The notes under the pieces were generated by a model, which worked only from the letters and a program-made list of their open reading frames with translations, had not been told where the DNA came from and ran no database searches. The position numbers were made by a program, and so were the translations under genes. Below are positions 1 through 64,000 of a DNA stretch of 64,000 nt, one piece after another; positions within the stretch are counted from its first letter, which is position 1; every line of letters begins with the position of its first letter. The DNA is from Terebella lapidaria (Eukaryota; Annelida; Polychaeta; Terebellida; Terebellidae). Location: the NCBI GenBank assembly GCA_949152475.1, contig OX424570.1:16736694-16800693 (forward strand), in the 5' to 3' direction.

Positions 1-1995
1 ATAATATTCATTAATATGCCTGTGATGTCCGAAAATTCCCAAGTCAGGGCTTGGAAAGTAGCTCTCGGTTGCTAGGATCGTTTTCATATGACATCACATT
101 GTTGTTTTAGGTAATAACGGTCTTTACGTAATCCGCAGTAAAAAAGTAGTTTCAGCTGGATGTGGCTCGGTGAGTGATGCGGATTATATTTGAAGTAGGG
201 TGATACATAAAACCTTATCACAACTTTTGGAGTCTTATAGCATTGTAGTTTATAGTGTGTGATAAATGCAAGTGGTCGAACATAACTAAATCCTGATCAC
301 ATTTAACATGTTTTAAAGATAAATTTACTTATATATATTTCTTCAGGTGCCAAATTATTGTTTTATTTAACCATACTAAGTATTCCTGAAAAAACTGTCA
401 AACCAATATTCATATTTTACATACCGGTATAATTTATTCCATTTTATTTTGTATTTATTTTTGTGGTATAGTTTTGAATTATATAGATTTGTCACTGCTT
501 TTATCGTTGTTTTGAAATGTACACCCAGATAGGCATCTGTGATGTTTTGAGCCCAAAACTGTATTGGGCCAAAATTTTTGTCTGTATTCAAGGATGCTAA
601 ATGGTAGTAATATATTATTTGTAACACATCACTTGGAAGTGACAATTTTTTTTGCCAAATTTTACAATTTCGATTTCAAGGTTTGAAAAAGTTGGCAATG
701 TATCCCAGTTTGAAATTCTTACCCCATTGTGGAAGCTACAAGACCATTTGCAGTGTCAGAACTGAAACCGAACATGTCATGCGTAATGTGGTGATCCAAT
801 TTCTTAATTTACTTCGTCTATTTTTAATTCCAATTTTTTCATGAAGTAAACGAAAAGGTAATTGAAATTTTGATACTGTCAAATGCTGATCATGGCATAG
901 TGAACCATGTAGCTACGTACAAGTTAAAAATTTGAAGCAATCATAGTATGGAGAAATTTGAAATGGACCAATGCTGCACTTCACAAACAATATATGTTAC
1001 TCATATATATAATGATCTGCTTTTCCCTTGAAGGGACAGACGATTTTTTGTACTCCTGTCAAGACAATAAAATCAAACATACAAACATGGTTGTGTGGCG
1101 TCAAATTCTGGATGAAATATTAGAGCAAACAGATTATGGGATTTAACTTCTGAAGACCACTGTAAAAGGTTCTATAGTTTGCATGTATTTTGCGGGTTTT
1201 GCAAGAGTAACAAATCCAGAATTAAATAGCCATCAAATTGCAGGCTCATTTAATTTGGTGACAGTGCGTATAAAACACTAATAGCTCCCTATGTATTCTA
1301 CTTCCTGTGGTAACCAGATGTCATTGAATTGCATTAATTTCGCACGCACCTATGCCTACATTATATCACCACGTCTGAATACTTGTTCCTAGTTTGTGTA
1401 CCCAATACTGGTATACATTATAGGTTCTGTTAAGAGTGACTGTCAATTTTTGCCCACAAGCAAATCTGCAAAATAAAATACCCACAAATAATAGTACCTT
1501 TACAGTACATGACTAACGGGTGAATCTTGTAATTGCGAAAGGTGTGCAAATTATCCTACCAAAAAATATTCCACAGCGAATAAAAACACGGAACACGTTT
1601 CTGTAACTGATGAATCAAAACATTTTATTCTTTATGTATACGTTCAATATGTCAAAGCAGAACCAAACACAGACAGATGAAAGAATGGTCAACATCGGGG
1701 CATTCACCATAAAGTTACCATGGCAACGGTCGTGGCACAATCAAATATTTGCGTCCACGAGCACACTACGGATTAACAGTCGTGCAACATCGAAGTCAAG
1801 GATATAGCAACGTGTTCACTATTTTATTTATAGGGTCATTATTTCTGTAATCGGTTCTTGGAAGTGTTGGATTCATGCTTTGTTTATGGGTTCATATCTC
1901 AAGACATATATGGATATCATGATATTTTCGGGTTCAAGATGCAAGAAACAGAATCAAAGAATGAAAACTAAAGCATGTGACATGATATTTGTAAC
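1..1995. other. AT-rich sequence without a supported gene
   Basis: I see no splice-bounded coding exon here. A minus-strand open stretch of about 88 codons at 376-645 has no ATG start, no recognisable domain and AT-driven composition, so I do not call it. The only distinct site is a perfect X-box palindrome at 1714-1727. The region lies beyond the 3' end of LARP4 and on the far side of the retroelement insertion. Confidence 0.6.
1714..1727. promoter_or_regulatory. RFX X-box-like palindrome
   Basis: GTTACCATGGCAAC fits the RFX-family X-box GTNRCC-N2-RGYAAC exactly. Whether it is bound is inference. Confidence 0.4.
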
Positions 1996-2026
1996 AATAG
2001 GAAGTTTTAACTTGTTTAAAACCAGT

Positions 2027-2251
2027 ATTTATTACATACCTACCTCTATAATAAACTCTTTGGGTAATCTTACCTTGGCATTCAAAGAAGAGGAGAGAGA
2101 AATGAATGTCACAAGAATTTTCTTAAAATTCCTGACATCCATCTCGAACTCGAAATTGAAGGAAATTACTCTCACACATCTCAGATTCCCCGCGGTGTAG
2201 ATGTGACGTCACACCGGTCATATGATTGACCTTAGCCGCCATTAATTTGCC
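2027..2251 (+). repeat. DIRS-like terminal inverted repeat (element 3' end)
   Basis: This is the reverse complement of 8224-8451 with no difference seen over roughly 200 bp, except in the outermost 15-20 bases. An extra extension of about 27 bases (1999-2026) lies outside it. DIRS elements are known to have such an extension on one end only. Confidence 0.9.
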
Positions 2252-2292
2252 CACCTGGTTAAGGCAGGGGAGGCGGGAGGGAGAATAATCGT

Positions 2293-2395
2293 GTTTATTA
2301 TAGAGGTAGGTATGTAATAAATACTGGTTTTAAACAAGTTAAAACTTCCTATTTATTGCCATACCACTACCTCTATAATAAACTCTTTGGGTTAT
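2293..2395. repeat. DIRS-like internal complementary region
   Basis: Bases 2293-2350 are the reverse complement of the left terminus including its extension (1999-2055). Bases 2350-2391 are the reverse complement of the right terminus (8410-8451). The segment thus holds both ends joined head to tail, as in the internal complementary region that templates circle closure in DIRS elements. It lies between the recombinase region and the 3' terminal repeat, the usual place. Confidence 0.88.
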
Positions 2396-2731
2396 ATCAG
2401 AATAACCAAAGGAGGTGGGTTTAACCCTCTCCCGGGAATTTCATCACCGATGTGTGAGAGTAGGAAATATCCATTGAAAGTAGTAAATATTGTGTTTTAC
2501 TTTTAAATTATAATTTTAAGTCGAAAATACATATTTACAGGATATTTACAACTAACCATAATACACGCCTGAATTACCTTCAGATGCATGGAGACGAGCA
2601 GGGGCTCTGCAGAGGTGACTTTCCTCTTGCAGAAGAACAAAAATTTCCCTCGCCAAAGAAGAGGAGCAACTCCCCTGGGAGTCGACCTCAGGTGCATCTG
2701 TACAGAGGCGTGTTGATCTATTTACAGGTAT

Positions 2732-3720
2732 CTACAGCTGGACTACACGCTCCGCCGCCACCAGTCGTCCAAGCTGGAGGCCGGAGTCATCCTCCCAAGC
2801 TAACTCCCTGAGATAGAAAGAAGTGAATGTGTTATGAGATTTCCAGGTACAGGCAGACATGACATCATTCAGAGACACTTTATTTGTAAAGGCAAGTGAA
2901 GCCGCGAGAGCCCTCACATCATGCGCTTTGACTCTGAAACCTGTGGATTTTTTCGCCTGTGACTTTTCATAGCAAAATCTAACACACTTCTTGATCCAAG
3001 ATGAGATCGTAGCAGGACGGATATCATTTGGAAAATCCTTAAGATAGGACACGAAAAGCAAACGCTTGCCGAGATGCAGCTCACGCGTACGATTAACGTA
3101 GATGCGGAGGGCTCGCACGGGACAAAGCTTCGCGTCTTCCTCCAGGCCCGGCCCCAGAGAAGGAGTCAGGGCGGGAATGGAAAAGCTCAATAATGGCGTA
3201 CCTGCTAATTGAGTTTTGGCCAGAAAGGAGGGAATGACTCCGAGGAGAACCGAGGAGCCATCCGACTTCCACTTAACTTTGGAAAAGGACAGGGCGTGGA
3301 GCTCACTCCGTCGCTTCCCGAAGCCAGAGCCAAAAGGAAGACCGTCTTAAACGTCAGAAACTTTAGTGAGGCCCGCTCAAGGGGTTCGAACGGATCTTTT
3401 CTTAAGACGTTGAGAACAAGCGATAGATCCCACTCAGGAACCGGGTTCCTAGCTTTCGGTCTTTCGATCTCGAAACTATTAATCAACGCAGTCAAACCTT
3501 GATCATGACCAAAATCGATCCCAAGTTTGGGTTTTAGAGTCTTCGCGATAGCCGTACGGTAACCCGCGATCGTGGATGGAGCTCGCCCTTCATTGAACTT
3601 TTCGAGAAGAAATTCGGAAATTAGGGGAGCATCGACTCTGAAAGGACTAACCTTCCGGCGACGACACCAAGCACAGAAGGAAGTCCACTTCGATTGGTAG
3701 ACTGCCAAAGAAGATTTTCG
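2732..3720 (-). mobile_element. DIRS-like tyrosine recombinase region
   Basis: The translation shows an N-terminal SAM-like DNA-binding part with a 'W..FC.WC' stretch and 'PSTIAGYRTAI'. It is followed by a catalytic part that includes 'KAHDVRALAASLAF', typical of DIRS and Ngaro recombinases. The enzyme would integrate the circular DNA copy. It belongs to the fossil element and is not a host gene. Confidence 0.85.
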
Positions 3721-5897
3721 ATTTGATCGGGCGATCCTAGCGGACACCTCCCTTGAAAATCCCTTCTTTCGGAAACATCGCTCGACAATATCCAGGCATG
3801 AAGCTTCAGACTTGCGGGAGCCTGATGAAACATGCTGGAGCGAGGTTGTTTGAGGAGGTCCCACCGATCCGGAAGCTGACGAGGGAAGTCTACTATCAAC
3901 TCCAGAAGGTCCGGGAACCACGACCTCTGCGGTAGACACGGAGCAATCAGCAGGAGGCGACACTGGTGAGTCCGAAACTTGGCGATCACCTTGTCCAACA
4001 ACACCGCTGGGGGGTAAGCATACGCATACATGCCCTCCCAGGACGTCGACATCGCATCCACTGACATGGCCGTGGGATCGGGAATGGGAGACACAAACGA
4101 AGGAAGTTTGTGGTTCCACCGGGTCGCAAGCAAATCGACCATCGGCGTGCCCCATAGGCCGCAGAGAGATTGGAATACCCTGGGGGCAAGACTCCACTCC
4201 ATGGCCTGGACCTGGCCCCTCCGGGAGAGGCGGTCCGCCCAAACATTCATATGACCAGGGATATGCCTCGCGAAAAGCGAAATACCCCGGTCGTGACACC
4301 AGAGCAGGAGGTCGATAGCGGCCTGGCACAGCGACTGGGACTTCGTACCGCCCTGCTTGTTGATGTAAGCGACAACGGTGGAGTTGTCGGTGGCCACCAA
4401 CACAGCCTGATTGAGGAAATGTGTTTCCCAATGCCTGAGAGCCAAGAACACGGCCTCCAGTTCCAACAGGTTTATGTGCCATTCCTGCTGAGACGAAGAC
4501 CAGGTGCCCGAGACCTCGCTGTCGTCCCAGTGAGCGCCCCAGCCGTCCATACTGGCATCCGTAAATACGTGCCTGGATGGAAGCGGCCGGCGGAATGACG
4601 ACCCTCGGAGCAGATTGACGGGATCCAGCCACCATTGCAGATGGGAAACGACTTCCGGAGAGACCTGCACGAGCTGGGATCTGTCTCCCGTGACCTGGGA
4701 CCATTGAGAGTGTAGATGCCGCTGAATAGGCCGCATGTGCAGGCGGCCCAACGGAACTAACTTTTCCGTGGAAGCTAGCATCCCGAGAAGGGACTGCCAG
4801 CGTCTGGCCGTCTGTGGAATGCGACGAAGGAAGCCTTCTGACAGCACGGATAATTTTGACTGACCATCCAGCGTCGGCAAAACAGTCTCTGAGGTAGTCT
4901 GATAACGATACCCCAAGAAGACGAAGTCTCGACGCGGTGACAAGTCGGACTTTTTTTGGTTGATTTTGATCCCCATCCGTGAGCATAGATTTACCACAAA
5001 CTGTGCTTGGACGATCAGCGTTTCGCGACAATGGTGCCGGATTAGCCAATCGTCGAGATACTGGTGGATAAAAATCCCCCGCTTGTGGGCGAGACTCTGG
5101 ACTTCCCGAGCCACCATGGTGAAAATCCACGGCGCTGTCGATAATCCGAACGGGAGCGCCCGAAACTGCCATACGCGGCCGAGATAGAGAAATCTCAGGT
5201 ATTTGCGAACTGCAGGTTTCATTGGAATATGGAAATAGGCATCTTTGAGATCGATCGTTACCACCCACGAATCGCGAGGCATGACTGAACGAACTTGCTC
5301 CGGCGTTTCCATGGAAAACGTCGGCACGATTAAGAACTTGTTCAACGGAGAAAGATCTATCACTGGTCTCCAACCCCCCGACGCTTTGGGAACCACAAAC
5401 AACACGCTGTAGAACCCGGGAGTGTCCCCGGGAGCAGGTTCTATCGCTTGTTTCTCGATCATCGCCGTTATCTCCTCGTGGAGAACACGGCGGCGTTCTG
5501 GATCGTTTGGCAGAGTGAAACCCCTTGGGACGGGCGATAACGGTGGCAATTTCTCGAATTTCAGGCCGAATCCTCGACGGAGCGTCGAGACGACCCAGGG
5601 GCAAGCCCCGAGCCGCTCCCACTCTTTCCAAAACAGAATTAAACGAGCTCCTACGGGCTCGTCTGAGGAAGGAATATCGACCGAAACGAGCTGACCATGC
5701 AGCTCTTCTCGACACTCGAGCAAAGGATCCGGCCCGGAATCCGAAGCTATACGTACCCGGTTTCTTTTCCCCTGCGGGCTTGGGAGCCTCTCCGCGTCCT
5801 CGGCCTCGGCCACGACCACGGTCTCCTCGGGTGCTGCCGGCAGGGGCCCCGCGAAAGGGCAACCCTGAGGCCCTGCCTCTAGCTCTACCACGGCCAC
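3621..5897 (-). mobile_element. DIRS-like reverse transcriptase / RNase H region
   Basis: An open frame of about 758 codons overlaps the gag and recombinase frame. Visible signatures are 'GGWRPVIDLSPLN', 'PFGLSTAPWIFT' and the 'YLDDW' active-site motif of the polymerase, followed by an RNase H part with 'VFTDASMDGWGAH', 'LLELEAV' and 'ATDNSTVVAYIN'. The overlap of this frame with the recombinase frame is normal for the family. Confidence 0.92.
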
Positions 5898-5899
5898 GA

Positions 5900-8088
5900 G
5901 TCGGCTGCTGCTGAGGCTGAGACTGCTGAACTGCAGACTGGGGCTTCTTAAAGGCCGAAACCATCTGTTGCGTGAGACGTTCCAGAGACTTCGACTGGCT
6001 CAGGAGGGCATTGGAAGTAGAGGACTTCGCGGCCTTCTCGTCGGCCTCCTTCTTCACCTCCCGCAACTCCGCAGAACGGTCAGGGAGTAGAAGTGAAGTA
6101 GGGGCTCCGGAAGAGGGGATAACGGGGTGGAGGACTCTCATGTCTGTCATGAGCTGGTCCGGAACCTCGAACTTGAGGGATGAGAGGAAGGCGTCACGCC
6201 GCCACAACTCGGACACCCAGAGTGAGTGGGAGTCCAGGGCCACCTTGTCACCCACACCTTTGCCAATGGAGGTGACCAATGAAGCGCAGCTCAATAAGGC
6301 TTCTGCCAAATCATCCCGGTCGACGTCAGGGTTGTCCAGGACCTGGTCACGGCACTGAAGAATGGCCCGTCTCGTAGCCATCGACAGCCAGTCCATGGCC
6401 GAATCCGTGGCCAGCCCCACTCGAAACGTGTGCTGCAGCTCCGCCAAGGCCGCCCATGGGATCTCCACGGCCTTAGGCTCCTTGAAAAAGGCGTAATGGG
6501 GGTGATGCCTCCTCAAAGCTGTAGGCTTGTCGTCCAACTCCGACGACGTATAGTAGTCGTTGACAGACGGGCGAGCAGGATACGCGCCAATCGCCGACTT
6601 GTTGGACCTGATGGTCTCGTCCATGCGCTCCTGCATGGAGCCGCGAACTCCCTGCGACAGAGGGAACCGTAAGGCGTCCTTCGACGGCCGGGGGTGCTCC
6701 ATCTCCGAAGAAATCATCGAACGAGCCACCTTCTTGACTGGGGCCGGAGCATGCTCTTCGGGCCACAAACCCGGGAGGACCCTCTTCACAAAATCCAACT
6801 TCTCCCCCCAAGAGAGAGGGTCGTCGGACTCGGGCTGGTCCGCCTCCTGGTCCGGGTCCGCCTTACGCTTTCGCGGAAGCGTGAGGCCTGACGGGCCAGG
6901 TAACGGCTGGTCAGCCGACTGAGAGACCTGTAGGGAAGGTTCCTCATCTGAAGACGGCTCTTCCCTAGGCAGAGGGGAAGACGGGGGCGGTGGCGGCTGT
7001 GGAGGCGTGAACCTCGCCAGAAACTGCTGCCACTGGCCTAACATCTCCTCCCGAAAAGACTGAAGCTCGCCCCTAAGGCGCTGCTCTGACGTCGTGGAAG
7101 AGCTCCCCTGGACAGGAACACCGGACGGCTCCGACGCACGGGAAGACCCTTGGTCCGCCAACTGGGCGAAGGACAACATACCCTGGCTGGAGGCGACGAA
7201 ACCGGAGGGCAGGGCCGTAAGAGGGGAATCGTCCTTGATATCCTCGGCGATCTGAAACACACAGGGCGAATCAGAAAAAGGAAACTCTGGAAACCGTGGA
7301 GACATGGAAACTCCAGGAACCCATGGGTTTGGACGGCTCATGGCCCTTGGCTCCCGGCCCCTACTGGCCACGGCTCCGGTAGCCACGGCCTGGGGTCCAG
7401 TAACCGACGGGAAATCGGGTGCCGGCGGCCGTATCACTGGCGACACGGGCCCGGACCGAAATCCGCCCTGGCTATGGGGTTGAAACCCAGCTCCGGGGGC
7501 AGGCGCCCGACCCGGAGGGGGAAACAACACTCTCTGTCCAGAGGGATCCCGGGCGCAGGGAACCGTCGTGAGCCCGACGGAACCGGCAGACCCCGAAACC
7601 ACACTCGGACACTGAAACCCAGGTCGTTCAGCCAGAGAAGCATGAGAACGAGGGGCCAGTAGAGAGGGAGCCAAAAGTGAGCCACACAAACCCGTAGGTT
7701 GTGGGGAAGTTAGGGTGCCGAGAGCCGAACGCGCGGCTCCCGGGACCCGTACCTGGCTGAAAGAAAATGACAATGATAAATCAAAACTTACAGCACAAAC
7801 AGCATTGGATAACTGCAAATCTAAACGCCGCTTGCGTTCCTCAGACGCCTTGGGACGCGGCCTGGCGCTATCAGAATCTGACGGGGAAGGGGGAGTAGGG
7901 CAACCAGCAAACCTGCGGGCCTGAATCTCCCGTAAGCCTTGAAGACAAAGTTTCCACTCGTCGACGGACCAATCCGCGCATAATTCACAGGTGGCTGAAG
8001 GACGGCAATAAACAGTGTCCCTACACTGCCAGCAGGCGTTATGAACCTCCCACTTAGGAAGGTAGTGTTTGCAAACGATGCACTTCAT
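5900..8088 (-). mobile_element. DIRS-like gag-type region
   Basis: This is the first open frame of the element. It begins with a Cys/His-rich segment (CxxC pairs within the first 40 residues), then a Pro/Ser-rich stretch, then a region with 'MSAIGAYP'-like and 'YYTSSELDD' segments seen in DIRS gag-like proteins, and an Arg/Gly-rich tail. The exact boundary with the overlapping polymerase frame is uncertain. Confidence 0.7.
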
Positions 8089-8223
8089 ATCTGAAACATA
8101 TCAAACATCGAAGTACAAACGGGCGATAATGGGGGAAGGAAAGGGGCCTGGGGAGGCTTTACCTGAAGAAATTCGACTTTGAATGCCGAAAGCAAGACTT
8201 GCTGCACATCCAACAATGGAGGA

Positions 8224-8451
8224 GCAAATTAATGGCGGCTAAGGTCAATCATATGACCGGTGTGACGTCACATCTACACCGCGGGGAATCTGAGATGTGT
8301 GAGAGTAATTTCCTTCAATTTCGAGTTCGAGATGGATGTCAGGAATTTTAAGAAAATTCTTGTGACATTCATTTCTCTCTCCTCTTCTTTGAATGCCAAG
8401 GTAAGATTACCCAAAGAGTTTATTATAGAGGTAGTGGTATGGCAATAAATA
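8224..8451 (-). repeat. DIRS-like terminal inverted repeat (element 5' end)
   Basis: The partner of 2027-2251 in inverted orientation. About 135 bases of leader separate it from the first coding region of the element. Confidence 0.9.
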
Positions 8452-9454
8452 TATTTTTTTTCAAGCAGACATTGGCAATCACTAGCATATATTGTCATTT
8501 TCAAGCAGATATTTGAAAAATATGCATAAAGTTTTTTTTTCTTTTACTAATTTCAAATTAAAGTGACGGTATCTACGAAAAGATAAACAACGAATCGGAC
8601 AGTTATCAGTACAAACAACAAACTTTGCGGTATTTGTAACAACAACAAACACAAAAATACACAAAAATAATAACAATCATATGGATAGCTGGTTGATTAT
8701 TTTTTCCCTTTCCATACGCAATGATCTTATCAGATGAACACGAATGATTGAGTGACATAATCTTCCAAAAATACTCACAGACATCAAGCAACTTGCAGTA
8801 AAATGTGGCATGATGCATATGCAAATGTGGTATGATGCATATGCAAATGAACAGGAGCAATGACCTTGACCTTCATATATTATATCAGTATGTTTTTAAT
8901 GCGTTTTTTTTTCTTCCGAGATGAGAATGACAACTCTACCACTGAACGCTCGACCAACAAACGTTATCTAAGGTCACAAAAAATGCACACAAACACACAC
9001 CCCAAAAGAAAAACAAAAAACGTTTTATAATTGTATACAACAAACTTTTTAAACTGGCTCTAAACGGAAAAGTGGCAAAATAAACCTCCCAAACCTTTTG
9101 GAGAACATTTAATTAAAACAAAACGGGTTCTTTAAAACTAGCATGGTGATTTTAATAATAACACAGATAATCTCGTGTAAAAGTGCCAATACATTCAAAA
9201 GAATCGAAGCAAAAAATGAATGCCTGATTTTCAATGTTATCTTTGTACAAGTGATTTTTCTAAGCTGTGAAAAGCAACATCTTTGTGCCATGAATACATC
9301 AGCATACCATACTTATATCAACAATATATAGCAAAGACTTTTTTGCTTACTCTCCATATCTACTATATACATTTATTTTTTTTCCAGTCATACAGCAAAA
9401 ATCACCAGAAGCAAGTTTAATTCAAGATTTGATCAGGAAACCCAACACAAAACA
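8451..9454. other. LARP4 downstream flank, no gene seen
   Basis: AT-rich sequence between the retroelement and the probable LARP4 polyadenylation signal. It holds a tandem 22-bp duplication (about 8803-8848), each copy carrying the octamer ATGCAAAT (8819-8826 and 8841-8848), followed at once by TGACCTTGACCTT (8861-8873). I see no coding exon. Confidence 0.5.
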
Positions 9455-12003
9455 TTTATTTACAAGTTATTTGCAGAATTTGAGATGTTTGCACCAAGCA
9501 TTTTGACACGTAACAGGTGTGTCTTCGGCTTTTTTTTTCCTCTCTCACTTTTACACAGATATAAACCACAGTAGCACTAGTGTAATAGGGTCATCGATGC
9601 ACATAACACTGTCGGTAAACTCGCGCGAAACAACACACAAGCGAAACACAAATAAAATTACATCACATCGGGTTTTTTCCATCTTTGTCAAGAGCCTATC
9701 GAACAACTATGTCTTTCAATATCTGTTTGGCGAAAAAAACAAAAAATTTGTACACCAAGCTTCGATACATCGATGATCTACCTTCACAATATCTTACACT
9801 GTCCATAAACCATGGATACATCCAACTGTTGTCATGGCTTTTTTACACATGTACAATGCCAGTCAAGTTTGGTAGGCAGCGACAATTTCGTTCCAAAACT
9901 CACTTCCTTTCCAAGTTTGCCAGCTGGGCGAAATATCTTCTGGCTCTCTTACGAAAAGGCACATGTATTTATATTTAGTGGTAATCCTTCACAGATTCAC
10001 AACCTACCCGGTAGTACAGCAAATTATTCACACAAGGGGAAGAAGGGCGAACCTGCCGAACGTCCTTAAGAATTGTGACAATCCGAGTTCAAGTTTGAAA
10101 CCGAAGGATATTTACAAACCAATAATGATTCCAACGAAACAAGTTTTTTTTTTTTTCGCTTTTTCCCCTATGGAGGAACAAGTTTCAACAAAGTAACATG
10201 TATCACAGGTTTTCTTCCAAACAAACCCTGTCCAGGGAGAATCATTGTAGCGAGACGAAACTTTCCAAATCATGGAACGAGGAGTTTCAAATCTAAGCAG
10301 TCCTTCAACATTTTCACTTTGCGCCACCAGATTTGGATGTAAAACACGGTCACACCCCTTCACCATTTCCGACCTTCTACTAGAAAGCATTTACAGCAAG
10401 CGGTTGTTTGTTGACCAGAAATTCATTCATTAGCTTTGGTATGGTGCCACTTGCAAGGCAAATAGTGGAAAAAGCATCGAACCTAGTCAGTTTTTTTTTT
10501 CTTGACTTCATTCACTCTGGACCACTGCTATTCGAGTGATCTTGCATATAAACAATCGCGAACCTTTTTCCCTCACCGACAGACAGCACTAGTTTTCTTG
10601 CCGAGGCAAATGCATGCATTGAATACTAACGACATTCTTTCGGGCACAAGTAGGGCTGGAAGTGATGAGCTCGAGCTTAACTCCTTTGTCTTTCTGTAAC
10701 TATAAGTGATGACTACATTTGCTTCCAATGAAAAACATCAGCGATCTTCATAGCATCCTACTCTGAACTTGAGATCTTGCATTAGTTACGCATTGCTGAG
10801 CATGCACACACGAAAATTTATAATCCTAAAATTATACACCTCAACTAATAATAGCTATGGGTTATGTAAGATATTGCCATAAACGACACTGCATAATATA
10901 ACAATGCTCCGAGTATACACAAGCTGAAAAATAATAGATAAATACAACCGAAATAAATAAATAAGCCACAGCTTGGGAAGGAAAGGCGCATTTGCTACAT
11001 AGTTGTCGCAAAAATTGCCTAGCCAGGCAGTTATTTCCACTTTGATTCTCGAGAGCTTACGACGAGTTTGGCCATGATTCTTATCACATTTTTGTCTACT
11101 AGGCAAAGTTTTGATTGCGTATGTGATGAAATGATGGTGCAATGAAAACCGTAAAGACTGACAAACAATCTGCCCAGATGTGGCAAAACTGGTCGTCGGT
11201 AGTTGGTATATTTCTGTCCACGACAATGGAATTTCAGGCCAGTTCTACTCAACAGATGTATATTGGTAGCTTGCCAGTATTTCGAATACATATAGCATTT
11301 GTCAAGCACATCCGTATAAGATACAGGATATTTTATCCAGGTAAAGCAGTATGGCGTACAGCAAAACGAAGTGTATCAATTGACTTACGACTAAGTTCCA
11401 TCAACAATCTTTTTTTCACTTTTTTTTTCTTAGAAAATACAAGGGAAAAATCACTAAAATCACATGAACCATAATCTATGTTGAACAAAAATTCCTCTTT
11501 TTTTTTCAAATTTTAGTTTGCAACCTTACGACCCACATACAGTTAAACATCTACACCACGCACAAGATTTATACATAGAACGACATAACAGCTCAGTGCA
11601 AATCCTCAAATCCACTCGCCTAGCCAGCTACGCATCAGAGAGCAAGTACCAAAAGCAAACTTGTCGTGACGGCTGCGGCTTGAGTGGTCGATACAGGACA
11701 CAAACTCTTGTTGTGTTCGTATGCAAGGTGCCATCCTGGCGAATTTGAGGTGAAATCAATTTGAAACGCATATCACAATAGGAAAGACAAATTTCTCAAG
11801 TTGGTGTCACACATTTTGAAAGCGATCTCCAGTTGGTCAGAAGCAATGCTTGACAAAGAACATGCGTGTGGACCTTCTCGACGAAACTGTACTTTCCTCA
11901 GAGAAAAGTCAAGGAGATCTAGTATCCCAACGATGGTAGCGAAGGAAACAATCTAGAATCCCACTAGGAGAGCAGATAGTCCGTTAGTGCTCAGTTCAGG
12001 TGA
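9455..12003 (-). other. Probable LARP4 3' untranslated region
   Basis: The stretch follows the LARP4 stop codon at 12,004-12,006. The first canonical AATAAA that I find on the minus strand downstream of the stop is at 9455-9460, with a second at 9372-9377. The UTR would then be about 2.5 kb, which is plausible for LARP4 genes. There is no coding potential; several oligo-A tracts lie on the minus strand. The extent is inferred and needs transcript data. Confidence 0.4.
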
Positions 12004-12441
12004 CTATTTTCCACGGATCCGGTCGAAGTCTCGCGAAGGTTTCCTGTCTCGGTCGCGGTAGTAACCTCCGGACGAGTTGCGAGTCTCCCATTCGAAGTCC
12101 CGGCTTGTACGATCCTTGCGAAAGTCGTCACGGCGGCTGTTATAGTCACGAGGCTCATCCCGACGATTGTAGTCGTCACGGCGACCATTGTAGTCGTCTC
12201 GGCGACCGTTGTAGTCGTCACGGCGACTGTTGTAATCACGTGGTCGGCGAGGCAAGTAGGGACGGAAATCATCTTTACGGTACTCGGTGCCACGGCCGTT
12301 CCCGCTCGAACCGGTTCCCACAGCAGCGGCGCTGACGGTTGCCGAGGTGCTGGACGTTTCCTTGGTAACCGCTGGAGCCCCTGTGGATCCTGTTGCGGCC
12401 CCGGGGGGTGGAGATCCTGGCTCTTTGCTTGATCCATCATC
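12004..12441 (-). CDS. LARP4: LARP4 exon 17: C-terminal RRDDYN-repeat tail and stop
   Basis: The exon encodes 145 residues. A Pro/Ser/Thr/Ala stretch is followed by a charged tail with a 7-residue repeat of the form N-G/S-R-R-D-D-Y (about four units, 21-bp DNA period, near 12,166-12,236), then 'RDFDRIRGK' and TAG at 12,004-12,006. The Arg/Tyr content suggests RNA contact or condensate behaviour (inference). Confidence 0.92.
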   Translation of the reverse strand, partial: DDGSSKEPGSPPPGAATGSTGAPAVTKETSSTSATVSAAAVGTGSSGNGRGTEYRKDDFRPYLPRRPRDYNSRRDDYNGRRDDYNGRRDDYNRRDEPRDYNSRRDDFRKDRTSRDFEWETRNSSGGYYRDRDRKPSRDFDRIRGK

Positions 12442-15400
12442 CTGGGAAAATATATGAAAGGCACTGTCACAAACGAATTGACGGCTTGTTCTGTAAAACG
12501 TTTTACAAGTTGTTTTCGCATATTACATAGGAACGGTTCAATGGCCCAGTTACCTGTTTGGGTTTGTCAGCAGGCACTGCTTTCTCCTTTCCTCTCTGCG
12601 CCATTTGCGCGTAGCTCAGCTTCATTCCACACTTGCCCTCGTCCTGGCTATCACATCCGTCTGACAGCTGTCAAAGGGCACTTATTGATAAATATGTGTA
12701 CATATTCGCTCCACATATATCTATAGGTATGAACTTTGCCTGTGCTTTTTTCTATAGTTCAGAACTCTGCGCAGAATAAAACTGCGTACTTTTCTTTTAA
12801 ACACTGGCCAGTTGTAAATATAGATCTGAGCTAGACACCTGGTGAGCTAAATGTCTGGTCCGTTTTGACTAGCTGTTTACAATTTACAATCACAATCAAT
12901 CAAATAAAATTTCCCTATTGATTACATTGAACAAATTTTTTCTAATTTTTCTTTATGCCTCTCATGGTTCAGGCATCTGCTTAGCAGACATACTACATCA
13001 CATGATGCAAATATTCACCACATACACTTACAGTATTGGAGCCAGCTTGCGTGCTGACAGACATCTTCGCAGACCCACTGTTGACACTTGTAGTGGCGCT
13101 AGACGTCCCAAGCGTGAGTGCGACGCTACTTGTCTGAGTGCTCACGGTGGCGCTATCGGGAGTGCTAGATACGGCAGACGACGTGACGCTTGCCTGCGCA
13201 GGGCTTGTTTGCATCGCGGGCTTCTGATTGGAGGAACTGGTGGTAGGCGTGGCCGACGTGGAGGTCACTTGGGTGGATGTTTGACTAGGCACGGAGGTTG
13301 CTGGGGGAGCGGCAGAAGCTGTAGTCTCGACACTCGTAGACTTGCTTGTTCTATGCAAGGGTAAAATAATTGTTAATATGGAAACCCACTACTTACGACA
13401 ATCGATGCTGATCCAATATTATAGATCATAGCTATATCTTGCGACTTACTTGGTAGGTGACAGCGGCGGCGACGTTGGCGACGTCGCACAAGACGCTGTG
13501 GAACTCGGTGGCGATGGCGTCGCCGTGTTGGTGTTTGATGCTGCAACGCCCGCAGCTACAACCTTTGCCAAGGTACAGGCCCCTGCTTGACTAACGCTTG
13601 GGCCCGTGTCCTTGCTGGGCGATTTTGGAGTTGTGGTCGCCGACACCGAGCCAGTTGCCGTGGACGCGACGGTGGTCGTCATGGAGATAGGGGCAGAGCT
13701 TGTCACCGGTTTGGGAGCATCACGAGTGGAAGGCTTGGCTGTTCCCTTGACGACATCAGACAACTTGTTCTCGAATACTTCATTTGATGATGTATTGTTC
13801 TGGAAAATGTGGGGGTATTTTGTCTTCAATAATTATGCGATGGAATTATACAATTCTTTTTAAAAACTCCACACCACTGCATTCTAATCACTAGAAGAAC
13901 TTCTTGAGGTCTTCACATGATATTATATAAAATCAAACAAATTTGTACAGCTTCATGTGGTTTAATTCAAAGACATTTCCCATTGTTATTAATGTAATAT
14001 CAGTTACCGAAGCGCCTGGAAGTGGAGGGAAAGACGTGTCAGCGAGGTCAAAGTTTGGCGGCTCACAGCTCGGTTTGTCTTTGGTTGACTGTGAGGAAGA
14101 GGAACTCGATCTCTGCGAGACGGAGATAATACAAAAATTTAGTTTTATTTTAAATGCTGGGAAAGGAAAATGTAATAGTGTGGCTGTTATATGTTGGCCT
14201 GATAACTTACATTAGCACCATTGTCGTCGTGGCCTCGCGGTCGTCTTCGACCCCGATAGCTTCCTCCTCTCCTGGACACAGACAGAAACTTCATATAAGC
14301 TAGCATTCATAATAACCAAATGTATTTGTAGTGCGACGAGTCTTGAGTTAATTTCTATTGGAATGGCACTGCACAGATTTGCAGCATTGTACCAGAAGTC
14401 ATTTACGCAATATAGGCGTTGTATTCAACTCTAACTCGATAAGTTCCGACAACAACAAATCCTCATAAATCAAATATTTGGCAGACAATCCAGTTCCGAC
14501 TGCTCACTGACCTGGGGTGTAGTGACTGTGAAAACTGGTCCTTTTCTGAGAGCGAAGAGTGGCGCGGGCCTAGGCTTCCACTAGAGGACACCGAGTCCCT
14601 ATCACCTCGGTTACCACGCTCCCTCTCCCCCGGAGCATGACCCCCTGAGTGTGGGTGGGCATGAGAGGGCACATGTGAGTGAGAGTAGCCACCGTGCGGG
14701 CCGTGTGAGGCATGCATTGACGGGCCTCCAGAGGTGTGTCCACTTCCGGAACCCCCATGGGCGTGGTGTAGATGCTGATGGTTGCGCCCGCCGTCGCCGT
14801 GGTGATGCTGGTGGCGCGTGGAGTTGAGCTGCTGTTGGTTTTGCGATGAAGTTTGACTCCCGTTGGAGCTATGCTGGTAATGGCTTGATGACGAAGACGC
14901 TCCATCAGTTCGTCCACCGCGAGATCCGGAGGGACCATGGCGGTCGTGGTAGGGGCGATCCCTGTCCCGATCGGGCCGGTCCCTTGGCATGTACTCGCGA
15001 GACGGGGCCCCTAAGCGATCTCGGGGGTCGTGGTCGCCTTGGTCACCGTCCGTGGCGAGGTCTGACCGCTCGGACGGACCATGACCGCCGACATCTCTGG
15101 TGGACGTGGAACCACCTCTGTGAGGCTTCTGACTCCTGTAACGATGCAAGTTCTAGATTGTTTTTCCCCCAGAAATGATCATATTTTGATTTAATTATCA
15201 TTTTTTAAGAACTGGCATAAATCTCTGTACAGTGGTCCCTGTAAGATAAGACCTCACCTTTTGCAGGAAAATTGAGTTCTTATCTTACAGGAAGTCTTAT
15301 TTCACAGGTTCATTGACATGTTAAATTGACTTTTGGGGAATACAAAAAAGTCTTTACAGACAGGGAAGTCATATTTCGGAGGTGTCTTATCTTACAGGGA

Positions 15401-18400
15401 CCACTGTATATGTATTCCAATTTGTATTTCAATTTACAGGTACACATACAAAGCAAATTTTGGTCACTGATATACTGGTATCTTTTTAACAACAATCGTT
15501 GATGAGCTAAAGTAACTTGCCTGTTGTTGCGCATGTTTTGGAAACCATGGCGACTCGCGGAGTTGGGTAGCTTGATGGGTCCAGATGGAGTGTAGCCGTT
15601 GGCAGCAAATGCCTGCAGGAAAACGATGATAGTTGTACATTTCAGAAGATATGATCAGTTACGTTATCAACACTGAAAGCACCCCCAACAAACACGTTTC
15701 TACTACACAGAAACTCAGGCCTACTGCTGATGACGAATAAATATCAACAAAATCTCTATCAATTTCCGCAAGGCCACGAAACCTCAAACAATGTGGTTAA
15801 CTCCTGTCTGTTGCCATAGACACTGACCGTTCCGGGGTCGAAGTATGTGAGAGGTGCTGTTGGCCACATGGGGATGTTTGGCGACTGGACCGTCGGAGCC
15901 GGGGCGTTTGGTGGAAAGAACGGATAGCCCTGTGAAGAAAAAAAGATTGGAACATGTTATTTGTTATACATCTGGTGTTTTTCTGATGGAACGAATTACT
16001 TTATCATGCAGGCAGATGATCATGCCTTGCTTTCAGAAGGTGAATTTCTATCCAGAACGATCCAAAGGATCGAAAAAGAGCATGTAGAAGTTTAGATTGG
16101 TGATGTATAAAATAAACTACTTCTTTTTGAAATCTTGGTTCCATAATAAAGAAGGCACTATGATGTATTATACAACAGGAATCAATGTACTGTTTAGCCA
16201 AATCTCCTAACTACATGTAAGCATCAAATTTTGGTAAATTTGTCCAAATAAAATCCTACGGAAACATGTCAAATGCCATTAGTTTCCCAACTCACATACC
16301 AACAATGCTGAATATTATCCTACAGGCAATTTGATCCTGTTATAGCAAGAAAGTCATGAATGTTTTCCTTCAAAAACGACTACTCACTGCATTATTGACT
16401 TGAGGGTTTGCAATGAAAGGAACACTTGGTACGTGAGACGGGTATTGGAACTTTTGCTGCGGTGGACTGAACATGCCGCCAGTCTCGAAGCCCTGCTTGT
16501 AGCCGTTCTTGGGCACAAACGAACTTCTCAGCAACGGCTTGGCCTTGATGCGAGCCTGGAAGAAGAAATTTACGAGTTTTTTACTTGGTAGGAATTCAGT
16601 AAGTGGAAATTTCATATAAATATATGATCATATTATGATGATTCTGAATCGAGCTTAAACAAAACCAATACACTGTCCAGATATCATTTTTTGGGGGGGA
16701 AACGAACCAATCAACGTATTTATGCATATAATGAATAACGTTCCTTGGACATAAATCACACGAACAAACCAACTGGTTATCGCTGGTGATAAAATACAAA
16801 TTCAGCATCGGACAATTTATCCGGGATTTCCCCCAATAAGTTTAGATGCTCTACAAGTAAGTCATAATAGTTGCCAAAAATTTTTTATATTTCATGAACA
16901 TTAATAATTTGATGAACCGAGCCATAAAAAGTGTTGTGAACCATGTTCAATACAATACGCACCATGATAGGTTTGCCGAGGAAAGTCCCGACCTCCTCTC
17001 GGAGATATCTGTACGCTTTCTGAGCCTCCTCCTCCGATTCAAACGTCACATACCAGTTGTCGTTGTGTGCAAACTCACAACTGACAAACGGCGGACAGTT
17101 AGCGCCTTGGAAGAGCTTCTGAACAGCCTGTATCAAACGGAAATTTATAAAAGAGATATATACTTTCACTAATATTGATCTTTCCCCGTTTTTGATTCTC
17201 AGATGATTTTCAGGCAATTATTTCATGCTCTGGTCTTGTGGTGGCCCACGAAATATTTGAAATTTGAATTGATGATTAATATTTTTTTTACTTTCAAAAT
17301 TATCAAAACTTGTCTATATAAGTGATTTCCAGTTTTTTTGACATAGATGAAAAAAAAAACATTCTTTTGCTGTCAAGACCAACAAAAACTGATAATATAA
17401 TGTACAAATAAACCAACAATTTCTCCAGACAAGACATCTTTGTTACAGTATTTACTGGTAACCAATGATTCATTCCCACTTACATTGACTGGCGTGGAAT
17501 CGGGAATCTCGCGTAAAATCACAATACATCTTTTGTTGAGTGGGCGAACTTTCTCACCGACTTCGTCAACTTGCACATGTGAAGACTCTGAAGATGTGAA
17601 ATATTACATTTTATTATTTTATAACAGGAGATACGTACACGACAATTTTGGATAGTGTTTTAATATTCAGATGAAGCAAAGAAAAGACGTGATTATAACA
17701 ATGCAAATATAATAGCTTAACTATAGTGATCACAAAATGAAAGTCAAAATCAACTAGATACATTAGCCATATAAACAAACAGGATATATTTTTGCCAAAT
17801 GGTATTGCAAAATTGAAGATTGACATGTAGTGTATTTATTATCATAATTATATTTTGAGACAAACCTCGAAGTACATCAATGACAAGTGACAAGTCGTTG
17901 GTCAGTTTCTTGACTTGGTTGAATCCCGCGATAGTTGCTATGGAGACGTACTGGTCGGCGTCCATTTGGGACACTAAATACGAATCACTGGCAAGATTCT
18001 CTCTGTGAAAAAACAACAGCACGCAAAATGATTTACATTTGCCGCTAGAAAAAAGACCTGTACACTGTTAGATGTCAACCTACACACATGCAAATAATGC
18101 ACAGAAGCAGTCACTGGGTAGGGGTCCCACTTTGTATGTCGCAAATGGTATTTGTGAACCGATGCATGCAAAATGAACCCAGCCATGAATATTGTAGAAA
18201 ATAGGCTTAAGTGTCTCAGGCATTATGCTGGCTTATTGTTAATTTCATCGCCATTTATGCCGATCTAGGTCTACAGGTTTCAAGCTGTGCTCAGTCATGC
18301 GGGGTATGGTTATAAATATTTACTGAATGGGGGATGGTTACTGTACTAGTGTATCATGCGGTGGTTAAGTGTTTCTGTGACAGAGATCACAGTGTTTCTG

Positions 18401-21400
18401 TGTGCTGGGTAATATTTTTCAAGTTTTACACGATGATTCACATGATTCAATCTATTTTTTATACATGAATATGATGACAAATTAAACTGGATGTTAGATA
18501 TTCGAATACATTTTGGTTCCGGATTATACATTCAGACAATATCATGAATTTTTTTCTGGTATTTGAAATTTCAGTTTCGACAAAAAATGATCCAATACAT
18601 GTATGATTATTTTAAGCATACTTTCAAGTATTTTTCATCATGATAAAACTTTAAATCTACACTAACCTGCAGAAATAATACTCTAGTTGTGACTTGAGCA
18701 GCGCTCTCAGCTGATCGTCCGGGACGTTACCTTCCAAGGGGTTGTTCTCGTCTGCGAGAGAAAATGAAATAAAATACATATATAGATATATAGTACTGTA
18801 AACCCATTTATGTTCGCTCCCATTAAAGTTCGCGTTTTTGAAATATTGACTGTTCGCTAACCATTCAAGTTCGTGTTTTGTTTATTTTTACATCAGTTTC
18901 AATGTAACTTTTAAAGTTTGCGATCCATTAAAGTTCGCTATTTTGTTAAAACGGCAAAATCCGCGAAATAAAAAGGTAGTTAACATTAACGGGTTTACAG
19001 TATACGAAAATGCATAGTACTGTACTCTCAGTTTTTTATGGATGATTCCATTGATTCACAGATTTTATTTTCCCACTTGTTCGTGAACATTTTATCCTAA
19101 CTTCGGAAATCGAGGACGAGCATGACTAAGGCCCTGAATTTGTGGACATTGATTTTGTTTTTATCAATAGCTAATTATGATGTTCAAAAAATATCAAGGG
19201 TTTCCAGAGAAGCAAACATGAATAAATCATGTTCATCTGCGCATTCTACACTAACAAAGAATATCCTTCAAATAATGCTTTTCAGATCAGAAGTACTTAA
19301 AATAGCTTGAAATTCAAAGGACGGATGATCGAGTGATGCATGAATTCTTTATGTGGAGAAACAACACAGCCTTTTCTGTTTTTCACTTGTGTCCAGCATG
19401 CTGTTGCTTTCGACAGAGTTGGAACTATTTATAATTTACTGTGCAGAATATATATAATTTACCAAGGTACGAAGTATTTCTCTTGATATATATGCAGAGA
19501 CAAAAGGTATTTATACTATAATTTCCCATCTATGATAACAAGTTTATTGGCAAGTATCCCGCAATTGCGCATGCTAAAATCTCTTGATCTATAAATATAT
19601 GCGGAGACACACATATATAAACATGCAGCTGTCTATATACGATATTTACATTTATATACGACTGAAATAGCGCAAAGACACTATATACAGCTTTTTTTTT
19701 CGGCCAAATATCCGTTTCTGCTTTCTCGTAAATATATCTCATTTAGTTTATTTATTTCCTTTATATACATAAATGGAACAGGCACTTATTTTAGTACATG
19801 ACCCTAAACAGATTAGCCTAGTTCTGTCTCTATCATATTAAAGATATATATCTATTATGAATAGCAGATTACCTAATTTCCACCCAGAGCTAAGTTATAG
19901 CAACCAGACAAATGTCATGTATGTCTAGTAAGAACACATTCTGACCGAACTAGAATCGAAATGTTTCAGGGTGCACATTTAGAAATCTCATTTGACCAAC
20001 CCACCTAATTACATGTATAGTACATTTAATTTATTTCATTTCAGACACATTAACTTCAACAACACGATGTCAAAATTTTTCATTGTCGTGCCAACAAACA
20101 TTATATTACCATGGCAACACTCTGCACCATATTACCATGACAACAACAAAATACCCATAGCAACAACACATCACAATACCACAAACAACAACACTTCAAC
20201 TCAACCTATTATTCCTCTCTAAAAAATCAAATTCAAAACCAGTTACCATGGTAACACTCACCGTGGGGCACCTCCGAGCCTGGTGAAAAGAGAACCTGGG
20301 GGTCCAGGGACCCGTTGAGCCCCGTGTAGTCGGCCTGACCCACAGAAAGCGGCGACTCCGGGGTGGGGGGAAACGTTGCCACGCCAACGGCTGGAGGACT
20401 CTTTCCCACATCACCATTCATGTACGCAAAACCTGTGACGATACAAACTATAGTAATTATTATATTTACATAAGTCGTACATTATTTTTTCAAAATCATT
20501 AGTAGTTTAGTAGAATTGATATATTTCAAATATTGTTATTGTTTCTTTAATATGTATCTCAATTCATATTATTGCCAATATAAAGTTATTGGTACCTATA
20601 CGACATTTAGCTTTAATCTAATATATCTATAGCTACATATTTCCTCTGTTCATTATCATGAAGAATATTTGAACATATTCATTGTTCTCAATTTAACAGA
20701 TTCTTTTTCTTCACCTGAAAAAACAAAATTCTTTCCTGCATTGCATTTCAAACACACGATAGACCGTATACATGGTATAGAGTGACATGTAAATTGCATG
20801 ATATCAATTCACATTGCTTCCTGTTTGAGATTTGCAGGCAGACAGTTTTACATCTATTATTTACAGCGACATATACACAGATGCTGTTATTCAACAATTT
20901 GTCACCCATCACATCAGCATCTTCTAAAATAGATATAAATATTTTTCCGTTTTTTCTTGGTAATTTATCACGAAAAATTTTCCGAGTCACAAATTTTATT
21001 TTGACAATGTCCCCGATTACATCATTATCCGGTACGCAACCAAAACATCTGTTATAATCCCCCTAGGGCCCTCAGTATTATATCAACCAAACATCATGAA
21101 CATAAACAGATCATAGCGTGAAAACGCTTGGCAATTCCGATGGGGATTAAAATCATTCCCCAACAGATTCTGTCACAAAATATCAACATATAACAAGTGA
21201 CGGCCAACAAAGACGATCTTTCTCCTTAAGAGAAAGTCTCCAATATCAATATAGATGTTTTCTAAATAGGTATTTTTTGGTGATCACTTTCCTTGATCAC
21301 TGCAAGTGTGACATTTAGCTTGCGAGGTGGGGGGGAGAAGTATATATATATATTAGACTGTGGTAATTATTGTCCCGGTGGTGTGGACAACAGACTCTGT

Positions 21401-24400
21401 TTGCGTGGGTGTATTTAAGAGGGAGGGGGGGGGGGGGGGGAGGAAGGGAGGGAGGGGATATGAGCTGACAAGGAATGCAATCACTGTCGCACACATGTAC
21501 GGGGAAAAGTAGCCCTCTCGACTCGCCTACTACACCTAGAATCATTGCGTAGCCATGGCAACCGAGAGGGACATTCATGTCCCTGACATATAGCAGGGTA
21601 GATTCTTTGATATACCACACTCGGCGGCTTATTGGACACGTTTTGTAAGGTGACACTGTCACATGTGTGTGACGTGTGTGGGAAAAACCCACACAGATTC
21701 ATGACTAGAATAGTATTACTAATGTTTCGTTAGTTGCCAGGAATATAAATTGAGGAAAAAATCAGCATTTGTTGCAGAGCAGTTTTTTTTTTGTGTGCTC
21801 AGAAGGGAATGTTGATAATTTTATGCTTATCACTTGTGTATAGTAGATTTGTGATTCCAACAATTAGTTAGAAATGCTAGAGTTGATAATATAAAGCATT
21901 AAATTAACGAATCCCACTGAGTTATGATTGCATTCAATGTAAAAACTTGGTCGAACATGCCTTGCAGCACGTTCCATTTCCATAAAAGATTTCCAATACA
22001 AACATCTTATTCATAATCAGCCCATTTCCCGAAAGTCAACGGTTTTGATTCAGTCCTGGCTAATCTAGTCTAGTAACCATGGCAACTAGAATCTTGTGTA
22101 CCAAAGGTATATTGGCACTTTGCCAGAATCGATACCAGTATTTTGTCTCGTACTACTAAATCAGTCTTGATAGCCCTTTTTTCCATGTTGTAAATCGTGT
22201 ATTACGACTTTTTCAACATGGCAAGAACAACATCGAATGAGACGGTACATTTTCGTCTACTAGTAATTGCATATAAAACCGTGGCGAACTTAAAGGTCAA
22301 AATACGCTTCCTGAAATTTAAGACGGAACATCTCCGAATTTGGGGGAATTCCCAGTGACAGGTTTAGAAGAAACTGCCTCAGGACACAGAGTAGGTGAAA
22401 GATCGGGACGATTCGTAGGAACTGGGTCAAAGACTCAAAGTAGGGGAATTGTCGGGATTAAATTTTCAACGCTTTCTTCTCCGCGTAGTTCTTGGTTGGG
22501 TCGAGACCGGCAGTATTTCATTGACAGTAATTTGCATGGCAAATGATGTGAATAGAGTTGTGAGTTTATTTTCCGATATCTAACTATTTTTACAAGTTTT
22601 TGTAACCATGATATGACTTTAACTACAAGTATACATTTGTAAATATTTTACAATTTGGCGATTTTTGATGTTCACAATCCACATACAATACAAGATGTCA
22701 ACACACACATCCCTATATTAGTTACATATAAATATATACTATTCATGTCCCAATCTGAGATTCCCCAAAAGCTCAATTGAAACCGAGAGACCACTTTAGG
22801 GTTTTTCCCATTTCTCATGCTTTCCATAACATATAAGTAGGCAAACTAATGGAGAATGGCAGACTCGATCATTTGAACGTATTGGAAGATGAAATGCACC
22901 CAGTCAACTTTACATCGACTAAACGGGCTCTGTATTTATGGTGTATTGGAATTCAGAGGCGCGCCACTGGTTCCTTTTTCCGAAGAGAATCGTCGTTTGT
23001 GGGGAGGGGGGGGGGGGGGTGGGGGTTGGGTGGTATGTTTCTGCGATGCGTGGGTGGAGGTGGGAGTGGGAGGTTCACGGCTGTTGCCACGACGACCGAC
23101 CAGTCAACCCACAGACCGAGAAGCAGGAAGGGAAAGGTTCCCCCGATTCTTGGCCGCGAGGAAGGGAAAGACGTGAGAGAGTTGTGAAAGTCCAAGCTTG
23201 GTAGCGGGGGAGTTTGTGATCGGAGTTTGGTAATAGATACAAGTTGATAGTCTATCCATAGTCTCCGGCGAATACCGATAGCAGAGAAAGGGTTAGGACC
23301 ATAAATACCATGTTCTTATTGATCATTATGTCCATTGTCCATATTTATTTATGGAATGTGTTTTTATGCGTGGGAGTGGGGGCGGAGACTAATGCGGAGA
23401 TTTTTCCTTCGATGTAATTGGTGATGAAAAATCGATTGACAGGATTTGCGTTCAGTTGTTTCAGCAGTGAGAAGCACCCCCTTTATTTACAAGGATCAGG
23501 TAGATTATTGATTTACTCTTGAAGGGAAAAAAATTACTTTTGTATGACAGAATTGCATGTGCTTGAGCGGCAAATCACATCTTCTTATTTATAGCAGCCG
23601 AGATTAGACAAGCGTGTTGTGATTGTCGCAAAGCATGTAATTTGTACGTGTAAATCGCAAAGTTCTGCCAATTGATCGAGAGCCATTAACTGATTTTTCT
23701 AGAATTTTTACAAGTCAAGTAATAAATTCTACAGATTGTTTAGCTAAAGCTAATACCATATTTGTTTTATACGTTTCCAGAAAGAACTTGATGTGTGAAA
23801 GCGTGTTTTCACAAAGAAAATTATTTCTCCCCTGGGATTTTGTTGGGTTGAACATGTAAGAGCACAATCCTACAAATTATGCCCTTCCATTAACAGCAAT
23901 AATCATACGGGCAGAATAAACTTGAATTGTGCCATATATCTGCCAAATGCGGAAATGGTCGGTCCCCCTTTTTCCACCCACTAGACTTCTCCTGGCAATT
24001 AATGCCTGCAGGTGAATTTTTTTTGGGCCGATCCTTGATTCATTTGTATGCGAAAAAAGCGACGACAGAACCAATTCATCATTGTATGCCATTGGTTGAA
24101 AATGGCGTGAAAAGCCGGCGATTCAATGAGCTCCTTTCCTTCGATGACTCAAGTGTTAGATCGGTCAGCAAACATCGTGTTTGAGAGGGCGGCAAGGCAG
24201 CGAAAAACTGAGCAGGCAGAGAGGGTTTTTTTGGGAAAGAACGACCATAGGCACAATGGTTTTGATCATGATGGCCTCTCATAGATCAACAGGTTGGAAA
24301 GACGGTCCTTCAGTTGAAATCAACAAACAGCGACAAGACTTGTCATTCCCAATACTTGGAACAGGTGAACTGGAGGGAATCCTCAGCAGATACTGAGTAG

Positions 24401-27400
24401 GGGGAAAGTGACGAGACTTTTCACGGGAAATTGTGGGTTTTTCATAATTCAGAAAACCTGACTACCTTGTGAGGTTGTGACTCAGAGAAGAAATTTTAGG
24501 GTCATTATATGAGGTCACTTATATAAATGGATCGCTGATAAAAGGAGCAAAATGATAGCAGACAGGAGAAAATAAATAAGGAAAACTTGTGTTGTGTCCA
24601 TGACACACATCTAAATTTTCACTATAATGAACTTCTTATCATGACATGTATTTGATTGTGTCCGATCCTCTGAACAAAAGAGCAAGTTCAACTAATTCCA
24701 GATGTGTTTTCAGGTAAACTTACTGTCGCTTGTGGTCGGCATCACCACCGTTTCCATGGCGTCCACATCCTGGGGGGTGGCGTTAGGGGTGGGGGGCCAT
24801 TCCGGCAGACTGCCCCCCTCCCCCGCCCCCTCAGAGCTCCCCTCCACCCCTTCATCTAAGGAGGAAGGGGGTGTCGTAGGCGCCTTGATGTGGAAAACGT
24901 TTGCATTCGGATTGAGACTCGTCGTCTTGGTCGCTGTGGTAACCTGGAATATATGCAAAATGTACGCAAACTTTATAAATCGTCATAATTTCTTTTTTGT
25001 GAATACCTGAAAGCAAAACAATTTTTGAATGCACAAACTGTACCAATAATTCGATACAGTTTTCAAACAGTGGTTTTAAAAAATCAAATGGGTTTAGTCA
25101 CTATATATTTCACTCTTTGGATCATAGCACCCACACACTACATGAGCGGATATTCATCTAATCGTGTTCACCTTCCACGTAAAGTAAGAAAACCTATGAT
25201 AAATCCGTCCACGTCACTGTTGTACATGTGCATGTAAGCTGACCTGTCTCATTCAACACTCAGGTTTGCATCAAAGTAATCTTTGCGCCTATCAATTCCA
25301 GGCACGGAACACGTCTTATATCCTTGACATTAAATGTTCTTCCACGATTATTCCCACCCTTGTGTGCGAGCGTGACACAAGCGTACATTTACGATAATAC
25401 AAATGCCGTCCCACGGCTAAAACTCATGCCGATTATGGATAAAGTGGCTGTTGGATATTCGTCCGTCCGTTCGTTTGTTCGTTCTTTGGACATGGTTTCA
25501 CCATGTATAGTAGCAACATCACTGGTGAGTGTTTATAGGAGTTTGTGACCTTGACCTTTATGGATAAGCCTCTTTCGCACGACTTAAAAACGGTGGGAAG
25601 AAATGGCACATGTTGTTGATGCGGAGAGGCTTTAAAATGTGATTAGTTGATCGCCTGCCCTTGTAATCGTCATATTTTTCCATGTGTACGACTCTCTTCG
25701 ACGATATTAAAATCCTACTCTGATGTTGTGATACAGGCAAAACTTGCTTTGAATTGGAGGGTACAATCGATAACAAATTTCTTGAAAACACACTTTTAGG
25801 CTTTAGGGAGGCGATATTGCTCATTGAAGTATGTTTTCAGTTTGGGTGAAAACAGGAGATCAAGAGGAAGAAATATGAACTTGTTTGTAAAGTATTCAGT
25901 TTCCACTCCTGGTTTTAAAGAATCAACTCACAGCACGCAGCCATGGAATACTGTAAACGTATAAAATTTCGCGTGTATCAATGTTCGCGTTTTCAACATC
26001 TCAACATGTTCACATAGATTTAAGTTTGCGTTTTCATGTTGGGCGCGGACCCCCAATTGAATAACCGTGTATTCGCATGTATTTATTTTCACGTTTTTTT
26101 TTTTTCAAACGCGAAATTCGCGAAATCAATACATCCCGAAATTTCATACGTTTACAGTACTAGTATAATAGTGAATTTCCATATATCTATAATTTTGAAG
26201 TGACCCCAATAGCCTGCAATGAACTTGTTTTTCGACAAAGACCTGTGTTCATGGTGTTTAGATTGAAAAGCATGCTCCAATGGTCAACCCAATCAAGTTG
26301 GAAACGAATGTCCGGAAACGAATTAAGCACTCCCAGACGATCAAAGATGCCCTAAAAACAAATGTATCCCGTCATCAACCCTACATTTCGGGTGGTAATG
26401 CCGAGACATTTTCCCCCCGACTGTAGCCAAGGCAACAACAACCCCATGACCCCCGCCATCACTCTAGGGAAAGGAAAAATACACCAATTTCGTGCAAACC
26501 CTCATGTATGGATGGATGGATACAGAAATGGAACAATGTTGTCACCGCGATCGCAGGTGGTCCAAATGGCCTCCCTAAATCTTCGTCCGGGACGGCGAGT
26601 TGTCCTGGAGTCTCGAGGTCTCTATTATACGCCCATTAGTGCCCTTCACCAGCCCATTATCTACCGATAACGCCTCCATCATCGACCGTCCCGTGGGTAA
26701 TGACTTCGGCGAAGACTGTAGTCCGTCCGTTGTAGCGAAAATATCTTGACTACCTGTTTTCATTGCTGGGAAATTTTGACGGATTTCATAGCAACCATAC
26801 AATAGCAAGGTGTTATAAAACAGATTTCTTTTTTGGCGGTTGTGAATCCATACTATTTACGGTATATGTATTTGACTAGATGTCATTCTGGGTTGACCAC
26901 TGCCATCTCATATGTGTCATGGTAAGTGCTGGATGTGTAGGTGATCTGAGGGTCAATATTGTGGGAGAGATCTTCATGTCAGGACCCCATTATTCTTTCA
27001 TCAAAGTCGTGAAGGTCGGTCACTGATTGCTTCCTGGTCAACGCATTAATCCCAAGCGATGACGAAAAATATTGCTCCGCCCCTTCATGCCCCATAAGCA
27101 ACCACGTCCACCATAAACAAAACCCACCCTATCACCATAATTTCTTTGGGGGGGGGGGGGGCATGGGGGGGGGGGGGTAGGAACCTAAGCAATCGTAGGT
27201 GGCTGTGGGGGTTGATGAGGGGTGGATCAAATCACAGGTGCATGAGAGTGAGATGCCATATTGCAAGGGAAATGAGATGAGGGAGTGTGGGGGGGGGGGG
27301 GGGTCATATAGATCTGAGTAATATCAGACTGGCATGATCCGAAAAGCTGAACACATCAATGAAAGGAATTACCACAAGCAAGACAATGGTATATCCGACT

Positions 27401-30400
27401 GGGCTGAAAACCAAACTAGATCCAGCATTAGCACCCCCAACAGTCGCAGATATTACTTGTCAACAACATGCAACAGGTTGTTACATACTCCACAATGTGG
27501 TGATGTTTCATGTCTTATTATTCATACTCCAGATATATTTTTTGCTCATGCCATGGCAAACTACATGTATATAAGATTTCTATCCTGGTGATATATCCCA
27601 AAGTGGAAAAGTCAAGTTGATTTTTATATTTTTATTCATGCTGATATACAAAAGTGTAAAAGTTTCTGAATGAGACTTACTCCATTATCTCTATGCAATG
27701 ACACTCGAAGGAATTTGCTACTCGTATATAATAACTTTTTTTTCAGGTTTTATATTTTTATCATGAAACTTTTTTTTATAACGTGTGATATTGCAGTCAA
27801 TTCCATGAATTCCCTGTGTGAAACAGTATAGCTCCGCGGAGAGAAAAATAATTCAATTTCAAGAAAGACAAATTAATTGAAATAGTGATACAAAAGTCGA
27901 GACAGATAATTTTTTCTGTCAGGTATCAGAGTGAATTGGAAACTGTCTTTCACACCTGATCAAAGCCCCTTGTTTCCCAAAACACATACATTTACATTTT
28001 AATAATCACCTACTCTGACGGACCAATCTTTTATAAAATATTGAAAAAATTTCAATTTGTTTTGCAAAACATACCTCACGGTATAGACCACATTTTCTTG
28101 CGAAATATTGCACACCAATGCTTTGTATATTATCAGATTCAATACAGATATGTACACGTATGATTCATATCCCTGTTTAGCGCACAGTAGAGAGTAAGTC
28201 CGAAAGGGCTTCCTGGTTGCTATGGCGACCAACGAGTTGCTGCTGAAATGGCTTACGTGATGGATATAGCTATGATATTAAATATGCTTTCGAGGACATA
28301 GCTCACAGTGAATTGTACCACTGGTGTTGATGCTTTTTATATTTTTATACAAATTTGTTAAATCGCAGAAGGGACTGGTTTTCCTAATGGGGTTGCTTTT
28401 ATCATTATCATCTTTCATATATATTCGTCACAGCTTTGCTGGGAAGGGAAGCGAAAGGGGGCATATTTGGAAAGAACTTGGAAATGATGATAAATGTTTG
28501 TTACATAATACGAACGGAAAGCTCGAGGGGGCTTTTTGCTCACATTTATTCAACACCATTTATCACATGAATCTACAAGAGGAAAAATTTCAGCGGAAAA
28601 TTCGGTGGCAAATAGGGGTCGATAACCGAATCCGACATAATTTTCTCTTTTTTTTTTCCCCGCTGTGGCAAACATGTTTAATGTCACGACTGTGTTAAAT
28701 GTTGCCTTATATTTACCTACAGAATATCTTGACCGTTTTCCTGACAACAGCTAGGCACAGGGCAATAGTAATTGGCAGCGAGCCGCATTGACATTATTAA
28801 AGGACATGTATGAGTGTGTAAAAGGAAAGGGGTAGCAACGATAGAAACTAGACGTCAAGGCCTAAAGATGCCTTGGAGGCATTTCGGTGTGATGAATAAT
28901 TTATAATACTAGATATCGACGAAAATGAAAAATGTCGACAAATTTCGGGTCAAGGTCAAAGTTAATCCATAATACCCCTTAGACATGTTTGTCTAGGGCG
29001 ACGAGTCCGAAAGTAACGTCCGTTTCGCTCTACGACGCACCGTTTCCGAGATATCGACGAAAACGAAAAATGCCGACTCGGCAAAAAAATTTCGGGTCAA
29101 GGTCAAAGTTCATCCATAATACCCCTTAGACATGTTTGTCTATTGCGACGAGTCCGAAAATAACGTCCGTTTCGCTCTACGACGCACCGTTTCCGAGATA
29201 TCGACGAAAACGAAAAATGCCGACTCGGCAAAAAAATTTCGAGTCAAGGTCAATGTTCATCCATAATACCCCTTAGACATGTTTGTCTAGTGCGACGAGT
29301 CCGAAAACAACGTCCGTTTCGCTCTACGACGCACCGTTTCCGAGATATCGACGAAAACGAAAAATGCCGACTTGGCAAAAAAATTTCGGGTCAAGGTCAA
29401 AGTTCATCCATAATTCCCCTTAGACATGTTTGTCTAGTGCGACGAGTCCGAAAATAACGTCCGTTTCGCTCTACGACGCACCGTTTCCGAGATATCGACG
29501 AAAACGAAAAATGCCGACTCGGCAAAAAAATTTCGGGTCAAGGTCAAAGTTCATCAATAATTCCCCGTAGACATGTTTGTCTAGTGCGACGAGTCCGAAA
29601 ATAACGTCCGTTTCGCTCTACGACGCACCGTTTCCGAGATATCGACGAAAACGAAAAATGCCGACTCGGCAAAAAAATTTCGGGTCAAGGTCGAAGTTCA
29701 TCCATAATACCCCTTAGACATGTTTGTCTAGTGCGACGAGTCCGAAAATAACGTCCGTTTCGCTCTACGACGCACCGTTTCCGAGATATCGACGAAAACG
29801 AAAAATGCCGACTCGGCAAAAAAATTTCGGGTCAAGGTCAAAGTTCATCCATAATACCCCTTAGACATGTTTGTCTAGTGCGACGAGTCCGAAAATAACG
29901 TCCGTTTCGCTCTACGACGCACCGTTTCCGAGATATGCAGGATGAATCAAGGATGACTCAGCAAAAAATTATTTCGACCTCTAGGTCAAAGGTCGTTTGA
30001 GGTATCGATCCCAAAATCAATAGGGTTCTTCCCTGGTGATATATAAACCTCCGTGCAAAAATTCTGCAACTATTGCCTGAATATTTTTTGAGTTATCGTC
30101 CGGAAACCAAGTTCCTCGATTTCATCCTCACGGACCTCACGGACCTCGGAGCCGGATCAAAAAAAAAAGTACACCCTAGAGATGTTTGTCTAGGGCGACG
30201 AGTCCGAAAATAACGTCCGTTTCGCTCTACGACGCACGGTTTCCGAGATATGCAGGAAGCCTCAAGGATGAATCAGCAAAAAATTATTTTGACCTCTAGG
30301 TCAAAGGTCGTTTGACGGATCGATCCCAAAATCAATAGGGTTCTTCCCTGGTGGCATATGAACCTCCATGCAGAGTTCTGCAACTATTGCATAAATATTT

Positions 30401-30594
30401 TTCCAGTTATCGTCCGGAAACCAAGTCTTAAAATTAGCCTTGATTTCATCCTCACGGACCTCACGGACCTCCGATCCGGCTCAAAAAGAATAGGGTTCTT
30501 CCTCATATCATTTCTGACTTGCGGTGAAAATTTGACAAGGATCCGTCAAGGCAATCTAAAGTTATCGTCCGGAAACCAAAAGTGGCGGAAGAAG

Positions 30595-30628
<34 letters not shown>

Positions 30629-33600
30629 CTGCTAAAACCATAAAGGCATTTCTGCCGAAATGCCTTAATAATGTCAATGGTATACAGTAAGGTCAGGTTT
30701 ATGTCGGGTGGGTGGGTGGGGGGGGGGGGGACTCCATGTTTATGTGGGCATCAAGACACGACTACAGTACAGGGAAAAGACGATATTGACCATGGCGGCT
30801 AAATGCCATATAAAATATATGCGGGGAATCGCCGGTGATAAATGGCACCAGCCCTGGAGCAAGATATTGATGTGGGCAGTCCATCTATCGTTAGCCATTG
30901 GCCGCTGGTTTACTTTAATACTCAGTGGAAATGGAACGGATTTCATGTTAGTTCTTCCAACTCGCAAGCTTTCATTATTCTTTTTTTCAAACTTTTTGGG
31001 TTGCGAGTCGACTTCGGCATGGGGAGAAATGTCAAAGCAAAACAAGATTCTCGCAAACTACCGTCCTAGCCCTTCATAAAGTCCCTCATCTACAGCGGCT
31101 ATAAGAACAAACCCTAGCCCATTAATCACGTTAATTTACATCATGATGTAATTTTCAAGTGGGTTTTTTCCCTTCTTCTCACATCCACATGCAAATGCGG
31201 ACATCTTGAAATTCCTCTGGGATACAGACAAAGAAATCCGCCACCTTGCGAAATAAATCCAATCAGGTAGCGATGAACAAATAACACCTAGGTAGCCTTA
31301 TTTATTATTCATTCTTTACCGAAATGTGATTACTATTCAATTACATCTTATTATTCGTAATGACATGGGCAGCTTTTTTCCAAACGGAGAATGTTTAATT
31401 TTCATTGCTTGAACATACAAGTCAATATTCTTTTGTTGCTAGAAACTACCTAGACCCTCAGGCCATATTTCTCAACCGGTACGGACGAAAATTTGCGAAA
31501 AGATAATCGTGACCATATTTCCGTAGAGGAGAATTAGATGACGTTGTGGGGAGGAGAGGGACGTTTGTAATTTTAGCGTTGTCGTCAATTCTGTTATTTC
31601 CGGGGGAGCTCAGTGGTGCAGTTACACTCTTCAATATCGTCATCTAGGCGAAGATAATGGGGGGGGGGGGGGGGGGGGGGCTAGCGGGACTCTGCAAGTC
31701 AATTTCTGTGATGTACGTACACTTTGGCAGTAACATTATTAACATTCTCAAGCCTAGTACAAATTTATGCAGTAGTGTTCTGAGAAGTGATTACGTAATC
31801 CTGCGCAATATCGTGAATAACACATGCAGTACTATTTCATGCAATTTGCAAATACTGGACTTTTTCATAGATATGGTAATTTAGGGTTGTTTGGTGGGGG
31901 GGGCTGATGGTGTCGGTCACCATGGAATTGTGAGGTTGATTACCTCCCGTCGACCTCACACCTGTTGTTGTGCGACTGTACCGGATTATTCTAATCGACA
32001 CCTCACCGGCCAAATATTGCCAGTATTCAGATGGACACCCTTGGCTCACGCGGCTACGGTAATGAACCATTAATAACATCCCTTGCGCGTTGCTGATAGG
32101 CGTTAATGCCTACAGGTCAATAATCATACGGTATTGACTGCCTCATGGCCACTAATATATGCAATAACGGTTATAGATGAATAACCCTTGCACCTTGCGT
32201 AAATCCATATATGTCAATCATGAATGGCAAATGCTGGTAAGGCGTGGGAAGAGGGTTCAGCAAGAGATTAATGGTAAACACGTCTAGTTCGTTGCATCAC
32301 TTGATCAAGGCAGAATCAACGATTGGCCCGCTGCTCAATGAAGCCTTTGGATTTATTTGCACATCAATTCACAAGGTGCTGCATGTTATTGGTGTCGGCG
32401 ATATAAAGTCAATATTGTGTCTGTGTATAATTCATTAGCTATCGAAGCTTGTTACGCGAGATTTTTTTCACAGTTGAGTTTTACTCGAAATGAGAGTGCA
32501 GGGGGAATTGGCATTAGCTTGAGAGGGGGGGGGGGGGGGGGGGGTTACTACGCCTTAGCAGATGGGATTGATAATAAATGTTTTATACGGTGTAATAGTG
32601 CTTGTAAATAAGATGGTTTATAACCCACTCAACCTGAACAAATAACTCGTAGTGGTTGACTGGTAGGACCGGAGTAAATGTATCACTATATCTACATGTG
32701 GTACTGGTAATGTCCGACAGTGAATATTACGAGATCAATATTTCAGTTCATGTTGCATCAGTTGTCAACATGTCACAGCGATACTTAGAAATTTCCCCGT
32801 AACTTGCCACTGTTAGAGTATGATCTGCATGATTAATATGGGCTACGGTAAATCATACTTTGTCAAGATGGACAGCAATATTGCATCATTTTCACATGCA
32901 ATTGACATTTGGCACGAAAATTTTTTAGCTTGAAAAGTTGCCTTACTAGTATCTACTAAAAAGAAAGAATATAACTGACACCTGTTAGCTGAAATTTTTA
33001 TAAATTCTTGGCATGAAATGTTGCCTTATCTGTTGAAAACAAGACTGCAAAATCACACCAACCCATGAATGCACAAAACATTGACACCATGATGAACGTA
33101 CAAGACAACATAGATCCTCACCGCTGATGGCTTCTTCTGCTTGTTCCTCTGCACACAGAGCACGTAGGAATTTGCCGAGAAGAAATACACGTCTCCAGGA
33201 TTCATATGCTTCCAGAAATCCGCGTCTTCTTCTGTGACCGATACCTGAGCTGCGATTTTCAGACAACTTCCGACGAACGCGAACTCCTTCAGCTGGACGC
33301 GGAACTGCAGGGAAGTTGGACTAGCAGGTGTGTCTGGGGCGGTTGACGTTGTTGAGCTGCCAATGACCGCGGGAATCGTTGCCGTGGTGTTTGGAATGGT
33401 TGCCAAGGGAATGTGGTTGGTCGGTGCGTAGACTGTTGCTGTGGAACTGGTGCTGCCATCTAGGGAGTATCCGGAACATTCAAGTGACGATGTTGCGGAA
33501 GTATCACTTGGCTGTTCAGTTGTCGATTCTGCAGCGACACTTTCTTGCATCTGAACAGTTTCGGCACTCAACGAGAGATCTTGCTGGTGGTCATCTGGTG

Positions 33601-36600
33601 AGTTCTGCGTGGATGTTACACCTTGCGACAGCGTACAATCCAGGGGTAGAGTACACTGTAGTGGTGCGATCGTGTTGTACACCCCCGCTAGGATACTGGA
33701 GCTATCCGGAGCGACGGGGGATGAACAGACAGAACCGTCTGACGTCTGGACGACAACTGGCCCTGTGGCCATTGCTGGGTAACCATGGGGACAGGTATGG
33801 ATCCCCGCGGTGGGGACAACGGGGTCCATCAGTGGACCGTCCCCTCCCGGCCCCATGTACAAGCTGCTATCCCGGTCTTCGGCATAGACGCCATCGTACG
33901 ACAGCTGGCTTCCGGGGGAGAAGTTTGGCGGACTTACGAGGCCGACAGGTGCCTGGGAGTAGCTCAAAGTAGCGATGCCATCCACTGTACTGTCAGTGTA
34001 CACCACGGTACTCTCCTGGCACTCTTCATTGCTGAGGATGTCTTCAGAGTAGGCGACCATACCGTCCGAGCTGTACTCGACGATTGGTATGGGCTGGTCA
34101 TAGGTTTGTACGTAGGTCGTGTTTGGGTTGTAGGCGAGTGCGTAGGGTTCCGTGGGCGGCTGTCCAGTAACCGTTACAACTGTGGGGTTGTTCAGACAAG
34201 ATTTCCTCGGCAGTTGCATGTCAAAGTCTTCTTCCAGTATCCCAGCACAGGAGACCACTGAGCTGCCATGGTTACCATACTGGTCACCATGGCTGCTGTT
34301 GCTATGGTTACCAAAACGTACCCTACGTTTGCGCTGGTTGCCAGAGGCAGTTTTCCGATTGGAAGTTTTCGAGTCAGCACCGATCTGATCCAAGTCTAAG
34401 GTGTTCGTTATGTTTGCGTCTGTATCAGTAATGACAACCGTACAAGCTGCTCTTGACTTGCCACCGGCATTTCTCAAGTGTTTCAAACTTTTGCCCATTG
34501 CTCTATCAACGTCCCTGAAGCACTGACCCTCACCGTCACTGAAAGTGGACGATGACGAAGACCACGCATCGTCCCCATGAGTTGAACAGAACTTGGAACG
34601 AGTGGGCCCAGCGCGACTACCGCCATCTCGTCGTTCTCGACCCACACGATACTTTCTAGTCCGAACACTTTCCTTATCACCATGGCGACTGAGCCTGTCC
34701 GCCACTAGTATAGCAGAATCCACTTTAGCTGTGAAATTTGAGTTGTCCGTTGAGATCTTTACGTGGGAACTTCTCGCCACGGCTCCGGATGCCACAACAT
34801 TGTGACCAAATCCAGACCGGTCGTAACATTTATCCCGATCGTGGTCGGAGTCAGTGTCACTGTGAAGCTCGGAAAGTCTATGATGAGATTTTATCGCAAC
34901 GATCGCCACCTCAGTTTTTCTATCAGTATTTGTTAGCCGCTGTGAGTTGTATAAGTCCTTCCTAGATACCCGCTTAATGGCGGATTTATTAGCTGAAACC
35001 TTGTCGTTATCACTGTCATCGTCGCTGGACGTTACCACGGCAACAGACTGGCAACCTTTCCTGGTCAATCTCTTAATACCAGTGGAGTACGCATTATGAG
35101 CATCTTTCCCTTCCGACGATTTGCTCAGGGCACAGCGGGAAGCAGACGTTTTCACTACGTCTCGCTCCACAGTCACCTTATCTAAAATATCCGCAGCTAC
35201 CGTCACAGAATCACAACCGTCCGAGTCGTCATCCGCGTAGGATTTAGCACCTGTGAAACTAGACACTCCCTGGTGCGCTAGAGATAATGACTGATCCCAG
35301 CTGCTGCTACAACTTATATCCTCATTAAGAGCTCGACCTGGCGACCTATTTTCCTGGACTTGCGTCCTATCGTCGGGTTTATCTAAATCTACACCTACAC
35401 CACATTTGGTCCCATGTGTTTGATTATCAGCAGATGAAGTCAAAGTTTTCGTCATGGTAACCGGGGAGACGGGCTCCTTGGTGACCTCCAATTTGGTATC
35501 CAAAATACATTTATTATCTTCTACTTTGAAACTATTTTCACAAGTTTGGAAAGCACCGGTTTGGGTTGTGAAATTTGTGACAGCAGTGGCTTCGTGCACA
35601 ACCTCTGAAGTTCCACGTTTACTTGTTGGAGAAGGCGACACGCAAATTTTATAGTCCTCGTCTTCGGAAGTTGCGCCATCTGAATCGAGACTGAAGAACT
35701 CATCCGCATCTGAATCACTTGACCCTCCATCACCATGACAAGGAATGACCTTGACCTTGACATTCGTTTCACCCCAGGTCATGTTCTCATCGTCCGATAA
35801 ATAGTCGAGGTCCGTGTAGCAACTATCCGAACTCGGCGTCAATTCCCAGGATGCACCACTGTCGCCGGGAGGAGCCAGTGACGGAATGTCATCCATAACG
35901 GCACCACTATCTTGGGTGTGCTCGATGTTGACACACGTATTTTGAACACATGGGTGTGACTGAACACAGGGCTGGGGATTGGCGTTCAGATCATTCTCTT
36001 TCGGAGAAATCAGGATTTCCGTCGTGTGTAAATTCGACTCCTCTTCGCCATCCGACACTGAAGTACTCCGAATGTTTTGATCATCGATGGCGTCAACATC
36101 GGTATCATGTGACACCTCATCCGTTGATGCAATAACAGGCAAGATGGGCTCGGGAGGCTCGTCGACAAGTGGGATTTGAGCTGTCATGTCAACAGTTTGG
36201 TCCGATGGAATAGTTTTTTGGCACAGCGTATTATCCACACTTTCAGAGTCCAAGCACTCACTCACACTAACGTCATGGCTTTGGTTTTTGGAATCGCAGT
36301 TAATTTCACTCTCCAGAATAACCATCTCACAGTTCGTATTGGAAGCCTCCGTGGCTTGTTCAGTTTCTGAGACACTTTCAGTTTCTGCAGTAGCACTGGG
36401 AACTTCCACTTCGGGAATATCCACCGTGGGAATTTCCACCTCAAGATTTGCAGATATGGATCTCTTAGAGTTTGTATTAGAAGAGTTTGTATTAGAAGCT
36501 TCTGTGGCTTGCTCAGTTTCTGAAACACTTTCAGTTTCTGTAGTAGAACTGGGAATTTCCATCTTAGGAATTTCCACCGCAAGATTTGCAGGTATGGATC

Positions 36601-39600
36601 TCTTGGAGTCCGAGTCAGAATCCTGATCCCAGCAATCAGGAACTTCATCCGGATCACTCCCCTTAGATCCTGGAGGATCCAACGGCGTCAACTGTTCACT
36701 TTCTGGAGGACGCTTGTCCTCAAATTTGGAGACAACCAATGACGATTTTCCAGACAGCACCTTTCCAGTTCCATCTTGACCAAACTTTTTATGATTTCGG
36801 GCCTCAGATGGTAATTTTCTACAGAGAGCATTTGGCAGTCTTGCGAGAACTGGGTCATTTAGTGAGGCAAGCGTGGTGTTACCCGTTACATGGTCACCAA
36901 TTACTTCTGCTTTTGGTGGCAAGCCTTTATCCAATTGTCTATCATGTTTGCTGGAATTTCCTTGAGAAGTCTTTCGACGCCTTGCTACTCTCCTGTCGTT
37001 TTTGGCGTGTGGTTTCTGTGACAGTGTGGTCTGGTTTTTGTCAGTTCTTGTAGCTGTTTCTGCTGGCTTTGTGGATTCACTGCTGGACTGTTTTTCATCT
37101 TTTGTGATGTCCTCTGACAAAATGGAGGGTGATGTATCCTCAGTTAGTGGTCGTTCCCTTTCAACAAGTTCCTTCGATGAAGAACTGGTATTTTGACAGT
37201 CGGTTTTGACAACACCCTGGTCTTGAGATGCACGCTCTGTATCCAAGGTAACCTGCTGCTCAACAAGCTGGGTTACAGAGTCTGTATCCACAACTGCCTC
37301 ACAATTTTGACTGGATTCTTTTGTTTCTGCGGAATAAATCTCACTTGCATTATCCATTTCTGACTTGATTGGACCATCCTTGCCCTTTTCCACTGGATTA
37401 GAGCAATTTTCATTCCCAGATATGCTTTCAGATTCTATTTCCGCAGTTCTACTTTCAGTATCATGAATTCCAGATATTTTACTTTCATTATCGCCGCTTT
37501 CCTCACACAAGACCAAAGGTGCCTCCTCAACAGGTGCCATGACGAGGGTTTCAGCAGGTGCTTCAACAGGTGTCCCACCTCCCTCGTCCGATGACGACGG
37601 TTCTGAGACAATCGACTCCCACGAATCTGGAATCTCGTCAGGCGGTTTTGGTGCCAAGGACTGCCCACAGGTGGCAGTGTCGATCCCTGTGGGACCTGCG
37701 ACCTTTTGGGAAAGTCCCGAGACCTCGGAGGTCACTGCCGGGGAGTCCATGAGTGGTTGACCTCGCTTGTTTGGACCACGGACAGGTTGCGGGACCTCAA
37801 GGTCAAGTCTCTGGAGTGAACCAACGTCCCATGTCAATGGATTTAGGTCACAATCGTGTGGTGATCACATCCTAGGTGATCACATCTTGTATTCCTTTTC
37901 CACTTGTGAGCGTCCATGCGCAATTACTTCGTCACGGTCTTCATGATACACTTGGAAGCTGTGACCTTGGACATGATTTGACGTAAATCAAGTCACGTGT
38001 CCCACAACACTGAACTATGCTGGAATTAACCGGTGCGTGAACGAAAATTAATGTCAATAAATATCCCGCTAGAAAGCAAGTGACGTCCGTTGTTGGGTCC
38101 CCATCACAGTGGCAGATATATATAGCACAGCGATGGTGGCGGGTGAAATGCACTCTAGGTATGAGGAAAGTACAGGGGAAAAAAATCAATTCCTTGTTGC
38201 ATTGTGGCCTTCGGACCGTTGTCGTCGTCGTCATCGGACGGTGAGATTCACATGGATCCGTTGCATCAGTACATTTATCTCTGCCGACCAGTGCGATGTC
38301 TCCCTTGTAAAGGTCAAAGACTCATCGGATCAGTTCGGCTTCCTTGCCTCTCCCTGTCGGCGCTGTGATGGTAACCACCGTGTATGACGGGAGACACCTG
38401 TCGATTTAGTAGGAAGTCATAGCCCGTTGAACCGATAAAATGCCATTTATTGCTCGCTCCTGTCCCTTGGCATCCACGGCTCGTCACTGACTAGACCCCA
38501 CCGCAACATTTTGCAGTCCATATCATCACTGGCATCATCAGAGTGGAGGGTTTGAATCAATCTCCGCTGAGATTACAGGTGTCAAATAAATCCAACCTGC
38601 CAAGTGGCTACCTGCCTCCGGGCAAACGTAGCTAGTCCAACATGGATGCAAGAAGTCTAGGGCTCTTCTCTAGACAATCACAGACTCCCGTCACTCAGTA
38701 TACAATATGCCACAGTCACCTGATGACTTTTGCTGTGAGGTGCACAATGGCAGTGTGTTGGTATACCAGTGGTATATATGGCCCTTGAATTGTCCTCGCA
38801 GCTACATGTACCAAGGCAATGGAATTATCGGCTACTTCGTTCCCAGTCTCAGATATTATCGCGGCTAGTGACGCCGACCACCGTACTGTAGGTGATAAAT
38901 GAGCAAATGAATGACTTGTGGTGGTTCACTGGCAATCCAATGCTGATATCCATCCAAACAAAATATTCTCATCAGGCAGCGTCCGAATATTATATTCCAA
39001 TCAATGAAAATGCTTTGCTCCCCCTCCAATAGTGATTTTTTCCATCTCTCTATGCTCATGCTTCGGAAACAATAACTCCTGATTTGGGTTTTTACAACGA
39101 GATCCACATGGACGCATAAAAAATCCCTGATTCACCCGCGACGAAGCGTGGACAGAACAATGCGACTAATCCTCAATAAAACATCTCGACAGCGAGATCC
39201 CGGGTGATCGAATTAACCCGATCATTAATAGCCATATGGAACGATTTGTGTAATGTCAGATCCAGCAGCCCCACTCTAGAGCAGACACTCACACAGTTAC
39301 TGTCACATGTCTAGCACAGGGGCTGGTAGCTTGTCGGTCCGGTCGGGTGGTGGCTTGGCAGCGGCGGCGGTGGAATAGCAACTGTGGAAGCTGGGTCCAT
39401 GTCGTTGTCAGCAACGATGGCAGCAGGCAGGATGGGGTGGGGTGGGGTGTGTGTGTGTTGGGGAAGGGGGGGGGGGGGGATGTTGTCCCTGGTATACATT
39501 CTCTCACCCCCGTTCTTCGGTTGCCATCGGCGGCAGCGCTTCTCTCCCTCCGCTCTCGAATGAATGTCGTCAGCACTTAGACTGTTGCCGAACTCCCCGT

Positions 39601-42600
39601 CGTTACTATTTTTTGCGCAGTGCCTCACACTAAACACCGACTGAGTGACGGACCAACTGTCCAGCATAGTTGAGAGCACCGATGACCGCGGCACTGGTCA
39701 TCGACAGCCGGACGGGTGCCGCAAACCATCCACCGTCTTTGCCGACAATAACGGACATTACACAACAACCACCGACAGAGACGAGATCTCGACATCATGG
39801 CCTGTCAAAAGTATCCCGGCGGTCATCTTAGCCATTACCCCAATTGATCACTGCTCCTGCATGGAATCCACATATGGCAATATGTTTTGCTGTACCGGTC
39901 TCCCTTTCAGGAGTTCATATATTGACGAGAATAACGACCTGTGCTGCAACTGCGGACCACCTAGTTCATATATAACTGTCCATAACTGTGTAACATATGG
40001 CGGAGACAGTCGCAGTTTTCGCACTGACGGGACTCAGCAGGGGAGAGTGCTCAAGCTAATGGGGTTGGACTGGTGGGTGGGTGGTTTGGTTTGCTCCAAG
40101 CGCTGGACGCACGGACCGACGGGCGTGCCTCGTGCGTCTACCTTGGCTCTGGATGGACGGTTGTCGTTTTCTTCCTGATGTGTCTAACTCACATGGATAG
40201 CCGTCTGTGACCTAGTCACGGTTTCCTCTTGACATAGTACATCATTTTTGAAGAATAGCTTCAGAAAACGACGGAATGATTTACATCATCGTAGCAAGTG
40301 GGGCTGACCAACAAATCACAAGGGTGAGGGGGTGGGGGGGGGGGATGAAGAATCGCCTTGGAACAGTCTGGTACATTGCGAATTTGAGTAAAAAAAAACT
40401 CACGTAAGGACGTGGGGATATTTTTACGCTAGATATATATCTGTCGGATTAGCATCAAGTTTTTTCTCCATTGAGAAAATCCTCACGCTGCTACGTCAAT
40501 TCTTGGTATTTTGATGAGTTTTCGGTGATGTTCACAGCAGCATTTCAAACTGTTCCAGTACATTAAGATCTTCCAAGTTTCGTTTGTGGATAGATTGAAA
40601 CACGATGAAGACGACTAAGTGCATTTGCTTGTGTCGTAGGGTTTTATGTCATGTCGTAGGGGCGCCGAACATGATGCCCGTCTTGGTATAATTGACTGTG
40701 TAATTCAGTGGATATTCGCCAGGTGGCAGGTCAATCAGGTTCAAACATGTGCGTGGCAATTATCGCACGTAAAGCCGTGGGGTTTGTATGGGTGACAATG
40801 GCTTATTTGACAATGGCATTCATGATCAGCTCACTAAATGTGGGGCCAGACCTGATTTATGGCAGCAACCTCCCGATTTCAATCTGCTATTTCACGAGAA
40901 GTCGTACAAACTTGCTTGGGATTTATCTAGAGTCAACCCCCAACAAGTTTGTGTAAGGCAATTTTTTTTTTTCATTTCCACATTGATGCCCGTCAGAAAA
41001 ATCCTAACTCGAACATTTTGTCACTAGTTCAGGTAAGAAGATTCTGCGTAAAATTTGCCGACATGTGCCGGCCTGGAAACAAGGGGAAAGTTGGCATCTT
41101 GATCAAATGAATTATTCTCAGGCACTCTGAAGAAATCTGTTCAATAGAATCGGGGTATACTGTAGGATACTATAGGTTTATCTCAACGAAACGACGCGCT
41201 ATGTCATGAGATGCGGACTGCCAGAATCAACACGTGACATCCTGACATCGGGCATGGACACATATACTGATATATATCGTTTGTCAAAAGTATGCATGAC
41301 AGTATATATGTATATATATAAATATATACATATTTTGCCGGAAATTCAACCACGACGCACAACCTCCCTGGATCATCTCAGACTTTTGCCGAAATGTGTG
41401 TACGTGAACAATCCATGGCTGATAGGGCTGTGCGAGTCGATGTTGGGGGTGGGGATGATGGGGGTGGGGGATGTGGGCGGGACGGCGTGTAGCAGAATGG
41501 CTGGTTATAAGCGTGTGTTTGATTCTGTGTACTGACGAGGGGGCGGCAGTTAAAGGGAGAGAAGACCAGAGGGGACGCCGCTCGTCCGTCCGTCCATCCA
41601 TCCGTCCATGTATCACTGCAGCCAAAAATACATAGGAGAGATCTCTCATGTTTTTCTGTTGTTGCAGATGCATATAATGTATGTTTGTACATTTGTAGGA
41701 TGCACGTGATTTGGCCGGACGAGAAGCCGGCTAGTGGCGTGTGCATTGTATGTTTTCTGGCCAACTTCAAGGTCTGCAGTTCTCTCTCGGATTCCCGTAA
41801 GAGAAATTTCGCGACAGAGCCAACGCAGGGAAGACAAGACAACAGCCCATTCAGTTTTCAGACACGCAAGGAACCTGAAGAATTGATCCAGTGGAGAAAG
41901 GTTTTCAGATGATGTACATGGTATGCGAAATGGAGTCATTACCGTGACCCCAACCGAGCTTCCCTCATTTACGATAACTGATCCATTATCATGCTGGGTC
42001 AAAAAGTTTATACGCTCTAACCATAGACAATACACAAGGCCATTTGGTACAAATACACATTACGCGTTGAACCAGAAACCCATAAGCTCTTATGGGTTTG
42101 TGGTTGAACTTATTTCAGTCGTTTTGAAGTTTAATGGTCAGTGCCAATAAATTTATATCGTTGGAACCAAATAGCTAAAAAAAAAATAGTAATTTGAATG
42201 ATGCACACGAGGTGTATATATAGACATAATGGTGTATAATTTTGCCTTGGCTTGTACATGTACCAACGACTAAATTTGGAAATAGTGGTGTGCTCGCCAG
42301 AATTATGATAAAACTGTGCACTGCATGTGCCTCTCATAATGCAGCTATATGTTTGGACATCCATTGGAATCCCAAGAGTCCCCGCAGAATCAGATTGAGA
42401 ATATATATATGAAAGGTTTTACATACAAACTAAGTAACAAGTGGATAGGAGGGACAAAAAAACAATTAGCATGTGAAATCAATCAAGATGGACGACAAAA
42501 AATGAAGTATTGAACCAAAATGTACAATGTAATACTGTGCAATTTTGTTGTGAATCCTATACATTGTAAATGGTAGAAATTATGGAATGAAGTTCGATCA

Positions 42601-45600
42601 ATGAAACCAGAAAAACGTGAGAGACTCTTTATGTATTTCTGATGAAACCTAATATTACAGTTTACTCCTATGTTCCATAAAAGACAACACACCAGTTTTA
42701 CATGAGTTTGACCAAATTATTTCAGTTCTCACAAAATATTGGACAGTATACTAGTCTTATTGGGTCACACATGTGTATCATCGAACTGTTACAAATATTA
42801 CACAGTGATTTGTGCAAAATGTGCAATGATGATAGAGCTTGCAGCGAACTTTCAACAGGCATTTCAGTACACTGTACAGTCAAACTACTACGATTGACGA
42901 TGTGAACATGTAGATCCGTTAACGTTTATTATCAACAGGCACTATTAGACAACATACTCGTAAAATGAAATGATTGGTTACTGGTATTACTCAACCGTGA
43001 TCTGTTTGTTTCATTGTTATGAACAATTCAGTTGCTCTTAATAGTATACTAGTAGTTTATTTACTCTAAATGCATAAAATGGTAACACATGGAGTAGTAT
43101 GTTTTATATTATTGTAAGAGGAACAAACAACTGAACTCACTTCAGTAAAACAATTCAATTTTAGTTTCCCCAATAGGAAAAAAATTGAATGTAGTAGTTC
43201 TGTAGTAGATAATTTACCAGAGAATTTTCATTACTATATCATATTCCAACTTCACTACAAGAGTCGACTTGGATCCATTCTGAAGCGGCTGATGCTGTCA
43301 TACTTGTTCCATTTGCTGGCGGTATATAAACTTTTGACAGGGTCGAAACAGAAATCTGACGCAATTACATGAGCTTTTTACTCACGGATTACTCAACGCT
43401 TTCATGATGACTAGACACTGATGTAACTGTGTAAGATCGCCAAAAGTTGAGGACAATACATATCCAAACAACATTCATCACTAGTGTACGGTTAACTCCT
43501 TCGTGAATGGAAAACGTTGGTTATCAAGAGACTGATACTCAGCAACATCGAGTAGAGCTGTCCATACTGACTTCAACACCTTAACCCTGCACATCGTATG
43601 CAGAAACCAATAGGGAATCACAAGTACATATACATGTACGTGTGTTAACCTTCGCCCGACAGTTACATTTGAATTGATTTGATATTTTAGAATATATATC
43701 TAGAGAAGATTTACATGTAGGTGACTTGACTCAATTGTTATGTACAGTTTTCAATAAATCGAACAAAGTGGAAAACGTGTGGTAAAAAGGAACACAGTCT
43801 CCATTTCCTTATAATCCATTAATATGTAGGCCCTCTACGTATCTTAACAGAAACTCGTAGAACATCAATGTGTCTAAAAAGATTATACCTGAGTAACTTT
43901 TGATTCGAGTTGAAGATAGAAAACTGCAACAAATATCATGACAGAGCAGTGTTCACATACATGTACATGTATCTGAACGGACAGAGGGAGAGATGGATGA
44001 ACGACATCTTTCAAGCCCACAATATATTTCTGTGGAGAAAGGGTCAGTGTGTATCATCAACCTTACCTCCAACTTCACACACCCAAACATACATGAAGTG
44101 CTTGCTGCTCAGAGAAACCTGACCAGTAAATCCAGCATGGTAAGTATTACAATTTGATCAAAAGAGGTCATTTCATTTTCATATCCCTTGTACATTCAAG
44201 CAGAAACCCATCTCTCTTATGGGTTTCTGAGTCAAGCAAATCCATTCAATTGTATTCGATGAGGAAATCCCCAATACACAGCCAATAAATTCACACTTTA
44301 TTGTATGTTTATTTTCACATACGTATGTTTATTTACAATACCAAATTATTGGCTGTGTTTCGTCCCGTTATACGTTAGTGGCCCATACAGTCTGTCCAGG
44401 ACTCGTCAGTTGGGTGCAGACCATTAACTTGAGCCAATCCTTCACTATCGTGCAAACAGCAACAAATTTGATATTTTATGGATAAACTGATCCAAAATAT
44501 TCAACAATTGAGTAATTTGACATGCACGTTTACATTGAACAATTATTTTGATCATTGAACGTGTCATACTGAAACAAAATCTTAAGTAATCAGTGTGCTC
44601 CAAATGATGTAATACTTAATTAACATGCATACTCTCCCACAATCGATGTCTTAAGTAATAAGTGTGCTACAAATAAAGTAACACTTAATTAACATGCATA
44701 CTCTCTCACAATTGATGTCATAAGTAATAAGTGTGCTACAAATGATGTGAAACTTGATTAATTAACAAGCATACTTTCCCACAATTTGCCAGGGTTTTTT
44801 TCCCAGGGGCGTTTGAAGACAATTTGACCAAGAAAAGTTTCTGTGGGGCTTAACTGCACTCTCCAAAATAATTGTTAACTACCATGATAACGGTTGATAA
44901 CCATTTGTCCAAAATTTAATATAAAATATAAAACATAACTTGTGTTCTTTGCAAACACCAAATTTCAATATTCAAGGGTAAATTGACTGATATTTGTATA
45001 AAATATCAGTCTATATTCTAGATAGTTCCATAGTACTGGTATGCTTAGTAGTCTCTGTCATTGTTGTAAAGATACCATTTGTGAAGGTACAGTATCAATA
45101 TATATACACATCATTTGCTTCTCAAATGTACGATTTATGGCACTCCCTGCCTCGACAATACGCGGCCCTGTGCAAGTCTGTACATTACTGTAAATGCATG
45201 TGAATACTGCACACACAGACGGATGGATGCTCTGTTGCCAACGAACCCTCCCATTCACCTCCACAGTTAATAGGCTACAGGGGTGATGTAACCATTCTCT
45301 GTGCTGGCAGAGATGGGGGGGGGGGGGGGGGAAGGTCGTATGCTGACATACTAGTCAAAGCCTACGATATTTGAAGGACTGTTTAATTTCCCGTTAAATA
45401 TAACTCCAGGGGTTCTTCAGGCTTTTTCCAGGGGTGGGTGCGACCCTAATAAATATTTATTGATGAATGTGCATTGAATGTTGGATATTGATACATGTGG
45501 GAGGCGGGTGAGGGAGGGGGGACACCATCTGGTTAATTGTTCATAAGTTACGACGTAGTTTATCTGCTTAGCCAATGAAAGGCTGTTCTTGCAAACCTCA

Positions 45601-48600
45601 CTCCCCTCTCCCCCCCCCCCCCTCCACACACACACACAAAAGCACGAGGATGAAAATGGCGAATATTGGATACCAATCTTCCGATCTGACACAGTCGAAG
45701 TGACACGATGCCGTCAAGATTTTTTGAACTGAACATTCTGTTTTAAATAGGCTAGCTTGCAAAGACAGGTCATTATGTGCACGGCTGATATGAACTTGTT
45801 TCAGTTGGTGGTAGACCGGGAAGGTGAGGGGAAGGGGGTTGATTTGAACTACTAGTGGCAGGAGAATCTGGCAACTAAGCCGGTGTTAGATCCCGCCCCC
45901 ACCGGAACTGTGAATAACAAGCCGTGAAATTTGTCCACCGCCAGGAATCACATATATAGATACTTGTATGTTGAAAACAGTTGCAAATCTAACGATTTTG
46001 CGTGGTGTTCTTTTGACTGATAATATTCCTGTATTGCGCCATCTGGTGAATGTATTTAGCATTGATGTAATTTTGGGCAATTCATGGACACCTTGATCGC
46101 AAGTGCTGCCTCTGGCGGGAGAAAGAATCTCCTGCCTAACCGACAGGAATTTATCTAGCGTAAAAATATTCTCACGTCCTTACGTGAGGTTTTTTTTTCT
46201 CAAATGCGCAATGTTCCAGACTGTGGAAGGGGAAGAAAGCCAACGGTCAAAGCATTAACAACTGAGAGTATCAAGTGACCTTGCTCACCGGCTAGCGGCC
46301 CATTGCATGATGGGAAGTCCTCTATGTACCCGCGCCATTGCCAGTGAGCAAAGCCCACTCGCTCCCTGCACTTGTCTTGTGTCAGTTTGTCACAGCTATC
46401 TACCTGCAAACAACCTCCCCCTCCCTCACCGCTGATAATCTAGAATCTAGGAAAGGGGGGAGTGGGGGAGTGGGAAGAAGCGAGATTAATGAGAAAACAA
46501 TGAACGCTGGCAAGCTGAAGTGACAGGGAAAGAACAATAGAAGACTTCCACTGGCGATAATTAGTATGTAAGAGGCATTACAGGGAGGCCACGCTGAGGC
46601 CATTTACGTAATGTATTTGTCAAATGAAGAAAAAAAATGCTTTTGTGGACAACCAACCGTAGTTTTTTTGTTTTTCTTTCTTGGAACTGCATTTACGAGA
46701 GGAACGGTAGTTATAATAAATAGAAACAGGATTAGGTAGGTTTTTTTTTTTACCCGTCTACTTCTGCGTGATCAAATATAATAAGCTTTATCAAATTTAG
46801 CGGACTCCAATGAACGAGAAGAGTGATCGCTAAACACCGACGTCCTTCAGCTCATGGCGGTAAACTATCATTGACATTTCTCGATAGCTTCTCAACCGAC
46901 CATCGTCAAAACTCTTCACACGACTAATATCTGGCACAAAAATAGCCGTCTGCAAAAATTTTAGACTTTTCAAGTTGTCCTTTAGGGGAAGCACTCTCAT
47001 GGCTGTGCTAAAGTGAACATGGTGAAGATATGTACTATTTCTGCATGTAAGATCAAACAGGTGAAAAGCAAGGCTTTCAGTTGCATCAATGGTTTGTTAG
47101 TAATTGTGTAGTCCCGCTGGTAAATATATCCAAAGTGCTATCAATTTTATATCTTCATTCAATAACGGTATAATAGATATTTACCAAAGTACTATGATGT
47201 TGTGATATATGCGAAAATAGTAATGTATTATTGAAAACAAATTATATGGTAGGCATCGCTCATTTCATGCAGGACAGCGTCATCTTTTGAAGAAGATATT
47301 CAAATCACAACATCAGTATACTAGAATGCACTTTCATCTCCCCAAGAATAATTTGAATTGGAGGTTTTGTTCATCCGAAAAACTCAGCTCAACTATGCTT
47401 ACAAAATTGTATTTCTGACACATGAATTCAAAAAGAATTTAGGTTCACACTTCCAGTTTCACATCATTTTATAGAGTTCCTTCATTCTAAGTATTATTAT
47501 TATTATTATAGGAACCAAAGATACATGCACAAGTAATATTCATTATTACTAATTACATTTACTGATCTAGACCTGTGTAATTTACATGCAGCTATTCTCT
47601 GTAAGCTTTTCTTGTACAACTTTGCAGTATAAAAGTGCACCTGTGGGTTTTCAACATGGCAGATATGTGTAGAAGTCTCTCCATAGTCTGATTGAACATG
47701 TTGAGCAAATTTATTCACGTCCGCAAACAAATCTCGTAATGCGCTGGGACAATTAAACAGAGTGCTCAACAATTTGCGGTCCAGGCAATTATTAATTGGT
47801 TGCCATGGCAACTTGACGATCATGATATATACTGGGTACGGTAACTTTTCAGGTGATGGCAAGATAAAACCTTTGGTTTGTTCTGGTGAAAAAAATTGCA
47901 CCGTTGTATGTATGCCATGTGACAAAATATGTCATGACTGTGCATATATCATCTGAAAAAGTCAATTAATCAGCCTGACTAGTTGGGAGTCTTTTTTTTT
48001 CTGGGGGGGGGGGGGGGGGGGAATAATTTATTTTTGAGGAAGAGTCTACAGGAGTGTATTTTCATCTTGTGACTTTAAGTGATTCATTCCTTAGACTTTA
48101 GTCACAATGTTGTTTGGTTCGTATCTCTGTGAATCATTATGTGCGATGCATCTTAACATGCATAAAATAATTTTCATCCAAAAAATTTGTTTTTTTTTCT
48201 TCGGGAATTTGCACAATGGACAAAACAAGAGTCCATAATGAATGTAATGAAATATATCTGATATGAACATTACGCATAATGTACCATCACTTTCAGAATC
48301 TGAATCTGAGCAATGTGAGTGATGCATTAAAATATCGTATTACGTTGAACAGTTGAAATGTTCAGCCTTTCTAGAGATATTTTTCTGCTATATTACATTA
48401 CTTAGTATATGCCTCCCTTGAGGTACGTTGACACTGTACAAGATCTGCACATTTTTGTATTACATAACGATTAATGAAAAACAACACTAACAGAAATATA
48501 CCATTACATAATTCAATCCATTAAATGAGTTTTCCCTTTTTCAGGACAATAATCTACCCTTCGCTCCCAACTCTTCCTACCCGCACACCCCCACCCCGCC

Positions 48601-51600
48601 CCCCATCTGTGCGCTAATTTTATTTATACATGGAATATCTACTCCTGAAGACATATCCAACACTGCGACTAATTTGCGATGTTCACCGTCATCTTTCAGG
48701 TTACCCTGGCAACCAATTGTCACATTATTCACCGGAAAGACCCCACACTCCACCCCCCAGTCTTGCACATACACCAGTCGGCCGCATACTGTTGCCATCG
48801 GAAACTACCTCCAGTGGGACACACAACTTGAGACGAGATGAAATGAGCAGCCATCGTGCCCCCTTACCGGCCATCGGGGGGAAATACAGATCTAGCCCGC
48901 GTTGGTTCGTAGAGACACGAATCCATGAGCGGCATCAAAGGTATCAAGCAAACAGACTAGAGTCACAGACATAGTTACTTGTCGACTAGGCAAAATGTCA
49001 GGTGACTGCATGAGGGGGGTGAGGGAGGGGACCTCCCAGTTGCGAGACGGGCTGCTGGACGCACCATCGTATGAAGCTGTGGCAAGTTTTATTCAGAGCC
49101 TATTCTCCACTAGTCTTCCGTATTCCAAGCACATGGATTTCGAGTAATTGCATCTGCGGGAGGAGGCGGCGCGAAGCTCGCTTTTACCTGTTGACGAGCG
49201 AGCGGCCAAGCAAGCCACATGCCACCTAGCGCTGCTGTAAGGAACTAAGACACTAATGACTTCTATGCGGCCGGGATTCTACAACATGTATGCATAAGAC
49301 GTCAATCCCACTTGGCGACTTGTTTCCTGTCCGCGATAAACAGGCAACAAATGGTAGGGACTCGGGCAAAACCTGTGTGGGTGCTATTTATTGCGCAATT
49401 CATCATTTACGAGCACACGACAGTAGACAGTGTGAATGACCTTGACCTTTGGCCTTCCATGTTGACCTTTTGTTTCAGATTGATTTATATTTTGCTCTAA
49501 ATGCCGTCTGAAGGGAGTGAGTGAGGAAGCTATTTTGAAGCCATAATACCCCGAGGAATAAATGACGTAAAACGTGTCGTGTTTCCCCTAGATGCCAGAT
49601 CCAGTCTCTGTGTCCCTTCTACAGCTGCCACTGTCATGCAATATCATAAAAGACAATACAGTTGCAGGAAGCTGCACTGCGGAACCTGTAAACAAAGATT
49701 ACGGGCATAAAAACTAATATGGAAGCTCTGCTCCGTGTCAGCTAGGCAAACGGACGAGAGAAGAAAAAAATATTGAGGTAAAGATTTGTACTCTTTCTGT
49801 ACACAAGCCAATGTACAAGCAAACACACAGTGTTCAGCATCCTTGCAATAAGGTGGGGCGGGGAAGGGAACATAATATTTGATCAATTGTCAAAGCTTTG
49901 TCATGAATGGAACACATTTTATCCGCACCAATCCACCAATCCCAAGGTCCTAAATTGATCAATTGATATTACACCCCTCCCCTTCATCCCCCACCAAGCA
50001 CACTGCCTGGAATTGTATGGGTGCAGTGCTATATTAAGTTGCGTGGGAGTACGGTATCACACAATGTGATTTTCAGCCTTTCTTTTTGTTGCTTTATTTT
50101 CGTTCATTGCAGTTATTTTTGGCAGCTATAGGATGTAATTTTAAGGGCATTCAGGGTCGATTCTACTCGGCATAAATTCTGCCACTTTACCCGTTGTTTG
50201 AATTTTCTACACCCTAATTCAATAAACGTCGCCCTCAATCTCCAACTGTAATGAGGTTGAGTGTCCAGATAACCGTACCATATTTGTCAACAAGTCAACG
50301 AGGAGAAGAGTTCTCTCATGATGATGGATGGAATATAAAGTTGTTGGACACATCTTCTTTTCAAAGAGATATATTTTTATTTTGAATTTTTGGTGCAGTT
50401 GAATCGTTGAAGGTATTGTAGAATTTCTGGATGCATGTGGTGCCAATGTCCGATTTAGGAAAACTAGTTAGTAACTTATTTAGATGCGCATGATGTATAC
50501 GATAACAAGTATCATGATATTTGATTGGAATAGCTGCATTTTCATTATCCCCATGGAAAATGCAGGTACAACTAATATCCTACGAAAACTACCAAGTCTG
50601 GACCGTCAATGCAGGAAGGGCGACAAAGTTATCACTGTTAGAGTAACTACGCGTGTTCCTTCATCGCAAAAACTCAGACAGTCAGTTCGGCAGCGACCAT
50701 GTGACCTCCGGCAAAGGGGAACATTGATTATCTCAAATACGGACCCCTCCCTCCCGATAAGGCGACTAAAAATAACTCGGGGGTTCGATCGTTAACATCA
50801 CTAGTGGCAATATATGGAGCAAGAATGGGGGATTTTTTCCGCGCTTTTTTCCCCCAGTTTTGATAAGTTGCGTACATTTATACGGGAGCGAGTTATGGCC
50901 GCGGAGTGGAAATTTTCGTCCGCGATTTGACGTTTGCGTCCATGGGCTTTTCCTGCTCGAGCAAATGGGAGGGATATCGACCACACTGCACGCTTCGCTG
51001 AACCACTTGACTTTTTTAAATGTCGCCAGACAATTTATCGAGCTCGTTTAACTAGGGCATACGTTGAGTCAATAACAAATCTGGATTCCAAGAACGCGGC
51101 CTTTCGCTACTATAGATACTAGTATAGCCAAACCATATATGAAAGACTGAGCACAAGTGCTGATCCATGAACTATTTAGACCCATAACATGCATAGATAT
51201 AAATGTATGCCATTTATTGTTCACGGGGTACAGGCATGTTATATGTATGACGATGGTGCAGATATCTAGTTGGATGATTAGGTTCCATGGGAATTTATTG
51301 CAGGACAAAGCTCATGAAGATGAAAGGTGAAAATCATTTTTTTTGGGTCGAATCACTTCTGAAGGAGCAAATGCATATCCGGTTTCCTGGTGAAAATTTC
51401 CTGTGGTTTTCCAATGGATGAATGCATCATGGAGATTCACGCGGTGAATGATATGGAAAAGCAAAGTTCTCGCAACAAATTTGTCAGGTTTTGCTATCAC
51501 CATCAATGTCTCACTTGATGGTCCAAACATTTTTGCTGTTTATCATGTTTATAGTCCTACTTAAACTTTTCAGTCCTACTTGAAAATTTATGGAGCCTGC

Positions 51601-53724
51601 AAAATTATTGCATGATTATAATGAGCAGAAACTTTGAAAGAAGTTGTATGTATGGATTTGGCAAGATGGTCAAATGGTGTGATATTTTATTTCATAATTC
51701 ACTGGTCTTGGGCCAATCCACAAGATGACTTAACGGAATAAATTACTTATCAACAACCAGACTTCGAATTGCACACAAAATATCTGGAAATCTACATAGG
51801 ACGGCAAATTCTGGCCTGGATATCAAACTATCAATATTCATGAAGTTGTCTCGAGAGGTTGCGAAACCTGAATATCAAATAGATCTGTATCATTCAAGTG
51901 ACACAATGTGCTAGTTTTTTTTTATCCATCTCATTTTCTTTTTATATTAATTTGACTGACATGTCAGCATACATTTATCAATTTCTCATTGTTGCGTATA
52001 TTTTTCTCAAAAGATCGAAGGGCGCATGTAGTAGTTTAGATTGGTGATGTATGGAATAATCGCATCATACACTTGAATATTCATGAATTGGTTGCAAGCC
52101 ATTGCGACAAAAGAACCATGTAAAACACCCAATAATATGCTCGAAAACAATGCAAGGCCCACAAATCATACAACTGAAGGTAACCTGAGCTCTGAACAAG
52201 GACGATTACTGAATGTATACAATGTCACTTCCTTGGTAGTGAAACAAATCACGGGTCATGAATATTTTATTTGGCGGACATTATTGCAGGCAATATTGCA
52301 CACACTTCCTGAATTCTGCCATTTTTCTACCATGCATTAATGAAGCAGGGGCATAATTTCTCTTGATGGTATCACAAAGCGAAGAAAATACAATGGTTGA
52401 CCTCCCCCCCACCCCAACCCTAACTAATTAACTAAACTGTTATTCACAGTACTTGCACCCACCCCCTCCCCCCATTTTTATTTTGCAATTTCCATTCGCA
52501 CAGCGCATGAAAGTTATCACAAAGGTACACGACATCTCGCAGTTCCACAAATAATGCAAATGTATTTTTTGCCGAGTGCTATCGCCATCGGGCAAAGCTG
52601 CTGTACTCTTCCAGCGTATTTACTGGTAGTTCTCCCCTTAAACCACCTTTCCACCGTTCTTCCAGAATGAACAATCTCCACCCACCCCCCACCCCCCCCC
52701 TCCCTCCCGCAACATCGCAAAAATAACTAGCATCCACCTACATTTTATGTTAATGTGATATCACTGCAAGATCACAATGCTTGATTACATGTTTTCGGAG
52801 CTGTTCCCAGTTAATACTTCTGTTTTGCATGAATGTTTTTCTACGATTGATAGATACTCAATACAGTTCAGCCTGCTTATGAAAGTGGCGATTGAAAATC
52901 ATGGAAATGTCACACTGCCTCGCGGCAATTGCCTTCCATATGTTAGATGTCGCAAACGCAGTCTGCAAGATGCAAAGAGTTTGTTGTCGTGACAATTACC
53001 ACAGTGCTCGACCACCCCCCTACCCTTCAATTGCCCCTTTCCCTCCCCACTAATACCAGAATGTCCCTCCCCCTTTTCCCAAGCCAGAACAAATATTGAT
53101 TCATCTGCGGAAAAGCCAGACAGAACAGCTGGTGCTGCCACCTATTGACTGCCAGTGACAACTCCCACCAGTGGCAATCAATATCATAATGTTTCGTGTT
53201 GTAAGCTCTAGAACAGTTCACACATCATAATGCACCAACCATTTTTTTTCCCCTTTTTGCAAGTGGCCGGGAAATGCCAATAATCAGTGAATACTTTCAA
53301 GAGTTCATCCAAACTGGAAGCTTTACTGATCTAGGCTATTCACCACATGGCACAATCTTCCTTGCAACTCCTTCCTTGAAGGCATGAGCACTAAAATTGT
53401 GTGATATACACAAAGAGTGTTTATTATATTATTTACTTTGGTAACTTAAGTTTCTAACTAGTTTCACAGTTAACAGTATAACATTACGTATGATAACGTT
53501 ATCGTTAAACCCTACATCAAAAGTCATTATCAAAATGAACAGCTTATAATCACATTTTATATATTTTTCAACTTGATTATGTTTATTTTTCAATTGATTA
53601 GGTTGCCATGGTAACGTACCGGTGTTGTGGTGTTGCTTAGTTGCATCTCAGCGTCGTCCCCGGTCAAACCCCGGTCACTGGATGACATCAGGGAGGCTGA
53701 GATCTCACCCCCGGGGCCAACAAT
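12004..53724 (-). CDS. LARP4: La-related protein 4 (LARP4/4B homologue), 17 exons assembled
   Basis: LARP4 is a cytoplasmic RNA-binding protein that binds poly(A) and PABPC1 and stabilises mRNA tails. Seventeen minus-strand exons join in phase to 1,119 codons plus a stop: PAM2 motif at about residues 40-54; La motif about 172-262; RRM about 262-335; Pro/aromatic linker to 450; His/Ser/Arg-rich exon 11; Arg-rich '[14 protein letters not shown]'; the family signature '[13 protein letters not shown]' (about 700-712); '[12 protein letters not shown]'; '[15 protein letters not shown]'; and an RRDDYN-repeat tail. Order and motifs match vertebrate LARP4/4B. The protein is longer than the human one (about 720-740 residues) mainly through Ser/Thr- and His-rich inserts. 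The first exon found starts at an acceptor; its first ATG is at 53,686-53,688, so the true start may lie there or in an exon further right. Intron 10 uses a GC donor. Confidence 0.93.
12554..12667 (-). CDS. LARP4: LARP4 exon 16: LSYA motif
   Basis: The exon encodes '[17 protein letters not shown]', aligning with 'RKLSYAEVCQKPPKE' of human LARP4. The acceptor is the tttgacag six bases before a second AG; only this one keeps the frame open. Confidence 0.92.
13032..13350 (-). CDS. LARP4: LARP4 exon 15: Ser/Thr-rich
   Basis: About 106 codons, almost entirely Ser, Thr, Ala, Val and Gln. The exon has no domain. Phase 1 to 0 closes exactly with its neighbours; donor gtaagt, acceptor cttgcatag. Confidence 0.85.
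13450..13799 (-). CDS. LARP4: LARP4 exon 14
   Basis: The exon opens with '[20 protein letters not shown]', aligning with 'LENRMSDVVKG' of human LARP4. The remainder is a long Thr/Ser/Ala/Pro-rich disordered stretch. Confidence 0.94.
14008..14112 (-). CDS. LARP4: LARP4 exon 13: FPPLPG signature
   Basis: The exon has 35 codons: a run of six Ser, then '[18 protein letters not shown]'. 'F-D-L...FPPLPG' is a hallmark of LARP4/4B C-termini. Confidence 0.96.
14211..14271 (-). CDS. LARP4: LARP4 exon 12: short RG-rich exon
   Basis: The 61-nt exon encodes '[20 protein letters not shown]', comparable to 'YGRGRRTLFRGRRRR' in human LARP4. Donor gtaagt, acceptor ctgtgtccag. It is too short to be seen from open-frame length alone. 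Confidence 0.9.
14512..15135 (-). CDS. LARP4: LARP4 exon 11: large His/Ser/Arg/Asp-rich exon
   Basis: This 624-nt exon encodes about 208 residues: an Arg/Asp-rich block ('[20 protein letters not shown]'), a Ser/Gln block, then a His/Gly/Ser block with runs such as 'HQHHHGDGG' and '[20 protein letters not shown]'. It is low in complexity and probably disordered. I know no equivalent of this size in vertebrate LARP4; it is the main length increase. Confidence 0.9.
15230..15406. mobile_element. 177-bp TA-flanked MITE in LARP4 intron 10
   Basis: The termini are inverted: CAGTGGTCCCTGTAAGATAA at the left, its reverse complement at the right. TA lies on both sides (15228-29 and 15407-08). TIRs starting CAGTGG with TA duplication suggest a pogo/Tigger-like (Tc1/mariner) non-autonomous element. 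There is no coding content. Confidence 0.85.
15521..15612 (-). CDS. LARP4: LARP4 exon 10, with GC splice donor
   Basis: The exon encodes '[18 protein letters not shown]...' and ends AACAACAG before gcaagt. This is a GC-AG intron with an otherwise perfect donor consensus. The GT three bases further in would move exon 11 into a frame that soon stops and would not meet exon 12 in phase. Confidence 0.88.
15828..15929 (-). CDS. LARP4: LARP4 exon 9: Pro-rich linker
   Basis: The exon has 34 codons, phase 0 at both ends, donor gtcagt. Its '[15 protein letters not shown]' aligns with 'SWSPNPTPYFETP' of human LARP4. Confidence 0.88.
16388..16555 (-). CDS. LARP4: LARP4 exon 8: end of RRM and linker
   Basis: The exon begins '[19 protein letters not shown]', matching 'ARIKA...F..KNGYR' of the family, and continues into a Phe/Pro/Gln linker. 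It is phase 0 at both ends. Confidence 0.94.
16963..17127 (-). CDS. LARP4: LARP4 exon 7: RRM body
   Basis: The exon encodes '[20 protein letters not shown]', '[20 protein letters not shown]' and '[14 protein letters not shown]', the core of the LARP4-type RRM. It is phase 0 at both ends. Confidence 0.98.
17484..17587 (-). CDS. LARP4: LARP4 exon 6: end of La motif and first RRM strand
   Basis: The exon encodes '[16 protein letters not shown]' and '[15 protein letters not shown]'. The acceptor one dinucleotide upstream of a second AG (cttcag before AG) is the one that keeps the frame. Confidence 0.96.
17866..18002 (-). CDS. LARP4: LARP4 exon 5: La motif core
   Basis: The exon encodes '[20 protein letters not shown]' and the following helices to 'LVIDVLRE'. 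This is close to 'ENLASDMYLISQMDSDQYVP' of human LARP4B. Confidence 0.97.
18667..18751 (-). CDS. LARP4: LARP4 exon 4: start of La motif
   Basis: The exon encodes '[15 protein letters not shown]', the first helix of the La motif. It keeps the Q-x-E-Y-Y-F pattern of genuine La proteins where vertebrate LARP4 has Q-L-E-F-C-F. Confidence 0.95.
18796..19000. mobile_element. 205-bp TA-flanked MITE (CTGTAAAC family) in intron 3
   Basis: The ends are CTGTAAACCCATT and its imperfect inverse AACGGGTTTACAG, flanked by TA. The interior has GTTCGCG and CGCGAAAT-type internal inverted motifs. It is related to the element at 25951-26157. Confidence 0.82.
20242..20255. promoter_or_regulatory. X-box-like palindrome at LARP4 exon 3 donor
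   Basis: GTTACCATGGTAAC is a perfect 14-bp palindrome that starts 6 bases into the intron, directly after gtgagt. A looser copy (ATTACCATGGCAAC) lies near 20,107. Confidence 0.45.
20262..20432 (-). CDS. LARP4: LARP4 exon 3
   Basis: This exon encodes a Pro/Gly-rich spacer between PAM2 and the La motif ('[16 protein letters not shown]...'). Acceptor cgtcacag, donor gtgagt. The donor is followed directly by a perfect 14-bp X-box palindrome. Phases join exons 2 and 4 cleanly. Confidence 0.88.
21549..21562. promoter_or_regulatory. RFX X-box-like palindrome
   Basis: GTAGCCATGGCAAC fits GTNRCC-N2-RGYAAC. Confidence 0.4.
22073..22086. promoter_or_regulatory. RFX X-box-like palindrome
   Basis: GTAACCATGGCAAC fits the X-box consensus. 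It is embedded in a wider dyad: CTAGTAACC on one side, GGCAACTAG on the other. Confidence 0.4.
24724..24943 (-). CDS. LARP4: LARP4 exon 2: PAM2 motif
   Basis: Acceptor atattccag, donor gtaagt. The exon opens in phase 0 and encodes '[14 protein letters not shown]', aligning with 'GLNPNAKVW' of human LARP4, the motif that binds the MLLE domain of PABPC1. The key aromatic residue is Phe here, not the Trp of vertebrate LARP4. The rest is acidic, Pro- and Thr-rich. Confidence 0.93.
25951..26157. mobile_element. 207-bp TA-flanked MITE (CTGTAAAC family)
   Basis: The TIRs begin CTGTAAACGTAT and end ATACGTTTACAG, with TA at 25949-50 and 26158-59. The interior GTTCGCGTTTT motif is shared with the element at 18796-19000, so both belong to one family with diverged subfamilies. 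Confidence 0.82.
27148..27303 (+). repeat. Cluster of three long G-runs
   Basis: Runs of 14 (27148-27161), 13 (27165-27177) and 15 (27289-27303) guanines lie on the plus strand within 156 bases, separated by purine-rich sequence. They could form G-quadruplexes. Lengths may be imprecise in any assembly. Confidence 0.9.
28911..29935. repeat. Tandem satellite, 147-bp period, 7 units
   Basis: The landmark CGTTTCCGAGATAT recurs at 29041, 29188, 29335, 29482, 29629, 29776 and 29923, exactly 147 bp apart each time. The first unit is 9 bp shorter. Units differ by only a few bases, so homogenisation is recent. Each has GGGTCAAGGTCAAAGTTCAT or a near variant, which contains an ERR/SF-1-type TCAAGGTCA and a DR1 AGGTCAAAGTTCA (exact in four units: 29100, 29394, 29541, 29835). 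There is no coding frame. Confidence 0.95.
29936..30630 (+). repeat. Long-unit (about 315 bp) extension of the satellite ending in poly(A)
   Basis: After the last 147-bp unit the sequence enters a longer unit repeated about 315 bp later (CGGTTTCCGAGATATGCAGG at about 29,923 and 30,238). A shared segment TTATCGTCCGGAAACCAA occurs three times. The block ends in an A-rich tail of about 33 bases (about 30,594-30,627), which suggests that part of it derives from a retroposed (SINE-like) sequence. Confidence 0.75.
30643..30666. repeat. Perfect hairpin flanking the satellite
   Basis: Ten-base arms AAGGCATTTC and GAAATGCCTT surround a TGCC loop. The other flank of the satellite (about 28,868-28,886) has a related GGCATTTCGG sequence in a weaker dyad, so the array may sit inside an older hairpin-ended element. 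Confidence 0.5.
30691..33052. other. Intron 1 / 3' flank of the giant ORF, no gene seen
   Basis: Three of the longest plus-strand G-runs are here: 13 (30718-30730), 22 (31659-31680) and 20 (32525-32544). A minus-strand AATAAA at 32352-32357 could end an unspliced transcript of the giant ORF. Otherwise it is AT-rich, without exons. Confidence 0.5.
33053..37750 (-). CDS. Giant acidic Ser/Thr-rich protein or alternative LARP4 exon, unrecognised
   Basis: One uninterrupted frame of 1,565 codons runs from ATG at 37,748-37,750 to the stop at 33,053; the frame stays open to 37,860. I do not recognise the protein. Visible parts, counted from the ATG: a '[10 protein letters not shown]' motif near 40 and '[10 protein letters not shown]' near 370, like the DSWE core of SUZ-type sequences; a duplicated segment of about 50 residues (near 383-466) sharing '[19 protein letters not shown]'; Lys/Arg patches; 'RKRRVRFG' near 1,140, fitting the RVxF docking motif of protein phosphatase 1; and a C-terminal structured-looking part (last about 70 residues) ending 'RNKQKKPSA', weakly reminiscent of a cold-shock-like barrel. 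A donor GCG-gtgagg at 33,116-33,122 in phase 0 could join it to LARP4 exon 2. Coding is near certain; gene identity is open. Confidence 0.8.
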   Translation of the reverse strand: MDSPAVTSEVSGLSQKVAGPTGIDTATCGQSLAPKPPDEIPDSWESIVSEPSSSDEGGGTPVEAPAETLVMAPVEEAPLVLCEESGDNESKISGIHDTESRTAEIESESISGNENCSNPVEKGKDGPIKSEMDNASEIYSAETKESSQNCEAVVDTDSVTQLVEQQVTLDTERASQDQGVVKTDCQNTSSSSKELVERERPLTEDTSPSILSEDITKDEKQSSSESTKPAETATRTDKNQTTLSQKPHAKNDRRVARRRKTSQGNSSKHDRQLDKGLPPKAEVIGDHVTGNTTLASLNDPVLARLPNALCRKLPSEARNHKKFGQDGTGKVLSGKSSLVVSKFEDKRPPESEQLTPLDPPGSKGSDPDEVPDCWDQDSDSDSKRSIPANLAVEIPKMEIPSSTTETESVSETEQATEASNTNSSNTNSKRSISANLEVEIPTVDIPEVEVPSATAETESVSETEQATEASNTNCEMVILESEINCDSKNQSHDVSVSECLDSESVDNTLCQKTIPSDQTVDMTAQIPLVDEPPEPILPVIASTDEVSHDTDVDAIDDQNIRSTSVSDGEEESNLHTTEILISPKENDLNANPQPCVQSHPCVQNTCVNIEHTQDSGAVMDDIPSLAPPGDSGASWELTPSSDSCYTDLDYLSDDENMTWGETNVKVKVIPCHGDGGSSDSDADEFFSLDSDGATSEDEDYKICVSPSPTSKRGTSEVVHEATAVTNFTTQTGAFQTCENSFKVEDNKCILDTKLEVTKEPVSPVTMTKTLTSSADNQTHGTKCGVGVDLDKPDDRTQVQENRSPGRALNEDISCSSSWDQSLSLAHQGVSSFTGAKSYADDDSDGCDSVTVAADILDKVTVERDVVKTSASRCALSKSSEGKDAHNAYSTGIKRLTRKGCQSVAVVTSSDDDSDNDKVSANKSAIKRVSRKDLYNSQRLTNTDRKTEVAIVAIKSHHRLSELHSDTDSDHDRDKCYDRSGFGHNVVASGAVARSSHVKISTDNSNFTAKVDSAILVADRLSRHGDKESVRTRKYRVGRERRDGGSRAGPTRSKFCSTHGDDAWSSSSSTFSDGEGQCFRDVDRAMGKSLKHLRNAGGKSRAACTVVITDTDANITNTLDLDQIGADSKTSNRKTASGNQRKRRVRFGNHSNSSHGDQYGNHGSSVVSCAGILEEDFDMQLPRKSCLNNPTVVTVTGQPPTEPYALAYNPNTTYVQTYDQPIPIVEYSSDGMVAYSEDILSNEECQESTVVYTDSTVDGIATLSYSQAPVGLVSPPNFSPGSQLSYDGVYAEDRDSSLYMGPGGDGPLMDPVVPTAGIHTCPHGYPAMATGPVVVQTSDGSVCSSPVAPDSSSILAGVYNTIAPLQCTLPLDCTLSQGVTSTQNSPDDHQQDLSLSAETVQMQESVAAESTTEQPSDTSATSSLECSGYSLDGSTSSTATVYAPTNHIPLATIPNTTATIPAVIGSSTTSTAPDTPASPTSLQFRVQLKEFAFVGSCLKIAAQVSVTEEDADFWKHMNPGDVYFFSANSYVLCVQRNKQKKPSAVRIYVVLYVHHGVNVLCIHGLV
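37838..40190 (-). promoter_or_regulatory. Candidate promoter region of the giant ORF
   Basis: GC-richer, CpG-containing sequence upstream of the ORF. On the minus strand it offers TATATATA at 38117-38124, a CRE-like TGACGTAA at 37979-37986, an E-box CACGTG at 37994-37999 and a short direct repeat GGTGATCACATC (about 37,859-37,887). Transcription starting near 38.09 kb would give a 5' UTR of about 330 nt. Open frames on either strand at 39.3-40.2 kb lack ATG starts or domains. This is inference only. Confidence 0.35.
40360..40450 (+). repeat. About 90-bp dispersed repeat, left copy
   Basis: Closely similar to the reverse complement of 46,139-46,226 along its length, including GGAACAGTCTGG/ATTGCG, an A-tract, CTCACGTAAGGACGTG and TTTTTACGCTAGAT. 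The core CTCACGT-aagg-ACGTGRG can form a hairpin. Confidence 0.8.
40451..46138. other. Intron sequence between the inverted repeat copies, no gene seen
   Basis: No transposase or other domain is recognisable on either strand. Contents: GTCCGTCCATCC-type microsatellite near 41,580; a short dyad CCCATAAG...CTTATGGG at about 42,083-42,105; the 69-bp tandem repeat at 44,570-44,787; a G-run of 17 (45315-45331); and the only long C-run of the window (45610-45622). Confidence 0.5.
44570..44787. repeat. 69-bp tandem repeat, about 3 copies
   Basis: TAAGTAATMAGTGTGCTMC recurs at about 44,583, 44,652 and 44,721 with 69-bp spacing. The units also share TTAATTAACATGCATACTCT. They are diverged, so the array is older than the 147-bp array. 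Confidence 0.85.
46139..46226 (-). repeat. About 90-bp dispersed repeat, right (inverted) copy
   Basis: Inverted partner of 40,360-40,450. Similarity fades beyond GTCTGG on the outer side and beyond CTGTCGG on the inner side. The two may be ends of one 5.87-kb element or two separate small insertions. Confidence 0.8.
47799..47812. promoter_or_regulatory. RFX X-box palindrome, perfect
   Basis: GTTGCCATGGCAAC is the ideal self-complementary X-box. Confidence 0.45.
48700..48713. promoter_or_regulatory. RFX X-box-like site
   Basis: GTTACCCTGGCAAC fits the consensus and lies at the edge of a GC-richer intronic island, so it could mark an enhancer (inference). Confidence 0.4.
53602..53615. promoter_or_regulatory. 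X-box palindrome at LARP4 exon 1 donor
   Basis: GTTGCCATGGTAAC (either strand) begins 4 bases into the intron after exon 1 and overlaps the donor hexamer gtacgt. Confidence 0.45.
53620..53724 (-). CDS. LARP4: LARP4 exon 1 (first coding exon found)
   Basis: The exon has 35 codons, phase 0 at both ends. The acceptor is TTTGTTTACAG and the donor gtacgt. It has an in-frame ATG at 53,686-53,688. Its content (Ser/Thr/Asp-rich) is poorly conserved in the family, so assignment rests on phase, strand and joining in front of the PAM2 exon. An X-box palindrome begins 4 bases into the following intron, and the acceptor with the first 33 exon bases is repeated in a minisatellite upstream. Confidence 0.6.
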
Positions 53725-54095
53725 CTGTAAACAAATCGTTACCATGGTTACTATCTATCAGAGAAATGGTTGCCAAGGTTACTGGAGGCTAAGATCTCAT
53801 TCATGGGGCCAACAATCTGTAAACAAATTATTACCATGGTTACTATCTATCAGAGAAATGGTTGCCAAGGTTACTGGAGGCTAAGATCTCATTCATGGGG
53901 CCAACAATCTGTAAACAAATTATTACCATGGTTACTATCTATCAGAGAAATGGTTGCCAAGGTTACTGGAGGCTAAGATCTCACCCCGGGGGCCAACAAT
54001 CTGCAACAAATCATTACCATGGTTACTATCTATCAGAGAAATGGTTGCCAGGGTTACTGAAGGCTGGGATCTGTAACAAATCGTTACCATGGTGA
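53692..54095. repeat. 92-bp minisatellite that includes the LARP4 exon 1 splice acceptor
   Basis: Units start at 53,692, 53,784, 53,876, 53,968 and 54,059 (last partial), spacing 92, 92, 92 and 91 bp. The first unit overlaps the first 33 bases of exon 1 and its acceptor; the others carry copies of that acceptor (TTTGTTTACAG-ATTGTTGG or near variants) and of the exon start. Each unit also has a GTTACCATGGTTAC half-degraded X-box. Confidence 0.95.
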
Positions 54096-57000
54096 TTTTA
54101 ACCACAGATTGTGGAGACTGAGACCAATAAACTTCACAAGCTAATGGTTACCCAAGGCTTTACAAATAGAGCCAACAATCTATAATTGGTTACCGAGGCT
54201 ACTGAACCCACAGTGTTTGCTAACAACTACCAACTAGGGTTCAGAGATCTGTATATCATCAATAAAGTATCATGGTTACGATCAACAACAAAATTGCTAA
54301 ATACCAACAAACTAATATTGATAGAAAAGGCCAAGATAGCTGTACAACACACTAAACATCGATACTGAGGTTAATGACAGGTGGATGTGTATGAATAAAT
54401 ACTGATCAATTCCTTATGTTTGAATAAGTATTCATGAAAAAATTTGCTGCTTGGCAACAAATTATTTAGTAGGATTGATTAGTTGTTCAACAAACTTGTC
54501 TGACATAAAATACATCGACAAGAAGCATGCAAATGTAGACATCTATAACCATGATTCAGCAAACTTGTACGAAAGTGTATTATATTGTCTGTATGTTTGC
54601 GATGGGAGAGAGGGGGGGGGGGGCCAGGCAAGGGGGTGGGGGTGTTGTGTTGTATATATGGATGGGCAGGGACCGACCGCGCAGGATGTTACACACAATA
54701 TGTGCGTGTTTAGAGTAACATCGTGCCCTTATCATGCAGGCGAGCGACGTGCATACATAATACATTGTTGTGCCTTCAGACAAGCCTCATGCAGTAGACG
54801 GGTTTTTATCTGGGATGATCTGTTCCGTTAAAATCTACATGTATGACGAAATCATGGAGCTGAGGTTTATGCAAATGTAATTTCTGTTGGGGCTGAAGCA
54901 GAGATCACAATAATTTCCTAGATCTCTCAAAAGCATATTAAATTTTTTTTTGGCATTTGCATGTTTGGTATTTCACAAGGTTTTTCTTTGACAATTATAT
55001 CTCCCATTCTGCTTTCAATACCACGTATCAGAAACACATAATGAAATGTATTTCTGCATGTATGTATATTCATGGCAATATTAAACATTTCTTTTCACCC
55101 CACTAATGGGCCACTATTTGTAAACTTGCACATTGCGCAACAGTTGGCTTTCCCATATTTACTATGGGGGATTTCCCAAACAATTGCACATGTACCACAC
55201 GATTCTCAAACTGACTTTGCCAGGAAATATTATGTTGTTCAGTAAAAAAAAATGATTTTGTACTCTTGGCGTGAGTATCTAAGCTGTTCCCTTGGTCAGG
55301 CTCAAGAGAATGGTTTTATCTCTAACAGTTCAGGTTTATATGAAAAAAAAGTCACAATATCATTGAGACAAATCAATAAATATCATTACATTTCTGTGTT
55401 TGACTTTTTTGAGTTTTTTTATTTGTTTGGAGTGATGAATATCAAAGAAACTGAAAAAGGGTCAAGAAATTGCATCATACACACAGTCATTCTGTGATCA
55501 AGTGCATAATTTTTCACAAGCTTTCAACAGCCCATAATTGTCACAGCCATTTATCTCTATCATTATAATAAATATTGATTTACTATCAATTAATTAAACC
55601 TATACATAACTGACAATATCATCATAAACTTACAACAAACAACCAAACATTTTATTCCGTATCATATGCAATGTTAATATTGATTTGGATGATGAAACAG
55701 CATGACACTGTATATTCATACATGACACATACCCAAAGATAGCGTAATGACAAATGCCGAAATCATGAAACATTGGCTGATAGGTCAAACTGACACGTAT
55801 TTCCAATGTTATTTTACGTTGTTTTGAAGGCAATGAACTACAGCCCATTTGAAAGGTTAATTTGAAGTATTCAATATTGTAAAGTCTGTTATAATTTGTG
55901 TGTACTATGAAGAAATATTCACAGGTGGCAGCACTGTTGTAAAATCATAAGGTATCTTCTTTGACAACTTTATTAAGTGTTTACAAAGTTACTGATTAAT
56001 ATCATTTGATTTACAGAAGTCATTCAGATTCATATTATTGGACTATTTTTTACTCTAAGCAATTTGACAATGCATTCTTTTTTTCAGTGAAGGTTAGCAT
56101 TCAGTTACATAATCATGTTCAGAATGCAAATTACATGTGATAATGACCTGGGGGTTTTTCCTCATTAATTTAATATTAATGATGTACTTGAAACACATTC
56201 AAATTCAAGCAATTTATAACTGTGTCTTAACTAGGCCCTGGAGGTTAGATAGAGCACCTTGACAAGTGACATTCATTATATGCTGCAAAAATTAGTGTTG
56301 GGAATTGAAATCTTTGACCATGTTTGATGATTAAAATTTTTTTTCAATCGATCATCGATTATTATTTGAAATTTAATCGTACGTACAGTCACATTATTTT
56401 GCTTGGCCTGATGTACGGAAAAAACATCAACAACAATTTCATTTTCTCTGTCCTGTTTGAATTCCGTCATCGAGCCCACCATGCATGTACTTTGTTATGA
56501 ACATTGTCGAAAAGAGACGAAAAAAGGCAGAGTTTCCTGGACCTCGAGGTTATCAAAGGATGTTACGATCAAAAAAAGTTATGGTCATGTTTGATTTGCA
56601 TAATTGATTTTTCAAAAATGTAATCGATAATTTAATTGAAGACAGTTCTGATCAATCATCAAAGATAATCCATGATTGATCCCATCACTAGCAAAAATTC
56701 TCAAAATTCATTTCGAAGATTATTACTCAATTGAAGTAGATTAATACTGAAATACAATGTACTGAGTTGTCACCCAGAAGTACTGATATCTAGAATATAT
56801 TTGGTGCTTGAGAGATGAATTATAATCAAGAATTGATTGAATAAATTGATTGATTTTGGTGACATACTTTATTTGCTATAAATGCTATAATGTATTTGGC
56901 ATACTTTATGGTCAATCACACATGTACATGTCATGTACAATTGACAAAATTTGGACAGAAAAATAAGGTCGAGCTGAAAAACTTCCTTTCCAAGAAAATG

Positions 57001-59139
57001 AAATAACTGGACAGAAACTCGATAAAAACCTTCATGAAAGGCAAATAAGTTGCTTGTCTTCACTAGTCGTTCAATATTTGAATATTTCACACACGTGCTG
57101 GCATGATTGATTTCCTAAACACTGCAGCAAAGGACGGTGGCCACAACTTGACACAAAATTTTCATTTAAACCTTTTTGTTCTTGTCTTTTTTTTCAGCAC
57201 TGGTCTGACAGTTGATTTTCGCTGCGAATTCTTCTTAGTATGTTCAACAATAGATATAGTTATTAATTAGATCGCTATTGGCCTTGTCATTCATGATCAA
57301 CTCAACTCGTATAAGGATACTTGAACCAAAGCATGACATTGTTGCTTCATTTGACAGAATACATGGGCTTATTTTTACATGTCCGCAGAGGTGCTCACAA
57401 ATTTACCAAAAATACACTGAATTAATCGTTATGTACCATGATCGAGAGTAGTTCTGCATACACTTTGCATGCTAAATGCCATTGAAACAAAAAGCATACA
57501 TTTTTCATAACATGCAATGACAACTCAGTTTTTGGGTAACATGACAGATAGATAGGCCAATTTTTGTTCATTTCGTGTAATTAACTGTAAACTCTGAAAT
57601 TGTGGTGTCGATAAACATGATAAAAGAAATGATGATTTATCAATGAATTTTATAGACTTTTTCTGACTTTATCATGTTTAGAATGTGCAATATTTCTAAC
57701 CCAAGAATAGTGCTTTTCATAAAGATAAATGCTTGAAAATTACAATCATGTCAAAAGATGAAAATCATAATTTTATGAGATTGACAAATTGTCCAGTCAA
57801 ACTCTGTGATGTAATTCATTCACAAAATCATCCTGTCACACAGAAACATGCCCAGATGTTTACAATTCTGTGTTTACAATCTGTGAGTCAGTTTGGCCCT
57901 GACAGTCGTCTGTCCGTCCGTTCGTTCGACCGTCTGTCGAAGTGCAACTGCCTATTTCCCTCGATCTTTTTCTGCTGAAGTATGCCCCACTTTCCGGACA
58001 ATCAGAACAGATTCCATTCAAATTATGGAGAGTCGGAGACACATCAAACAGCATCTAAATGATCATGGACTCAAAGACTACAAGTCATCAAATAGAATTA
58101 TATTTGTATAGTTGAAATTTTGTCTGAAATGTCGTATCATTGTACATTAATTACATATACATGTATTTTGAAGATTTTGAGTTTTGCAAAAATATTGGCA
58201 ACATTTTGATTATACAGTTTGATTATAATCAAAGATTTTCTATACCAGGATAGTCCACTCAGGCCAAAACGGAAGCAACAAACCCCCTGGAGGTCAGACT
58301 GAGGAATTACCATATTTTCGTTTTTATGAATGAATATCTGTGACCAAAGCGTCATTTTAAATGAATGAAAACCGCGGTCACTATTGGAAATATATGAATC
58401 ATGATATAGGGCCCCTATAATAGGGGATTGAAGGGATTGAAGGCTACAGGTATATTATTCAGTGATTTTCTTGAATGTACCTCAAGTTTGACCTCATTCT
58501 TGCGTGCGCTGTAGCAGTAGGTCTTGCTTTGGCTCGTCGTGCTACTATTAGGACCAATAAAGTAATTATTATTATTACATTGACTCTAAATGAAACATGA
58601 AACAACACCTGCATCATGTGCATCATTGTAAAAAAAAAAAACAAATGCCTTAAAAATTGTTCATGTTGTTCATAGCCACTAGCAAATCAATGATGATAAG
58701 AAAAAAATTAACTCCATCTCTTCACAGACCTATTTCTCAACTCACTCCTGTTGATTGCAATAATGACAACTGAATTGACAGCGTGACATTCCAACTAAAC
58801 TACAAGCAATAAATATTTCAATCTGTGAAGTCACTGCCAATCAATGATATTACGCAGGGCACACCTGAATATGCAGTGCACGTCTTCTTTCGTTAAATAC
58901 TAATGAAGTGCAATGAGGCAAAATAATGTCGATAGATTGATATTTTCGTTTAAAATGAAGTTATTCAAATGCAACTAATATAACAAAGTTACGTGAAGAT
59001 ACAAAGTTACTGACACTCACTGATGATTTTTAAATAATATTTGGTTGAAATTGGCAAATGAATTCCAAGATTAGCCATGAATGTACCAATGAACGAGCTA
59101 TCATTTGAACAGTACTATTTGGCAATGATGGGAGTTGGT
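54096..59139. other. Upstream LARP4 region, no gene seen
   Basis: AT-rich. A G-run of 12 is at 54612-54623. An ATCGAT-rich stretch (about 56,320-56,690) resembles the one at 59,140-59,540. A GTCCGTCCGTTCGTTCG patch lies near 57,911. I looked for a LARP4 exon carrying an initiator ATG on the minus strand and saw none that I could defend. Confidence 0.5.
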
Positions 59140-59540
59140 TTGAATTTCACAATCTATCATCATCATCGATTTATAATCGGTTTCAGAAACCAACTGACTT
59201 TCGATTATTGATCGATTTAACCATGATATTATAATCAAGTGTTGCAGAGTCTTTACGGGCAGAATATATATTATAAGGGGAAATAATTTTATTGACAAAG
59301 TAAACACTGTATATAAGTATATAGTAATTCAGTTTACAACTTCATATTTCACAAGTTTGCAATTAAAAATTGGTATAAACTTAAGAAATACAGACTCTTT
59401 GTGGACTTCTCATGGATTACAAAGAACTTTTGCCACTTTTAGATAATCGATTATAGGATTTCATAATCGATCAACGAAATCGGTTTGACAAACCAACTGA
59501 CTTTCGAAAATAATCGATCATCAGCCCTCAGTACTATTTG
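59140..59540. repeat. ATCGAT-rich interspersed repeat with internal duplication
   Basis: AAACCAACTGACTTTCGA occurs at 59187-59204 and again at 59490-59507. Both copies are surrounded by ATCGATTA/TAATCGAT motifs. A related patch lies at about 56,320-56,690. It is probably a decayed transposable element; the family is not recognised. Confidence 0.5.
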
Positions 59541-60117
59541 GGCCTCAATCATCAACTTTTCTTTTAGGATGATGGGCATGAATGGGTCCCAAATCTTCTT
59601 TCTTGATCATAGGAAGGGGGAATAAAAATAAGTGATTTTGGACAGTTAAGTCTAAGATTTTCGAAATACATAGATCTAACAGTGATGGTAGTAGACTATG
59701 GCGTAGACTCAATTTGTTTGTTCAATCATGTCTGCAAAAATTTAGTGGGCTTTACAGTAATTTATTGGCACTTTAGCTTTATCACGTTAATATGGAAGGA
59801 ATAGGGGTCGGATGGGGTAAATAGGTACTGGAACGTACTATTTTCTATCGTGGATTTATTTTTCTGATTTCACGATAAGAATGAAACCATGAACTCAAAT
59901 CCTCACGAAACTAATTGTGGTGTTTCTATTTAGAGCATGGACATACAATAACGATATTGTGAAAAGAAAGGCAAGGTACAAAAACGCAAAATTAAATCGC
60001 CATACAACAGTATGATGTTTTGAAATAGAATTTGGGTTACTCTGGCCATTGCATATCATGGTACATGATGGTACAGGCTGTACTTCAAAACAATCATATT
60101 GTGATGTACAAATATTA

Positions 60118-60332
60118 CGAGCCATCCGTCCTAAATTCGCCGCATTCCCAAATTCGCCAACGTGGATTTCAGGCTTTGTAATGTAAATAAAACTAACAAG
60201 TTTGATCGTCAATCGAGACTCTGATATTCAATCTTGTTCCAGTAATTCATTTTCCACAAAACGAGCTTCTAAGTTCTGATAATATCGAGTTGGCGAATTT
60301 TGGGATGCGGCCAATTTAGGACGGATGGCTCG
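60118..60332. mobile_element. 215-bp TA-flanked MITE with 45-bp inverted ends
   Basis: CGAGCCATCCGTCCTAAATT at the left matches AATTTAGGACGGATGGCTCG at the right. The inverted ends extend to about 45 bp with few differences, and TA flanks both sides (60116-117 and 60333-334). A Tc1/mariner-type non-autonomous element is likely. Its family differs from the other MITEs here. Confidence 0.87.
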
Positions 60333-60340
60333 TACACATT

Positions 60341-60691
60341 ATGCAGTCCACACTTATTACAGAGTCACAGCATCTTTTTTTTGCCATCTTGTTTCATACT
60401 TATAACAGTGTTATATCCTACAATGGTATTAAAATGAATATCAACAATGAGCTGATCATGTTGATTTATTATATCATGCTGGATTACATGCTTGAAATCA
60501 TAGTAAAAAGTCAAGAGTGGATTGTGTTTCTTCAGGTGAGGTGACTCAAGAATACACCGATAATATATTTCAGTGTTTGTTGATAATCAGTTAACCATTT
60601 TTGTTTTGTTTAGATTTAATTTTTTTTCCCATCAATTTAGGATGATGGGCATGAATGGTCCCCAAATCTTCTTTCTTTGAGACTTACAATG
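60341..60691 (+). other. Weak candidate: two plus-strand exons
   Basis: An open frame ends '...SQEWIVFLQ' at donor CAG-gtgagg (60,535). It is followed 105 bases on by a 51-nt exon-like block (60,641-60,691) with acceptor atcaatttag, encoding 'DDGHEWSPNLLSLRLTM', and donor ATG-gtaagt. Both junctions are phase 0. A decayed copy of the short block lies at 59,568. No domain is recognised and no further exons were found, so this may be a gene remnant or chance. Confidence 0.22.
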
Positions 60692-60836
60692 GTAAGTGGT
60701 TACATGGAAAAACTCTTTCAAGGAATATCTAGGAGAATAGATATCTAGTCATTGACCCAATACGCAACTGAATACACAACTGAATACAGAATTTGTCAAC
60801 TCGATTTCAACCTTCCAGAAGCACACTATCATATGC

Positions 60837-60861
60837 TATATATATATATATATATATATAT
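60837..60861. repeat. (TA)n microsatellite
   Basis: About 12 TA units. Confidence 0.95.
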
Positions 60862-61098
60862 GGTACCAGTAGCAAAAAAAAACATCTTCCAAAACAGAAC
60901 TAAAAATGTCTGAAGCCACACACTCTTCCACTCCACTTGTTTTGTCTTGCCAGAACCACTTCTCATTCCACTGTTATAACTTGAAGAATTTGAGAACCAA
61001 CACATGATGCATGCAACATCGTTTCCAATACTTGTTGTGTCCATTGCACAGTGGACAAACACACTTTGTATAGATCTAGATCTATGTAATGTTGTCTA

Positions 61099-61146
61099 TT
61101 CGATCCAGATTTTAGATATAGATTATAATATAGACTCTGGATCGAA
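61099..61146. repeat. Short inverted repeat
   Basis: TTCGATCCAGA (61099-61109) and TCTGGATCGAA (61136-61146) form perfect 11-bp arms around a 26-base AT-rich loop. Confidence 0.7.
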
Positions 61147-61489
61147 AGGACAAAATTTACAATCATAATAATGATTTCATGCTCAGATCTGGATATGTAG
61201 TAGTAGAAGGGTGAACATGTACATTAGTAAACTCGTGTTCAAAGAACATGGCTGGGAAACATTGAGAAAAAATTAGTGGAATTCGTCGACTGACATTCGG
61301 TAGTTCAGTGAATGGTTCACAGCCTTCAGGAGTCAGTGAAAGTATGTGATAAACATGGCTGTTTACAGGCGAAACAACAGTTTGACAGTTATAACAACAT
61401 AGACAACACATGAAACACATGTCATAGCAATAAAACATACAAACATTCATGTTGTTTTCATGACAGATATTGCGAAATATTTGCGCGAG

Positions 61490-62320
61490 CAGCACGTGAC
61501 ATTCGAAGACAGGGAAAACATGGCGGATAGGTCAAAACGTGGGCTATGCAAGAATTCTGGGCGTTGGGTACTCACGTTGATTGGATTTTTTGCAACCTTG
61601 GAATCCAATTTGTACCGGTTTGAGCGGTCGTTTTGGGTAGAATATATATCCCTCTATCCGTATGGCAATTTATTATCCTCAAATTAGCGAGAAACTGGAC
61701 GAAAACCTGTGGAAATACAACACAGGTTCCGCGTCCAAGTTGTGGAAAATGTGTCCGTCGCTGTGTTGAAGATCACATGGACCAATCAGCGATCAATATG
61801 GCAACCATGCAAACCCGCAGCAAATACACAAATTTAATTTTCTGCATAATGTCTGAAATATTGCCTAGAATTAAATGATCACGTAATTTTGGGTCTTATG
61901 AGCTCATTAGCTACTTCAAAATATTGTTTTGAACAATTATTAGGTACTCGCAGATTTATGCAATTTGAAAAGATTTCGCCTGTTTTTGGCGGGAGGCGTG
62001 GCGAAGACACCGCAATGTCACGGTTTTCGCGAGTGGTGATTGGATAGAAATTTTCAGTAGTGCTCCATCGTAGCCTTGACCCTGACCTACATATTTGCTG
62101 AAAACATTTTATATTCGACAGAGGGCGCCACAAAACGGCAAATACTTGGGTACAGTATGATTCCGAAGCATCATTACGTAGCCACGTAGTCCTATCTCTG
62201 AGACGCTGTTACGCTGCGGAATTACGTAGCCACGAGCTTACCAAAGCGTGTGAAATCAATATTCCGTTTCCACGCAGGCCTCAGTGACCACTTGGCCTGT
62301 GGGGATTTCTTCCCGCCAGA
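61490..62320. promoter_or_regulatory. Promoter-like block, possibly the LARP4 5' end
   Basis: A GC-richer stretch with a dense set of core promoter motifs: E-box CACGTGAC (61493-61500), YY1-type AACATGGCGG (ATGGCGG at 61520-61526), CCAAT (61782-61786), E2F-like TTTGGCGGGA (61985-61994) beside a GC-box-like GGCGTGGC, inverted CCAAT (ATTGG, 62039-62043), two TTACGTAGCCACG repeats (about 62,174 and 62,222), and TTCCCGCC (62310-62317). There is no TATA box. It could drive LARP4 leftward, a gene to the right, or both. The start site is not seen. Confidence 0.38.
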
Positions 62321-63420
62321 CTATTGAAATTAAAATAACAATCTCATGTTTACAGTGAATATTCATGTTTGGAATCAATGTTTTTTAAACGATGAATAAC
62401 TATTGATGTTTCAAGTACGAGGAATAAATGTGACGTAGTGATGTTCGATATTTAATAGCAACAGCATGTAAAATATTTTGATGTCAGGACCTGCGGGGGG
62501 GGGGGGGGGTAGACCTAGGATATAAGAAACTGAAAAATATGCCGATTTTGATTTGATTTGGATTGTTGGATCAACTCGAAATTTTGTATAGGCCCTATTT
62601 CCTAAATGGGTGTGAAGCCGCAATTTTCCACCCAGACTCAGAATTTATCTAAAAATGAAAAAGCGCGAATGTTACATTTGGTCAAAAATGGGATCAAATG
62701 AATTCGAAACGAATTCAGGGCTTTTATCATGTTTATATAGACTACTTGTACATTATATTGATTTGGTACTGGAATGCATAGTCGAACGGTTTATAATAAA
62801 CGCATTTGTTTATTTTGAAGCAATAGATCACTCGAACATCGAATAAAACCCTGACCAGTGCAGACTCTGAAATTCTATGTTGAGGCAGAAATTTAACATT
62901 GAGGTAGATTGCCAATGTTTTCATTTTTTAGATAATAATTTGAAAGTTGGTGAAAAATTGCGGCTTGATACCAATTAGGACATACAAAATTCCAAATTGA
63001 TCCGACGATCCAAAACAAAACTACGACAAAAAGTGTCCGATTTGTAAGTGACCTGGAATTTAGTCGGTAGGCTAAATTCACTTTGACGCCAAACCAATGA
63101 AATAATATATATTGGTGACGGATTTAGAATTTGTCGAGAGGGGCGGTGCCTTCATAGGGGTGCCAGATTAGCAATATCTTTTGAGGTAATATATTATAGT
63201 AGATTTGTATACCTTTGATAATTACTCATTCATACAAGTGCAAATTTTGTAGGGGCCTAAGAGTTGGTTTTTCTACCCAACCTGGCTCAAAAACTGTCGA
63301 GTGGGACCCGTCCCCACCCTCGCCTCCTCTAAATCACTTTCTATGTCTATGCTCTAAATACACCCTTGCTTAGCCCTATAGACTAGCGATACATTTGAAA
63401 TATTCTAGTATTTACAGCAG
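62321..63420. other. AT-rich sequence, no gene seen
   Basis: Holds a G-run of 15 (62495-62509). No exon or known element is recognised. Confidence 0.5.
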
Positions 63421-63429
63421 GGCCAAGTA

Positions 63430-64000
63430 CGTGGCTTCAACGTTGGAACAACGTATATCGAAAACGTCGAAACAACGTTTGGTTTTGGTTGGTTGTAAAT
63501 TGGGACAACTTTTTAACCTTTGTCGAATGTCACTTTTTTCATTGTCAGAGTTTTAACGTTCGCCCAATGTCAGGTTTTCAACCTTGACTCAACGTCAGGG
63601 ATTTAACGTTGTTCCAATGTCAGGTTTCAAACGTTGATTCAACGTCAAGATTTTAATGCTGATCCAATGTCAGATTTTCAACGTTGATTCAACGTCAAGG
63701 TTTAAACGTTGGTCCAATGTTAAGTTTTCAACGTTGATTCAACGTCAGGGTTTTAACGTTGGTCCCATGTCAGGTTTTCAATGTACATACGTCAGGGTTT
63801 TAACGTTGGTCCAATGTCAAATTTTCAACGTCAGGGTTTAACCTTGCTCCAATGTCATGTTTTCAATGTTGATTCATTGTCAGGGTTTTAACGTTGGTCC
63901 AATGTCATGTTTTCAACGTTTATTCAGCATCAAGGTTTCAAAGTTGGTCGAATGTCAGGGTTTTAACTATGACCCACTAGCAGAAAAACAACGCTGAATC
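63430..64000. repeat. 50-bp satellite of paired 25-bp half-units, cut by the window edge
   Basis: The landmark TCAACGTC recurs at 50-bp steps (63589, 63639, 63689, 63739). Each unit has two half-units, one with AACGTTGATTCAACGTC and one with AACGTTGGTCCAATGTC. AACGTT is self-complementary, so single strands could fold. Later units are more diverged and shortened. The array continues beyond the window. Confidence 0.92.

Follow-up and report, generated by a model that had tools for sequence, protein, structure and literature searches.

The LARP4 gene and the large open frame in its first intron

The window analysed here, a 64,000-nucleotide stretch of Terebella lapidaria DNA (contig OX424570.1), carries on its minus strand a LARP4 gene whose first intron (28.7 kb) holds a very long open reading frame (ORF) on the same strand, 8.2 kb from LARP4 exon 2. 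The LARP4 gene model, rebuilt around this ORF, comprises 15 coding exons and encodes 1,029 amino acids. Sequence comparison confirms the host as LARP4, since the La domain matched PF05383 (E 2.9e-21) and the human LARP4 La module (6i9b) matched at E 7.5e-65 over query residues 10–168 of 174, giving the La domain and LARP4-type RRM of the family; no RRM family was matched at E 0.1 in the same Pfam scan. The exon 2 motif LNPNANVF fits the PAM2 pattern LNxxAxx[F/W] given in PMC7356810, and thus supplies the expected N-terminal PAM2/PAM2w. The protein resembles LARP4 and LARP4B in its La domain and La module, its PAM2 near the N-terminus and its low-complexity C-terminal region, but differs in its length even without the giant exon described below, in the Phe of its PAM2, where vertebrate LARP4s have Trp (PMC6486636), and in a possible acidic extension of 1,563 residues ahead of this motif.

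Both LARP4 exon 1, ending at 53,620, and exon 2, beginning at 24,943, have phase 0 at their shared intron, as an earlier reading of the sequence had it, exon 1 itself being putative. Its assignment is provisional: a phase-0 exon as good arose in three of 100 resamples, the start context (TCCCTGATGT) is weak, and the exon borders a 92-bp tandem array. Splice sites were scored throughout with matrices of generic metazoan frequencies not trained on this animal, and exon chance controls, upstream and downstream of the ORF, were first-order Markov resamples of 1-kb blocks.

Table 1. Features of the LARP4 locus, in window coordinates
Feature	Position	Strand	Basis or remark
LARP4 exons 3–15 (La module, C-terminal region, stop)	12,004–18,751	-	La domain and 6i9b matches
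LARP4 exon 2, with PABP-binding motif LNPNANVF	24,724–24,943	-	phase-0 acceptor; leave-one-out score 50.8
Frame past the donor to the stop	33,053–33,121	-	-10.3 bits over 22 codons, not coding-like
Giant symmetric coding exon, phase 0/0	33,122–37,810	-	4,689 nt, 1,563 codons; frame, coding signal, selection
C-terminal 63 residues of the exon	33,122–33,310	-	AF2: strand-strand-helix-strand-strand, low confidence
RRVRF	34,313–34,327	-	candidate PP1 docking site, pattern match
Internal duplication within the ORF	36,332–36,607	-	41 aligned codons
In-frame stretch upstream of the acceptor	37,811–37,864	-	0.9 bits over 18 codons, not clearly coding
Rival candidate: 5'UTR exon, or first exon of a nested gene	39,508–39,667	-	strong donor (8.4)
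Putative LARP4 coding exon 1	53,620–53,688	-	23 residues, phase-0 donor, combined score 18.6

Coding evidence and boundaries of the giant exon

As previously described, the frame at 33,053–37,750 is single and unbroken, translating to 1,565 amino acids and a stop; from stop to stop it extends over 37,864–33,053 (1,603 codons), while each of the five remaining frames of this DNA contains 46–136 stops. At the base composition of the DNA, 1,565 open codons would arise by chance with a probability of about 10^-35. The ORF looks genuinely protein-coding, because its codon usage is coding-like and its internal duplication bears the mark of purifying selection in the ORF frame (dN/dS 0.23, Fisher p = 0.008), the final 18 codons differing between copies by six synonymous and no non-synonymous changes. 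A chance open frame, or an ORF brought in by a mobile element or retrocopied, is accordingly most improbable. A reverse-transcriptase-like element does lie elsewhere in the window (3,205–8,088), but the protein-profile search proposed earlier, run with the whole ORF at E 1, found no Pfam family and no PDB sequence, and a viral-contig scan brought up 20 pattern matches but no relative. The region 30,500–43,000 contains no inverted pair enclosing the ORF, and the direct repeats spanning it consist of G-runs or of weak matches that were put down to chance; for want of convincing flanking repeats, a mobile-element origin was rejected.

Codon usage is of less help in deciding which gene the ORF belongs to. 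Between the ORF and LARP4, deviations in codon usage correlate at 0.679 in frame, while the shifted frames give 0.436 and 0.651, and this similarity is not decisive. Third-position GC (GC3) is 0.465 in the ORF versus 0.596 in LARP4, with values of 0.36–0.48 in six of eight ORF blocks and of at least 0.54 in 12 of 14 LARP4 exons.

The coding signal is bounded by splice sites at either end. The phase-0 donor GCG-gtgagg noted near the end of the ORF was borne out, with 33,122 as the last exon base and a score of 9.1 (4.7–9.0 for the 14 LARP4 donors); a second donor-like site of similar strength (9.5) lies inside the ORF at 34,534. Coding signal falls away at the donor, the ten-codon block ending one codon beyond it scoring +4.1 and the following two -6.0 and -5.0, although the C-terminal signal within the exon is itself uneven, with one ten-codon block at -3.7. 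The remaining frame to the stop is probably intron, its score lying within the range of random non-coding 22-codon stretches (mean -7.5, sd 7.1); the lowest 20-codon blocks of the ORF body and of LARP4 reach -4.0 and -5.8, both in-sample. These observations leave little room for a nested gene with almost no introns, in which translation would run on across the donor to the stop at 33,053 and a polyadenylation site would follow directly: the frame is indeed open that far, but its final 22 codons are not coding-like and a strong donor stands where the coding signal ends. The nearest AATAAA/ATTAAA beyond this stop lies some 700 bp on, at 32,357, a distance that says little, since neither signal occurs within 12,100–10,500, around and beyond the stop of LARP4 itself.

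At the other end, the acceptor cactccag-AGA is present as proposed, but the first exon base is 37,810 rather than about 37,814. Its score is modest (5.2, with 1.9–13.8 for the 14 LARP4 acceptors), and 0.19 in-phase AG sites as good or better would be expected by chance in 114 bp. The 20 codons between this acceptor and the first ATG (37,750) score 5.5, close to the ORF body mean of 5.6 and above the 95% level of random stretches (4.1, mean -7.0), so that translation probably reaches this frame from an exon further upstream. Since coding signal sets in near the acceptor and runs as far as the donor, the ORF resolves into a giant exon of phase 0 at both ends.

LARP4 exon or nested gene

The preliminary description had weighed a LARP4 exon against an independent gene nested in the intron. 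On balance the ORF is probably, by a modest degree, one giant LARP4 coding exon (37,810–33,122), used as a cassette or as an alternative N-terminal exon, a reading strengthened by the splice phases, by the failure to find a 3' exon of its own and by coding signal reaching back to the acceptor, but weakened by lower GC3 and by rival 5' exons. By sequence, the exon is symmetric and would be in phase with the provisional exon 1 at one end and exon 2 at the other. Its donor, as strong as any in LARP4 and placed where the coding signal ends, also favours this assignment, as does the interval that follows. Here no further minus-strand exon was detected, in keeping with the initial reading: the best phase-0 candidate within 33,100–24,945 scores 18.7, below the 95% level of 22.0 for the maxima of 60 resamples (median 16.6), whereas exon 2 itself stands out clearly. 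Because 11 of the 14 LARP4 exons 2–15 score above 22.0, the conclusion holds within that power.

A separate gene would be expected to continue here, and this expectation bears on the main alternative, a serious possibility though short of an even chance, in which an independent same-strand gene nested in LARP4 intron 1 consists of one or two 5' exons, the giant exon and, after 33,122, at least one short 3' exon. The best candidate for a 3' terminal exon of its own scores 12.8, against a resampled median of 12.5 and a 95% level of 18.3, although this test may overlook short exons. When the intron was scanned against Pfam on the minus (24,946–33,120 and 37,864–54,200) and plus strands (24,950–34,000 and 37,500–47,400), no match was credited as a domain, five of the six lying under the curated cut-off. 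The sixth, DUF3306 (25.1 bits, the cut-off being 25), was discarded, as no stretch passes alone and it covers 24 residues; it falls within a 147-bp tandem array, whose interpretation as a hammerhead ribozyme was likewise dropped, finding no support in Rfam. The nested gene must further treat the phase match at both ends as a coincidence, which would be expected about once in nine cases if phases were random.

Upstream of the ORF, the best phase-0 initial exon is indeed the exon 1 named at the outset, which also leads all initial exons whose phase (0 or 2) would keep the frame, scoring 19.4 when included in training and 18.6 when left out, with 48,935–48,868 next (13.7–13.8). However, the top upstream initial exon overall, and a point against the LARP4 exon, is 39,667–39,508 (19.9), read in phase 1 from an ATG at 39,667, a phase that fits neither the main acceptor of the ORF nor LARP4 exon 2. 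Read in phase 2 from the ATG at 39,527 (MATEER), 39,527–39,508 has a combined score of 9.7 and could open a weak in-phase chain through 39,381–39,307 (phase 2 at both ends; total 18.3, with 11.7 from coding and 3.3 from each splice site) to an acceptor at 37,808 (0.8), a chain that relies on weak splice sites and has no chance control. Such a layout, with one or two 5' exons near 39.3–39.7 kb and a promoter in 38–42 kb, draws on the strong donor at 39,508, on that top-scoring initial exon and on a GC-richer stretch at 38–42 kb, the CpG profile of the locus showing no clear promoter position.

The lower GC3 of the ORF speaks for a nested gene and, together with the modest acceptor, the provisional exon 1, the uneven C-terminal signal and the second donor-like site, against a LARP4 exon. 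A possible domain at the end of the giant exon (see below) points the same way, as these 63 residues might belong to a domain that runs on into an undetected exon of another gene. The position of the ORF in a 28.7-kb intron and its orientation are those of same-strand intron-nested genes; about 63% of nested human genes lie on the opposite strand, as PMC3192792 states in citing earlier work, leaving about 37% on the same strand. The ORF departs from such genes in having no detected 3' exon of its own and in splice phases that fit the host.

The closest parallel to a giant LARP4 exon is found in ankyrin-G and ankyrin-B, whose giant exons produce giant and standard isoforms by alternative splicing (PMC5422562). 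A single symmetric, in-frame, multi-kilobase coding exon is found here as well; the ankyrins, however, are cytoskeletal scaffolds and LARP4 an RNA-binding protein, and the alternative use reported for the former is here a proposal.

The encoded product and its implications

The exon product is acidic (246 D+E versus 137 K+R) and Ser/Thr-rich, and this segment is probably disordered. Searches with six pieces of the ORF gave three Pfam matches, all under cut-offs (best E 0.063), and one piece gave three weak matches in the PDB (best E 0.015). The sequence RRVRF fits the RVxF pattern of PP1 docking. The C-terminal 63 residues perhaps form a small domain, as modelled by AF2 with pLDDT mostly 54–64 (mean 50.9 for a 103-residue C-terminal piece); among 86 Foldseek matches of the 103-residue model at E ≤10 none reached E ≤0.001, and neither Foldseek nor the PDB and Pfam searches gave a credible match for the 63 residues.

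If the giant exon belongs to LARP4, it would be spliced as a cassette between exons 1 and 2 or, alternatively, serve as an N-terminal exon with a promoter near 39.5 kb. Skipping would give the ordinary 1,029-residue LARP4, and inclusion a form about 2,592 residues long (23 + 1,563 + 1,006), placing the acidic, probably disordered segment directly before PAM2 and the La module. The form of about 2,600 residues foreseen in the preliminary description is thus allowed by the phases, but presupposes the junctions 53,620–37,810 and 33,122–24,943, whose use is a prediction from phase and position. The N-terminal region of human LARP4A is semi-disordered and predominantly acidic (PMC6486636), an analogy that counts in favour of a LARP4 exon. 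A literature search found no such LARP4 form, which counts against it. The acidic tail may adjust how LARP4 binds PABP or poly(A), either through electrostatic effects or by serving for docking. Chances appear evenly balanced that the 2,592-residue LARP4 carries a switchable acidic electrostatic or docking module for which poly(A) would be a competitor at the N-terminal region and which may recruit PP1.

Should the junctions be used, LARP4, a protector of poly(A) tails, would exist in a giant form whose additional part adjoins the PABP-contacting motif, which in human LARP4A contacts poly(A) as well. This would offer a natural test of acidic disordered sequence controlling PABP/poly(A) contact. 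Should the ORF instead be a separate gene, its product would be an orphan protein maintained by selection and encoded inside LARP4.

A coding frame within the first intron of LARP4

The preliminary description of this region had claimed a single-frame ORF of 1,565 codons in intron 1 of LARP4, on the strand of that gene, and the frame is indeed open over this length, extending to 1,603 codons when counted between its bounding stops. Stops number 46 to 136 in each of the five remaining frames over this DNA, and given the ORF's base composition the chance of 1,565 open codons is ~10^-35. With a codon log-odds model trained on the LARP4 exons alone, the ORF scores 0.177 bits/codon in frame versus -0.352 and -0.473 in the two shifted frames; the ORF is coding. 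An internal duplication further exhibits 8 synonymous and 7 non-synonymous differences over 41 aligned codons (dS 0.34, dN 0.08, ratio 0.23, Fisher p = 0.008), and its last 18 codons 6 synonymous changes and none non-synonymous, all of which become non-synonymous when read in the two other frames. This synonymous excess in frame, in one duplication with one gap positioned by hand, says that the ORF protein has been under selection in its frame since the duplication.

Coordinates of features in and around the ORF and LARP4
Feature	Coordinates	Strand	Remarks
ORF	33,053-37,750	-	1,565 codons
ORF frame, stop to stop	37,864-33,053	-
Internal duplication	36,332-36,607
Candidate giant exon	37,810-33,122	-	4,689 nt, 1,563 codons, both ends phase 0
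Donor-like site within ORF	34,534		score 9.5
LARP4 model	53,688-12,004	-	15 coding exons, 1,029 residues
LARP4 PAM2 motif	24,893-24,916	-	LNPNANVF
LARP4 exon 9 donor	15,521	-	CAG|GCAAGT
Best upstream initial exon	39,667-39,508	-	score 19.9, strong donor, phase 1
Possible in-frame 5' chain, part 1	39,527-39,508	-	score 9.7
Possible in-frame 5' chain, part 2	39,381-39,307	-	score 18.3, weak splice sites
Possible in-frame 5' chain, part 3	acceptor 37,808	-	score 0.8
Overlapping ORF pair	3,205-8,088	-	1,627 and 758 aa
147-bp tandem array	28,940-29,936		6.8 copies, 97% matches
92-bp tandem array	53,692-54,072		4.2 copies
25/50-bp tandem array	63,543-63,967		degenerate, at window edge

Host gene and surrounding elements

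The identity of the host gene is indicated by matches of its La domain to Pfam PF05383 (E 2.9e-21) and of its La module to human LARP4 6i9b (E 7.5e-65). Exon 1 is provisional and based on statistics: it scores 18.6 when omitted from training, a phase-0 initial exon as good appears in 3 of 100 resamples of the upstream 26 kb, and the best plus-strand initial exon of any phase in that interval scores 13.5. Exon 9 apparently uses a GC donor. The 92-bp array adjoins exon 1, the proximal unit having sequence in common with the stretch directly before the exon 1 ATG, and its unit includes a near-palindrome, ATTACCATGGTTAC, which resembles an RFX X-box.

Elsewhere, the overlapping ORF pair contains reverse-transcriptase-like sequence and resembles a DIRS-type retrotransposon. 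CpG observed/expected is ~2.1 in the kilobase of the 147-bp array, which contains GACGAGTCCGAAA, reminiscent of a hammerhead core; no Rfam family reached its gathering score on this array.

The PAM2 motif has the canonical Phe where vertebrate LARP4A/B have Trp (PAM2w). Since the W22F mutation of human LARP4A is reported to lower oligo(A) binding while MLLE association is still possible (PMC6486636), the Terebella LARP4 may by analogy use its motif to bind PABP but not poly(A).

LARP4 exon or separate gene

The phase-0 donor GCG|gtgagg proposed near the end of the ORF is present and scores 9.1, versus 4.7-9.0 for the 14 LARP4 donors; sites as strong occur at ~0.28 per kb in flanking intron, and one equally strong donor-like site lies within the ORF. 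Scored ten codons at a time, coding signal stands at +4.1 for the block ending one codon beyond the donor and falls to -6.0 and -5.0 for the next two, the blocks further back in the exon being uneven (3.4, -0.1, 3.2, -3.7, 2.0). The last 59 codons sum to 8.6 (random stretches: mean -15.0, 95% level 8.6), and the 22 codons past the donor to -10.3 (random mean -7.5, sd 7.1), a total lower than the in-sample minimum for 20-codon blocks either in the ORF body (-4.0) or in LARP4 (-5.8). On the 5' side, a score of 5.5 is reached by the 20 codons that lead from 37,810 to the first ATG (random stretches: mean -7.0, 95% level 4.1) versus 0.9 for the 18 codons upstream of 37,810, which suggests that the frame is entered via the acceptor at 37,810. 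This acceptor is ordinary (score 5.2), about 0.19 in-phase acceptors of that quality being expected there by chance.

Should the ORF instead belong to an independent gene that ends in a 3' exon of its own, a genuine possibility if not the probable one, that exon might lie between the ORF and LARP4 exon 2. For phase-0 entry between 33,100 and 24,945, the best internal or terminal exon scores 18.7 (60-resample maximum: median 16.6, 95% level 22.0) and the best terminal exon 12.8 (median 12.5, 95% level 18.3), both within chance, whereas LARP4 exon 2 scores 50.8 when left out of training. The earlier claim that no minus-strand exon intervenes thus holds in that none rises above chance, with the proviso that 11 of the 14 LARP4 exons 2-15 exceed 22.0 and a short terminal exon might escape. 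Pfam scans of the LARP4 intron, covering 24,946-33,120 and 37,864-54,200 on the minus strand and 24,950-34,000 and 37,500-47,400 on the plus strand, gave no credited match. By our reckoning, phases drawn at random would agree at the two ends in about 1 in 9 cases. Together, the phase match, the lack of a 3' exon above chance and the coding-like codons preceding the ATG outweigh, in our judgment, the prior rarity of such a LARP4 form, so that the giant exon is, on a slender balance, probably an exon of LARP4.

Against this assignment stand the lower GC3 of the ORF (0.465 versus 0.596 in LARP4, with 0.36-0.48 in six of eight ORF blocks), the modest acceptor, the provisional status of LARP4 exon 1, and an ORF C-terminus that might begin a domain whose remainder is encoded elsewhere. 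The top minus-strand initial exon within 26 kb upstream mismatches in phase both the main ORF acceptor and LARP4 exon 2; it sits in a GC-richer stretch (38-42 kb), where it may point to a promoter of the ORF or to one of its 5'UTR exons. A further exon-like piece (39,381-39,307) lies in the same stretch. The interval 39,307-39,667 possibly holds the ORF's own promoter or 5' exons, and the possible in-frame 5' chain likewise counts against a LARP4 exon.

Product and precedents

The giant exon product contains 246 acidic versus 137 basic residues, 13.6% Ser and 8.9% Thr, seven tryptophans, several in acidic surroundings, and one RVxF-type motif (RRVRF), which fits the PP1-docking pattern. Two similar acidic Trp motifs might be short binding motifs. 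A search with the whole ORF product at E 1 gave no match in either Pfam or PDB. In human LARP4A, the N-terminal region surrounding PAM2w is described as semi-disordered and predominantly acidic, and as binding oligo(A) or PABP MLLE in a mutually exclusive manner (PMC6486636). The simplest role for a giant acidic segment directly before the PAM2 motif would be to modulate this choice, and it could also offer extra docking sites.

Ankyrins have in-frame giant exons whose alternative splicing generates giant isoforms (PMC5422562). The candidate LARP4 exon is likewise giant and in frame, alternative use being reported for the ankyrins. As to nesting, the opposite strand is said to carry ~63% of nested human genes (PMC3192792, citing earlier work), same-strand ones also being known. 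Among the open-licence papers listed on LARP4 in connection with giant exons, nested genes or alternative promoters, and on LARP evolution, titles and abstract openings yielded no LARP4 form of this kind.
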